From a virus: DNA of 47,461 bases. Numbering within the stretch: position 1 is the first letter of the stretch; each line of letters opens with the position of its first letter. Positions 1 to 47,461 of the stretch are shown one piece after another. A model generated the notes under the pieces. That model did not search any database. It had not been told where the DNA came from and saw only the letters and a list, made by a program, of their open reading frames with translations. The translations under genes and the position numbers were made by a program. The stretch spans positions 1 to 47,461 of IMG/VR virus record IMGVR_UViG_3300025109_000014; one strand, written 5' to 3'.

Positions 1-96
1 GAGCTTAGTACATTCAGTGGTATCCTTTGGCAATTCTATAAGTATAATTGAATAGCCAAATAGATTGAATAGTTTGTTTAGTAGTTGCTTTATCAT
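1..96 (-). CDS. Small early protein, 5' part (continues across the contig junction)
   Basis: ATG at 96-94 on the minus strand is preceded by a strong AAAGGAG ribosome binding site. It opens a frame of exactly 32 codons (MIKQLLNKLFNLFGYSIILI...) that reaches base 1 without a stop. If the window ends are joined, the frame continues through six more codons at the right end and stops at 47443-47441, giving a 38-aa protein. The N-terminal part is amphipathic or weakly hydrophobic, so a small membrane-associated early protein is possible. Function is unknown. It would be the first leftward gene after the divergent intergenic region. Confidence 0.6.
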   Translation of the reverse strand, partial: MIKQLLNKLFNLFGYSIILIELPKDTTECTKL

Positions 97-223
97 TACG
101 AACTCCTTTATTTAGTTGAACTAAAAGAAGAATACGATGTACTAAACGTATGGATTCCTCAGTCTGGTATAAGTAAGGCTAAAGTGTACTCAACTACTGT
201 CACCCTTGTCCTGCCTTACGGTT

Positions 224-232
224 ATTATACCA
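224..232 (-). promoter_or_regulatory. Candidate extended -10 promoter for leftward genes
   Basis: The minus strand reads TGGTATAAT, a match to the extended -10 element (TGnTATAAT) used by bacterial sigma70. No good -35 is seen, as is usual for extended -10 promoters. It would drive the leftward gene starting at 96. The other arm of the same inverted repeat (165-173, plus strand) reads TGGTATAAG. The match may therefore simply reflect the hairpin sequence. Confidence 0.35.
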
Positions 233-270
233 GATAGAGGAACACCATCTATAAGGGAGTCTGCTTTACC

Positions 271-340
271 CACCCTCCTGACAGGGGCTCGCCGCAGGCG
301 AGGGGCTGGCGAGCTGGTGGTCATGGGCGGGGGCGTAGCC
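271..340. other. GC-rich island in an AT-rich genome
   Basis: By count about 53 of 70 bases are G or C (about 76 percent), far above the flanking DNA. It contains the CTCGCC-GCA-GGCGAG hairpin (288-302). A further copy of GGCGAGC at 308-314 can pair alternatively with 287-293. No open reading frame is supported here. An origin, a packaging signal or a structured RNA are the main options. Confidence 0.5.
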
Positions 341-527
341 TGATGACGCAGTCATCAACGTAATGCAAACTCAACGAACGGTTTCAACCTAATAAGACAT
401 CGAACACCCTAATTGAATGGGGGTAGGTTCTTGTTTAACCTCACACTCCCATTCTTGATATATTTTCAGAATCTAGTACCTGTACAAAAGTATTGCAAAG
501 TATAGCGAGTTAAAGTTAAACTTGAGC

Positions 528-722
528 ATGAGTAAAGTAGAGTATGAAATATATGATCCTTTATTAAACACATGGGTGTTAAGATCCATGCCTTTAGAAG
601 ATTTTAATAAAATTATATCTGAAATACATGGCGACAACGACATATATGAGGCAGAGCATAAGATAGCTGTAAGGATTATAGAGGGTATCTTAAACAAACC
701 CAAAGTGGAGAGTATGGATTAA
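528..722 (+). CDS. Hypothetical 64-aa protein
   Basis: Small acidic protein beginning MSKVEYEIYDPLLNTWVL. The ATG at 528 is preferred to the TTG two codons upstream. No clear ribosome binding site precedes it. Residues 20-60 look helical. It is the first rightward gene, separated from the small terminase by an AT-rich repeat-bearing spacer. The family is not recognised. Confidence 0.5.
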   Translation: MSKVEYEIYDPLLNTWVLRSMPLEDFNKIISEIHGDNDIYEAEHKIAVRIIEGILNKPKVESMD

Positions 723-817
723 GAATAGTATTATATATAGTGTTATAGTATTATGAATACATATGCGATATACATAGAGGTGTATCTTAATAAGTATAGT
801 ATTATACATAGTATGTA
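723..817 (+). promoter_or_regulatory. AT-rich repeated spacer before the terminase genes
   Basis: This spacer holds several copies of TAGTATTAT-like sequence and many TATA-type -10 look-alikes. It lies directly before the small terminase start, which has no Shine-Dalgarno sequence. The 18-mer CTTAATAAGTATAGTATT at 786-803 recurs exactly at 46134-46151. It is a plausible promoter region for the late operon, but no -35/-10 pair can be fixed by eye. Confidence 0.3.
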
Positions 818-1594
818 ATGGAGACAATTCAGAGACCTCGGGGTAAGTTCACTGGTACTTGGACTGTTTACACTAAAGATGAAGCAGACGAGCAAGGAAT
901 TGCCTATAAGCATTGGAGCAAGGCGAATCCTGGGGAAATGGCTCTTTCTGATGATGGATATGTAGGAGAATGTCTCTTTAGAAAGGAGCACAAAGACAAG
1001 AGAAACAGGGTAAGAATTATTATAAAGACCTGTTATGGTGTACAGTGGTATCCTGGTTCTTCAAAGCTGCTGTTTGAGCCGAACAGGGCTGCACACAGAT
1101 ATTGTTACATAAAACCTCGTGACTGGGCTGAGCAGGAGGCGAACAAGACACGCACCAAAACCACTGTAATGGCATATGTAACACAGCTTTTGAGTAACAA
1201 TCAGATAGATTGGGATCTTTTAGGCCGTATATACAGACCTGATCAGTTAATACCAAAAGCCACTGTAAGGAGATTATTCAAAGAGGAGCGAATAATGGAA
1301 ATGGTAGAAGAGAAGCTAAAGGAAGTTTTATCAAAGAATGGCGTTAATCAGGACTATGTGATCAAAACTGTCCTAGAGGCAATAGACATTGCTAGGGGAA
1401 AAGGCGATGTGAGCGGTATTCTTCGAGCTACCGAAAATTTTATGGATCTATTAGAGATGAAACCCTCTAAGAAAGTCATTACCGATACTATTGAGATCGA
1501 TATGACTAGACAGATAGCCGATAAAATAGCGACAGAGGAGAATAAGCTAAAACTTGGACAGCGAGTCGAGCAGAATGAGCCAAGACAACCTTGA
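818..1594 (+). CDS. terS: Terminase small subunit (putative)
   Basis: 258 aa, directly upstream of the large terminase, the usual place for the DNA-recognition subunit of the packaging motor. The middle has helix-turn-helix character (about residues 125-160, ending PKATVRRLFKEERIMEMVEE). The region around 170-215 (VNQDYVIKTVLEAIDIARGK) resembles the helical oligomerisation core of phage small terminases. The first 100 residues are basic and aromatic-rich. The protein would form a ring that binds the packaging site and passes DNA to the large subunit. The call rests on position and helical pattern, not a diagnostic motif. No Shine-Dalgarno precedes the ATG. Confidence 0.6.
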   Translation: METIQRPRGKFTGTWTVYTKDEADEQGIAYKHWSKANPGEMALSDDGYVGECLFRKEHKDKRNRVRIIIKTCYGVQWYPGSSKLLFEPNRAAHRYCYIKPRDWAEQEANKTRTKTTVMAYVTQLLSNNQIDWDLLGRIYRPDQLIPKATVRRLFKEERIMEMVEEKLKEVLSKNGVNQDYVIKTVLEAIDIARGKGDVSGILRATENFMDLLEMKPSKKVITDTIEIDMTRQIADKIATEENKLKLGQRVEQNEPRQP

Positions 1595-1778
1595 CGCATT
1601 ATATAACGGTACCGATACGTTGTCAATAGCTCTTGCACAGTTAGAAATAGCACTTTCTGCATTAGAAAGGATTGCAACTTCTGATGAAAACCTTCCTTTC
1701 TGGCTAAATAGGCTGGCAGAAAGCGCATTATCACGAATTGACGGTGTTCAGGCTTCTTCAACATTGGATGACTACTAA
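1575..1778 (+). CDS. Hypothetical 67-aa helical protein
   Basis: Starts within the end of the small terminase gene (ATG at 1575; a TTG at 1554 is possible) and ends 1 base before the next ATG. The sequence (MSQDNLDALYNGTDTLSIAL...) is acidic and strongly helical, with a heptad-like run over residues 15-45. Its place between the terminase subunits suggests a packaging accessory, but there is no direct evidence for that. Confidence 0.55.
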   Translation: MSQDNLDALYNGTDTLSIALAQLEIALSALERIATSDENLPFWLNRLAESALSRIDGVQASSTLDDY

Positions 1779-1779
1779 A

Positions 1780-1920
1780 ATGCGTTATCCAGGCCCCGAT
1801 GCCAGCTGGTGGAAGATGGTTAAGTACCTTATTTACCTCGAACCAGACTTTAAGACACTTATAATCGTATTATTCAAGATGACATGGAAGAAGATAAAAG
1901 AGCTATTCTACAGAAACTAG
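1780..1920 (+). CDS. Small 46-aa protein overlapping the large terminase start
   Basis: ATG at 1780 follows the previous stop at once and the frame ends 37 bases inside the large terminase gene. The product has one moderately hydrophobic stretch (YLIYLEPDFKTLIIVLFKM) and a basic tail. It may be a genuine small membrane-associated protein or only a translational link to the terminase. No family is recognised. Confidence 0.35.
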   Translation: MRYPGPDASWWKMVKYLIYLEPDFKTLIIVLFKMTWKKIKELFYRN

Positions 1921-3362
1921 AGAACGACATGGTGCTTTTTGGTAGGATCGCAGTGCCTAACATGTTTGTAGCTCCTTCTCCGAAATTTCACTATGAAATA
2001 GCCGATGTTCTTATGGATAAAAGTAACGGTCAGGTAAATATCATAGCTCCTAGGGGTCATGCGAAAAGCTCCATCGTTGGGGGGATATTCCCACTTTATC
2101 ATCTGCTATTCGATAAAGGGAAAAAACTTATAGTTCTTGTCAGTAGGACACAAGACCACGCTGTAAAACTTCTAGGAACAATAAAAGACACATTTGACTA
2201 TTCTAAGGAGTTCAGGTCTCTCTTTGGCTATTGGGGAATGCATTCAGCAAAGATATGGACTAGAGCTGAAGTAGAGCTAAAGGATGGCTCAGTTATTGTC
2301 TGTAAGGGTACAGGACAGCAATTAAGGGGAATAAAGGTCGGTAACCAGCGTCCTACCTTAATTATCGTAGACGATCCTGAAGATGAGAACAACACTAAGA
2401 CTGCAGAAGCGATGGAACAGAATCTTAGGTGGCTCTTACAGTCAGCAGTTCCATCTTTAGACCCTTCTAAAGGAAGAATAGCTATTATTGGAACTCCCCA
2501 GCATCAGAGATGTATGGTTGAAACTCTTAAAGAGATGAATGGATGGACTAATATGCATTTTGCCCCTGATCTTGACAAAGGGATTGCATTATGGGAAGAA
2601 TGGCACCCAATAGAGAAGCTAAAAAAGAAGAAAGATGAATTAGCCTCTATTAATCGTGTGTCTGTCTTTTATAGAGAATACCTATGTCAGATAGTAGGTG
2701 ATGAGGATCAGCTCTTCAAGGAAGAGTATCTTCAGTACTATGATGCTGAATTCTTCCTGGATGCTGAGAATAAGGCATTCATGAGGTTTGCTGACGATGA
2801 GGATAGGCCTGTTAATGTCTTTATGGGTGTAGATCCAGCCTCATCTACTCGTAGAACAGCAGATTATTCGACAATAGTCGCTGTAGCTATCGATAATAGT
2901 AACAATAGGTATGTTTTGCCTTACTACCGTAAACGTGCTACTCCCCTAGATTTAGCGGAATCCATCATAGATTACTACAATACCTATAAACCTCAGAAGA
3001 CTAGGATCGAATCAGTTGGCTATCAGGAGATGCTTAGGGAATATCTGAGAAGACGATGCGATGAAGAAGGGCTGTTTATACCAGGATTGGAAATTAAGGA
3101 GCGACCTAGGACCGCAAAAAGCTACAGATTAGAAACCATGCAGCCGTTTATGGCTCAGAAGAAGCTATATATACAAAAAGACATGCAGGAGCTAAAAGAT
3201 GAGCTCTTATTGTATCCCAGAGGTAGAAATGACGATTTACTAGATGGTCTGTACTATGCTACTAAAAATGTCTATTCTCCCTATCACACCGAAATATCTG
3301 AGGAAAAGGTCAAAGTTATCCGTAAAAAGAAGGAACGTACTTCAGATTGGCTCATTGCATGA
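1884..3362 (+). CDS. terL: Terminase large subunit (packaging ATPase-nuclease)
   Basis: 492 aa, a normal length. The N-terminal ATPase shows a Walker A of the phage type (APRGHAKS, residues 55-62), a Walker B (LIIVDDPED, about 159-167) and a coupling motif (IIGTPQH, about 201-207). The C-terminal RNase H-like nuclease shows the acidic residues expected: GVDPA (Asp 317), TRIES (Glu 376) and NDDLLDG near residue 455. It powers DNA translocation through the portal and cuts the concatemer during head filling. The ATG at 1884 is used; it lies inside the preceding small frame. The portal gene follows after about 60 bases. Confidence 0.95.
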   Translation: MEEDKRAILQKLENDMVLFGRIAVPNMFVAPSPKFHYEIADVLMDKSNGQVNIIAPRGHAKSSIVGGIFPLYHLLFDKGKKLIVLVSRTQDHAVKLLGTIKDTFDYSKEFRSLFGYWGMHSAKIWTRAEVELKDGSVIVCKGTGQQLRGIKVGNQRPTLIIVDDPEDENNTKTAEAMEQNLRWLLQSAVPSLDPSKGRIAIIGTPQHQRCMVETLKEMNGWTNMHFAPDLDKGIALWEEWHPIEKLKKKKDELASINRVSVFYREYLCQIVGDEDQLFKEEYLQYYDAEFFLDAENKAFMRFADDEDRPVNVFMGVDPASSTRRTADYSTIVAVAIDNSNNRYVLPYYRKRATPLDLAESIIDYYNTYKPQKTRIESVGYQEMLREYLRRRCDEEGLFIPGLEIKERPRTAKSYRLETMQPFMAQKKLYIQKDMQELKDELLLYPRGRNDDLLDGLYYATKNVYSPYHTEISEEKVKVIRKKKERTSDWLIA

Positions 3363-3423
3363 AACTTTATCAATATTTATGCGTAAAATTGCACGTTCAT
3401 GAACTTTAATTATATGGAGTGTT

Positions 3424-5610
3424 ATGCCAGCTAAAGACCCATCCGTACAATTAACACAAGATTTACTACAGGAATACTCTTCGGCTCGTTCTGCGTGGTT
3501 TAAACAGGCCTCGGAGGATAATGAATTTCGTGCTGGCAAGCAATGGTCTACTAAACAGGTTAATTCTCTTAGAGACCGCAATCAAGAGCCTGTAGTAGTC
3601 AATGTTATCCTTCCAGCAGTAGAGCAGGCAAAAGCCCTTCTAACTGCGAATAAACCACGTTTCCAGGCCACTGCACGTGAAAATTCCGATATTAAGACTG
3701 CGAAGGCCTTTTCTGACCTTATGACCTATATTTGGGACAACTCTAGCGGTAATATGGAATTAAAGCAGGCAATAGACGATTATTATGTCAAAGGCATGGG
3801 GGCTCTAATGGCTTATTACGATCCTCATGAAGATTTTGGTAAGGGTGAAATATTCCTACGTTCTATTAATCCTTTTGATCTATATCTAGATCCTAGCTGT
3901 AAAAGTCCTTTCGCAAGTGATTCTACACATATGATTGTAGCTAAACGTATAATGCGTTCTCAGCTTAAGAATCTTTATCCAGATTATGCAGACATCATAG
4001 ATAGAGCCCAAGAGACTAGTTATATAGCTGGCTCCTCTACCTCGCGGTTTGGGCTCTTTGATGAACAGTTATCACCACAGGATATCTCTCAAAGACAGCG
4101 TGTTGCTGATAATGACGTAGAATTAGAGGTTATGGATAGATATACTAAAATTAGAAAACCTCTTTGGCATTGCTATGATCCATATAGCAATGAAGAGAAA
4201 ATACTTACAGATAGACAATATGAGGCTTATTTAGAAGAGCCCGCCTTTATTGTCACTACTCCTGATGGGAAAGAAGAGATTATTACTGAAAAGAATCAAG
4301 TAGCAAACCTTTTAGGTATTTATGACTCTATGGGTATGGTCTTTCATACTGAAATAGACGAAGCATCTGGACAACAGGTAACATTACCTGGTGAGGATCC
4401 AAATGGTCAAACAACTGTTTCTATACAGGGGATCACTAAGAAACTGCTCGAAAAACGCAAGGAGATCGTCTGCAATAATGTACTGCTCAATAGGATAGTA
4501 CACATGCTGTGTGTTGGCGATGAGCGTCTATATGAACATGAACTTCCTGTTGATACATATCCAATAGTTACGCTTATGAATGGTTTCCATAGAAATCCCT
4601 ATCCGCAAAGCGATGTTCGTATAGTCAGGGGACTACAAGAATATATTAATAAAATACGTTCTCTTATTGTAGCACATGCGTCTAGTTCTACGAATGTTAA
4701 GCTTCTTATACCTAGAGGATCCATGGATAAACAAAGATTGGAAGAAGAATGGGCTAGAGCGGGTACTGCTGTCATCGAATTTGATCCAGAACTTGGCCAA
4801 CCTATCGTAGCAGGCCCTGTTCCCCTCCCTAATGAACTTTATAAGAATGAGGCAGATGCAAAGGCAGATGTTGAACGAATTCTTGGTATATATGCTATGA
4901 TGCAGGGGCAAGCAGAAGGAGCTCCTCAAACCTATAAGGGCACTATTGCCCTCGATGAATATGGGCAGCGTCGTATTAAATCTAAGCGTGATGATATCGA
5001 AGACGGAGTAAACCAGCTAGCTAAGGTAATAGTTCAAATGATTCAGACCTATTATACAGAGACGAAGATAGTACGCCTTATAAATCCTAACATGGCTCCC
5101 TCAGAAATTTCTATAAACTATAATCTTCACGATCAGCTTACAGGTGAAGTTATAGAAAAGATTAATGACGTTACTACTGGTAAATACGATGTAATAGTCA
5201 TTACAGGATCAACATTACCATCTAATCGTTGGGCAAGGTTTGAATATTACATGCAGCTATATCAGACAGGTATTATTGATCAGATAGAGGTACTAAAACA
5301 AACAGATGTAGCTGACGTTGAGGGTGTCCTTAAACGCAAGGATATGATCATGCAGCTACAAGGACAACTACAGCAGGCAGGCGAAGAGATAAAGAAACTA
5401 AAAGGAGATTTACAGACTGCTCAACGAGAAAGTATGCACGACAAGAAACGTGTGGAAGTAAAAGAATTTGAAAAGAAGCTGGCCAAGGCTGAGGCAAAAG
5501 CAGAAATGACCTCATCTTTATTTCAAGCTAGGGCTGGAGATGAACTAAAAAAGCTAAAGGAAGAAACTAAAGCTGCTGAGAAAGAAGCCAAAAGGATAAC
5601 ACCACTATGA
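3424..5610 (+). CDS. Portal protein
   Basis: 728 aa, close to the roughly 725 aa of P22-type portals, right after the large terminase. The start region (SARSAWFKQASEDNEFRAGKQW) matches the typical portal opening in which an early helix is followed by a Trp-containing loop and a V-N-V/I-x-x-P segment (VVVNVILPAVEQAKAL, about residues 59-74). The C-terminal 130 residues form a long charged coiled coil (MQLQGQLQQAGEEIKKLKGD...), resembling the barrel helices of long portals. It would form the dodecameric DNA channel at one capsid vertex and bind the terminase and neck. It overlaps the next gene by 4 bases (ATGA). Confidence 0.88.
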   Translation: MPAKDPSVQLTQDLLQEYSSARSAWFKQASEDNEFRAGKQWSTKQVNSLRDRNQEPVVVNVILPAVEQAKALLTANKPRFQATARENSDIKTAKAFSDLMTYIWDNSSGNMELKQAIDDYYVKGMGALMAYYDPHEDFGKGEIFLRSINPFDLYLDPSCKSPFASDSTHMIVAKRIMRSQLKNLYPDYADIIDRAQETSYIAGSSTSRFGLFDEQLSPQDISQRQRVADNDVELEVMDRYTKIRKPLWHCYDPYSNEEKILTDRQYEAYLEEPAFIVTTPDGKEEIITEKNQVANLLGIYDSMGMVFHTEIDEASGQQVTLPGEDPNGQTTVSIQGITKKLLEKRKEIVCNNVLLNRIVHMLCVGDERLYEHELPVDTYPIVTLMNGFHRNPYPQSDVRIVRGLQEYINKIRSLIVAHASSSTNVKLLIPRGSMDKQRLEEEWARAGTAVIEFDPELGQPIVAGPVPLPNELYKNEADAKADVERILGIYAMMQGQAEGAPQTYKGTIALDEYGQRRIKSKRDDIEDGVNQLAKVIVQMIQTYYTETKIVRLINPNMAPSEISINYNLHDQLTGEVIEKINDVTTGKYDVIVITGSTLPSNRWARFEYYMQLYQTGIIDQIEVLKQTDVADVEGVLKRKDMIMQLQGQLQQAGEEIKKLKGDLQTAQRESMHDKKRVEVKEFEKKLAKAEAKAEMTSSLFQARAGDELKKLKEETKAAEKEAKRITPL

Positions 5611-6359
5611 ACCCACTATTTGCGTTAATGGCAAAGAATACCCAAGAACAAAGTGACCCTTATTATGAACAAAGTGACCCTTATTATGAAACAGGGCTTA
5701 ATGCTCCAGGCATGAGAGGATCTGATCCATCTATGGATTATAATTCTTTAATGCTTAATCCCCCGCCATATTCAAGGGGGATAGCTGGAAACATAACTTC
5801 GACTGAAGATATGACTCCTTTTGATTATGATGCACTGGTGAAACAAAGACAGGCTCAGAATCTTATTGATAATCCAAATATGGATGAGTGGCCCATAGAT
5901 CCTAGATTAGCTGCGAGACAAAGAGCATCAGAAAGAAGAGAGGCTAGTAGACTAAAAGCATTAAATAGAAGAGGAGCCAGTAGACAAAGAGCAACAGATA
6001 GAAGAGAGGCTAGTATAGATAGACTCTCAGAAAGACAAGCTCTTAGCGATCAGCGTCGTGTACAAAGGCAAGTCGAAATGGAAGATACAAGAAATCGTGC
6101 GTCTAGTAGAAGAGAATTAAAAGTTCAGGAAGCTGCTGAGAATAGGGCTGCAGCTAAAATACGTGCATTAAGCCGTATGCCAGGTATAGCTAGTAGTATG
6201 GGTCCACGTGTACCAAATTTTGCACCAGAGAAAATAGAACAAGTATATGATCCACTGGCTTTAAGAGACAGATGGAGAGATAATAAGGGTCTATTTCAAG
6301 GTGGCCGAGAAGGAAGGTTATTTGGCAGAGCTAGAGATTGGGTAGAAGATAGGTTTTAA
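5607..6359 (+). CDS. Arg-rich repeat protein, likely virion or head-assembly protein
   Basis: 250 aa, overlapping the portal stop by ATGA. The N-terminus contains a duplicated EQSDPYY unit. Residues about 100-195 are made of degenerate repeats around RREASR / RRGASRQRA, giving a highly basic, helical, alanine-rich rod. The C-terminus reads RLFGRARDWVEDRF. The position between portal and scaffold suggests an internal head protein, a DNA-binding core protein or an assembly chaperone. No family is recognised. Confidence 0.7.
   Translation: MNPLFALMAKNTQEQSDPYYEQSDPYYETGLNAPGMRGSDPSMDYNSLMLNPPPYSRGIAGNITSTEDMTPFDYDALVKQRQAQNLIDNPNMDEWPIDPRLAARQRASERREASRLKALNRRGASRQRATDRREASIDRLSERQALSDQRRVQRQVEMEDTRNRASSRRELKVQEAAENRAAAKIRALSRMPGIASSMGPRVPNFAPEKIEQVYDPLALRDRWRDNKGLFQGGREGRLFGRARDWVEDRF
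5646..5687 (+). repeat. Perfect 21-bp tandem repeat, two copies
   Basis: Two adjacent identical 21-bp units (5646-5666 and 5667-5687) encode EQSDPYY twice near the start of the Arg-rich protein. In-frame duplication by slippage is the simplest explanation. Confidence 0.9.
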
Positions 6360-6427
6360 ATAAGATGAAAATTATTAGTGAAAGGTTGTTGCTGTGGTAG
6401 TAACTACAAATAACCAAGGAGAGTAAA

Positions 6428-7357
6428 ATGGATGCACAATTAGAGACACGTGATGCCGCTGAGTTCCCGATAGAAGATACACAGATACCTACTGAAGGTA
6501 TAGATATCCAGGCTGAGAGCATTGATGAATTCGATGTTACAGGGGGCTTTGGTACGATCACGGAAGAGTCTATTGCTGCGGGTGATGAACTAGAACCGCA
6601 AATAGGCGACGATTCCCAGCCTAAAGACGATCCTCGTCGACATGAATTTTGGCAAAGTAAGCATGATAAGCTGTCGAATGAGAAGAGCGATTTGCAAAGA
6701 CAGGTGTCATTTTATGAGAATACAATGGCACCATTAGAACATGCCCTTCAACAAAATCCAGATATTATGGATATGTTGGAACAGCGTGTTACAGGGCAAT
6801 CGCAATCATTCTCCAATAGCCAACCTCAGGGTAATCAACAAATGAACCCTGAAGACCTATCGAAGATGCCAATACAGCCTACTAAACCGTCAAGTTATAA
6901 CGAGGTAGACGCATATAGTGACCCAGAAAGTGAGTCCTTTAAGTATAACGCAAACATGCAGGGTTATCTTGTTGATAAAATAGCCGCTCTTGAACATGCG
7001 GATATTCAGCGAGAGAACGCATATCGTATGCAAGCTCAACAGCAGCGTACTGATGCTATTATTTCTAATGCAAGAACCTCTGCTCAGTCTTTTGGTGCTA
7101 CTCAGAGTGAGGCCAATGAATTCGTTCAATGGCTATCAAATCCCGCTGAGGTAACACCAGAAAACATGTATCGCGTTTATAAATCTTTAAAGGGGGCTCC
7201 CACCCAAAGAAAGACCGAAGATAGAAAACGTCAGATGATGGATCAGCAGGAGCGTCTAAAGGCGCCCACACCTGCAGCTGTTCAAACTGGACAGTCTCCG
7301 TCTCCTAAATCTGCGGAAGATCTCTTCAACGATGGGTTACTAAATTATAAACGATAG
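6428..7357 (+). CDS. Scaffold-like protein (putative)
   Basis: 309 aa, directly before the capsid gene, preceded by a good AAGGAGAG site. The first 80 residues are very acidic and low-complexity. They are followed by a helical region (HEFWQSKHDKLSNEKSDLQR), a Gln/Pro-rich linker, and a helical C-terminal half with a basic end (APTQRKTEDRKRQMMDQQER). This profile of acidic N-terminus, coiled coil and basic C-terminal helix, together with the position, is typical of phage scaffolding proteins, which nucleate the procapsid and then leave. Confidence 0.7.
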   Translation: MDAQLETRDAAEFPIEDTQIPTEGIDIQAESIDEFDVTGGFGTITEESIAAGDELEPQIGDDSQPKDDPRRHEFWQSKHDKLSNEKSDLQRQVSFYENTMAPLEHALQQNPDIMDMLEQRVTGQSQSFSNSQPQGNQQMNPEDLSKMPIQPTKPSSYNEVDAYSDPESESFKYNANMQGYLVDKIAALEHADIQRENAYRMQAQQQRTDAIISNARTSAQSFGATQSEANEFVQWLSNPAEVTPENMYRVYKSLKGAPTQRKTEDRKRQMMDQQERLKAPTPAAVQTGQSPSPKSAEDLFNDGLLNYKR

Positions 7358-7374
7358 AATAGGAGGGATTAGCA

Positions 7375-8730
7375 ATGGCTGTTAAAACCCTAGGTACAGG
7401 AGGCTCGACTGGTATATTATACCTGGACAGGCGTGACTTCTACATTGATCCACAGGTTGTAAAAGAGTTGTGGACAGATGTAGCTCCTTTTACAACTGTA
7501 TTATCTAATAGAGAGACAAGAAGCTTAAATGATCCTATTTTTAAGATGTTTGAGCATCGTAATCCTTGGGTAGTCCAGAAAATCCAGCTATCGGGGGCGG
7601 TTTCCGACTTACTAGCTAATGGGACAGCACAAGATCTCCCAGCAGTAGAAGCAACAATCGGCCTTGAAGGTGGTGATGGTTTAAACACAACAGAGTACAG
7701 CTCATGGGCTGGACTTATTTGTGAGGTATGGGCATCAGGTGCTGTCTGGAATGGTGCTGGGGGTGGTGATATTACTGGCACAAGTTCAAAAGGTAGCGTA
7801 CTGATAAGAGAAGGCTCTAATTCCGATTTCGAGATCTGTAACTTATCAGGTACTGATTTTGATATAGCAGCACATGACTGGTTAGTAGTGATAGGTAACG
7901 CACACGGCGAAGGAACAGAAGCGCCTGAAGCGTGGGCTGACGAACTGCAGGTTGTCTATAACTCGACTCAGATTTTCAAGACACCTCTTGAAATTACTGG
8001 TACGCTGTTACAGGCTTCTCTCAGAGGAGAAAGCTCAGAACTTGCTCGTCTTCGTTCACAGAAAAGCATGGAACACAAAATGCAGAAAGAACGTGCATTT
8101 TTGTTCGGCCAAAGGGTAGGAGGGACTAACCTAGACCAATCTGGAGAGTCTTTTGGTGATGACGGCGTAGATGACGGTGGCGGTAAGAAAGTACGGACTA
8201 CATATGGTATGGTATCAGCACTAAATAAATACGGTGCTTCTTCTGGTGATGATCAATCAGTATTTACTATCTCAGAAGCTTCATACTCCTATAGTGATTT
8301 CGTAGATGACATGGAGAAGGTATTCCAGTATGTTCCAGATTCTGGAGTAAAACGTGCCTTCTGCGGATCTGGTGCATTAAGCTACTGGTCGAAAATGGCT
8401 GGTTCTGAGGGTATGGCTGGTAATTCAGGCTGGACAGTTAATCTGGGCGACATGAAACGTGATTCACTAGGCTTTAACTATAAAGTCTTAGAAACACCTC
8501 ATGGCGTACTCCAGTTAATACCAACGCCTGCGTTAAGAGGCCCTTACAATGGCTACATGTTGGTTATCGAAGATGGTAACATGTTCCATGCTCAGTACCG
8601 TTCACCCATGTTCCAGGCTAATGTGAAGAGTGATAACGCATATGATGGTGTCAAAGATCAGTATTTCTCTGATGAAGGCATCGGAATCTCGCTTATCGAA
8701 TCGCATAACTTGATGAAAGTCACAGCATAA
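7375..8730 (+). CDS. Major capsid protein (HK97-like fold, inferred)
   Basis: 451 aa with a strong AGGAGG site. The segment ELARLRSQKSMEHKMQKERA (residues 222-241), followed by FLFGQRV, matches the spine-helix region of SU10-type capsid proteins. The N-terminal segment DFYIDPQVVKELWTDVAPFT is also typical. Residues about 75-195 are Gly/Ser/Ala-rich beta-type sequence that could form an inserted domain on the capsid surface. The C-terminal part (NMFHAQYRSPMFQANVKSDN) fits the P-loop/A-domain. Its position after the scaffold agrees. It would build the icosahedral head. Confidence 0.85.
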   Translation: MAVKTLGTGGSTGILYLDRRDFYIDPQVVKELWTDVAPFTTVLSNRETRSLNDPIFKMFEHRNPWVVQKIQLSGAVSDLLANGTAQDLPAVEATIGLEGGDGLNTTEYSSWAGLICEVWASGAVWNGAGGGDITGTSSKGSVLIREGSNSDFEICNLSGTDFDIAAHDWLVVIGNAHGEGTEAPEAWADELQVVYNSTQIFKTPLEITGTLLQASLRGESSELARLRSQKSMEHKMQKERAFLFGQRVGGTNLDQSGESFGDDGVDDGGGKKVRTTYGMVSALNKYGASSGDDQSVFTISEASYSYSDFVDDMEKVFQYVPDSGVKRAFCGSGALSYWSKMAGSEGMAGNSGWTVNLGDMKRDSLGFNYKVLETPHGVLQLIPTPALRGPYNGYMLVIEDGNMFHAQYRSPMFQANVKSDNAYDGVKDQYFSDEGIGISLIESHNLMKVTA

Positions 8731-8742
8731 GGAGGCTAAATC

Positions 8743-9195
8743 ATGGCTAGACCTTATTTTGGCGGAACAAGCGCAGCCGTAAGGGATGTAACATCTAGTG
8801 CAACATTAGGTATGGCTGATAGTGGAAAAACTATCATACTAGATGGTAGTGGTGTCGAAGACGCAGCATTGGTGGTGACATTACCAGCTGCCGCAAATAA
8901 AGGATGTGAATATTCCTTTATCTTAAAGGCAATCGGAAATGAAGCAACAGAGGATGTGGACATAGTACGAGCGTCAGCAAGTGATAGTTTTGTTGGCTAT
9001 ATTGTCTCTGCAAGCGATCCTGTCGTAATCGCATCAGCAAGTACCTCAAATACTAGGATACGATTTGATCAAAGTGAGGGTGCTGACGCAGGTGATTGGG
9101 TCCATCTAATTAGTGACGGTTCAAGATGGCATGTCTATGGCGTATGTAGTGCTCAAACTTCCTCTACTCCAGTAGTGAAGCTCATCGATTCTTAG
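8743..9195 (+). CDS. Capsid-associated beta-rich protein (putative decoration protein)
   Basis: 150 aa, 12 bases after the capsid gene with a GGAGG site. The sequence is short alternating Ser/Ala/Val stretches typical of a beta-sandwich (KTIILDGSGVEDAALVVTLP, SRWHVYGVC near the end). The order of capsid followed by a small beta protein suggests a head decoration or cement protein, or a protein of the head surface. A similar beta fold occurs in fibre heads, so this is an inference. Confidence 0.6.
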   Translation: MARPYFGGTSAAVRDVTSSATLGMADSGKTIILDGSGVEDAALVVTLPAAANKGCEYSFILKAIGNEATEDVDIVRASASDSFVGYIVSASDPVVIASASTSNTRIRFDQSEGADAGDWVHLISDGSRWHVYGVCSAQTSSTPVVKLIDS

Positions 9196-9224
9196 ACAAT
9201 GAGTATCTGATTATAGCAGAGCTA

Positions 9225-9251
9225 GAGGCAGGTCTTAATATGGCCTGCCTC
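9225..9251 (+). terminator. Intercistronic hairpin between head and neck genes
   Basis: GAGGCAGGTC (9225-9234) pairs with GGCCTGCCTC (9242-9251), 10 bp with one G-U that forms only in plus-strand RNA, and a 7-nt loop. There is no immediate U tract, only TTTT about 10 nt later. It may be a weak terminator or an RNA-processing or stability element that sets the ratio of capsid to neck transcripts. Confidence 0.5.
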
Positions 9252-9282
9252 AAACCTGCTTTTAAATTAAGGAAAGATTAGT

Positions 9283-10296
9283 ATGGCAATAGCAGTTACA
9301 TATCAAACACGTATAGAGGAACTCATAGGTAGCCTTAGCGATACAGCCGCAATAAGTAACGCTTTAAAAGACATTGCGAGAGAAATTATAAATACACTTC
9401 ACCCGTTACTTTTAGAGTCAATGACTTACAAAAGAGAAGACACAAATGGTAATGGCGTTTTGCTGGGAGGTTCTAGTAAGATACTGTATGCGGATAAAGA
9501 TGGCTATGAAGCACATCAGGTACATGCAAAATCTAGAGAAAGATACGAGGATAGTAACTCCCTATTTAAGGCAACCGCTAAAAGTCCTGTATTTTACGTA
9601 TATGGTGACAAAGGATATGTAATACCAGATGGGGGTAATCTTTATACTGTCTATTATCCCTCAATTGCATATGATGATAACTATGGGGTGTACGCTAGCG
9701 GAACAGCTGGAGCACCAAATGTAGTAATTGAAGAAATGGAACCATTAATAGTATTAGGGGCTGCTGTTAGACTACGTATGCTCCAATTAATTGAGAAACG
9801 TGCAGATTTCCCTATTACTCTTGTAATAGCCGCTAGCCCACCTGATGTTCCTGGTATTACTATACCAGAAATAGATACTACAAATTGGTCAGCACCCGAA
9901 TATAATGTTGATGTAGCAGCTGCTGAGTTTACTCAACTAGCCACTCTTATAGATACTGAAGAAGATGTTGAGCTGGCAATGGCTAAAATACAAGAGATAT
10001 CAGCAATTATACAGAATGAGCTAAACGAGTTTAATGAAGTGAATACAGCATATCAAGCTTACATAGCTAAAGCTGTACAAGACGCTCAGTTTGTGTCAGC
10101 TGCAGAATCACAAGATATACAAAGATATGGTGCACAACTACAAGCTTATCAAGCAGATATTCAGAAAGAAGTAACAGCATTTACAAGTAACCTACAAATG
10201 GAAGGCGGAGAGCATAGTGCCATGATGCAGGAAATGCAAGCACTTCAAGCTCAATATCAATTTGGTTTAAGCACTCTTACAGGAGCAGCACAATAG
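9283..10296 (+). CDS. Neck / head-tail adaptor-like protein (putative)
   Basis: 337 aa. The N-terminal 170 residues contain a helical start and a beta segment (KSPVFYVYGDKGYVIPDGGN) followed by a helical stretch (IEEMEPLIVLGAAVRLRMLQ). This pattern is common in structural neck proteins of marine podoviruses. After a Pro-rich hinge the last 120 residues form an Ala/Gln-rich coiled coil (AYIAKAVQDAQFVSAAES...). It lies after the capsid genes and just before small virion proteins. The role in joining portal to tail is inferred from position. Confidence 0.5.
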   Translation: MAIAVTYQTRIEELIGSLSDTAAISNALKDIAREIINTLHPLLLESMTYKREDTNGNGVLLGGSSKILYADKDGYEAHQVHAKSRERYEDSNSLFKATAKSPVFYVYGDKGYVIPDGGNLYTVYYPSIAYDDNYGVYASGTAGAPNVVIEEMEPLIVLGAAVRLRMLQLIEKRADFPITLVIAASPPDVPGITIPEIDTTNWSAPEYNVDVAAAEFTQLATLIDTEEDVELAMAKIQEISAIIQNELNEFNEVNTAYQAYIAKAVQDAQFVSAAESQDIQRYGAQLQAYQADIQKEVTAFTSNLQMEGGEHSAMMQEMQALQAQYQFGLSTLTGAAQ

Positions 10297-10297
10297 A

Positions 10298-10672
10298 ATG
10301 ATTGCCGCATATAGATATAAAAGAAATCCAGAATTTCGTGACTCTGAAAGAAAAGCATATCTTAAAGATAGAGAGTATTGGGACTCATATCAGGGTAATG
10401 ACTATGTAGATAAAGTAAGAGCTGATATAATAGAATCTGAACAACAAAAGGACAGGTTTGGACATGGAACTGATCAGAGACAAATAATAGAAGCAAGTGT
10501 GAAACTTATAAATGAGTTCATGCCTGAAATAGATAAAGAACTTAGAAAGGCTTTTGTAGAAGGCGATCTTCAAACTAAGGCTCAACTTTTACAAGAACAT
10601 GCTAATGATACTGATGATAGACTATGGAGATCAAATGAGTGGATGTTTTTAGAACAAGCTCTTGGGAAATAA
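10298..10672 (+). CDS. Small virion protein with the DxFGxG motif (putative)
   Basis: 124 aa, starting 1 base after the previous stop, so translationally coupled. The protein is charged and helical. Residues about 52-58 (DRFGHGT, 10451-10471) belong to a short motif shared with four other late proteins. The rest (IEASVKLINEFMPEIDKELR...) is a helical bundle. Function is unknown. The company of head and neck genes suggests a minor structural protein. Confidence 0.6.
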   Translation: MIAAYRYKRNPEFRDSERKAYLKDREYWDSYQGNDYVDKVRADIIESEQQKDRFGHGTDQRQIIEASVKLINEFMPEIDKELRKAFVEGDLQTKAQLLQEHANDTDDRLWRSNEWMFLEQALGK

Positions 10673-10692
10673 TACAATAAAGGGATAAAGTT

Positions 10693-11172
10693 ATGATGCC
10701 ACAATTAATGATGTTATTAAGCAAAGCAGGTAAACTTGCAAGCAAAGCTGCAAATTACGGAGGCGCGTATAGCGCCAGAAACATTGGATCATACGGCGCA
10801 AAAAGGGCTGGAGAGATGTATGCTAAAAACCCTAGAGCATTTCAAATCGGAGGCGCTGCATTAGGAGGGGCCGCATTAGGAAGTGTGGCGGGGACAGCGT
10901 CAGACATAGATCGGTCATTCAGGGAGGGGGTGAGAGATCGATTTGGACATGGTATTGAATCTAGGAGTGATGGCATGTCTGATAAACAAGTAATGGATAC
11001 ACTAGAGGCTGCTGCAAGATACCTACAAAAAGGTGAAGAAATTCCCAATGAAATATTAGAATCATTAATGGGTCTAAACCCTAATGATTTTTCACAAGAT
11101 GCTGGAAGTAGCTTAGCTGCCTTTCAATCGTACGTAGCACCTCAAGAAGATCCTCGCCACGTTATGTATTAA
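10693..11172 (+). CDS. Small virion protein, Gly/Ala-rich segment plus DxFGxG motif
   Basis: 159 aa. Residues 52-72 (FQIGGAALGGAALGSVAGTA) form a glycine-zipper-like hydrophobic segment that could insert in a membrane, as ejection proteins do. DRFGHGI follows at residues 82-88 (10936-10956). The C-terminal half is acidic and helical. It may be a minor internal protein ejected with DNA. The family is not recognised. Confidence 0.6.
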   Translation: MMPQLMMLLSKAGKLASKAANYGGAYSARNIGSYGAKRAGEMYAKNPRAFQIGGAALGGAALGSVAGTASDIDRSFREGVRDRFGHGIESRSDGMSDKQVMDTLEAAARYLQKGEEIPNEILESLMGLNPNDFSQDAGSSLAAFQSYVAPQEDPRHVMY

Positions 11173-11187
11173 AATAGGATTAAAGAT

Positions 11188-11451
11188 ATGAAACAACAAG
11201 AAATGATAGAAGCCGTTCAACAGCATCATCCAATGATAGGGGAAACACAAATAAGATTATGGCTTAATGACGCTATAAGGGAATTTTGTAGAAAGACTAG
11301 ATGTATTAAAGCTGTCTATCAGTTTGACACAACAACAGACACAAGATGGTATGGATTAGAAGATGAAATACTTGAAGTTACAGATGTTGACTTCGACGGT
11401 TATCGAATACCGAGACTAGTCGGAACACCTGAAAAGAAGGATCTAACATAA
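11188..11451 (+). CDS. Tail adaptor-like protein, N-terminal half (putative)
   Basis: 87 aa. The helical start (MKQQEMIEAVQQHHPMIGET...) continues with LNDAIREFCRKT and then a beta segment ending EILEVTDVDFDGYRIPRL. This is the usual opening of phage neck/adaptor proteins, where an I-N-x-A-I-x-E-F helix is followed by an aromatic strand and a y-x-L-x-x-x-x-l-e-v-x-x-V element. It ends in TAATG overlap with the next gene, which looks like the other half of such a protein. Confidence 0.5.
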   Translation: MKQQEMIEAVQQHHPMIGETQIRLWLNDAIREFCRKTRCIKAVYQFDTTTDTRWYGLEDEILEVTDVDFDGYRIPRLVGTPEKKDLT

Positions 11452-11813
11452 TGGCAAAATCTTATACTAAACCAGAAGTATGGTGGACTGATAGACTTAG
11501 CATTGCTATTGCATCACAGTCTGGGGATACATTTTCAGGCCCTGCGGGGTCTAAGCAGGTTACACTGTACGTTATCAAGAGATGCGATCTTTTTACTGAT
11601 GACCTTACTGAGGACTTAGCAGATTCTGGGCTTTTAGAAGAGTTTCATGATGCTATTGTCTCTAAAGGCATAGGGCGTGGCTATGAGATGTCTAATCCCC
11701 AATTGGCTGCATTTTGGGAGATGAAATACCACCAAAAACAATTAGATGGTAAAAGATATGCAAATGTGGGAGAAGATGGAAGTGGTTACATGGTTATAGG
11801 ACAGGATTTCTAA
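11451..11813 (+). CDS. Tail adaptor-like protein, C-terminal half (putative)
   Basis: 120 aa, sharing one base with the previous stop and with the next start. It contains YVIKRCDLFTDDLTEDLADS and then LLEEFHDAIVSKGIGRGYEM, which resembles the C-terminal part of neck/adaptor proteins (a P/D-rich loop, then F/Y-H-x-A-I-v-x-x-G-i). With the preceding 87 aa it adds to about 200 aa, a typical adaptor length. The two may act as one complex. Confidence 0.5.
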   Translation: MAKSYTKPEVWWTDRLSIAIASQSGDTFSGPAGSKQVTLYVIKRCDLFTDDLTEDLADSGLLEEFHDAIVSKGIGRGYEMSNPQLAAFWEMKYHQKQLDGKRYANVGEDGSGYMVIGQDF

Positions 11814-12001
11814 TGAATGAAATAACTCCAGTTGCTGAACAAGCGATGACCGAATATATTCATGGCAGACTTGAAGGCACATGGTCAGATATAGAAGCAA
11901 AATGGAACGACATTAGCAATGAATGGGATCATAGCTTTTATCAAATATTCACTAGCCTTGTAGTTCCAGAGCAATCAATGACTGAGTTTATTTTCACATA
12001 A
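11813..12001 (+). CDS. Hypothetical 62-aa protein
   Basis: Coupled to the previous gene by TAATG. It is Trp-rich and acidic (GTWSDIEAKWNDISNEWDHS) and carries two related ends: VAEQAMTEYIHG near the start and VPEQSMTEFIFT at the C-terminus, an apparent internal repeat of EQxMTE[YF]I. A small structural or chaperone protein between neck and fibre genes is likely. The family is unknown. Confidence 0.55.
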   Translation: MNEITPVAEQAMTEYIHGRLEGTWSDIEAKWNDISNEWDHSFYQIFTSLVVPEQSMTEFIFT

Positions 12002-12021
12002 CATAATATGAAGGAGAGATT

Positions 12022-12606
12022 ATGCCAGGATTAGCAAATATAGTTGTTAAGGATAGTTACAAGAGCCTTCTTCGTGTAGACAACAATACTAGTGGGATAA
12101 CTGGTACAGCTCAACAGGTATATGATGGGGAAGGGACATCGTGCCCACTTTATCTGGGGTCATCATCTGTTGATATTTATGGGCTATTAACAGTCGGTAT
12201 AAATGGTACTGGCTATGATGTCAAGTTCTATGGAGCTACGACTGACAAATATATGCTCTGGGACGAATCAGAGGATGAGCTAGTTGTTGAAGGAAGCATA
12301 AGTGCAAGTGGTGATCTCGACATAGGAGGTGATCTTGTCGTAGCGGGAGAGAGCACGTTTTCTAGCGATAGTGTATATCTTAAAAATGATGGATACAACT
12401 CAGGTACACCAGTAAAAGCATTATCATTAAATACATCAGATGGGGCAATTAAAATAGCAGGTGTTGAAGTGAAGACAACTGGAGTATTAAAACTTAAGAC
12501 ACTAACTCAAGCTGCTCAAGAAGCATTAACACCAGCTATTGGTGACGTTGTTATGAGAACAGATGGTATGTCACTTAAAACAGAGCCTTTTCTGTACGGT
12601 GACTAG
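12022..12606 (+). CDS. Tail fibre / receptor-binding structural protein (putative)
   Basis: 194 aa with an AAGGAGAG site. The sequence YDVKFYGATTDKYMLWDESE (about residues 66-85) is a segment frequently met in fibre and spike proteins of aquatic phages. It is followed by beta-repeat sequence (GDLDIGGDLVVAGESTFSSD). The C-terminus has AIGDVVMRTDGMSLKTEPFL. It probably forms part of the host-recognition apparatus, given the three further fibre-like genes downstream. Confidence 0.6.
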   Translation: MPGLANIVVKDSYKSLLRVDNNTSGITGTAQQVYDGEGTSCPLYLGSSSVDIYGLLTVGINGTGYDVKFYGATTDKYMLWDESEDELVVEGSISASGDLDIGGDLVVAGESTFSSDSVYLKNDGYNSGTPVKALSLNTSDGAIKIAGVEVKTTGVLKLKTLTQAAQEALTPAIGDVVMRTDGMSLKTEPFLYGD

Positions 12607-12798
12607 ATGACGATATTAAGAGATAGATATGAATCACAGAATAATGAAGATATGCTCGACATTAAAGAATTAGGATATCTACTTCAATTAGTTGATAGTG
12701 GGAATCATAGTGGGCTTATGTTGGAGCTAGCCCTTAGTGTAAAACACAAGCTCCAAGGTAGAATACAATCAATAATGAAAAATAAGGAAGAAATATAA
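12607..12798 (+). CDS. Hypothetical 63-aa helical protein
   Basis: Starts immediately after the previous stop and shares one base with the next start. Charged helical sequence (LDIKELGYLLQLVDSGNHSG..., KHKLQGRIQSIMKNKEEI). Placed between two fibre genes, it may be a fibre assembly helper, but nothing in the sequence proves it. Confidence 0.55.
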   Translation: MTILRDRYESQNNEDMLDIKELGYLLQLVDSGNHSGLMLELALSVKHKLQGRIQSIMKNKEEI

Positions 12799-14168
12799 TG
12801 GCTGGTTGGAAAAAGTTACTCACAAGCGGAGACATTGTTAATGCTGACCTTTCTGGTTCTGCTGGGATTACAAGCGCTAATATAGCAGACGGAACTATCG
12901 ACGCAGCTGCTCTAGGAGCTGATTGTGTGACAGCCGCAAAGATTGGTGACGATGTTATTAATAGCGAACATTACGCAGCAGGAAGTATCGACAATGAACA
13001 CTTAGCAGCAAACAGTGTGGACTCGGCTCAATATGTAGATGACTCTATTGATAATGCTCACATAGCAGATGATGCTGTCGAGGGCGATCAAATACGTTCT
13101 GGGCAAGTATCTGGTGACCATTTAGCTGCAGATTGTATTACTGCAGCTAAGATAGCAGATAATGCTATCGGTAGTGAACATCTAGAAGATGATGCAGTCG
13201 GAGTAGCTGAACTTTCTGCTTCTGGTACAGCATCAAGTTCCACCTTTTTAAGAGGAGATAACACTTGGTCTACTCCTTCTGGTACTAACACTGAAGAAGT
13301 CCAAGACATAGTAGGTGCGATGTTTACCAGTAATACAGAAACAAAAATAGCCGCAACTTATGATGACGGAGACGGAACCATAGACCTTGTAGTAGATGAC
13401 ATGACTGCAAATGATAATACTTGGAGAGGAGTCACAGCAGGTGGTAATTCGCTCGCAAGTAATGAAACCCTAGCATTTACAGCAGGTACAGGTATTTCCA
13501 TATCCGAATCTGCTGGAGCAGTTACCATAACAAACTCAATTAGTGACACGAACCTCACTACTGAGGAAGTGCAAGATATAGTCGGTGCTATGTTCACTGG
13601 TAACACAGAAACAAAAATAGCTGCAACCTACCAAGATGGTGACGGAACTATAGACCTTGTAGTAGACGATATGACAGCTAATGATGATGTAGATGTTAGT
13701 GTAGCTAATTTAAAAACAAGATTAGCAGGTGGGTTCGGCAGTAATGCTGTAACGATTGGTGATTCAGATGATGTCGTAACGATTGGAAATGATCTTGTAG
13801 TAACTGGTGACTTGACTGTTTCTGGTGATACTACGACACTTAATATTGACACATTAAGTGTAGAAGATAAACTTGTTATACTCTCCTCTGGTTCAGGTGG
13901 AGGTTCTACATCTAATGCAAACGCATCTGGTCTTGTAGTTAATACAGATCAAACTAATGAACCAACATTGAAGTGGTATGAAACTGCAGCAGCAACAGGT
14001 GGACCATTTCATTGGGCTATGACAAGTAGGAACGATGCTAGTACAATAGGTCTGGCAGGTATTCAGGTTGAAGTAACATCTGGATCTCCATCAGGTTTAG
14101 AAACAGTTGGTGGGTTGTTTGCATATAACTCAGCAGATGGCACGATGTACTTCTACAACGCAGTATAG
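12798..14168 (+). CDS. Long tail fibre protein with beta-repeat shaft (putative)
   Basis: 456 aa. After the N-terminal MAGWKKLLTSGD, residues about 15-150 are repeats of the type (S/T)-I-D-N-x-H-[LI]-A-x-x-[SA]-V, as in trimeric beta-helical shafts. A 42-aa unit (TEEVQDIVGAMF...DDMTAND) then occurs twice, followed by beta sequence with GDLTVSGDTTTLNIDTLSVE and a C-terminal domain. The N-terminus is almost identical to that of the next fibre gene, suggesting a common attachment point on the virion. Host binding is inferred. Confidence 0.7.
   Translation: MAGWKKLLTSGDIVNADLSGSAGITSANIADGTIDAAALGADCVTAAKIGDDVINSEHYAAGSIDNEHLAANSVDSAQYVDDSIDNAHIADDAVEGDQIRSGQVSGDHLAADCITAAKIADNAIGSEHLEDDAVGVAELSASGTASSSTFLRGDNTWSTPSGTNTEEVQDIVGAMFTSNTETKIAATYDDGDGTIDLVVDDMTANDNTWRGVTAGGNSLASNETLAFTAGTGISISESAGAVTITNSISDTNLTTEEVQDIVGAMFTGNTETKIAATYQDGDGTIDLVVDDMTANDDVDVSVANLKTRLAGGFGSNAVTIGDSDDVVTIGNDLVVTGDLTVSGDTTTLNIDTLSVEDKLVILSSGSGGGSTSNANASGLVVNTDQTNEPTLKWYETAAATGGPFHWAMTSRNDASTIGLAGIQVEVTSGSPSGLETVGGLFAYNSADGTMYFYNAV
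13290..13685 (+). repeat. Duplicated 126-bp unit in the fibre gene
   Basis: 13290-13415 and 13560-13685 are equal in length and encode nearly identical 42-aa units. Most base differences are at third positions, so the duplication is old and is kept at protein level. Confidence 0.85.
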
Positions 14169-14192
14169 TTAATAACATAGTTAGGAGATAGT

Positions 14193-14840
14193 ATGGCTGG
14201 TTGGAAGAAAATCCTAACCGACACTGTAAGTAATGGTGAGTGGTCAGGAGCAGACCTTGCAGTAGTTAATGGTGGTACTGGGGCTTCATCAGCAAGCTCA
14301 GCGAGAACCAATCTTGGCATCACCTATGCCAATATTGGTACTGTTGATATAAGCTCCAATACCAACTTAGCTGCTGGCACAAATATTAGCTTAAGTGGCG
14401 ACACATTAAATGTAGATGATGCCTTCATAAAAAATAATGCTAGCGACACTACTTCAGGGACAATTACTGCTGCGGGTTTTACAACTACAGGTACTGCCAC
14501 ATTTGGTGAAGATACTTACAATACGACTCCCAACCCTACAAAACTTGCAGTTTTTGGCAGGATCTATTGTGATATAGGTGCTGGTTATCCTTTTACTGTT
14601 TATGATAGCGCAGCTGGTGAAAACTTGTTTGAAGTCGATGGGGGTGATTGTGTTAAAATAGACCCAGCAGGAGCCCTGGGCGCGACCGAATTTGGTGGTG
14701 GAATTACGATTGATGGGAATATAAGCGGTGCTACTAACATGGCTACAATTACTTCTGATATTGATAGTAGTCCTACAATATATGTTGACGATGATGCACC
14801 TTCTGGTGGTTCATCTGGCGATATATGGCTGGAATACTAA
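14193..14840 (+). CDS. Tail fibre protein sharing the MAGWKK N-terminus (putative)
   Basis: 215 aa. It starts MAGWKKILTDTVSNGEWSGA, matching the start of the previous fibre. VVNGGTGASSASSARTNLGI follows, a motif very common in phage tail fibres. The rest is beta-rich with Gly/Ser/Thr runs. It may be an alternative or companion fibre on the same docking site. It ends in TAATG with the next gene. Confidence 0.65.
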   Translation: MAGWKKILTDTVSNGEWSGADLAVVNGGTGASSASSARTNLGITYANIGTVDISSNTNLAAGTNISLSGDTLNVDDAFIKNNASDTTSGTITAAGFTTTGTATFGEDTYNTTPNPTKLAVFGRIYCDIGAGYPFTVYDSAAGENLFEVDGGDCVKIDPAGALGATEFGGGITIDGNISGATNMATITSDIDSSPTIYVDDDAPSGGSSGDIWLEY

Positions 14841-15634
14841 TGGGACTGAATGTAAAGAACGGTGCTTCGTGGGAAGATTCAATACCATATGTAAATGTTG
14901 GTGGTACTTGGAAGAGAGCCAAAGCCTATGTTAAGGATGGAACAGAGTGGTCAGCTATATACAGAGACTACAAAGGCTTAATAATTGATGATTGGGATGA
15001 TAACAAGGTCTCCAGTAGGGATACTTTTACAACAAGGGCATTTAGTGGTACAGAGCCAGATGACACAGATGACGCTTATGTTGTAACAAGACCAACTTGG
15101 GTTGTTACTAGTGGTGCTACAGCTACTGGTGGCGTATTAAAGCTATACAATCCTGGCGGTGCTACACCAAGGGCTTATGTTGACCTTACTACAGCGTTTA
15201 GTAATGGTGACTATCAAACATGGGAATGGCGAGTTAAGCTATCTTCAAGTATGAATAAGCCACAGACATTTACACTGCAGATGAATGACTCTACTAGTTG
15301 GGCTCCAACGTCGTCTTATGAAGTTCACGTTAAAAATAATGGGCAACTGAGACTCCATAGAAGGGGGCCTACCAATGCTTATCTAGCCACTGTTTCCAGT
15401 GTATTTAGTCTTGATACTTGGTATACGGTAACTTACTGCATTAGAAGTGGGCCAGGTTTGGGTGACCAGCAACATAGAGTATATGTAGATGGTAGACAAG
15501 AAATTGATGTTGCTGACAATAATCATTCAGTAGTATATACAACATGGTTTAATAGTTGGGGCGCAATATCTTCAGGCAAATATGCATATATTGATTGGTT
15601 TAAGCATTGGAATGGAAGTGGGTATCCTTACTAA
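14840..15634 (+). CDS. Fibre tip protein with lectin-like sandwich domain (putative)
   Basis: 264 aa from the ATG at 14840; an in-frame ATG at 14825 would add five residues. The first 40 residues (GLNVKNGASWEDSIPYVNVG, then GTWKRAKAYVKDGTEW) resemble a short beta domain seen at tips of tail proteins. Residues about 55-260 look like a concanavalin-type sandwich: WEWRVKLSSSM, TFTLQMNDSTSW, DTWYTVTYCI, HRVYVDGRQEIDV. Such domains often bind sugars, so glycan recognition on the host surface is likely. No catalytic residues are seen. Confidence 0.6.
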   Translation: MGLNVKNGASWEDSIPYVNVGGTWKRAKAYVKDGTEWSAIYRDYKGLIIDDWDDNKVSSRDTFTTRAFSGTEPDDTDDAYVVTRPTWVVTSGATATGGVLKLYNPGGATPRAYVDLTTAFSNGDYQTWEWRVKLSSSMNKPQTFTLQMNDSTSWAPTSSYEVHVKNNGQLRLHRRGPTNAYLATVSSVFSLDTWYTVTYCIRSGPGLGDQQHRVYVDGRQEIDVADNNHSVVYTTWFNSWGAISSGKYAYIDWFKHWNGSGYPY

Positions 15635-15638
15635 CCAG

Positions 15639-15857
15639 ATGATTCTACTAAAAACAAAATTTGAAGAAACACCAGAAGAAGATGAGTTCTTTTGGGGAAC
15701 AAAACTTATGCAGGCATTTCCAGAGGTAACTATCTTTCTTGAAGATTTCGATTCTGAAAAGGAAGAAGGAAATGTTTACATTGAAACTGACGGACTGGAT
15801 GCTGAAACAATAGAAGCAATAATAGGACATGAGTCAGTAATTGAACAGTTAAGCTAA
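15639..15857 (+). CDS. Hypothetical 72-aa acidic protein
   Basis: Begins MILLKTKFEETPEEDEFFWG, 4 bases after the fibre stop. It is very acidic, with a predicted beta-alpha mix (VTIFLEDFDSEKEEGNVYIE). An upstream in-frame start at 15582 would overlap the fibre gene heavily and is rejected. It could be a fibre assembly chaperone. The function is unknown. Confidence 0.55.
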   Translation: MILLKTKFEETPEEDEFFWGTKLMQAFPEVTIFLEDFDSEKEEGNVYIETDGLDAETIEAIIGHESVIEQLS

Positions 15858-15869
15858 TAAGGAGCTAAT

Positions 15870-16043
15870 ATGGATGCAGAACTCAAAGGCAGGGTAACCG
15901 AGCTGTCAACCATTAAAGACAACCTTCTGGCACAGTTGCAGAATGTTATAGGGCGAATAGATGAAATTAAAGAACTGCAGTCAAACGGCTACTATTTGGC
16001 TAAAAAGAAAGAAGCAAAAAAAAGTAAGAATAAGAATGAATAA
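15870..16043 (+). CDS. Small 57-aa coiled-coil protein
   Basis: The ATG at 15870 follows AAGGAGC at good spacing. The product (MDAELKGRVTELSTIKDNLL...) is a short amphipathic helix ending in a lysine tail (KKKEAKKSKNKNE). It precedes the lysis genes. The role is unknown. Confidence 0.65.
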   Translation: MDAELKGRVTELSTIKDNLLAQLQNVIGRIDEIKELQSNGYYLAKKKEAKKSKNKNE

Positions 16044-16057
16044 TATCAATAAAAGAA

Positions 16058-16297
16058 GTGAACCGAGTTTTACTAGCACCAATGATTGTCGGTGTTTTGT
16101 ATCAGGGTATGATTTATCTATTGGGAAATTATCTGAGCTTGTTTTGGATAGCAGTCAGTGTTCTCTGCATTCATACAGCAAAGATACTGACGGCATTAAC
16201 TATATCAAACGCGAAACAAACAAATGAATGGCAACGAAAAAAAAGACTTGCAGACTGTTTTAGATGTGCTTACCAAGCACAGGCAGGAGAGCAGTGA
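16058..16297 (+). CDS. Holin-like membrane protein (putative)
   Basis: 79 aa from a GTG. Two hydrophobic stretches lie in the first 52 residues (VLLAPMIVGVLYQGMIYLLG and LFWIAVSVLCIHTAKILTAL), followed by a basic tail, the pattern of a small holin. It overlaps the next gene by 74 bases, which is unusual, and its ribosome binding site is weak. A competing frame ending at 16227 reads as Ser/Cys-rich noise. It would make the pore that releases the lysozyme encoded just downstream. Confidence 0.45.
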   Translation: MNRVLLAPMIVGVLYQGMIYLLGNYLSLFWIAVSVLCIHTAKILTALTISNAKQTNEWQRKKRLADCFRCAYQAQAGEQ

Positions 16298-16487
16298 GCT
16301 AGCAAGTGTTGTGAATGATATTAGGATATGTCTGATGGGTGACCCAACAAAACACGAAGATTTAGGGTTGCAAGGTGCAGTAGATAAAAACACGATGTTC
16401 CGCAAGTCAGCTATAAAAGGAATGTGGGTACTAATCACTGGTTTTATCGGAATGGCGTATACCACAATAAGAAACTTACTCAAATAG
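16224..16487 (+). CDS. Single-TM lysis-cassette protein (putative)
   Basis: 87 aa. An N-terminal cytoplasmic helical region is followed by one C-terminal transmembrane segment (MWVLITGFIGMAYTTIRNLL). This architecture resembles XhlA-type phage lysis proteins. The start MNGNEKKD is nearly the same as that of the 145-aa protein at 18127 (MNGNERKD). Its place between the holin candidates and the lysozyme supports a lysis role. Confidence 0.6.
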   Translation: MNGNEKKDLQTVLDVLTKHRQESSELASVVNDIRICLMGDPTKHEDLGLQGAVDKNTMFRKSAIKGMWVLITGFIGMAYTTIRNLLK

Positions 16488-16496
16488 GAGAACAAA

Positions 16497-16724
16497 ATGG
16501 GCAAACTAGTAAACAATGTTGTTGGATTATTTGTTGGAGAATCATCAAAGAAACGGCAGATGGGAATAGGGGCAGCACTTGTCTGTTCTAGTATGTACTA
16601 CTTCGACGCAATCAATGTCGACTTATTCGAGTCAATAATGGGACTCATTGTAATATGGATGGGTGTTGCCTATTCTGCCAAACTAAGTAAACTTGGCAAT
16701 GCAATAAAGGGTCTAAAAAAATGA
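16497..16724 (+). CDS. Holin-like protein with two membrane segments (putative)
   Basis: 75 aa, with an AGGAGAAC site. Two hydrophobic stretches (MGIGAALVCSSMYYFDAI and IMGLIVIWMGVAYSAKL) are separated by a short acidic loop, and both termini are basic. This is a typical holin layout. It overlaps the endolysin gene by 4 bases (ATGA), as holin-endolysin pairs often do. Either this or the 16058 protein may be the main holin. Confidence 0.65.
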   Translation: MGKLVNNVVGLFVGESSKKRQMGIGAALVCSSMYYFDAINVDLFESIMGLIVIWMGVAYSAKLSKLGNAIKGLKK

Positions 16725-17434
16725 ATATGGACCAAATATCAGAAGAAGCACTGCAGCATTTACGAGACAGGGAAGGAGAGATAAATATGATCTATAAGGA
16801 TAGCCTAGGTAAACCTACTGGCGGTACAGGTCATCTAATGCGGCCCCAAGATTATCTTGACCTTGGATTAGACATGGAAAATATGCAGTATGGTACTTAT
16901 CACCACCCTGGGTATAATCGTGATTTTCAGGTTGCCATAGATAGTAATGGAGACCCTATCCAACTTGATAAATCAGTTACAGATAATTGGCTATTAAACG
17001 ACTCACAAACGGCATTTAATGCTGCAAATTACCAAATGAGCCAACTCGGTGAGGAATACCAGAACAATGAGGCATTAAGAGATACGCTAATTAGTGTGAA
17101 CTACCAGATGGGAGAGAACTGGTATAAGCCTAAAAGCGAAGGAGGAAAGGGATTTAAGGGTGTCTGGGAAGGAATGCAGGAGGGTGATTGGGAAAAAGCT
17201 GCAGGTAATGTCGAATGGCAGAATCCCACGACAAAACTAAATAAGACAGGTTGGCACAACCAAACACCTGATAGAACTAACGACTTTATGAAAGGACTCC
17301 GAGCAATGAACACTCCGAGCGCTGAGATGGCTACGCTTGATCCATTTGGATACGGCACAGAAACGGAAGAACCGAGTTCATATAATACTAGTAATGTAGC
17401 TTACGGTTATTATCCAGGGAGATTTAAAGATTGA
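16721..17434 (+). CDS. Endolysin, T4-type lysozyme (glycoside hydrolase family 24)
   Basis: 237 aa. Glu18, Asp27 and Thr33 align with the T4 lysozyme catalytic residues Glu11, Asp20 and Thr26 with identical spacing (LRDREGE..., YKDSLGKPTGGTGHL). A later part (ISVNYQMGENWY, WEKAAGNVEWQNPTTKLNKT, QTPDRTNDFMKGLRAMN) matches the second lobe. It hydrolyses the peptidoglycan glycan strand at the end of infection. No signal peptide is seen, so it needs a holin, consistent with the neighbours. The last 35 residues are extra and begin with DPFGYGT (17339-17359), the motif shared by other late proteins, which hints that the enzyme is also virion-associated. Confidence 0.85.
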   Translation: MNMDQISEEALQHLRDREGEINMIYKDSLGKPTGGTGHLMRPQDYLDLGLDMENMQYGTYHHPGYNRDFQVAIDSNGDPIQLDKSVTDNWLLNDSQTAFNAANYQMSQLGEEYQNNEALRDTLISVNYQMGENWYKPKSEGGKGFKGVWEGMQEGDWEKAAGNVEWQNPTTKLNKTGWHNQTPDRTNDFMKGLRAMNTPSAEMATLDPFGYGTETEEPSSYNTSNVAYGYYPGRFKD

Positions 17435-18106
17435 ATGGATCCTAGACTATTATACTTAGCACGACAAAATAAAAAGGATATTGAAAAATTCCTTCGTTGG
17501 AGACCTTCCATTGATAAAAGCTATGATGATTTAATAGCTGATATACAATCAGGGAATTTAAGTGTTAATTATGTTCCTGAAGATGAATGGGAAGCTCATG
17601 CTTCTAATACATATCCTGACAGAGCACCAGAAGATCTTCCTGGCGGTTGGTATAGTAGAAGAGATGATACAATAAATGTTCCAGACTCAGAGTGGGGAAG
17701 AGAAGAATCCTTACCTCATGAGCTTATGCACTATTTTGGTTCGCATACTCCTGGACAATACTCAGTTCCAGAAATAAATAAGTACCAGCAATTAGATATG
17801 GATTTAAAAGGATGGCTACCATCATTGCATCCTGGAGGTCGAAGACCTACTTTACCTGGCAAAACTAAATTAGGACAATGGTGGAATGAAAAACTCGCTA
17901 CCAAAGATAGCGAGTATTCAAACAAAAAAGGATATCATCCTTGGCTTGATGAGCACGCTTTTGATACAGCTCTTAGTGAGCGCGGGCAAGGGATTGCAAA
18001 TTCTGATTTTGCCAGCGGAGAACCATTAAGAAGGGATCCATTTGGATATGGCACAACTGTTCCCATTTCAACAGATGTGGATATAGATCCATTATTAGTA
18101 CGGTAA
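17435..18106 (+). CDS. Putative zinc metalloprotease with the DPFGYGT tail motif
   Basis: 223 aa, starting right after the endolysin stop. Residues 95-99 are HELMH within SLPHELMHYFGSH, an HExxH zinc-binding motif followed by Gly two residues later. A downstream WLDEHAF may offer a third ligand. No signal peptide is visible. DPFGYGT appears at 18035-18055 near the C-terminus, as in the preceding lysozyme. Likely roles are virion-associated proteolysis, processing of head or tail proteins, or cleavage of peptidoglycan stem peptides. The substrate is unknown. Confidence 0.55.
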   Translation: MDPRLLYLARQNKKDIEKFLRWRPSIDKSYDDLIADIQSGNLSVNYVPEDEWEAHASNTYPDRAPEDLPGGWYSRRDDTINVPDSEWGREESLPHELMHYFGSHTPGQYSVPEINKYQQLDMDLKGWLPSLHPGGRRPTLPGKTKLGQWWNEKLATKDSEYSNKKGYHPWLDEHAFDTALSERGQGIANSDFASGEPLRRDPFGYGTTVPISTDVDIDPLLVR

Positions 18107-18126
18107 TTATTCAAGGAGATAAGAAA

Positions 18127-18564
18127 ATGAATGGGAACGAAAGAAAAGATCCATTTGGATTTGGGACTGATGTTTTGCCAGACGGTGCAACTGTCACCGA
18201 GGAGGCGCTGATGGACAACACTCCTAACACCATGGATATGACGCGAGGAAGTCTTCAGTGGGGAAATAGTAGAGGGGACCGTTATAACTGGGGCGGTTAT
18301 ATACCTGGAAGTTATAAGGGCTTAGGCCCAGGGCCAGTGGGAAAGCAAAGCTCGAACTGGCCTGGCTCACCAGGTTCAACACGAGCAGTTTATGAGGCGG
18401 CTCTGGATTATATGGGCAAAGGATGGAAAAAGCAAGGCCCTAACTCCAAGATCACCCCAGAAGCCTGGAGACACGCAGATCCCCTTAATCAATATAATCA
18501 TCCAAGAAATAGGCAATTAATCCAGGATTTCTTGGATGCTGATGAGTGGGACTACGACTACTAA
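18127..18564 (+). CDS. Hypothetical 145-aa protein with N-terminal DPFGFGT motif
   Basis: Preceded by AAGGAGAT. It begins MNGNERKDPFGFGTDVLPDG, combining the start of the 16224 protein with the DxFGxG motif (18148-18168). The middle is Gly/Trp/Tyr-rich (GDRYNWGGYIPGSYKGLGPG) and the C-terminus acidic (FLDADEWDYDY). It is not recognised. Shared motifs with the lysozyme and protease suggest that the three work or are packaged together. Confidence 0.55.
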   Translation: MNGNERKDPFGFGTDVLPDGATVTEEALMDNTPNTMDMTRGSLQWGNSRGDRYNWGGYIPGSYKGLGPGPVGKQSSNWPGSPGSTRAVYEAALDYMGKGWKKQGPNSKITPEAWRHADPLNQYNHPRNRQLIQDFLDADEWDYDY

Positions 18565-18573
18565 AATAACAAG

Positions 18574-19530
18574 GTGCCCGTAAGCAAAGAAAGAATTGAG
18601 GAGATACTCGGGTATTATCTCCTCCACGGCGAAGACGCTACTTGTGACACCTTTGGTATTAAGTCACCAACATTAAGGCGTTATAGACGAGAATCAAAAC
18701 AGTTTGATATACCTGATGTTAATAAAACTGTTGCATTACGAAAGATAGCAGAGCAATATTCATCTAAAGAGCTCGAAGCTATCGCAAAAGGTGGTAGGGT
18801 TACACCAGGTCAACCTAGTATACCAGTTATTGATCTACAGGGCGACAGAACAAGAATAGGTGTAATGGGTGACATTCATTTCGGCAGTAAATACTGTCTT
18901 TATGAGCTTGTTGACATTGCATTTTCAGAATTTGAAAAAGAAGGATGTGACATCATCTGTCAGGTAGGGGACTTAACTGAAGGGATGTCCAACAGGGCTG
19001 GCCATGTATATGAACTTGATAAAATAGGATATCATGAACAAAAGAAAACAGCTATTGAATATATGGCTAGGTGTCCTGCCCCTTTATATATCATTGATGG
19101 TAATCATGACAGGTGGTATATAAAAAGTAATGGTGCTATAATAGTAAAGGATATATGTGATGCTATCGAACACGCTGAATTTCTTGGTCATGACGAGGGA
19201 ACTATTGCTCTCGGGGATAGTGCTACTATTAGGTTGTGGCATGGAGAAGATGGTAGTAGCTACGCAGTTAGTTACAGGATACAAAAGATAGTAGAGGCTC
19301 TTACTGGAGGTCAGAAACCCAATGTTATGCTATTCGGACATGTACACAAAAGCATGTATCTGTATGATCGTCATATTCACTGCTACAGTGCTGGATCATT
19401 CCAGAGACAGACAGCTTGGATGAGAGGTAAAAGATTGTCATCCCATACAGGATTTTGGATAATAGATATTTATACTAATGATAATGGTGTCGCCAAGACA
19501 ACAGGAACTTGGTACCCATTCTATATGTGA
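18574..19530 (+). CDS. Calcineurin-like metallophosphoesterase with N-terminal HTH
   Basis: 318 aa from a GTG. Residues 1-45 look like a helix-turn-helix (YLLHGEDATCDTFGIKSPTL). The enzyme domain has all the classical metal-binding blocks: GDIHFG (99-104), GDLTEG (132-137), GNHD (176-179), WHGEDG (222-227) and FGHVHK (254-259). It should be a dinuclear-metal phosphodiesterase or nuclease. Related phage enzymes act in DNA metabolism, but here the gene lies among lysis and tail genes, which points to a virion or late role. Substrate unknown. Confidence 0.8.
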   Translation: MPVSKERIEEILGYYLLHGEDATCDTFGIKSPTLRRYRRESKQFDIPDVNKTVALRKIAEQYSSKELEAIAKGGRVTPGQPSIPVIDLQGDRTRIGVMGDIHFGSKYCLYELVDIAFSEFEKEGCDIICQVGDLTEGMSNRAGHVYELDKIGYHEQKKTAIEYMARCPAPLYIIDGNHDRWYIKSNGAIIVKDICDAIEHAEFLGHDEGTIALGDSATIRLWHGEDGSSYAVSYRIQKIVEALTGGQKPNVMLFGHVHKSMYLYDRHIHCYSAGSFQRQTAWMRGKRLSSHTGFWIIDIYTNDNGVAKTTGTWYPFYM

Positions 19531-19536
19531 GAAACT

Positions 19537-19815
19537 ATGCCTAAAGAATTACACGAAATAACTATGTTTATAGCAGGTACTATAACTACTCCTTCTGAAA
19601 CAGATATCCCCGATGACGCTGCTAGTTACAGCTTAAATATAGATCCTATTGCAATAGATGGTGTATTAAAAGGTATCCCCAATGATGCACAACTATCTTC
19701 TGGCGGTATGATATCAGCCAATATTGACGCTTCTGGAATAGAACTTCCCTCATCAGATTCTATAGTATATACAGTAGGTACTGGTGGTGAAGGAGGCGGA
19801 GGAGGTGGATCATGA
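19537..19815 (+). CDS. Small beta protein with poly-Gly tail
   Basis: 92 aa. Beta-type sequence (EITMFIAGTITTPSETDIPD...) ends in GTGGEGGGGGGS. The gene overlaps the next by 4 bases (ATGA). The poly-Gly end and coupling to the huge tail gene suggest a small partner or assembly factor of that protein. The family is not recognised. Confidence 0.55.
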   Translation: MPKELHEITMFIAGTITTPSETDIPDDAASYSLNIDPIAIDGVLKGIPNDAQLSSGGMISANIDASGIELPSSDSIVYTVGTGGEGGGGGGS

Positions 19816-22800
19816 GTGTAACTGAAAATGGAATAACAGTAAGCGGAACATATAATAGTACGAGCTCGACAAACTATTTTGTTCAGATAACCGCCACTAC
19901 AACTCCCAATAAATATAAATGGTCAGATGATGGTGGTACAACATTTAACCAGCAAAATGTATCGTGTCATACGGCCCCAAATGGTTTGACTAATGGTCTT
20001 ACTCTAGCATTTAGTTCGACATCAGGACATACGTTGAACACCAAATGGGAATGGACAAGCCATTATGTGATACCGATCAATACAAATGAAATAGTTATGA
20101 TAAATGATGACGGCAGACGTGATGCCATATTTTACGATGAGACTAATAATGGAATTCAAACTATTGTAGATTTATACGGAAGTCCCGAAGTAGGTACACT
20201 TGCACCTATGACAAAAAGTTTGGTTGCCATGGAAGTAAATAATAAAGAGGCACATATAGGGCTAGGTAAGGGCGAACTAGAATTCCCCCAATGGGCAGGC
20301 ATGGTTGCACACAAACAATTCGGTTCTAATGTAAGCGATGCAGTCGTTGTAGAGTCCGCAAGATTGTGGAGCCCAAATCAATTTAATGACTTATGCTCTA
20401 CTGTAGAAGAAAATGGTTTCATATATGGTATTGAATGGCAAGGTAAATATGTATATAAATTTAATATCAATTCACTATCATTTGAAAAAAGATCTGATAC
20501 TATTTTCACAAGAACACAGGCAATAGCAATTCATACTAGAGATACTGATGACAATAAAGGTCTATGGGTTTATGATGCGGGCGCTGGAACACAAGGTAGA
20601 GTCTATTGTATCGACCTAGATAATATGGATACTACAACTTTCTTTGACCTAGAAAATGCCTTTGATGATGGGACCTGTGATATAACAGACGAGTCTGCTA
20701 TTGTCGCCCATGAAACAAATGCCAAAATAACTCTAGGATTGTCTGTTAGCGGAGAAGGTATAGGACAGAACGCCTATATAACGGCTATTGATCCCGACGG
20801 AGAACATTTTACTATGAGTTCAGATGCCATGGATTCTCTTACTAATACAACACTTACTTTTGGAGAAGATGGTGATGCCTCTGAATTTAAGAATGACATC
20901 ATGGATATGATCCAAATAGGTACTCCCAGCGACACCAATAACTATTTATGGTTCGTTGCTAAGCATACCATACACCGTGGAGAACCATTTCTATATAATA
21001 TGCCTGTCCCTTCGGGTTTAGACGAACACCCGTTAAATTGGGCACAAGGAGATTATAGGTGTTTAGCAAACAAAACTATCGATCTTAAAATAGGATTCGA
21101 ACAAAAAGCTCCTTCGGCTTCTCCTGCATATAATTATGAGATCCCAAGGCATGACACCCCAACTAACGACCTCGATATAACAATTAATGTAGATAATATA
21201 CTTCCTCCTACTAGTTCGTGGGATGACGGCAATGTAGTAATTAAATCAGATCCTGAATTAAGAGGATATAACGAATCTCAGGGCTCATCAATACAAAATG
21301 ATTGCACCCAACAAATGGCCATAGATAGTGCTAACAAACTTCTTTTTACTTGTAGTGGGGCTGATGGCAACAATGAGACGTTCCATAGTTTTCATTATAA
21401 CAACATGGATGACCTAGACTATGATCTAACCGATAATCTCGTTTATGTGGACAGTGGTTATGTGTCTCCAGTAAATGACGGATGTTGTAATGGCCCCATA
21501 AAAATAGACCTCGAAGAAAAACTTATATTCACATTTTGGAACGATGCTAATTACCCCATTATTTATACGCATTCTTACACTACAGAAGGAGAGTTGACAC
21601 TTGAAGATGCATACCCGATGACAGAAATCTCGGATACTACTCCGTATAATATGAAAGACATTATTATTGACCTTGACAACAAACTAATATTTTTATGTGG
21701 CTGGAACGGGGATAGTGGTGGTGGAACAAATATGGTAGCTATGCTAGGTTATGATAGCAATGGAACCATATCAGAGGTTCAGTTTGGAGACTTTGAAGAT
21801 TGGGGTGTATGGTACGACCAGAGTGAAGATATCTGTGATGGTGGTAGTTCATCTCACGATGTCCGTTGGGCCCAATTCGCAGGTATAAAATATGCTAACG
21901 ATCTTGGCACAGCTTGGGGATGGGTATATGTTTATGACGGAAAAAACAGTAATAACCAAAGTGATGCAATATTGTGTAAACTTCCTTATCTATACCAGGA
22001 AGGATGGAGACTTACGTCTGAGACTTCTACAGCCTTTTTCGCCGATTTTGTAGCTGCAACTGAAGTAGGTCAAATAATCCAAGCCTCACATGAACGAGAC
22101 AATGATTTAACAGCACGATTTTATACTAAATCGAGTACTGATGGTTTTGTAGGACCAATATTAACATGGGATGACGACGACCCTGGAAGCGGCCTTACAG
22201 GTTCAGAAAATGCAGGAGATAGCACCACTGGTTTTGCTCAAACAAACCGTAGTAATTCTAACGGAGGAGGCGGGTATTTCGGGATGTGCTTAGTCCAAGA
22301 TGACGTACAACTTCTTATGACAAACAATGTACTACTTTCTTATGATGAAGAAGAAGACGATATAAATGATTTTACTACGATTAACAAGAGTACATTTATG
22401 TTGCAATCTGACGATACAGATATAGAATCTTCTTGGATAGTAGCCGATCATACATCCTTTGATTATCCCGTATATTTTGTTCTTGGGGTTGACGGCATTT
22501 CGGCACATGTATTAACCGCAGATTATACACTAAAGTCAAGCACCCAAAACCTATTTCATACAAATGATCCTGATTATGTGGGTCTAATACTTAATCTGCA
22601 TCCCACCTATTCAGCGGGACGACTAGGGATACACTATAGATATGGTGATAGTTTACCTGACGTATATACTGTCTATAATACAATGACACTCCGTATAAAG
22701 CATGATGCTCCTCCTCCTTCTCCTGTTGTAACTGGAACTTTCACGGCTTTGCAAATACCCTCAAATGGTGTCATCCTTGATTCAATAGAGACACCTATTT

Positions 22801-24530
22801 CAGAAGATCGTGCTAATGGTGTGGTAACAGATACAACCAATAATAAACTATTTTTTGTGCATACTGAATTGGGAGAAGCTAAATCAAACTTATCAGCAAT
22901 TGATCTTGCAGCTATACATACAGATGACACAAACAATGCCCAAAATATTGCAATAAACGATACTATCGAAACAGATATAAGCGACCCTCATCTTTCTATT
23001 GAGTACGATAATTTATCAAATTTACACCTACATGCAGGTAATGGAGTCGGACAATGGGCTAAGACAATTTATAGCAATGACACACTTTCAGATCTAGAAG
23101 CTATACTAGAAGCTCATCTCTCAATAGAGCTAGCACAAGAAACAGGAGGAGAATCGCCAGGAGATTTTACTGATGGCTTAAGAATCTTTTATAAAGCATC
23201 ATTTATATACGATGGATACCAAGAATCTCCATTAGGTGACGAAGCATATGATCCTCTTACAGATACTAATTATATCGATATAACAGCAGATAACTCTAGT
23301 GTTAATCTAACCTTAGAGCTAAGAAATATAGATAATTTATCGAAAAGAATCTCGGCAGTCAGAATCTATAGAGCAGTAGAAACAACAGAATCCGAAAAAA
23401 CAAAAGCATTTGTAGCATACAGATTCGTAGAAGATCGTCAATTAAACGCAACATTTGAACTAACTGAGCAAGATACTACAAATCCTGAATGGGAGACAGT
23501 TAGAAAAGTTGTTATTAAAGATGATAATTCAGTTCATTCAGTGTCTTACGAAGGTTCAACAGGTATATCAGAAGCATTAGATAACACCTGGGTTAATTAT
23601 GGATTATCGACACAACTTCATAATACACATTATGTAGGATTATGTTATCATCCTCAAATAGATGATGCAACTAACTTTTTATTCAAATCCAAACCTTACT
23701 GTTTTGACCAGTTTAATGTTGCCGTAGATCTCCTTAAATTACCTACAAAACCCACTGCATTAGCAGCATTTCATGGAAGGATATTTGCTTTCGATGAGAA
23801 TACCACACACAAAATAGAACCTAATAATTTTTATATCGAAGATAGTTTTGAGGGCATAGGATGCTTACACCAAGATGCAATAGTCGTAAGTGAATATGGT
23901 ATGTGTTTCGCAGACAAAAATAATATTTATATATATGATGGAAACAGACCAATAGCTATAGGAGATGCTATAGTCCGAGGAGATGATAATGCTTGGCAAA
24001 ATGTCAGCACTAATTGGTCACCAAAAATGTTATTTGACGCAGAAAGAAACAGTTATGTAGCGCTGTTTTCTGATAATAATGATGAATATTATGGCTGGGC
24101 CTATAACATTATGCGGAAACGATGGGATTTATGGGAGTTTGGTACTGATGAACCTTGTAGCTATCTTAAAGGGAAACACGGAGAAATGCTTGTCTGCGCT
24201 GGACAAAAATTAATCCACTGGTTAGGTGGAAATGGTAGCGACAATTGGAGTTGGACAAGTAAGAAAATGACAATGAATACTGATACACAGATAAAATTCT
24301 TCAAAAAAACTAGAGTATCTGGCAATAGTACAGATATTATAGATTCAATTACAACTTCTGAAGGAACCCCAGCTAAAAGCGGGGAGCCTGATGGGAACGG
24401 TGATTATGTTTATTCTCTTAGCGGAAGTGATGCTAAAGCTAAATGGATACAATACAATATTACAGCCGAAAGTGGTTCAAATACTGTCGATGCAATAGGT
24501 ACAATATTTAGAAGAAGAGGGATACGATAA
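19812..24530 (+). CDS. Large tail protein, nozzle / stabilisation-like (putative)
   Basis: 1572 aa, almost all beta. Blades are seen throughout in patterns such as NKLLFTCSGADGNNETFHSF, EEKLIFTFWND and DNKLIFLCGWNGDSG, which suggests propeller-type repeats. The C-terminal 300 residues (LPTKPTALAAFHGRIFAFDE..., then GMCFADKNNIYIYDG, W-S-P-K-M and MRKRWDLWEF) resemble nozzle or stabilisation proteins that close the tail of podoviruses. A fibronectin-like segment lies before that (SFIYDGYQESPLGDEAYDPL). It probably forms the tail hub that gates DNA. The absence of tape-measure and tube genes agrees with a short tail. Confidence 0.6.
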   Translation: MSVTENGITVSGTYNSTSSTNYFVQITATTTPNKYKWSDDGGTTFNQQNVSCHTAPNGLTNGLTLAFSSTSGHTLNTKWEWTSHYVIPINTNEIVMINDDGRRDAIFYDETNNGIQTIVDLYGSPEVGTLAPMTKSLVAMEVNNKEAHIGLGKGELEFPQWAGMVAHKQFGSNVSDAVVVESARLWSPNQFNDLCSTVEENGFIYGIEWQGKYVYKFNINSLSFEKRSDTIFTRTQAIAIHTRDTDDNKGLWVYDAGAGTQGRVYCIDLDNMDTTTFFDLENAFDDGTCDITDESAIVAHETNAKITLGLSVSGEGIGQNAYITAIDPDGEHFTMSSDAMDSLTNTTLTFGEDGDASEFKNDIMDMIQIGTPSDTNNYLWFVAKHTIHRGEPFLYNMPVPSGLDEHPLNWAQGDYRCLANKTIDLKIGFEQKAPSASPAYNYEIPRHDTPTNDLDITINVDNILPPTSSWDDGNVVIKSDPELRGYNESQGSSIQNDCTQQMAIDSANKLLFTCSGADGNNETFHSFHYNNMDDLDYDLTDNLVYVDSGYVSPVNDGCCNGPIKIDLEEKLIFTFWNDANYPIIYTHSYTTEGELTLEDAYPMTEISDTTPYNMKDIIIDLDNKLIFLCGWNGDSGGGTNMVAMLGYDSNGTISEVQFGDFEDWGVWYDQSEDICDGGSSSHDVRWAQFAGIKYANDLGTAWGWVYVYDGKNSNNQSDAILCKLPYLYQEGWRLTSETSTAFFADFVAATEVGQIIQASHERDNDLTARFYTKSSTDGFVGPILTWDDDDPGSGLTGSENAGDSTTGFAQTNRSNSNGGGGYFGMCLVQDDVQLLMTNNVLLSYDEEEDDINDFTTINKSTFMLQSDDTDIESSWIVADHTSFDYPVYFVLGVDGISAHVLTADYTLKSSTQNLFHTNDPDYVGLILNLHPTYSAGRLGIHYRYGDSLPDVYTVYNTMTLRIKHDAPPPSPVVTGTFTALQIPSNGVILDSIETPISEDRANGVVTDTTNNKLFFVHTELGEAKSNLSAIDLAAIHTDDTNNAQNIAINDTIETDISDPHLSIEYDNLSNLHLHAGNGVGQWAKTIYSNDTLSDLEAILEAHLSIELAQETGGESPGDFTDGLRIFYKASFIYDGYQESPLGDEAYDPLTDTNYIDITADNSSVNLTLELRNIDNLSKRISAVRIYRAVETTESEKTKAFVAYRFVEDRQLNATFELTEQDTTNPEWETVRKVVIKDDNSVHSVSYEGSTGISEALDNTWVNYGLSTQLHNTHYVGLCYHPQIDDATNFLFKSKPYCFDQFNVAVDLLKLPTKPTALAAFHGRIFAFDENTTHKIEPNNFYIEDSFEGIGCLHQDAIVVSEYGMCFADKNNIYIYDGNRPIAIGDAIVRGDDNAWQNVSTNWSPKMLFDAERNSYVALFSDNNDEYYGWAYNIMRKRWDLWEFGTDEPCSYLKGKHGEMLVCAGQKLIHWLGGNGSDNWSWTSKKMTMNTDTQIKFFKKTRVSGNSTDIIDSITTSEGTPAKSGEPDGNGDYVYSLSGSDAKAKWIQYNITAESGSNTVDAIGTIFRRRGIR

Positions 24531-25453
24531 TGTTTAGACTTAACTTAGATGGAAAATTTGAACAAGATAAGGGACAAACAATCAAAAGAAGGCCACGTCC
24601 TTCAAAAAACCCCGAAGTTTCCAGTGCATTAGGCGATGTTTATCAAATAATCAACGATTTATCTAACGCTGTAAATCAAGGATTCACACAAATATATAAG
24701 GATGACGCATCAGGTAAAGAAGGAGATATAAGGTGTGTATCATCTGGCAACGATGATGACTCTTATTCTCTCCAAGCAAAAACTAGCCGCGGCTGGATAA
24801 GATCATCAGGGAAGGTCAAAAAATTTGAGCCACCTTGGATACCATGGGGCGCAACATGTGCCTATACTGGTGCAGCTCTTGAAGACCTCGAAGGTGTAGC
24901 CGATGCAATTAATGAACAAGTAAATGCTTTAAGAGAACACATAAATCTATTATTTTGGAAAGTTGAGGCGATGATAGATGAAACAGGATATATAGTCAAA
25001 GAAAGGCGAACAGATAGATATGATAGACAGCAACCTGTTGTAACACGCTTAATTCCTCCAGATCCATATGTAGGTGATACAACATCTCCATCTATTGTAT
25101 CAATGGATCCTGCAAATGGAGCAACAGATGTCGCACTTAATGCTGATTTGGAGTTGATAGCAGATGAAGACATTTTTCCTCCTACCACGGGCCCCAAAGA
25201 AATATATATCAAAATATCAGGCGAGAATTGGCCGAGTAATACGATTCTTTACAGTGATGCATCTGTCTCATTTAGTGGCGTAAGGCTAACCATAGAAGGA
25301 GCACTCGAGAATCTTACTCCTGGCACAACCTATTGGGTACATATACCAGGTCAAGCCAGCTCAGGCATTACAGATGGAGCGGGGAATTCATTGCCTGAAA
25401 TTGACGCTGAAGGCGAGCACAATTGGAGTTTCACAATATTAGACGATTCATAG
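24530..25453 (+). CDS. Tail-associated protein with bacterial Ig-like domain
   Basis: 307 aa, overlapping the previous stop by one base. The N-terminal half has an SH3-like short beta block (EGDIRCVSSGNDDDSYSLQA, TSRGWIRSSGKVK) and a helix. Residues about 185-305 match the SbsA/Big_5 Ig-like pattern: PSIVSMDPANGATDVALNAD, then L-x-x-L-x-P-G-T-T-Y-W-V and IPGQASSGITDGAGN. Such domains extend virion surface proteins and may touch the cell surface. It likely attaches to the large tail protein. Confidence 0.65.
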   Translation: MFRLNLDGKFEQDKGQTIKRRPRPSKNPEVSSALGDVYQIINDLSNAVNQGFTQIYKDDASGKEGDIRCVSSGNDDDSYSLQAKTSRGWIRSSGKVKKFEPPWIPWGATCAYTGAALEDLEGVADAINEQVNALREHINLLFWKVEAMIDETGYIVKERRTDRYDRQQPVVTRLIPPDPYVGDTTSPSIVSMDPANGATDVALNADLELIADEDIFPPTTGPKEIYIKISGENWPSNTILYSDASVSFSGVRLTIEGALENLTPGTTYWVHIPGQASSGITDGAGNSLPEIDAEGEHNWSFTILDDS

Positions 25454-25475
25454 GAATAAAAGAGGAGATAACATA

Positions 25476-26312
25476 ATGGGATGGCGAGATTGGTTAGGTA
25501 TAAATCAATTGGATCAAAATTTTAATTATACCCCCCAGCAAGCACAGGCGTATAAATATGATACACAAGGATATGATCCAACTTTAGGAAAATACAGCAC
25601 TTCTGCAAATATGAAGAACTTCATGGGTCAGTTAGAAGATCAAAGTAAATTCGGATTTGGTAAAGCAAAACAATTAATGGATCCAGGCAGTCAATATTAT
25701 AAAGATCAAAGAGGATTTATGACTGAGGATGTAGGTGAATCAGTAAGTGCACTTACACGAGGACAAAACGCACAACTAGCTCAAAGAGGAGTAGGAGGTG
25801 GTGGGCTGTCATCTTTATTAGGGGCTTCTAACCGACGCGGAGTAGGAGAGCAGGTCAGACAAGGAATGAGGGGTATACAGGCAACTGGCCTACAAGCTGG
25901 TGTAGGTGCATTAGGCGCAGCTGGTCAAGCAGCATCTGCAGGAGGACGAATGGCAACCGCAGATGCAGGTATGAGCCAACAGCAAGCCTTAGCAAACCAA
26001 TCAGCTACTAATGCAGCCAGCCAATTTGGAGCTAACTGGGCCAACATATCAAACCAGGACTACTCAACTCAGCAATACGGTGCTGGTTTAGCTAATGCCA
26101 ACGCATATAATCAACAGCAACAATATTCACTTAACATGGACTACCAACAATCAGTTGGTAATCGTAATCAAAACGCAATGTTTGCTAACTCAATGATAGG
26201 ACTTGTAGGAGGTGGATTAGGTAGTTGGTTTGGGCAATCGTTAGGGAATAAGTATGCAAAAGATCAATGGGACCACGGAATCAGGAACTATGCGGGTGAC
26301 GACGGAACATAG
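25476..26312 (+). CDS. Internal virion / DNA-ejection-like protein
   Basis: 278 aa, with an AGAGGAGAT site. Rich in Gly, Ala, Gln and Asn (GLQAGVGALGAAGQAASAGG, TNAASQFGANWANISNQDYS) and close in style to internal core/pilot proteins of podoviruses such as P22 gp7 or T7 gp14. Near the end a hydrophobic glycine-rich segment (MIGLVGGGLGSWFGQSLG) could insert in a membrane. It ends on TAG. The same frame then stays open for 56 more codons (see the next entry), so the true product may be longer. Confidence 0.65.
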   Translation: MGWRDWLGINQLDQNFNYTPQQAQAYKYDTQGYDPTLGKYSTSANMKNFMGQLEDQSKFGFGKAKQLMDPGSQYYKDQRGFMTEDVGESVSALTRGQNAQLAQRGVGGGGLSSLLGASNRRGVGEQVRQGMRGIQATGLQAGVGALGAAGQAASAGGRMATADAGMSQQQALANQSATNAASQFGANWANISNQDYSTQQYGAGLANANAYNQQQQYSLNMDYQQSVGNRNQNAMFANSMIGLVGGGLGSWFGQSLGNKYAKDQWDHGIRNYAGDDGT

Positions 26313-26483
26313 ATAGCACAGACAGATTCAACGGCGACAGTAGAACCCGATCCACAATTCAAACCAGTAGAGGACGAGACTTTTTTCGAAGAGCCCGAAG
26401 CATCTGGCGGTGGATATGATTATCTAGTCCGAGATTGGTTAAACCTATTCTTGGGCAATACTGATCCAGATGTGAATGAGTAA
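26313..26483 (+). other. In-frame open extension after a TAG stop (readthrough candidate)
   Basis: After the TAG at 26310-26312 the same frame continues for 56 sense codons to TAA at 26481-26483. The peptide (IAQTDSTATVEPDPQFKPVE..., YDYLVRDWLNLFLGNTDPDV) is acidic and protein-like. It has no ATG, and no usable start or ribosome site near its beginning. The options are amber readthrough giving a small fraction of extended protein, a recent nonsense mutation, or a sequencing error. TAG ends many other genes here, so the code itself is not changed. Confidence 0.45.
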
Positions 26484-26510
26484 TTAAGTGATAATAGAAA
26501 GGATATAACA

Positions 26511-27059
26511 ATGGCAGGAGTATATGATTTTGATAAAACTATTCTAGCTGCGTATAACCAGGGCCATAACCGTGGTGTAGAAATGGTAAACATGGCTGAG
26601 AAACGAAACCAGTTTAAAGCAATACATGACTTAAGGAAAAGTGCCTTTAAGCTGCAAAAGGACCAATATGATAGGGGTATAATAGCTCAAAAACAATTTA
26701 CGAAAGCCTACAATGACTTTCAAGCTAGCAAACAAAAACAAAAAACTTATAATAAGGGTGTTGAAAAAGAAATATCACGTGTGAAAAAATTGCAACCCTG
26801 GAATGAAAATTTCTTCACATGGGACACATTTTGGACTCAAATGGGCTTTAATGCTCCAACGGCAGAAGAGCTCTATAAGAAAAGAATGGAGAGAGAAGGG
26901 ACACCCGAGCTAGGAATAAAACCTGAAAGATATCAACTAAAAGCCACACCTGAAATGGCTGGCCAGCTCCAATTATTTCAACTATTATCCAATGCTCAAG
27001 GTGCTGATGTTAGGAATGAGAGTCTCATGGATTTAATATACCAATCTTATGAATATTAA
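26511..27059 (+). CDS. Helical virion protein (putative internal protein)
   Basis: 182 aa with a GAAAGGAT site. The first 100 residues form a Gln/Lys-rich helix (EMVNMAEKRNQFKAIHDLRK...). A Trp/Phe-rich patch follows (WNENFFTWDTFWTQMGFNAP), then a mixed C-terminus. It lies within a series of genes typical for ejected core proteins. The family is not recognised. Confidence 0.55.
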   Translation: MAGVYDFDKTILAAYNQGHNRGVEMVNMAEKRNQFKAIHDLRKSAFKLQKDQYDRGIIAQKQFTKAYNDFQASKQKQKTYNKGVEKEISRVKKLQPWNENFFTWDTFWTQMGFNAPTAEELYKKRMEREGTPELGIKPERYQLKATPEMAGQLQLFQLLSNAQGADVRNESLMDLIYQSYEY

Positions 27060-27082
27060 TATTAACAAACAGGAGAAGTACT

Positions 27083-27580
27083 ATGCCGTATTATACAGAT
27101 AATAACCGAATGAGCCCTAGAGCACAAGCAAGGGCTGCACTTAGAGAACTCTCTCGCAGATATGAGGAGGATCCCGATCAATTCTCAAATCATGACGCTG
27201 AATACGTAGCTAGGGCTGCATTTGAAGCTGGTATACCATTTGAGCCAGAAACAAAGAAGACTGAAAAGTTTTTCTTTGACTTAGCTGATACTGCTTTACT
27301 TGGCCTTATCCCCAACGAATGGCGACCACAAAAGGTGGCCGAAGAAATCTATGGTGAAACACATGGTGAACGATTTGTAGGAGACGTGGCTGGGTTAGTC
27401 GGCTTACTCATACCTGGGTACGGTATGTATAAAGGCATCGGAGCAATTAAAAAATCTGAACGCCTGAAGAAAGCTGGCAGTTATATGAGACAAAGCACAC
27501 CAGGTCAGATGGGAAGACGCGGATTAGATCGATATGCCGACAGATTATGGGGCGGAGTAGGTAATGTCGGCGGCTTTTAA
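27083..27580 (+). CDS. Small internal protein sharing its domain with the giant protein's N-terminus
   Basis: 165 aa. Residues about 10-130 look homologous to residues 3-110 of the next, 2933-aa protein. Both have a helix ending in P-[DE]-x-F-[ST], then A-x-x-[AS]-G-[IL]-x-[FW]-x-P, a [GA]-x-[IL]-x-G hydrophobic part, and a Gly-rich membrane-like segment (AGLVGLLIPGYGMYKGIGAI here; GHLAGFAPGIMAAPFKGIAK there). This suggests a common module for packaging into, or ejection from, the virion. The C-terminus is basic and Gly-rich. Confidence 0.6.
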   Translation: MPYYTDNNRMSPRAQARAALRELSRRYEEDPDQFSNHDAEYVARAAFEAGIPFEPETKKTEKFFFDLADTALLGLIPNEWRPQKVAEEIYGETHGERFVGDVAGLVGLLIPGYGMYKGIGAIKKSERLKKAGSYMRQSTPGQMGRRGLDRYADRLWGGVGNVGGF

Positions 27581-27599
27581 TCTTACAGTGTAGATCATA

Positions 27600-30500
27600 A
27601 TGCCTGAAATTAGTAGAATACAGGCTTTAATAAAACTATACCAACGTCAGCCAGAACTATTTACATCGGAACAAGCTGATGAATTAGGTAACATGGCTGA
27701 GTCTGCTGGCTTAAAGTGGAAGCCTAAGCCACAAGATTTTCATTTAATGAAGGCGTTAAGCCTTGCGTCCTCTGGTTTTATAGAAGGTTTTACAACCTTC
27801 GCTATAGGTAAGGACAAACCCAGCAATACATATGAGAGTATAGCGTATTCCCTTGGGCATCTCGCTGGATTTGCTCCTGGTATTATGGCTGCTCCATTTA
27901 AAGGCATCGCTAAGGGTGCTTCAAAGGTAGGCCTCCTCCCAATTACAAAAGTAGCTGAGACTGCAGCTAAAGGTGCTCAGACAATACACAAATACTCTAT
28001 TCCCATGATGTTCGGTGACATGGCCTCAACAGGAGTCGGAAAAGTTATGTCTAAAACTGGGCTTGAGGCTGTCAACTTTCTTAAGCGAGGCTCAGTTACT
28101 AGAGATATAGTACAGTCAGCTACACACCTTGGAGCAGCATCTGCTATATCTTCTGTATGGCATGGGCCAGATGAAATACTTAACTCGTTAGTTCATGGTG
28201 CAGTTGCAGGTGGTGCTTTTGGTGGCATAGGAAACTTTGTAAACCTAGGCAGGCTCATGAAATCTAAGAGCCCTGATCAAATAGCAAAAGCAGAGGCATT
28301 ACTAAGGACTGGTATAGGATCAACTATGCTTGGTCTACCAACTACCCTACAAGGAGAGCCCATTGAAATGCAGCTCTACCAGTATCTTTTAGGTGGGTTC
28401 TTTGGTTTCCAATCTATGCCATCACATATAAAGGAATCGCAGCGATTCTTTCAGGAAGACCTTTACTCTGGAGAATTTGGGTCACAATTTTATCCAGAGT
28501 CAAACAAAGTATGGTCTTCTATGAGCAAGAAAACACAAGATTATATTACATATGAGATGGATGTTCAGGCAAGAAGCTTTTTAAAAAACTTAGAAGTTCT
28601 TCCTAATATAGATCAATCTTTACGGGAGCTTGCTAAGGAACGCTTCTCCACCAACACCCCTTCTGAAAGACAAGTAGGCAAGATGGCAAGAGAGCTTGCG
28701 TATAATATCTATACGGGAGCTGAGGATATAATGATCGTGAAACCCGAAGGGGCATCATATAATGATGAACGAGAAGACTTTGACCAACCTATAAACATTA
28801 ATGCTCCTGATAAAGCAGAAAATCCTGTCGAAATAATTGAGATATACGAAGATGGTACAGCAAATGTTGTTCGTGCACGTGGAGAGTATCATGGAAACCG
28901 TGTCGGCTTGGGATATGAAGGACAAAGACCCACAGAACAGCTTGAAGGACAAGAATACGGCAACCTACAATATGTAACTGTTATTGATTCTAAGTCTAAA
29001 TTTAGAAAACTTAGTAACCCACTGTCACATAAGTTAAGCTTTGATTCTAAAGGAAACCCAGAACTTGTACCTACATTATCCCCTGAGCAGTGGCATGCGG
29101 TTGAACACCATCTTTATAATAAGAATAAATATATATACGGTGGTGTAAAAGATAAGGGTATCCTTCGTATACGTCCTTTACATATAGATACTTTTAAATA
29201 CTCTAAGGCGCAGATCATTAGATCACTAGCTACCAGTATGTCTCCCGATGGTAAACAAAAACTAGAACCCGCTAGATACGCTGAATTAAACAGATCATTT
29301 GCCGAGAGTGAGGCCAAAGAGATAGAATTCCTTGGTACGGACAATAAAAAAGTAAGAGAGATGCATGAAAAGAAATGGATCTCTAATGTCCTTTCGGAAA
29401 ATGAGCGTGAAGGATTCTATATTACAGGTAGAGACGACTTAAGTCTTATTGGATACAGCTTAGAAAAAGGAACCATTAAAAATGTTACCGATTGGAATAA
29501 ACGAGAACAGCTCCTATTTGATACAGGTATACCATTAAATCCTGATGTTATACCAGGCGGTATACTAAGCTATGCAATACTTAACGACCACAAATATGAA
29601 ATGCGTACCATCAAGGGTGGTGATAAGGAACCTCTTGAATCTGATACAGATGGTTCTATCTATATAAGAAGAAAAGTATATGATGAGATTGTAAACGCAC
29701 ACGACCTTCAAAATACAAGTATGCTAAAGCCTGTTATAGTATCTCGTAATGAAGGTGGTGTTATTCTAGTTAAATCTGCTGCCAGAAGAGCTACAAAAAA
29801 GATGGATAATTTCATGCGTGAAGAAGGACTTGATATGGTCTTCATGCGGTCGTCTGTTAAAGCAAAAGGAGTTACATTAAAAAGCAGTAACTATGAATTT
29901 GTAGATAATAAATACCGTGCATATGACATCGATATGCGAGTGATGCCCACTGAAGATGTAAGAATTAATACTACTACCAAAGAAGATTTTAAATCTGTTA
30001 ACCCAACTAAAATAGTACGGCAGTTATTCGGTCAAATATCAGACAACCCTATCTTATCTAAGTACATCTATAATAATATATATAAGCCAATCATAGAAGG
30101 CAATCCAGAGGTTAATGCACGGATAGATAATTATATCTCTACTGGAGACCCTTCTAAACTTGGTGATGTAAAAATCAATGATATACATCCTAAGACAATC
30201 CATAAGATTCTTGTGGATCTTCCTTCTACTGATCTTGCTCGGCGTATACGATCACAAATCATGAATCTAGATAAGACTGGCCAACTAGAGGGTATATATG
30301 ATTTTACACCTGAAGAGTGGAAACAATATGTTTACCGAAATAACAGAATTTTACAAGCATCTAACTTTGATGAGGCATTTACAAACCTGTACAAGTCAAC
30401 GCGTAAAAACTTTGAGTCAGCTTATAGAAAATATATTATATCTAGATACCTACAGCCAGTATATCCATACTCTGCTAAGGGATGGTTAGCGCCAAAAGAC

Positions 30501-33500
30501 TTAGAAAGAATCGTCACTGATGACGTTAAAGCTGGTGAGTTTATGTTAGATAACGGTCATAAGAAAATGAGAGTGCGTCTCAATAACGAAACAGCGGCCA
30601 GGGATAATATAAAAGTAGAGACCGATGGTTCATCTTCTTTAGGAGATGTCTGGAAAGGATACGAGAAGGCGATAAAAGACAAGAAGAATGTATTACAGTA
30701 TCTTGATGCTTTTGATTTTATGGCTATACGTGTCCCAGCTGATTCTATTAGTGGAGTACGTGTATTAAGATTTAAAGGATTTACTGGTGAACAAGGTGTA
30801 AGCATAGTTACTAACGCTAAAGATAACGACTATCTAGGGGGCGCAGATAAGGATAGTGACTCTGCATTCTTATACCAAGGGGTAGATAAGAAAGTTAGAG
30901 ATTACTTTGCAGAACACACAAATGAATGGGAGACCAACGGCATTTGGACTCCACCTAAAGATCCAGAGCTAGACGCTATATTTGGTAAAGGTGATACAGC
31001 TCCTTATGAACGTGTAGCCAGTAAGTTCTCTCCATCCATGCGTAAGATTGTAGCACGTTCAGCTGCCAAGGGTAATGACGGCTTAGGTTTTGGTGTACGT
31101 GCTAAAAATACGGTACAGGTGTGGTTTGAAACCATCAAAAATAATGGTGGAGAGATGAATTTTGATATAGCAGTTAAAAGTAAAGGAGGAAATTATTTCA
31201 ACGCCGTCTTACAAGTAAGAACAAAAGGAGATGGTACTGCACTCAAAAAACTAGGTAGAGAAATGGTCAACCGATCAGCCGACGCAGCTAATTACCCTGA
31301 AATGGTAGACTTTACTGAGTTTAGGAAGATCCTTTTTGATTCTTCTTTTGATGCTACTATTATATATGAGCATGGTAGACGAAAAGCTGCCACTTTTGAG
31401 GACATAAATAAATACACGCCTCTTTCAGATGCACATAAGCTTCAAAACATCATTAATCCATCTGGTAAAACAGATAGAAGTAAGTCTCCACGAGCTTTTA
31501 CACTTGACGAATTTCAGCAAGAGGTTGAAAACTTAAGTAATACTAGTGTCGATAACATCTACGGGCTTGCAGCTAAAGCTATGCATGCTGATGGTGTACA
31601 TAAGTCCGTTAGTATAAAGAACCTAGAGGCATACTACGATATAATTTTAGAGGCAAATGACATTTTTAAAGCAACCAATCCTAAGACTAGGAAGGAACAG
31701 CTATTTGTACGTAACCATCTTGCTCAGATAATAAAAAAAGTTGTAGTCGGTAGCAATAAGACTGTTAATGAAATGATTGAGGCAGGTAAATCATGGGAAA
31801 CTATACGAGACTTTGTTGCCAATGATACAGCATTAATTGCGTCATATAATACTTTAGCTAAGAAAGGATTTGATATATATAGAAGGCTTGTAAAGAATGG
31901 TGTTGTTAACCCAGAGGACGCAGTTAAAGACTTACTTAAACCTATTGCTAAACAAGCTACCAGATTAAAAGCTAAGTACGAAAACATTGATGACTCTGAA
32001 GAGCCAACTAGTGGATTTTTTACGGACTATGATAAAGAAGTAGCAGCTTATAAATCTGAGGTCCTAAACTTAAGCTCTTTATCAAACCAGCTCCCTATTC
32101 AATACTTACACGATTACTTTGACTTATGGCTTATTAGTCCCTTTAAGTACGGTGACTATAAGACACGTAAAGGTGGCATCTCTCGTATTCCACAGCAATC
32201 TTCATCTGTAAGCGACAGATCCTGGAAGATATTTACTGATGAGTATTCCAGATTATACAGACAAATTCGCGAGACTACAAAGCTTCCCAAATCGACTTCT
32301 AAAGTCGCCGCTCAGCTAAACAAAGAAAGATTAAAAGGAAGAGAGTATATAGACAACCTTGAAAAGTCAGATCCTGATAAGTTCCTGGCTTTCAACACAG
32401 CAAGATCTCTCGAAAGCGTTTTTAGGGAATTATCTGACGCAGAAATAATGTTAATGGAAGAGGGAAGCCCACAATATAGTGAACACCGTGCAGATAAAGC
32501 ATCTAATCGCAGCGCATGGGAAGAGGCAGGACTAGGAAAAGCTTTCAATAAAATGAAAGAACGCCCTAAAGCTGTAGAAATATTTATGAAAATTGTAGAT
32601 CATTTAGATATAGACCCTAAAATCAGAGAAGCATTAAAAAAAGAAGCATTAAATAAAATAGACCCTAGTGATGTATCACAAAAAATATCGCCAAGGATGA
32701 GGAAAAATGAGGTTCTTGCAAGAGCAACTGATAGAGAAATTGTTATAGACCCCAATGGAAATCTAATAATAACACCTTATTCTGATCCATTGTTTAAAAC
32801 AACTATGGGGGAAACTAAAGGCGTATCTTTTACAGATGACATTGCACATGTTAAGTTTTATGGAACAAAACGCGGTACTGAATATAATGTAATTTATCTC
32901 ACAAAAAAGGGTGCGGATATTTTAACAAAAGGAAAGAAAGTAATGGGAGGAGAGGAGTCTTTAAATGAAAACTTACAAGGCGAAATACGAGTTTCATCTG
33001 ACTCTCCCATAAAAATTCCCCGAGGAGAATATAGAGTTGAAAGAACGGGGCTTATCGCAGGTAAGTTTAGCGAAAAAATACTTAAGGCCGCTGAAGCTCC
33101 AGCAGTTACTCCTAAGGCCCCAGCATATACTCCTCCCGAAGATATCGTATTTACTCCACCTGGTAAGGCTAAAATACAAGAAGACCTAAATAAGTCTCGT
33201 AACTTTAAGGAAATACTTAAGGTTGTTAAGGCTAGCCCTACAATTAAGTCCGAAGATATAGACTTTATAATAAACGAGATGTCTAACGATCCTTTTTGGA
33301 AGGAGTATCCAGAAGACGCATTTATTGAGATGACTAAGTTATATGAGGGTGTAGGAAGAGACTTCTCTACTCTTACTGAGCATGATATACTCGTCATCAA
33401 AAATCATTTCATCCATATGAACGAAGTAATAAGTCAGAGCTTTAAGGACAAGATACTCAAAAAAGTATTCGGTAAGGACGTTGATACTAAAAAGATACAG

Positions 33501-36401
33501 CGTATCATCTACTGGAATAGACCTATTACTATTGATAAGCGGACTGCTCAATGGGAATCCAGAGCATTTGAACAGGCCACTCAGCCTGTCCGCTCATCTG
33601 ATAAGGTATACATGAGAGATGTTAAGCGTCCCATGAGTACCTATGGTGTACTTAGAGAATTTCTAACTAAGATGGTACATCAATCAGAAGTATCTGTTGG
33701 TGAGCTTAATCAGAAACTTCAGGAAGTATATAGACGTAGAGAAGAGCTAACAAACACAGAAGCTCATAAGCTATGGGATTTTGTAATACGTCTTCGTGAG
33801 GGTGACATAGAAGGAATTAATCCTAAAGAATTAAAGGCGTTTAAAGAGAAAGAATTTACTTTACATGAATATGAAATAGACCCTAAGACTAAAAAGAAAA
33901 AGCGTATCATTAAGAAATATACTGGCGAACAGCTTTTAGAATCTCTTGATAAGCGCCTTACTAAAGATCTAAAAAAGTTCTCTATGACTAACGTACATGC
34001 TTTAAATGAAAAAGGTGAACGTATAACTGAGGTAGATGATTGGAAGAGAGTAGATGAAGGATTTAAAGGCAAGCATGGTATACAGCTAAACAAGTGGCTG
34101 CATTGGAATGCAAAAGGAAAGTTTAACATTGATAGGTTCATGGAAAAGTTTGTCTACCCTACATACAAGGGTGACAAATTACCTGAGATACCCCTTGAGG
34201 TACTCATGCGTGTTCAATACGAACTTAAGCTAAACCAACTTGTCGACAGGAAGAAACTACGTGGCGATAAAGCCATGGCCTATCGTAACAAGTACAGAAG
34301 AAGTACGTTAAAAAATGACCTCGGTGAGACTCTTGACACCAAGTTTAAACCTATAGGTATACAGGATGAAAAAACCTATGTACCTCACACATGGGGAGAC
34401 AGACTAACAAAGGCACAACGTAAGGAGCTTTCTGGGTGGCTGACAGAGCAGACTAACGATATGTTAAAACGTGCACGTAAAGACCCAGACTCATTTAGAG
34501 ACATACTTATCGAATCTAAACGTAAAGAATATGACAAAACTGGTGATATGAGTATCATAGAAACAGCCGTTAGACAAGTCATGGAAGCACGTTACGAGCA
34601 GTTTTACGACGGTGTAATGTCGAATACTATGAATGCTGAGAAGCATGTTGCAGACTCCTTGTTCATTGATATGTCTTCTCCCGACGCTCTTAACCGTCTC
34701 ACACATTCTGGATTTTTTTCTAGGCCTGAGAATATCCTAGCCAGAGAATCGGAAATGCCTGGGTATCTTAGAGATCCACAGGTACTTGACCGCTATATGC
34801 GTACTGTTCTAATGGCACAGTACAAAAATTTAGCAGGTATCTTAGCTAATTATGAGATAGAGAACTTCAGAGTCTCTAAAAAGATAGGTAAGCATACAGA
34901 TGACTGGGCTGATTTTTATTCTCTCTATGTATGGGATTCATTTGGCAGGCCTACTACCTTTAACGAAAGAATTCTTCGTAAAATGAATGGTGAAGACCCA
35001 CTCAAATTCAAGTGGAATCCTTACTATGCTACCAGCGATCGACGAGTAATAGACACTATGGAACGCCTAAAAAAGATGTTCAATGGTAAACTCCCTTTTA
35101 AAGTCCCCGAAGGCGAGGAAGCTAGAGCCAGCTTTTTTGTACGTAAAGCACATCAGTTTGGTAGACTAGAAGCTAAATATGAGCTAATCACACTTTTAGC
35201 TCATAGTGGTGTAGCAGTGGGGAATATTTTTGGTGGCTCCAAAAACACTATAACTAAAACAGGGTTTAGAAACTTTAGAAGAGCTATGAGTTTTTCATGG
35301 ATCAAAAAGAACCTATTATTTGACCCAAATGGTAAACCTCTGCTATTTTTTGCTGACGGCAAGCCAGTTAAAACAAAAAAAGACCTCAATAGATGGGTTA
35401 TACAACAGGGTGTTGTAGAGCATTTCATTCAAAACGAGTTAGATTATAACCCTCGTCTAAGGGCATCTAAGAATTTTAATCAAGTTAAAGAGTTTTCTAA
35501 AGAGATGATAAAGATACTCAAACGCAATCCCGAAGCTAGCAATGAAACTTTAACAGAACTTGCAAGAAGATATGGTGTATTAGACCTCGTTACTAAAGTA
35601 GCAGCATTTCCTATGCAGGCCTCAGAGCGTTTTCTGAGACAAAATGCGTTCCTAGCTCATATGATACATAATTATGAAATGCTCGGTGGTCCTAGCTCAG
35701 GAATAGACTTTGGATCTAAAGCTATGGTTGAATTGGGTCTTAAAGGTGTAGAAAATACACAGTTCATTTATCATTCAGTAGGTCGTGCTCCTTCAATGCG
35801 TCCTGCACTAGGAAAGGTAGCATCACGTTTTAAGCTCTTTGTACAGAACCAGCTAGCCTTTAAAAGAGAAAGGTGGAACCATGCTAAGATATATGGTTTT
35901 AAGCCTGGTACAGAGCCATATGAGAGGTTTCAGCGTATGTTTATGTTTAACATTATGTCTATGGCACTGGCTACTATGTATGCACACTCTCTTTTTGATA
36001 CATCACTTGATCCACCTTGGGATTGGCTAAAGGAAACTTCAGAATGGTTATATGGTACAAAGCAAGAACGTAAAAGAGCTTTTTTTGGACAATATCATAG
36101 AGCAATAGCTCCACTACAAATAGTAACTCCACCAGTTGCACGAATACCTATTAGTGTATGGAACTCATTAATCAATAACGACTGGGCTAGGTTTGCTGAT
36201 TATCATGCCTGGACAATGGTTCCATTTGGACGCTTTGCTAGATCTGTTGATAAGACCTTCGATGAACCATATGGTACAACTTTCGGTAGAGGTATGCAGC
36301 AATTCTTTCGTTTACCTGTAGATAAGGTAACTGCTCGTTATAATAGAGCTCAGATTAACAAAGAAAGAAAACGAATGATTGACAATACTCTTACTTCTTA
36401 A
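27600..36401 (+). CDS. Giant virion protein with a multi-barrel RNA polymerase-like core
   Basis: 2933 aa. Residues 1-110 share a module with the preceding protein and include Gly-rich hydrophobic segments. A first barrel is suggested by MLKPVIV (708-714), VILVKSA with Lys725, and MVFMRSSVKAKG with Lys754. The second barrel shows AIRVPADSISGVRVLRF (1042-1058, Arg1044 and Pro1046) and the loop GGADKDSDS with Asp1083, Asp1085 and Asp1087. Order and spacing agree with single-chain DxDxD RNA polymerases of crAss-like phages and YonO. A possible ADP-ribosyltransferase-like module lies near 1700-1800. A Pro-rich linker (about 1827-1860) leads to a 1070-aa helical C-terminal half. Likely packaged and injected to transcribe early genes. 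Polymerase activity is inferred. Confidence 0.7.
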   Translation: MPEISRIQALIKLYQRQPELFTSEQADELGNMAESAGLKWKPKPQDFHLMKALSLASSGFIEGFTTFAIGKDKPSNTYESIAYSLGHLAGFAPGIMAAPFKGIAKGASKVGLLPITKVAETAAKGAQTIHKYSIPMMFGDMASTGVGKVMSKTGLEAVNFLKRGSVTRDIVQSATHLGAASAISSVWHGPDEILNSLVHGAVAGGAFGGIGNFVNLGRLMKSKSPDQIAKAEALLRTGIGSTMLGLPTTLQGEPIEMQLYQYLLGGFFGFQSMPSHIKESQRFFQEDLYSGEFGSQFYPESNKVWSSMSKKTQDYITYEMDVQARSFLKNLEVLPNIDQSLRELAKERFSTNTPSERQVGKMARELAYNIYTGAEDIMIVKPEGASYNDEREDFDQPININAPDKAENPVEIIEIYEDGTANVVRARGEYHGNRVGLGYEGQRPTEQLEGQEYGNLQYVTVIDSKSKFRKLSNPLSHKLSFDSKGNPELVPTLSPEQWHAVEHHLYNKNKYIYGGVKDKGILRIRPLHIDTFKYSKAQIIRSLATSMSPDGKQKLEPARYAELNRSFAESEAKEIEFLGTDNKKVREMHEKKWISNVLSENEREGFYITGRDDLSLIGYSLEKGTIKNVTDWNKREQLLFDTGIPLNPDVIPGGILSYAILNDHKYEMRTIKGGDKEPLESDTDGSIYIRRKVYDEIVNAHDLQNTSMLKPVIVSRNEGGVILVKSAARRATKKMDNFMREEGLDMVFMRSSVKAKGVTLKSSNYEFVDNKYRAYDIDMRVMPTEDVRINTTTKEDFKSVNPTKIVRQLFGQISDNPILSKYIYNNIYKPIIEGNPEVNARIDNYISTGDPSKLGDVKINDIHPKTIHKILVDLPSTDLARRIRSQIMNLDKTGQLEGIYDFTPEEWKQYVYRNNRILQASNFDEAFTNLYKSTRKNFESAYRKYIISRYLQPVYPYSAKGWLAPKDLERIVTDDVKAGEFMLDNGHKKMRVRLNNETAARDNIKVETDGSSSLGDVWKGYEKAIKDKKNVLQYLDAFDFMAIRVPADSISGVRVLRFKGFTGEQGVSIVTNAKDNDYLGGADKDSDSAFLYQGVDKKVRDYFAEHTNEWETNGIWTPPKDPELDAIFGKGDTAPYERVASKFSPSMRKIVARSAAKGNDGLGFGVRAKNTVQVWFETIKNNGGEMNFDIAVKSKGGNYFNAVLQVRTKGDGTALKKLGREMVNRSADAANYPEMVDFTEFRKILFDSSFDATIIYEHGRRKAATFEDINKYTPLSDAHKLQNIINPSGKTDRSKSPRAFTLDEFQQEVENLSNTSVDNIYGLAAKAMHADGVHKSVSIKNLEAYYDIILEANDIFKATNPKTRKEQLFVRNHLAQIIKKVVVGSNKTVNEMIEAGKSWETIRDFVANDTALIASYNTLAKKGFDIYRRLVKNGVVNPEDAVKDLLKPIAKQATRLKAKYENIDDSEEPTSGFFTDYDKEVAAYKSEVLNLSSLSNQLPIQYLHDYFDLWLISPFKYGDYKTRKGGISRIPQQSSSVSDRSWKIFTDEYSRLYRQIRETTKLPKSTSKVAAQLNKERLKGREYIDNLEKSDPDKFLAFNTARSLESVFRELSDAEIMLMEEGSPQYSEHRADKASNRSAWEEAGLGKAFNKMKERPKAVEIFMKIVDHLDIDPKIREALKKEALNKIDPSDVSQKISPRMRKNEVLARATDREIVIDPNGNLIITPYSDPLFKTTMGETKGVSFTDDIAHVKFYGTKRGTEYNVIYLTKKGADILTKGKKVMGGEESLNENLQGEIRVSSDSPIKIPRGEYRVERTGLIAGKFSEKILKAAEAPAVTPKAPAYTPPEDIVFTPPGKAKIQEDLNKSRNFKEILKVVKASPTIKSEDIDFIINEMSNDPFWKEYPEDAFIEMTKLYEGVGRDFSTLTEHDILVIKNHFIHMNEVISQSFKDKILKKVFGKDVDTKKIQRIIYWNRPITIDKRTAQWESRAFEQATQPVRSSDKVYMRDVKRPMSTYGVLREFLTKMVHQSEVSVGELNQKLQEVYRRREELTNTEAHKLWDFVIRLREGDIEGINPKELKAFKEKEFTLHEYEIDPKTKKKKRIIKKYTGEQLLESLDKRLTKDLKKFSMTNVHALNEKGERITEVDDWKRVDEGFKGKHGIQLNKWLHWNAKGKFNIDRFMEKFVYPTYKGDKLPEIPLEVLMRVQYELKLNQLVDRKKLRGDKAMAYRNKYRRSTLKNDLGETLDTKFKPIGIQDEKTYVPHTWGDRLTKAQRKELSGWLTEQTNDMLKRARKDPDSFRDILIESKRKEYDKTGDMSIIETAVRQVMEARYEQFYDGVMSNTMNAEKHVADSLFIDMSSPDALNRLTHSGFFSRPENILARESEMPGYLRDPQVLDRYMRTVLMAQYKNLAGILANYEIENFRVSKKIGKHTDDWADFYSLYVWDSFGRPTTFNERILRKMNGEDPLKFKWNPYYATSDRRVIDTMERLKKMFNGKLPFKVPEGEEARASFFVRKAHQFGRLEAKYELITLLAHSGVAVGNIFGGSKNTITKTGFRNFRRAMSFSWIKKNLLFDPNGKPLLFFADGKPVKTKKDLNRWVIQQGVVEHFIQNELDYNPRLRASKNFNQVKEFSKEMIKILKRNPEASNETLTELARRYGVLDLVTKVAAFPMQASERFLRQNAFLAHMIHNYEMLGGPSSGIDFGSKAMVELGLKGVENTQFIYHSVGRAPSMRPALGKVASRFKLFVQNQLAFKRERWNHAKIYGFKPGTEPYERFQRMFMFNIMSMALATMYAHSLFDTSLDPPWDWLKETSEWLYGTKQERKRAFFGQYHRAIAPLQIVTPPVARIPISVWNSLINNDWARFADYHAWTMVPFGRFARSVDKTFDEPYGTTFGRGMQQFFRLPVDKVTARYNRAQINKERKRMIDNTLTS

Positions 36402-36415
36402 ATTAGGAGAATAAA

Positions 36416-36997
36416 ATGACTATAAATAAAAACATGGCTGCTATTATAGTAGCATTTATAACGGGTCTCTCACCTATGGGAGTAATCTTGACTCAAGAAT
36501 GGATGGAACAAAGAAAAGTGGAGGCAGGTATCATTGATACATCTGTTCTCCTCAATCATTCTTTGTTCACTCATGCTGATACGTGGGTTGATTTGATTAT
36601 TCCAGGGTTACAAGTTTCAGACAATGCTAGAGAATTTTTAACAATTAAATTTGTAGCATTTCAAGAAGCATTAGAAGAACTTGTAGAAAACCATGATTTT
36701 AATATGATGACAGATGCTCAGTTAAATTCAGTGGTGACTAAAAACTTAAATGAGACTGTATCTAATTATATAGCAGACGCACGACGAGCTGGTATTCCAG
36801 AAGAATTTATCCAAAACTTTAATCTTTGGCACCAACAGGTTGTTAATATCTTAACACAAAGTATTGAAGACAATGTTTATTCAATGATACATACCACACA
36901 AAACTCAAAGATGTACGCAATTTTGACAGCGTATGATGCCGCACTTGGTGCGACTATTAAGGACGTAGAAAAAACATTAGAAGCCAAGACTTCTTAA
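36416..36997 (+). CDS. Membrane-anchored helical protein, last late gene
   Basis: 193 aa with a TAGGAGAA site. A hydrophobic segment near the N-terminus (MAAIIVAFITGLSPMGVILT) is followed by a helical, mostly polar domain (VEAGIIDTSVLLNHSLFTHA, TVSNYIADARRAGIPEEF). This is an N-in membrane anchor or signal anchor pattern. Being the last gene of the late operon, after the giant protein, it may be an ejection or superinfection factor. The family is not recognised. Confidence 0.55.
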   Translation: MTINKNMAAIIVAFITGLSPMGVILTQEWMEQRKVEAGIIDTSVLLNHSLFTHADTWVDLIIPGLQVSDNAREFLTIKFVAFQEALEELVENHDFNMMTDAQLNSVVTKNLNETVSNYIADARRAGIPEEFIQNFNLWHQQVVNILTQSIEDNVYSMIHTTQNSKMYAILTAYDAALGATIKDVEKTLEAKTS

Positions 36998-37030
36998 ATT
37001 CTACTCTTCTAAAAAACACACCCTATACAA

Positions 37031-37149
37031 ATAGAGAAAGTAACAGGTGAAGTGGAGTCCTTTGGCCTGCCATTATAGCCCACTTCCTTACCGCCAAATA
37101 AGACCTGTTATATGGTGTTAAAGGAGGAAACTTCACCATCTTTCTCTAT
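37031..37149. ncRNA. Three-way-junction RNA with pseudoknot between convergent operons
   Basis: P1 pairs 37031-37040 with 37140-37149 (10 bp). Stem A pairs 37041-37048 with 37103-37110 (8 bp) and continues with 37049-37055 pairing 37080-37086 (7 bp), leaving a 16-nt bulge. Stem B pairs 37112-37117 with 37134-37139 (6 bp). TTTGGC in the stem A loop (37061-37066) is complementary to GCCAAA in the bulge (37093-37098), giving a pseudoknot. Linkers are 0-1 nt. All pairs are Watson-Crick, so strand is undecided. It may protect or end both transcripts. No U tract adjoins the closing stem. Confidence 0.65.
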
Positions 37150-37157
37150 AATATCTA

Positions 37158-37343
37158 TTATTCTAAGAACCTCTTTGACCACCAGTCGCTAAACTCATCC
37201 TCTTTTCTCGGCTGTTTATATCCTCTCATATACTCACGCATATAAAGCGCTCTTTTTGAGGGATTTTTCTTACGTGGTCTTCCGCTTGACACTTTATATC
37301 CGTTAGCTCTTGTGGTTCCTTTTGGTCTTCCTGCTTTTGCCAT
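37158..37343 (-). CDS. Small AT-hook-like DNA-binding protein
   Basis: 61 aa, very basic. It has two GRP cores, GRPKG (residues 5-9) and GRPRK (21-25), as in AT-hook peptides that grip the minor groove of AT-rich DNA. The C-terminal half is Tyr/Arg-rich (YMREYMRGYKQP) with an acidic patch. It could organise phage or host DNA or affect transcription. It is the last gene of the leftward operon, beside the structured RNA. Confidence 0.55.
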   Translation of the reverse strand: MAKAGRPKGTTRANGYKVSSGRPRKKNPSKRALYMREYMRGYKQPRKEDEFSDWWSKRFLE

Positions 37344-37344
37344 G

Positions 37345-37569
37345 TTACTTCCTTTCTTTTCTTTCTTTTTTCGTTGTGGGGTTCTCTTTAATGTATATCA
37401 TCTTTTGCAATCTTGAGGGAACCTGTTTAATCAGTGCATCTAACCCCCATATCTTACCATTGATATAATTATCATGGTTGTGATGGTATTCGCCCTTTTT
37501 TACTTCTGTCGAGCATATCCCACAGGAATAGGTTTCCTCTGAAATCTGTTCATATACTGTCTGTTTCAT
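37345..37569 (-). CDS. Small Cys/His protein, possible endonuclease VII/HNH-like
   Basis: 74 aa. CGIC (residues 16-19) and HHNHDNYINGKIWGLDAL (about 29-46) recall the C-x-x-C ... D-H-x-H-x-x-G-x-V-R-G-L block of phage recombination endonuclease VII. The second Cys pair of that family is missing and the protein is short, so it may be only a zinc-binding protein or a reduced nuclease. It overlaps the upstream gene by 20 bases. Confidence 0.4.
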   Translation of the reverse strand: MKQTVYEQISEETYSCGICSTEVKKGEYHHNHDNYINGKIWGLDALIKQVPSRLQKMIYIKENPTTKKERKERK

Positions 37570-37741
37570 TCTCTATCCTCACACAGCTATCACAATGTCC
37601 AAATGAATCTAAACCATCGTGATATAGTTGTGGCAACCTGTTAAGTAAACCTTCTATTAGTTCTTCAAAGGTAACTTCATCTGGATTTTCCTTGTCAGAA
37701 TCAACTGTAAAGGCAACATCAAACATATGATTATATTTCAT
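37550..37741 (-). CDS. Hypothetical 63-aa acidic protein
   Basis: Sequence FDVAFTVDSDKENPDEVTFE followed by ELIEGLLNRL: a beta strand, then a helix, as in many small phage early proteins. A late C-x-x-C (HCDSCVRI) is present. Preceded by GGAGGAAA, a strong ribosome binding site. The role is unknown. Confidence 0.6.
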   Translation of the reverse strand: MKYNHMFDVAFTVDSDKENPDEVTFEELIEGLLNRLPQLYHDGLDSFGHCDSCVRIENETDSI

Positions 37742-37754
37742 TTTCCTCCCATTC

Positions 37755-37925
37755 TTAAGTTCCGATTTCTATAATGAATTCTTTCCATTCTTCATTAAAG
37801 TGATATGGTTTTTCCACTACATCTATTATTCTGCAAGCTTCAAATTGTTTGGTGTCTACTAACCATCTCAAGAATAGTGGGAATGTGTCTGATCTTATTA
37901 TAGTAAGTGTATCTGTCTCTTTCAT
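37755..37925 (-). CDS. Hypothetical 56-aa early protein
   Basis: A short gene with ATG at 37925 preceded by GGAGATTAA. The product begins MKETDTLTIIRSDTFPLFLR and ends EFIIEIGT. It has a mix of strand and helix and one Cys. Its ends fit tightly between the neighbours, abutting the upstream stop. The function is unknown. Confidence 0.6.
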   Translation of the reverse strand: MKETDTLTIIRSDTFPLFLRWLVDTKQFEACRIIDVVEKPYHFNEEWKEFIIEIGT

Positions 37926-38120
37926 TTAATCTCCTAGTTTCCAAAAGACTTCATCAACAGGACTATCTTTACTTATTTCAACAAATGTTTCTTCCGTATC
38001 AACAGGTAAGTCAAATGCATAAACCATACTTATATCAAAATCCCCTATGTTAGTATCATCAGGTATTTCTACAGAGCAAGTATAAGTTTCAGTTATAGTA
38101 CATTTATATTTTTTGGACAT
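37926..38120 (-). CDS. Hypothetical 64-aa early protein
   Basis: Acidic, with an alternating beta-like N-terminus (MSKKYKCTITETYTCSVEIP). GGAGAAAG precedes the start. It is the first gene after the large structured noncoding stretch, so its ribosome binding site lies at the 3' edge of that RNA. The function is unknown. Confidence 0.6.
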   Translation of the reverse strand: MSKKYKCTITETYTCSVEIPDDTNIGDFDISMVYAFDLPVDTEETFVEISKDSPVDEVFWKLGD

Positions 38121-38131
38121 TAGCTTTCTCC

Positions 38132-38211
38132 TTTATTAAAATTAAAAATGGCTGTTGCTGTCGCAACATTTAAGCAACTGCCGAAATTTGCCACCATTTT
38201 ATTAAAATTAA
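38132..38211. repeat. 14-bp direct repeat flanking a hairpin
   Basis: TTTATTAAAATTAA occurs at 38132-38145 and 38198-38211. Between and partly within the copies, AAAATGG and CCATTTT pair around an inner TGTTGC/GCAACA stem. The repeat may mark an ancient duplication or insertion, or be part of the RNA's 3' domain. Confidence 0.7.
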
Positions 38212-38656
38212 TAGAAGAAGCGAGAGGTCTGACCTTTTTCACACCACATATCCACGTGACTTAGTGCTACTCGCTCCTTCTATATAATAGAGACTAGAGC
38301 CATAGCGTAATTGTCTCTTAGTTTCGGTACCTTCCTTACTGGCAATGCCCAGCCTCTACAAATTATAGGCAGTGTCGTGACAGGCCGCACTCCTCGTCAC
38401 GGAGTTCCGTTTAGTCATCGATTATGTTTCTTTACAAGAGCTTTTATCTCATTCAATGGTAGTGCCTAACAGTGTTAGGTACCTGGAATAAACTTAGTGT
38501 AACTTCTCAGGACTGCCATTGCTCTAGTTACATACTCTTAAGACGAAATCGCCTCCACTGCCTATATTATGGAGTCTTGGCTGCTACCCACCATGCCAAC
38601 TACTTTTGCTTATGAGTTCGCTTCTTATGCATTTTAGACTCCAACGCGTCTTGTTC
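38132..38656 (-). ncRNA. Large multi-branched noncoding RNA candidate
   Basis: About 525 nt without a credible gene, inside the leftward operon. Pairings (plus coordinates): 38571-38577/38636-38642; 38364-38374/38556-38566 (11 bp perfect, closing a multi-branch domain); inside it 38541-38545/38550-38554, 38498-38504/38526-38532, 38465-38470/38474-38479 extended by 38458-38461/38480-38483, and 38376-38381/38396-38401; then 38289-38294/38313-38318, 38212-38224/38270-38282 (13 bp), and 38145-38151/38194-38200 with 38153-38158/38163-38168 inside. Two stems have G-U pairs only on the minus strand. Size and ornateness resemble large phage RNAs such as ROOL or GOLLD; identity is not shown. Confidence 0.65.
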
Positions 38657-38785
38657 TCATTTGCGTTCCCTATAGTATTCTATTGCTGTTTGTACACCGA
38701 ATACTATGAGAAATATCGCTATTACTAAGAATATTAGACTCCATGCTAATACCCATATATTAGCTATCCAGGTATATATCTGCAT
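38657..38785 (-). CDS. Tiny single-pass membrane protein (42 aa)
   Basis: ATG at 38785 overlaps the upstream stop (TAATG) and follows GGAGGAATAA. MQIYTWIANIWVLAWS continues with LIFLVIAIFLIVFGVQTAI, a long hydrophobic span, then a charged tail (EYYRERK). Such small membrane proteins are common in phage early operons and often act against host functions. The role here is unknown. Confidence 0.65.
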   Translation of the reverse strand: MQIYTWIANIWVLAWSLIFLVIAIFLIVFGVQTAIEYYRERK

Positions 38786-39138
38786 TATTTATTCCTCCAA
38801 TTTGGGTCGATCTTATCTCTAATATGGTCAGTAAATTCAGACATAAGATCAAACAAGAACTCAGCTGGAATAGATACCATTAATTTTCCATTGTCTTCCC
38901 TAAAGAATACTCCCCATTCATCTTTCTCAGGATATAGCCACTGGGCACAGCTTTTCCGACGTTTGCAGCCAAAGTAGATTGTGCTTATCTCAACATCTCC
39001 TTGTTCGTGCTGAGCACCACCTCGATCTCTATTCCAAGCACCTAAACCATATGTCTTGGCAGTCTTAACTACTTGTCTCTGTAGCTCTGCTCCCCTCTGA
39101 CGATTCCTCTTCCCTCTCTGCTGATTCGTTTTCTTCAT
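38785..39138 (-). CDS. PD-(D/E)xK nuclease, Holliday-junction resolvase-like
   Basis: 117 aa. RGAELQRQVVKTAKTYGL supplies the first helix Glu. GDVE (Asp48) and GCKRRKS (57-63) align with D-(x)n-E-x-K of Hjc-like resolvases. QWLYPEKDEWGVFFREDNGK and LMVSIPAEFLFDL give the typical C-terminal strands and helix. It would resolve branched DNA before packaging. The Glu of E-x-K is Gly here (GCK), so the active site is altered or Glu50 has taken over. It overlaps the next gene by about 74 bases. Confidence 0.55.
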   Translation of the reverse strand: MKKTNQQRGKRNRQRGAELQRQVVKTAKTYGLGAWNRDRGGAQHEQGDVEISTIYFGCKRRKSCAQWLYPEKDEWGVFFREDNGKLMVSIPAEFLFDLMSEFTDHIRDKIDPNWRNK

Positions 39139-39391
39139 ATGTTTTTAACATTCCTTCTATGTCTGATGCTAGCTTATCATAGTCGTCTATTACAGTCTCC
39201 CAAAAATCAAATGACGCAAGTTTACTAACTATTATATCTTTCTTAAGCCACTCATATAAGCTATTCATACCGTTGTGCGCTGCCTTTGGATGGTGTTTGT
39301 GGTTTCTTATGAAGTACCTCAAAGAAAACAACACTTTTGATACTTCGCTTATTGAAAACTTTATTGTCATGCTTCCTTCTTTGTCTGTCAT
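39065..39391 (-). CDS. Hypothetical helical early protein
   Basis: 108 aa from the ATG at 39391, which shares ATGA with the upstream stop. Internal ATGs at 39370 and an upstream in-frame start at 39400 are also possible. The core (VSKVLFSLRYFIRNHKHHPK, FWETVIDDYDKLASDIEGML) is helical and the C-terminus is a highly acidic Glu/Ser tail. No family is recognised. The position between primase and resolvase suggests a DNA-metabolism helper. Confidence 0.55.
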   Translation of the reverse strand: MTDKEGSMTIKFSISEVSKVLFSLRYFIRNHKHHPKAAHNGMNSLYEWLKKDIIVSKLASFDFWETVIDDYDKLASDIEGMLKTYEENESAEREEESSEGSRATETSS

Positions 39392-39582
39392 GGTTTCCAC
39401 TTATTCCATATAGAAAACCCTACAAATGTCTCTAATGGCCCTAAACCAATACCAAAGTGCATATGTTCACCACGTTTTGACGTGAAGCTACAGCTTAAAG
39501 AGAGAATCCAAAATAATATTAAACTTATTCCATTTGTATTATTCTTTGATAACTTCTTTATCTTAATCATTGATCTCCCCAT
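39388..39582 (-). CDS. Small membrane-type protein (64 aa)
   Basis: One hydrophobic segment (GISLILFWILSLSCSF) after a basic N-terminus, then a Gly-rich end. The start may be 39582 or the ATG at 39570. It overlaps both neighbours slightly. The function is unknown; a membrane location is likely. Confidence 0.45.
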   Translation of the reverse strand: MGRSMIKIKKLSKNNTNGISLILFWILSLSCSFTSKRGEHMHFGIGLGPLETFVGFSIWNKWKP

Positions 39583-39752
39583 GTTTTCTTAATATCACTC
39601 TTACTCTTATAAAGCAGATTCACTACTCTCACTACCAATGAAGATACGGATTGACCCTTCTTTACTTTCTTTAATATAAGACCGACATAGAAATCTATCA
39701 GCTTTCTATGACTATGTATTTGTCTTGAACCTCTATTATTTGCTGTATCCAC
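39567..39752 (-). CDS. Hypothetical 61-aa basic protein
   Basis: Basic helical protein (KLIDFYVGLILKKVKKGQSV, LLYKSKSDIKKTWGDQ), overlapping the primase-helicase stop. It could be a small nucleic-acid-binding partner of the primase. No family is recognised. Confidence 0.45.
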   Translation of the reverse strand: MDTANNRGSRQIHSHRKLIDFYVGLILKKVKKGQSVSSLVVRVVNLLYKSKSDIKKTWGDQ

Positions 39753-41517
39753 TATTGATCCTTTCTAACTCTTTAAAACTAAATGTATTATAGTTAAATT
39801 TAAGAGTCAATGCAAAACTGTGCTCATCTCTGGATGCAATAGACTTAATGAATCTCTTGTCACTTATGTCTTTGTCGCCTTCGATTCCTAGGATTTTATC
39901 AGCTTTCTGTTCTATTACCGAGTTACCTTTTGCACTATGTACGTCTAAGTAGTCTCTACTAGCACCCTTAGATATATGAGATATTGCTAGTATAATTGTG
40001 TTACTTCTATTGGCTATTTCTCTTAACCCTAGAATTACCTTTTCTGTTTTCTTGAATGGATCATATACTTTGTCAACATATATAGTATCTAAAGTATCTA
40101 CGACTATTATATTTGGACGTAGCTCATCTACTAATTCTTTAATTGCTCCTATTTCTGGTGATACTGTAATTATATTAATATGACCTATGCTACTCTTTAT
40201 TAGTTCGAAATTAGACTCATTATAATGTAAATCGTATATATCCTGCTTACTCTTGTCGAGTGCTATTTGCAGAAATCTACGATACATGAGGGAGTCCCCC
40301 ATTTCTAGACTTAAATAGAGGATGCTCATATTCTTAAGTGCAATACATATATTTTGAAGCCATGCTGTCTTACCTACCTTTGTATCTCCAATAACAACGG
40401 CTAGCTCTCCTGGATAGAACCTATAAGGATTCTTTAAGCTTTTATATATATCCTGAAGATCGAAACTAGATGTATCTAGGTCTTGGTTCATGAACTCGAT
40501 GAAGTTCTTATTGAGAACTTCAACATTCATTATTTCAAGCCCCCAATCTTTATTCTTATAGAATCTGCATAATGGATCACAATATTTATGAAGTATTACA
40601 TCACTACATGAATAACCTGTGTGATTCCATTTATATACATCCTCTATCATGCGGTCTATTTCTTCCTCACCTAAAGATGGAGACCATGAATTACCTAGTA
40701 ATCTAGATGCTTCTTTAGCTAGTCCTAGTCTTTTCCATCCATTAATCAGCCTGAGCAATATAGTATGTCTTTTTCCTACCTGGTCTTTTTCATTATATAT
40801 CTTTTGTATGCAGGTTACATTAGCCGTATAGTCATCAGATTTTGGTTTCTTTATTTCTTTAACTTCGGCTACTCTAACTATCTTTGAGTTCCATATTACT
40901 TCAGGAGATTCCAATGGCGGGTGACTATAGTCTTTCCTTATTGTTTTAGCTAACTCAGCTATTTTTAAATAGTCCATATTAAACAGTTCCCGCAACTGTA
41001 GGGGTGTCTTATACAATCCACTCTTGCTATTATATGAGTAGCCTATTTTTATGATCCTTCCTTTGTCGTATATATTATCAGGAATGTCACTAAAGTTTTC
41101 TGCTATAGTAGCTTTAACTATTTGTGGCAAATTCCTGCTCTCTTGAAACCCAAACAAATCTGGTATTTCAATATGGAAGCCTCTTCCAGAAAACCATACT
41201 CTTATGTCTTCTTCGGAGACTCCCATTTCTTTTAGCTCTTCTACAAATGCACAGGTGGCTTGATAAACTAGAGAGTCTCCCATAATCTCATTGCTGATAT
41301 CAATATCAAAAATAATCTTATCAAGACTATATGTTCCTTTATAGTCTTTAATTGTACCACTATTTTTGAAATGATCTGGAGCTGATTCGTCTAATAAGAA
41401 AATGCTTCTATATATTTCTCTATTTGGTCTTATATATTTATAGAGATTTTTTAGCTCTTCTACATTTCCTCTATTGTTAACTGCTCCGACTGCAATTTCA
41501 ACGTATTTAGTATCCAT
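39736..41517 (-). CDS. Replicative primase-helicase (AEP primase fused to RecA-like helicase)
   Basis: 593 aa. The N-terminal archaeo-eukaryotic primase shows FDID (Asp71, Asp73), SGRGFHIEI (110-118, His115) and a third block GRIIKIGYSYNSKSGLYKTP. A Cys cluster (CSDVILHKYCDPLC, 304-317) may bind zinc. The C-terminal RecA-like domain has Walker A GDTKVGKT (377-384), a phosphate-sensing acidic strand ILYLSLEMG, Walker B IIVVD (470-474) and ISHISKG (512-518), as in DnaB-type helicases. It would unwind the phage DNA and make primers, or act as the replisome core with a host polymerase. No phage DNA polymerase is seen in the window. Confidence 0.85.
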   Translation of the reverse strand: MDTKYVEIAVGAVNNRGNVEELKNLYKYIRPNREIYRSIFLLDESAPDHFKNSGTIKDYKGTYSLDKIIFDIDISNEIMGDSLVYQATCAFVEELKEMGVSEEDIRVWFSGRGFHIEIPDLFGFQESRNLPQIVKATIAENFSDIPDNIYDKGRIIKIGYSYNSKSGLYKTPLQLRELFNMDYLKIAELAKTIRKDYSHPPLESPEVIWNSKIVRVAEVKEIKKPKSDDYTANVTCIQKIYNEKDQVGKRHTILLRLINGWKRLGLAKEASRLLGNSWSPSLGEEEIDRMIEDVYKWNHTGYSCSDVILHKYCDPLCRFYKNKDWGLEIMNVEVLNKNFIEFMNQDLDTSSFDLQDIYKSLKNPYRFYPGELAVVIGDTKVGKTAWLQNICIALKNMSILYLSLEMGDSLMYRRFLQIALDKSKQDIYDLHYNESNFELIKSSIGHINIITVSPEIGAIKELVDELRPNIIVVDTLDTIYVDKVYDPFKKTEKVILGLREIANRSNTIILAISHISKGASRDYLDVHSAKGNSVIEQKADKILGIEGDKDISDKRFIKSIASRDEHSFALTLKFNYNTFSFKELERINSGYSK

Positions 41518-41825
41518 GTTGCTTCCTTACTTTTAGTAGGTTTTCTAGTAACACTATATACACCGATCTTTTCTAGATCAGATGATCCGTTTGATTTCAT
41601 GGCTCTCCATGCTCTGCTATAACTAGAAGGATTATGCTTAAGCCTCCAGTTGCTATCTCCGTATCTTGGTAGAATATCCTCAAAATGATGAGAACTTATC
41701 TCATTGTCACCCACGTTTAACCGAGCGTCTAGAAAGAACAATATTATTTCTTTTATTGTAAACTTCCTAGACTTCGACACTTTTGTCCCAAGGCCCTGAC
41801 ATTGGAGAGTCTCCATTTGTACCAT
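41460..41825 (-). CDS. Winged-helix-like small protein upstream of the primase
   Basis: 121 aa at the longest frame; the start is uncertain because it overlaps the next gene by 59 bases (a GTG at 41780 is a shorter option). The core (KFTIKEIILFFLDARLNVGD, HHFEDILPRYGDSNWRLKHN, SSYSRAWRAMKSN) suggests a helix-turn-helix fold. It overlaps the primase-helicase start by 58 bases, so translation is probably coupled. A replication accessory or transcription factor is possible. Confidence 0.5.
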   Translation of the reverse strand: MVQMETLQCQGLGTKVSKSRKFTIKEIILFFLDARLNVGDNEISSHHFEDILPRYGDSNWRLKHNPSSYSRAWRAMKSNGSSDLEKIGVYSVTRKPTKSKEATWILNTLKLQSEQLTIEEM

Positions 41826-42330
41826 TTATTGATTCAGGTTTATAGACATTCTTTACCCAACCTTCATCAATAGCTTTCTTAAATCTAGCTAGAAGTGCGT
41901 CTTCCTGACCTACTTTTGCTACAGTATGCCAATCTCTCCAGCCTATGGATCCATCTTTAGGCTTAATGTATTTAAAGCTAAGTCTTAGAAATTCTCTTCC
42001 TATTGCTTTCTCAAGACCATCTTGATCTTTCTTGAATACAAAGTCATCAATACCTTTTCCTAAGCCTATGGCCTGCATTAGTATCTTTACTCTTACAGAT
42101 GATCCGTATGTTTTATTACCAGACATTTTATCTACTTTATGAAGACCACCTATATACATTGTTGGGTTAAAATCTCTTCCTATGTCTAGTGTTAATGATA
42201 CACCAACATCATCAGCTTTTTCCTGCCAATGCTGTTTTGTATCATAGAATGCCTCGATATCCAGTATAGTTACTGGCTGTAATGAAACATTCTTTGTTGA
42301 TTTGCTGCTATCCCCATAATCTAAGGCCAT
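41767..42330 (-). CDS. Candidate ssDNA-binding protein
   Basis: 187 aa. The beta-rich middle (VSLTLDIGRDFNPTMYIGGL, GSSVRVKILMQAIGL, LRLSFKYIKP) resembles OB-fold single-strand binding proteins of phages, and the neighbours are a primase-helicase and an annealing-type protein. A classic acidic C-terminal tip is absent (ends PWDKSVEV). It could coat ssDNA during replication and recombination. No firm signature is visible. Confidence 0.4.
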   Translation of the reverse strand: MALDYGDSSKSTKNVSLQPVTILDIEAFYDTKQHWQEKADDVGVSLTLDIGRDFNPTMYIGGLHKVDKMSGNKTYGSSVRVKILMQAIGLGKGIDDFVFKKDQDGLEKAIGREFLRLSFKYIKPKDGSIGWRDWHTVAKVGQEDALLARFKKAIDEGWVKNVYKPESINGTNGDSPMSGPWDKSVEV

Positions 42331-42335
42331 TATAA

Positions 42336-42938
42336 TTATCTCCTATCAGCTATTAGTTTTTGGATTCTTGATATTTCGTCAGCTGCTTCTATAACAGTTA
42401 TATCTTTCTTAAGCCACTCATATATATCTGCTTTTTCAGCCTTGTCGATATGTATGCTTTTAGATAGTCCTTCTATTACTATTAGTTGAGCTGGACTAAT
42501 GCTATCATCTAATGGTTCTGCTGCTACTTTCTTTTCCTTGAACTCATCAGCCTCTTCCTCAGAATATATATAACCGTGTATGCCAGCTAGCTTTAGAATT
42601 ACTCTGTCCTTAGCTCGTTTTTCTGCCATAGCATACGGATATTTATTTGTAGTATTTGATGGATGGGATTCACCTATACTCCAAATATTACTTGTATTGT
42701 CTGTGCCTGGATTTGATATATATCCTGTTACAAGAATAACAGCTGTTCCAGTGGAATAGTCACCTTCTATTATAGTTGGTTCCCGAAAGTGTATATTCAT
42801 CATTCTTGCAATTTTTTCGATGTATTTATGGTACATTACCCAAGTACCATGACAATTCCATAATGCTTCTTTTGGGTCTATTTCATATTCTTCCAAAAGA
42901 GCCATTATCTCATTACTTATTGGTTTCATGGGGCTCAT
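42336..42938 (-). CDS. Candidate single-strand annealing protein (Rad52-fold-like)
   Basis: 200 aa. The segment YPYAMAEKRAKDRVILKLAG (about 97-116) and the following IHGYIYSEEEADEF are a conserved signature in many phage recombination modules. They recall the Rad52/Erf family, where A-x-K-x-A-x-x-D-A-x-K-R-A lies at the same place. The N-terminal half (YIEKIARMMNIHF, AVILVTGYISNPG) is alpha/beta. The last 50 residues form a helical tail. It would anneal complementary strands in recombination-dependent replication. It sits next to the SSB candidate. Confidence 0.45.
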   Translation of the reverse strand: MSPMKPISNEIMALLEEYEIDPKEALWNCHGTWVMYHKYIEKIARMMNIHFREPTIIEGDYSTGTAVILVTGYISNPGTDNTSNIWSIGESHPSNTTNKYPYAMAEKRAKDRVILKLAGIHGYIYSEEEADEFKEKKVAAEPLDDSISPAQLIVIEGLSKSIHIDKAEKADIYEWLKKDITVIEAADEISRIQKLIADRR

Positions 42939-42956
42939 GTGGGCCTCCTAAGTTAG

Positions 42957-43745
42957 TTAAGCTATTGCAAACCTTTTAGTTGTTTCATCATGCAAATCTA
43001 AATGTTTTTGCATAATCTTATCTGGTGGAGTACTCTTTAATGAATCAGTGATACTATTATAGAGAGTCCACACATTCTTGCTATCTTGAAATGCTGTATA
43101 TGATGGTTCTTTCCATTCTGATATTGCATGGTTTAGCTGTCTCGGCCTTAATAGACCATGGCCATATAGCAATCCCATGTATTCATATGCTTGATCATCA
43201 GTTACGTTGATATTTTTCATTCTATTTGCATCTTCTTGAATCTTTGGAAAGTTTGTCTGACTCTTATATATAGTAGTAATCATTGAGTCTTTAAGGTCTT
43301 CCCAAACATTGGTAGTATGCTTTCTCATTATGACAATTTCACCTGTTAATGCGAGATTATCACAAACAAATACTGTAGCACCCATTACCATACCAACACT
43401 CATGCTTTTATCATAGGAATTACGTATTGCTATATTTAATCCTAGATCTGCTGATCTATCCCTATCTTTATATTTAGAGTTATTTGTTGTTGGTACTTCA
43501 TGTGGGTCTATATCATTTGATCTATATGTTAACATACCAAACATTCTGTTACCTTCTTTAGCTACAGCATATTTAGCATGATCAAACCTATAGTCCTTCA
43601 GCATGTCATTAGCAATCTTACAAGCCATTGTAACTAAATCATAGTGACCTACTGGCTGATAAGATTTAGTTGCTTTAGGTGGCTCATATGTTAATAGATC
43701 CAAATAGTCGACTGCTTTTCCACCACAATGAATCATCATTCCCAT
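42957..43745 (-). CDS. DUF932-like phage protein
   Basis: 262 aa. The block LNIAIRNSYDKSMSVGMVMG, followed by ATVFVCDNLALTGEI and KHTTN, matches the core of DUF932 phage/plasmid proteins, where an R-N-S-x-D-x-S strand and a V-F-V-C-D-N-L segment are typical. The exact role of the family is unknown. It is often found in replication or early regions, as here. The start ATG at 43745 is two codons before a second Met. Confidence 0.55.
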   Translation of the reverse strand: MGMMIHCGGKAVDYLDLLTYEPPKATKSYQPVGHYDLVTMACKIANDMLKDYRFDHAKYAVAKEGNRMFGMLTYRSNDIDPHEVPTTNNSKYKDRDRSADLGLNIAIRNSYDKSMSVGMVMGATVFVCDNLALTGEIVIMRKHTTNVWEDLKDSMITTIYKSQTNFPKIQEDANRMKNINVTDDQAYEYMGLLYGHGLLRPRQLNHAISEWKEPSYTAFQDSKNVWTLYNSITDSLKSTPPDKIMQKHLDLHDETTKRFAIA

Positions 43746-43747
43746 TT

Positions 43748-43948
43748 TTAATTCTCCTTACGTGTTTCTGCGTTATGCATTCCTTCTTTAGTGTCCCAGC
43801 CACAACTCATGCAGACGTATCCATCGCATACTTCTTCATATGCTAATACATCTTCCATTTTGTTGACTGGAATAAATCTTATTTCAGGTGTTAGCTCTTC
43901 CTCACACTCAGGACATTCTAAGTCTCCATAATATAGGCGGCCTATCAT
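43748..43948 (-). CDS. Zinc-ribbon early protein
   Basis: 66 aa. Two Cys pairs, CPEC (residues 12-15) and CMSC (46-49), give a zinc ribbon. Acidic elsewhere. It abuts the DUF932 gene and overlaps the next gene by 4 bases (ATGA). It may bind nucleic acid or a host factor. The function is unknown. Confidence 0.6.
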   Translation of the reverse strand: MIGRLYYGDLECPECEEELTPEIRFIPVNKMEDVLAYEEVCDGYVCMSCGWDTKEGMHNAETRKEN

Positions 43949-44169
43949 GGCTGCATTCTTAGAAGATTTCTAGCGTAAGTTACCTGGCTAGCTAATACCC
44001 TATCATTTTTTGTGTATGATCTTTGTTCAATAGCTCTATAGGCGGGCTTTCTATTCTTACTAACGAACTCCTTTAGCTCCGTGCTATCCATTAATCTTAT
44101 TTTATCATATGGTGAGCGAGTACTTAATTGAAATGACTCTTTTAGTATTATTAAGTAATGTCCTATCAT
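43945..44169 (-). CDS. Hypothetical 74-aa basic protein
   Basis: Helical and basic (STELKEFVSKNRKPAYRAIE, YTKNDRVLASQVTYARNLLR). It is coupled to the following zinc-ribbon gene by ATGA. It may bind nucleic acid. No family is recognised. Confidence 0.5.
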   Translation of the reverse strand: MIGHYLIILKESFQLSTRSPYDKIRLMDSTELKEFVSKNRKPAYRAIEQRSYTKNDRVLASQVTYARNLLRMQP

Positions 44170-44178
44170 TGTGTGACC

Positions 44179-44622
44179 TCATTTTGTGATTATGAGCTGT
44201 ATGCTTTCGAAGTGTTTCATCGCTGCTAACATTGTTTGTATTTCACGTGCAGTAACACTTGCTTTAACACTTAATTCTGCACCTTCAACCATTACTGTTA
44301 CCTTGAACCTTTGTTTACTGCTTATTATTTCATAGCCACGCTTGCCTAAGATTGTTAATCCACCCAACACTTTTTCGAATGCGAAGGCTATCCATGTTAT
44401 ACTTCTGGCTGTTCGACCTGCTGTTAAAATACTCATGTCTATCTCCTGTTGTTTGTCGTGTATTTCTCCAGCATCTGGCGGATTGCTACAGCCACAAGAT
44501 GCTTCTGGTCCAAAACCTTCAATCTCAATGTATTTCATTGGCTGAAGGCATATTGGACAATCCTTCCCTTTCCAATACTTCATTCGTTGAAACTCTTTTG
44601 GTGTATTAGTTATTGATGTCAT
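44179..44622 (-). CDS. Zinc-binding early protein (147 aa)
   Basis: The N-terminal part has CPIC (22-25) and CGC near residue 44, likely one zinc site. A helix follows (RSITWIAFAFEKVLGGLTIL), then a beta region (RFKVTVMVEGAELSVKASVT) and a C-terminal helix. It is not recognised. The neighbours are small proteins with similar Cys pairs. It overlaps the upstream gene by 17 bases. Confidence 0.55.
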   Translation of the reverse strand: MTSITNTPKEFQRMKYWKGKDCPICLQPMKYIEIEGFGPEASCGCSNPPDAGEIHDKQQEIDMSILTAGRTARSITWIAFAFEKVLGGLTILGKRGYEIISSKQRFKVTVMVEGAELSVKASVTAREIQTMLAAMKHFESIQLIITK

Positions 44623-44908
44623 GGTTGTCTTCCCTCATTGTATATGCTAAATACGATGGATTGACTGTTATTACTTTATTATCAGTTGACATGAACACAC
44701 AAATACTCTTACCATTCATGCTTCTAAAACCAATGAATCGTAGTCTCTTAAATGTTGTTCCGTCATTTATTCCTACTGAGCTATACATTTGATTTATTTT
44801 TAATAGCTCATCATCATAGCTATCTACTTTACTTCCTAACATAGTGTTTCTCCCATCTATTTGATTGTCCCAATGTGTACATTCAGTACAACATATTATT
44901 CTAGTCAT
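44606..44908 (-). CDS. Hypothetical 100-aa early protein
   Basis: Starts MTRIICCTECTHW, a half zinc-knuckle. The rest is mixed (FKRLRFIGFRSMNGKSICVF). AAAGGAGATA precedes the start. The spacer 44909-44958 holds only this ribosome site. The function is unknown. Confidence 0.55.
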   Translation of the reverse strand: MTRIICCTECTHWDNQIDGRNTMLGSKVDSYDDELLKINQMYSSVGINDGTTFKRLRFIGFRSMNGKSICVFMSTDNKVITVNPSYLAYTMREDNHDINN

Positions 44909-44958
44909 GATATATCTCCTTTGTCATGGCACCAGAATGCCACTAAAGAGGGAGTCAC

Positions 44959-45150
44959 TTATAGGCGAAATGGTCGTGTACAACTCCATAATAATTCAAT
45001 AGTCAGTCTTTTGACATTATTTTCTTTTGTCAATTTTACCCAACTATCTACTTGCTTATCGACTTTGTGATCTAATGCATCGATAACTTCTTTGGTTATT
45101 TGTAACCCTGCTTCATTGAATTTCTTTTTCAGCTTAGTCTTTTGAATCAT
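44959..45150 (-). CDS. Small protein with possible histone-like fold
   Basis: 63 aa. KKKFNEAGLQITKEVIDALD, followed by HKVDKQVDSWVKLTKENNVK and RLTIELL, recalls the archaeal-type histone fold: a short helix, a long central helix, then an R-x-T-x-x-x-[DE]-[IL] element. Such mini-histone-like proteins occur in some phages and may bind DNA. The C-terminus is atypical, so this is tentative. Confidence 0.4.
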   Translation of the reverse strand: MIQKTKLKKKFNEAGLQITKEVIDALDHKVDKQVDSWVKLTKENNVKRLTIELLWSCTRPFRL

Positions 45151-45337
45151 TTTTCTTCTCCTTTATTATATATTTAAAGTTTGGATTCAGTCCTTTTGCT
45201 GTTTTGAGTGCCTTTTTATCTGATGACTGTCTAAGATTGTTGACAGTTATATATAAATGGCCTTGTGGTATGTCTCCAAAGTGATACCAGTCTGTTCCGA
45301 ATTTACTTATTGTTATTGCTTTCATTTTATTCTCCAA
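45134..45337 (-). CDS. Hypothetical 67-aa early protein
   Basis: Begins with a likely beta-hairpin (MKAITISKFGTDWYHFGDIP, GHLYITVNNLRQSS) followed by a Lys-rich end. It overlaps both neighbours by about 16 bases. It may be a small nucleic-acid-binding protein. It is not recognised. Confidence 0.5.
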   Translation of the reverse strand: MENKMKAITISKFGTDWYHFGDIPQGHLYITVNNLRQSSDKKALKTAKGLNPNFKYIIKEKKNDSKD

Positions 45338-45519
45338 TCAGGTACAATATGAGTATGGCATTCGTTACACCAGTGATCAACATCTTCACAAGAATTACAG
45401 GCATGATTGTAGTTTAGAAAATCACTGGTAGCATTTAATTTTACCCATGCTCTTACTTCTATGTCATTGGCATTACATGCGGGGCATTTGAATTCATGTT
45501 GTTGTTTAATATTCTCCAT
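45322..45519 (-). CDS. Double zinc-finger early protein
   Basis: 65 aa. CPAC (12-15), CNSC (41-44) and CNEC (51-54) pairs with nearby His suggest a zinc ribbon plus extra ligands. Related in style to the zinc-ribbon proteins at 43748 and 46190. It may be a host-takeover or nucleic-acid-binding protein. The function is unknown. Confidence 0.6.
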   Translation of the reverse strand: MENIKQQHEFKCPACNANDIEVRAWVKLNATSDFLNYNHACNSCEDVDHWCNECHTHIVPDWRIK

Positions 45520-45764
45520 TATTCTTCTCCTGTAATAGCATCATATACTCTGCCATCTGCCTTATCCTCTCTATTACCTTTCTCTGTGCCCGACATAAAC
45601 ATATCCATACTATTTTTCTGATCTTCTATTATCTGTTGTTTTTTCGCAAGTTCAAGTTCTACTTCCTGCAGATTCGAACAAGCATTTTCATAGTGTGTCT
45701 CAACCTGCTCTATTTCTGCTCTTAGTTCGTCTATTACTGCCCATAGGCTATTATTTCTCGGCAT
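45519..45764 (-). CDS. Small coiled-coil protein (81 aa)
   Basis: Residues 8-50 form a clear heptad coiled coil (VIDELRAEIEQVETHYENAC, SNLQEVELELAKKQQIIEDQ). The C-terminal part is polar and acidic. Shares one base with the next gene downstream. It could be an oligomerisation or adaptor protein. The function is unknown. Confidence 0.6.
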   Translation of the reverse strand: MPRNNSLWAVIDELRAEIEQVETHYENACSNLQEVELELAKKQQIIEDQKNSMDMFMSGTEKGNREDKADGRVYDAITGEE

Positions 45765-46193
45765 TTATGTTCTCCCTATTATATTACTTTTACCAAAGTT
45801 CTTTTCTAACCATACTTGTCCAATGGCGCTAACAAATTCTTTTCCCCATTCAGGACATATTGATTCCTTTGGTTTTTCTTTAGTTATCTCTTTTGCTTCT
45901 GCTACTTCCCGATAACTGTTTTCTGCTTTTACAATAGATCTAACTTCCTCTCTTGTTAGTATTGGCTGGCTAATCTCGTTTTTCTTAGACCTTCTTTTTG
46001 CTATCCAAAGTCCAAATACTAAACCAGAGAATATCATGGCTATATGCTCAAGCCACAATAATAGCGTTTGTGTTATGAAATAAGCTTTATCCATGATGAT
46101 TCTTCCCGTCCTTTTGATTGTGATGTGACCATACTTAATAAGTATAGTATTTAGACTAAATAATACTAAGATAGTTCCTATTATTATTTTCAT
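45765..46193 (-). CDS. Membrane protein with two N-terminal segments (142 aa)
   Basis: Two hydrophobic stretches, IIIGTILVLFSLNTILI and LLWLEHIAMIFSGLVFGLWI, are followed by a basic stop-transfer (AKRRSKKNE) and a soluble, charged tail. The start shares ATGA with the previous stop. An internal Met at residue 34 (MDKAYFI) is an alternative start with one segment. An inner-membrane early protein, perhaps for exclusion or host takeover, is possible. Confidence 0.55.
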   Translation of the reverse strand: MKIIIGTILVLFSLNTILIKYGHITIKRTGRIIMDKAYFITQTLLLWLEHIAMIFSGLVFGLWIAKRRSKKNEISQPILTREEVRSIVKAENSYREVAEAKEITKEKPKESICPEWGKEFVSAIGQVWLEKNFGKSNIIGRT

Positions 46194-46378
46194 TCGTCAT
46201 CCAAAAACGATAAATCGTCTTCACCGTCTACTGGATTTTCTATGGGCATACCAGTATTCCTGACAGCAAGAGTCTCCTCTTTATAAAATACCGTGTCTTC
46301 TTTGCACCTGCTACATTTACCCATATTTTTATATGTCTCAGTATAAGGCAATGCGTCACAACATTCACTTAAATACAT
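46190..46378 (-). CDS. Zinc-binding early protein (62 aa)
   Basis: The start at 46378 is chosen over 46405 because AAAGGAGAAC stands just before it. MYLSECCDALPY and CSRCKEDT supply two Cys pairs of a small zinc ribbon. The tail is acidic (DGEDDLSFLDDE). The C-terminus is coupled by ATGA to the next gene. The function is unknown. Confidence 0.55.
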   Translation of the reverse strand: MYLSECCDALPYTETYKNMGKCSRCKEDTVFYKEETLAVRNTGMPIENPVDGEDDLSFLDDE

Positions 46379-46743
46379 TTTGTTCTCCTTTCTGCTGCCT
46401 CCCAAGAATCAATATATTTGCTTGAATCATGTATCTCATCTAACCAATGTTGAGTTCTGCCGTTAAGTTTATGTAAATAGTTCCAATCTAAACCAACTGA
46501 TTCAGCATTCCCGTCATTGCAATTACAATGATTGGCTATTAGTTGAAGTGTTTTAGCTAAATCAAGTATAATATCTTCTGGCATTGTTATTTTCTCCATG
46601 TAGAACCTGGCTTGCTTTATTTTGATATTTTTATAATCAACTACAACCTGACACAACTCGTTAATTAAGTCCTCTGGACAGCTATCCAAATGTGTCATTA
46701 TATCTTGTTGTAGCTGTTCTTCTTTTTCTTTTGTTAATTCCAT
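46369..46743 (-). CDS. Hypothetical 124-aa helical early protein
   Basis: Begins MELTKEKEEQLQQDIMTHLD and is helical throughout, with a cluster HCNCND in the middle. It is the first gene after the 46744-47008 regulatory gap and has an AAAGGAGAAT site. It opens the main leftward early block. No family is recognised. Confidence 0.55.
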   Translation of the reverse strand: MELTKEKEEQLQQDIMTHLDSCPEDLINELCQVVVDYKNIKIKQARFYMEKITMPEDIILDLAKTLQLIANHCNCNDGNAESVGLDWNYLHKLNGRTQHWLDEIHDSSKYIDSWEAAERRTKCI

Positions 46744-46793
46744 TTTATTCTCCTTTGTTTTAAATATATATGATAGTAGCTACTTAGCCCCTT

Positions 46794-46813
46794 TGTTAAC
46801 GCACATGTTAACG
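46794..46813. promoter_or_regulatory. Repeated TGTTAACG element in the early regulatory gap
   Basis: TGTTAACG occurs at 46794-46801 and 46806-46813, a 12-bp period that puts the copies on nearly the same face of DNA. Each contains the palindrome GTTAAC. It lies upstream of the gene at 46743. On the minus strand, TTGCAA and TATAAA near 46835-46860 may form a weak promoter just upstream. A regulator binding site is a reasonable guess. The rest of 46744-46950 shows nothing clearer. Confidence 0.35.
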
Positions 46814-46951
46814 TAACCGTGTGTGTTTATAGTCTAACATTAAACAGGACTTGCAAGCTATTATAAGACCAACACCTGTTTTTTATGTCCAGCATTTTTA
46901 TCGTTCTAAGACGATTCATCGGTGAATAGCTACTACCATACAAATAACAAC

Positions 46952-46986
46952 AAAAAAAGAGGAGACCTGAGTTAAGTCTCCTCTTT
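46952..46986 (-). terminator. Rho-independent terminator
   Basis: On the minus strand an 11-bp perfect stem (46956-46966 with 46976-46986), a 9-nt loop and a run of seven U form a textbook terminator, directly after the 47009-47272 gene. On the plus strand there is no U tract. It separates the first small leftward genes from the main early block, which therefore needs its own promoter. Confidence 0.9.
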
Positions 46987-47008
46987 CTATACTACTTACT
47001 TCTGTTGG

Positions 47009-47272
47009 TTATGCACTAACTGGACTTGGCAAGCAACTTAAATCAAATTGCTGAGAGCCTGCTGATTTGAATACTAACCAGCTCTGTCCAGACTCGGATT
47101 CCCTGACTTCGCCTTTATAGTTCAGATATGTTGCTATCTGAGCTACTCTGTCTCTGTCAAGGTCTTCCTTTCTTATACTGAAGAAATCAGCCTTATCAGC
47201 TGTCTCAGCAGTTTTATTGGGCTCAGATTCACTTGTCTGAATCCAATATAATATATCAACTATTGTGCTCAT
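47009..47272 (-). CDS. Hypothetical 87-aa early protein
   Basis: Acidic N-terminal half (SESEPNKTAETADKADFFSI) and a helix-strand C-terminal half (DRVAQIATYLNYKGEVRESE, SWLVFKSAGS). Preceded by AAAGGAGACTCC. It lies just before a strong terminator. It may be an early host-takeover protein. The family is unknown. Confidence 0.6.
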   Translation of the reverse strand: MSTIVDILYWIQTSESEPNKTAETADKADFFSIRKEDLDRDRVAQIATYLNYKGEVRESESGQSWLVFKSAGSQQFDLSCLPSPVSA

Positions 47273-47338
47273 TTGGAGTCTCCTTTATTTTAATTTGGCA
47301 TACCATTGTGATATACCAAGAATGAGGGAGTGTATTTA

Positions 47339-47437
47339 TTACTCTATATCCTCATTATCTTTATACCTTGTATTACTGTCTATCTCAACAAGTAAGAACA
47401 AGAATATAATTACTGACAGTGCTGTTATCCACCACAT
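47339..47437 (-). CDS. Tiny membrane protein (32 aa)
   Basis: ATG at 47437 follows AAAGGAGAGTAATCT. MWWITALSVIIFLFLLVEID is a single transmembrane span, followed by a charged tail. It is too short for most gene finders. Its ribosome binding site overlaps the end of the gene that wraps around from position 96, which supports both calls. The function is unknown. Confidence 0.6.
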   Translation of the reverse strand: MWWITALSVIIFLFLLVEIDSNTRYKDNEDIE

Positions 47438-47440
47438 AGA

Positions 47441-47461
47441 TTACTCTCCTTTCTTTTCGAA
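47441..47461 (-). CDS. 3' end of the gene that wraps from position 96
   Basis: Reading minus from 47461, the codons give FEKKGE and then TAA at 47443-47441. Joined to the 32 codons at 1-96 this completes a 38-aa protein. The stop lies inside the ribosome-site spacer of the next gene. The in-frame join is evidence that the two ends are adjacent in the real genome. Confidence 0.55.
   Translation of the reverse strand, partial: FEKKGE

Follow-up and report, generated by a model that had tools for sequence, protein, structure and literature searches.

Of all relatives of the cellular RNA polymerases, single-chain two-barrel enzymes are the simplest; descriptions of forms packaged in virions come for the most part from crAss-like phages, jumbo phages and P23-45. 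The N4-like virion RNA polymerase (Schitoviridae) is a giant podovirus virion protein with a central polymerase of the right-hand T7-type fold, which is unrelated to the two-barrel enzymes. Among the two-barrel enzymes gp66 of Cellulophaga phage phi14:2 (PDB 6VR4, 2180 aa) is packaged and transcribes the phage early genes, as stated in PMC7886860; by length and sequence it is Phi14:2_gp077 of KC821624, which carries the annotation of a structural protein on MS/MS evidence. P23-45 gp96, part of a giant virion protein, transcribes pre-early genes, and a coupling of DNA entry with transcription has been proposed for it; N4-related fusions are mentioned in the same article (PMC10770324). For the cargo proteins of crassviruses, partial unfolding and passage through the tail ahead of the DNA have been proposed (PMC10172136).

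The giant gene and its relatives

The window, by which we mean the whole 47,461-base virus record that was analysed, encodes among its rightward genes a terminase, a P22-type portal (matching P22_portal and phrog_156), an SU10-type major capsid protein (MCP, matching SU10_MCP) and tail-fibre-like and further structural proteins. A giant ORF is the penultimate long ORF of this late operon, with one small gene beyond it (Table 1). The small gene ahead of it has homologues that immediately precede the giant ORF in the relative loci listed. No second RNA polymerase was recognised among the scanned proteins of the window, and nothing in the window matched an N4-like or T7-type polymerase.

Sequence searches of the giant protein returned no Pfam or PHROG match and, against the PDB, no match even at E=10. 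When three members of its family were compared by tblastn with 50,697 GenBank phage records no match was found, and tblastn of the giant showed no similarity to any crAss record. Scanning viral contigs directly with the RNA polymerase (RNAP) region of the window likewise gave no match. Relatives were instead collected through the portal and MCP, yielding about 150 related contigs; 19 of 50 related records matched in a search with the RNAP region, including 17/17 of those of 34 kb or more, and a profile made from these matches picked up 56 viral-contig loci plus a single locus on a MAG contig of Flavobacteriaceae. Complete giants measure 2.4-3.7 kaa, and their phages, uncultured and mostly marine, have the P22-type portal and SU10-type capsid protein in common. 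In the RNAP region the homologues are about 20-39% identical to the window.

Three conserved blocks (aa 1-300, 500-1250 and 1900-2900) are separated by variable linkers. The first holds G86, G90, F91, P93, G200, G204, G205, G208 and others as invariant residues, and is a possible packaging or ejection element, a function that is inferred. A structure search with the model of the C-terminal block found no known fold; the uncharacterised phrog_11358 matches weakly in 17/32 members, in the window near the C-terminus. No clear transmembrane segment was found in the giant (no 19-residue window with mean hydropathy >1.4).

Table 1. Positions of the giant gene, its predicted parts and the surrounding features in the window
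Feature	Position	Strand	Basis
Candidate promoter motif ATTCTTGATATAT, before rightward genes (weak lead)	451..463	+	Site kept in L006-L009
Small gene just 5' of the giant gene	27083..27580	+	Homologues in 14/20 relative loci
Giant virion-operon protein with RNA polymerase, 2933 aa	27600..36401	+	ORF; homologues at 56 viral loci and on 1 MAG contig
Gly-rich conserved N-terminal block, aa 1-300	27600..28499	+	Conservation 0.33-0.62 per 50-aa block
Modelled RNA polymerase module, aa 480-1345	29037..31634	+	AlphaFold2 pLDDT 86.6, pTM 0.85; Foldseek 6VR4 E=1.4e-12
Barrel one, aa about 655-800, S681-D684-G685, K710, K725, K754	29562..29999	+	Invariance; hhalign E=5.3e-5
Barrel two core, aa 1036-1093, R1044-x-P1046, predicted metal-binding D1083/D1085/D1087	30705..30878	+	Invariance; hhalign E=5.9e-5
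Candidate bridge helix, long, C-terminal to barrel two, aa 1145-1181	31032..31142	+	Model helix 666-702, 37 residues
N-x-S-A-D motif, aa 1222-1234, candidate trigger-loop region	31263..31301	+	A1227, D1228 nearly invariant
Variable region from polymerase to C-terminal block, aa about 1350-1900	31647..33299	+	Conservation about 0-0.1, aa 1551-1850
Conserved, mostly helical C-terminal block, aa 1900-2900	33297..36299	+	40 invariant columns; model pLDDT 71.8
Leftward, presumably early, gene block; expected polymerase template	37023..47437	-	ORF layout, strand switch
Primase-helicase within leftward block	39736-41517	-	DnaB/primase match
Candidate promoter motif ATTCTTGGTATAT, before leftward genes (weak lead)	47311..47323	-	Motif matches

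Conserved residues, profile kinship and predicted fold

An RNA polymerase core had been proposed in the initial annotation from five peptides. Each of them occurs once in the 2933-aa ORF, where that annotation had placed it in residues and nucleotides alike: MLKPVIV (residues 708-714, from nt 29721), VILVKSA (721-727), SSVKAKG (751-757), AIRVPADSISGVRVLRF (1042-1058) and GGADKDSDS (1080-1088), which contains the sole DxDxD in all 2933 residues. The span assigned to the core, 29721-30866, starts correctly and ends one residue too far. The lysines, R-x-P and aspartates picked out there without an alignment turned out to be the conserved residues across 58 aligned sequences (the window, the 56 viral loci and the MAG contig). 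At most one exception (n=58) was seen at K710, K725, K754, R1044, P1046, G1052, R1054, G1060, G1081, D1083, D1085 and D1087, and also at S595, N596, K634, S681, D684, Q808, G834, P953, L1014 and F1061, while S751, Y1078, A1227 and D1228 are nearly invariant (n=58). Only G90, F91, G265 and F268 reach the same level beyond the RNAP region of the 58-protein alignment. K710, K725 and K754 are invariant and lie on the same chain, upstream of the DxDxD barrel. D1083, D1085 and D1087 are invariant both in 37/37 rows of A2 and in the 58-sequence alignment; their absence from homologues had been set beforehand as a refutation, and they are present in all homologues aligned. In one subgroup DKDSDS is replaced by DVDGDK, the classical form. 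Judged from these alignments, conservation of the motif exceeds chance.

Kinship to the crAss polymerases was assessed with a profile of eight sequences, gp66 plus seven crAss or Flavobacterium-phage polymerases; this profile was required, and hhalign against gp66 as a single sequence found no match. Barrel two aligned to it over 58 ungapped columns with E=5.9e-5 (1.1e-5 with A1) and a score of 52.0, compared with 26.4 for the reversed profile, at most 19.4 for 30 column shuffles and 15-20 for the giant's N- and C-terminal blocks. For barrel one, a separate hhalign comparison matched the M--(D/I)--SxxK region with E=5.3e-5 and a score of 35.2 versus a shuffle maximum of 19.0. The hhsuite probabilities were 65% for barrel two (82% with A1) and 67% for barrel one. 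Both barrels match the crAss profile in the same order, and the R1044-to-D1083 spacing of 40 residues is ungapped and equal to that of gp66. The bridge-helix/trigger-loop region aligns suggestively with the crAss profile and is not significant alone: the N-x-S-A-D motif falls on gp66 LNAFVDNAKDPYI with a score within the shuffle range. Two other assignments were rejected. A YonO-like RNAP, for which HMM similarity to YonO and a compact, unfused chain were required, does not fit (hhalign to the single YonO sequence 22.6, E=0.11, off the active site; the giant has 2933 aa), and a gp96-type TMP-fused RNAP was ruled out by the P22-type portal and by hhalign to the single P23-45 gp96 sequence (18.2, E=0.43).

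We then considered the fold of aa 480-1345, modelled with AlphaFold2 from 37 homologues. The initial annotation had proposed comparing a predicted structure with gp66, and Foldseek against the PDB retrieved 6VR4, the packaged gp66 of phi14:2, as the only match below 1e-3 (E=1.4e-12, prob 1.00); the next fold matches were the largest subunits of cellular and jumbo-phage RNAPs. Compared with 6VR4 as a whole, the model reaches a query-normalised global TM-score of only 0.41 at an rmsd of 18.7, and therefore either the domain arrangement differs or insertions intervene. In a viral structure library the best matches were unnamed proteins; named ones with E<1e-8 include several crAss phages, and P23-45 A7XX94 appeared at E=0.01. 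The two double-psi barrels expected by the initial annotation are supported by the fold match only (6VR4, then RNAP largest subunits, at pTM 0.85), and their topology is untraced. Of its description of the core as crAss/YonO-like, the kinship to crAss gp66 held in both fold and profiles, whereas HMM comparison gave no similarity to YonO.

Proposed role in early transcription

Homology, conserved catalytic residues, predicted fold and gene position are established, and RNA synthesis is only inferred. We regard it as highly probable that aa 480-1345 of the giant form a gp66-homologous, DNA-dependent two-barrel RNAP that is virion-borne and serves early transcription; its packaging, ejection, activity and promoter choice are inferences. 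A virion RNAP is the most likely role because of the analogy with gp66 (packaged, early genes) and gp96 (giant virion protein). On gene position and precedent, virions probably bring the polymerase along so that transcription can begin on infection. The giant would be made late, alongside the structural proteins, with which it may be packaged, and would be ejected before or together with the DNA, a step for which its conserved N- and C-terminal blocks are probably responsible. Within the putative enzyme, barrel one would supply the conserved lysines and barrel two the Mg-binding DxDxD triad (D1083/D1085/D1087) together with R1044-x-P1046, followed by a bridge-type long helix. In the cell, the giant is inferred to transcribe the leftward early genes before the host polymerase takes over or is needed. 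Early transcription independent of the host polymerase is accordingly predicted in a set of uncultured marine phages. As to promoters, the motif ATTCTTGRTATAT has three exact matches in the window versus 0.01 expected, and 2/3 sites lie in divergent non-coding ends facing early and late genes; the motif was picked after inspection, and since it was chosen post hoc its reading as a promoter is only a weak lead.

The best-surviving alternative, which we nonetheless consider unlikely, is a real two-barrel RNAP that is synthesised in the infected cell, serves middle or late genes, like YonO or P23-45 gp64, and never enters the virion. Non-virion enzymes of this kind are known (gp64, PMC10770324; YonO, PMC5467207), and packaging data for the giant are lacking; however, the gene stands at the end of the structural operon and not among the early genes, the polymerase is fused to large conserved blocks without enzymatic signature where the known non-virion enzymes are compact, and its closest solved relative is packaged. 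Distinctly less plausible is a dead or repurposed domain that now acts only as a structural or ejection part. Strong divergence and the further conserved blocks of the giant would fit such a loss, but three Asp, three Lys and R-x-P vary little or not at all even among sequences only about 20% identical to the window, which would be needless in a dead domain. We give very little credence to a polymerase that copies RNA (QDE-1/RDR-like) and not phage DNA: the phage has dsDNA and a late operon of the usual kind, and we know of no RNA-copying role in phages. QDE-1-type RdRPs do share the clade of single-chain enzymes (PMC10770324), but gp66, the nearest relative, is an enzyme that transcribes the early genes of its phage (PMC7886860). 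Finally, a chance or convergent motif without any RNA polymerase, to which the lack of Pfam and PHROG matches might point, is already contradicted by the conservation, the fold match and two independent profile matches and can practically be dismissed.

Comparison with known systems

As a gp66-homologous and probably virion-borne polymerase, the giant belongs to an enzyme class already described, and fusions of such enzymes to large virion proteins have a precedent too (gp96 of P23-45; PMC10770324). The initial annotation had called a 47-kb podovirus-like genome a new setting for such an enzyme; this stands within the limits of the tools and papers available, but the virion RNAP fusion itself is not new. 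What appears new, within the same limits, is the podovirus-like non-crassvirus setting of about 40-50 kb with a P22-type portal, together with the blocks flanking the polymerase and the family's diversity. No description of the giant family was found in the papers searched, which include neither Supplementary Data 3/4 of PMC10770324 nor the original gp66 article, and some members may have been listed before. The family adds a diverse set of small-phage RNAPs (58 sequences), missed completely by current annotation libraries, extends the gp66 type beyond Crassvirales, and through its many divergent sequences can help to delimit the minimal catalytic core.

YonO of SPbeta resembles the giant in having two barrels and DxDxD in one chain (PMC5467207), but it is an unfused, prophage-encoded protein of 839 aa, and no similarity between it and the giant family was found. 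P23-45 gp96 likewise places a two-barrel RNAP inside a giant virion protein and has RNP...DFDGD (PMC10770324); unlike the giant, it is a siphovirus tape measure of 5002 aa with a clamp-less fold, whereas the window phage has a P22-type portal. With gp66 the giant shares a single chain, a barrel-one Lys motif followed by R-I/V-P and, 40 residues on, DxDxD, and a large protein, but local identity is about 20% or less and the flanking blocks are different. There the genome is that of a 100-kb crassvirus, whereas the window phage has about 50 kb, an SU10-type MCP and a P22-type portal, and no recognised neighbours like the RNAP-associated giants of crAss phages. The encoding phage does not qualify as a crassvirus, and because of the P22-type portal (P22_portal/phrog_156), the SU10_MCP capsid and the absence of a crAss tblastn match to the giant, the window polymerase is a relative of crAss gp66 and not a Crassvirales RNAP. 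We lean modestly towards a wider reading, in which a large, undescribed marine podovirus-like lineage (about 35-50 kb, P22-type portal) universally has an ejected giant that is a crAss-related RNAP, a single polypeptide would carry out both genome entry and first transcription, and the gp66 type would predate or lie outside Crassvirales.

Genome ends and a candidate promoter motif

L008, a near-identical contig, bridges the two ends of the window (1-250 and 47440-47461) through its positions 2074-4524, with approximately 2.4 kb in between. Since L008 joins both ends, we conclude that the window lacks this segment and that the genome is approximately 50 kb and either circular or permuted. The ends carry ATTCTTGRTATAT, a possible phage promoter: its rightward site is retained in the related contigs L006-L009, and its leftward site in L008. 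Separately, a near-identical 33-nt repeat (94%) was seen in the leftward gene block, both copies apparently lying within coding sequence.

Positions of motif sites, repeat copies and polymerases with inserted domains
Sequence	Feature	Position	Strand	Context
Window	ATTCTTGRTATAT	451-463	+	divergent non-coding end, ACTCCC before motif
Window	ATTCTTGRTATAT	47311-47323	-	divergent non-coding end, ACTCCC before motif
Window	33-nt repeat	39226-39258		leftward block
Window	33-nt repeat	42392-42424		leftward block
L249	polymerase protein	5767-9387		inserted domain
L254	polymerase protein	2105-5785		inserted domain
L240	polymerase protein	1533-4490		inserted domain

Variation among the giant polymerases

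Whole domains are inserted within the polymerase in some family members (loci L249, L254 and L240): an AlkB-like 2OG-Fe(II) oxygenase (PF13532, E=6e-26) sits between the DxDxD barrel and the next helix in some, and a DUF4326-like domain is placed between the two barrels in some. Two different giant polymerase proteins (L249 and L258) lie ~48 kb apart in the 88,986-base record IMGVR_UViG_3300030329_002114; either the assembly has merged two phages into a chimera, or a single phage has two virion polymerases.

Resemblance to known phages

Among species genomes, the sole family match fell in a Flavobacteriaceae MAG, on the 5.3-kb contig L260 (DIAL01000052.1). This is a weak hint that the hosts are Bacteroidota, like those of crAss-like phages. 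Finally, one subgroup (L250, L252, L256, L257 and L248) carries R-N-P or R-S-P, with DA replacing DG ahead of the first Lys, and looks closer to P23-45 gp96 (RNP...DFDGD).
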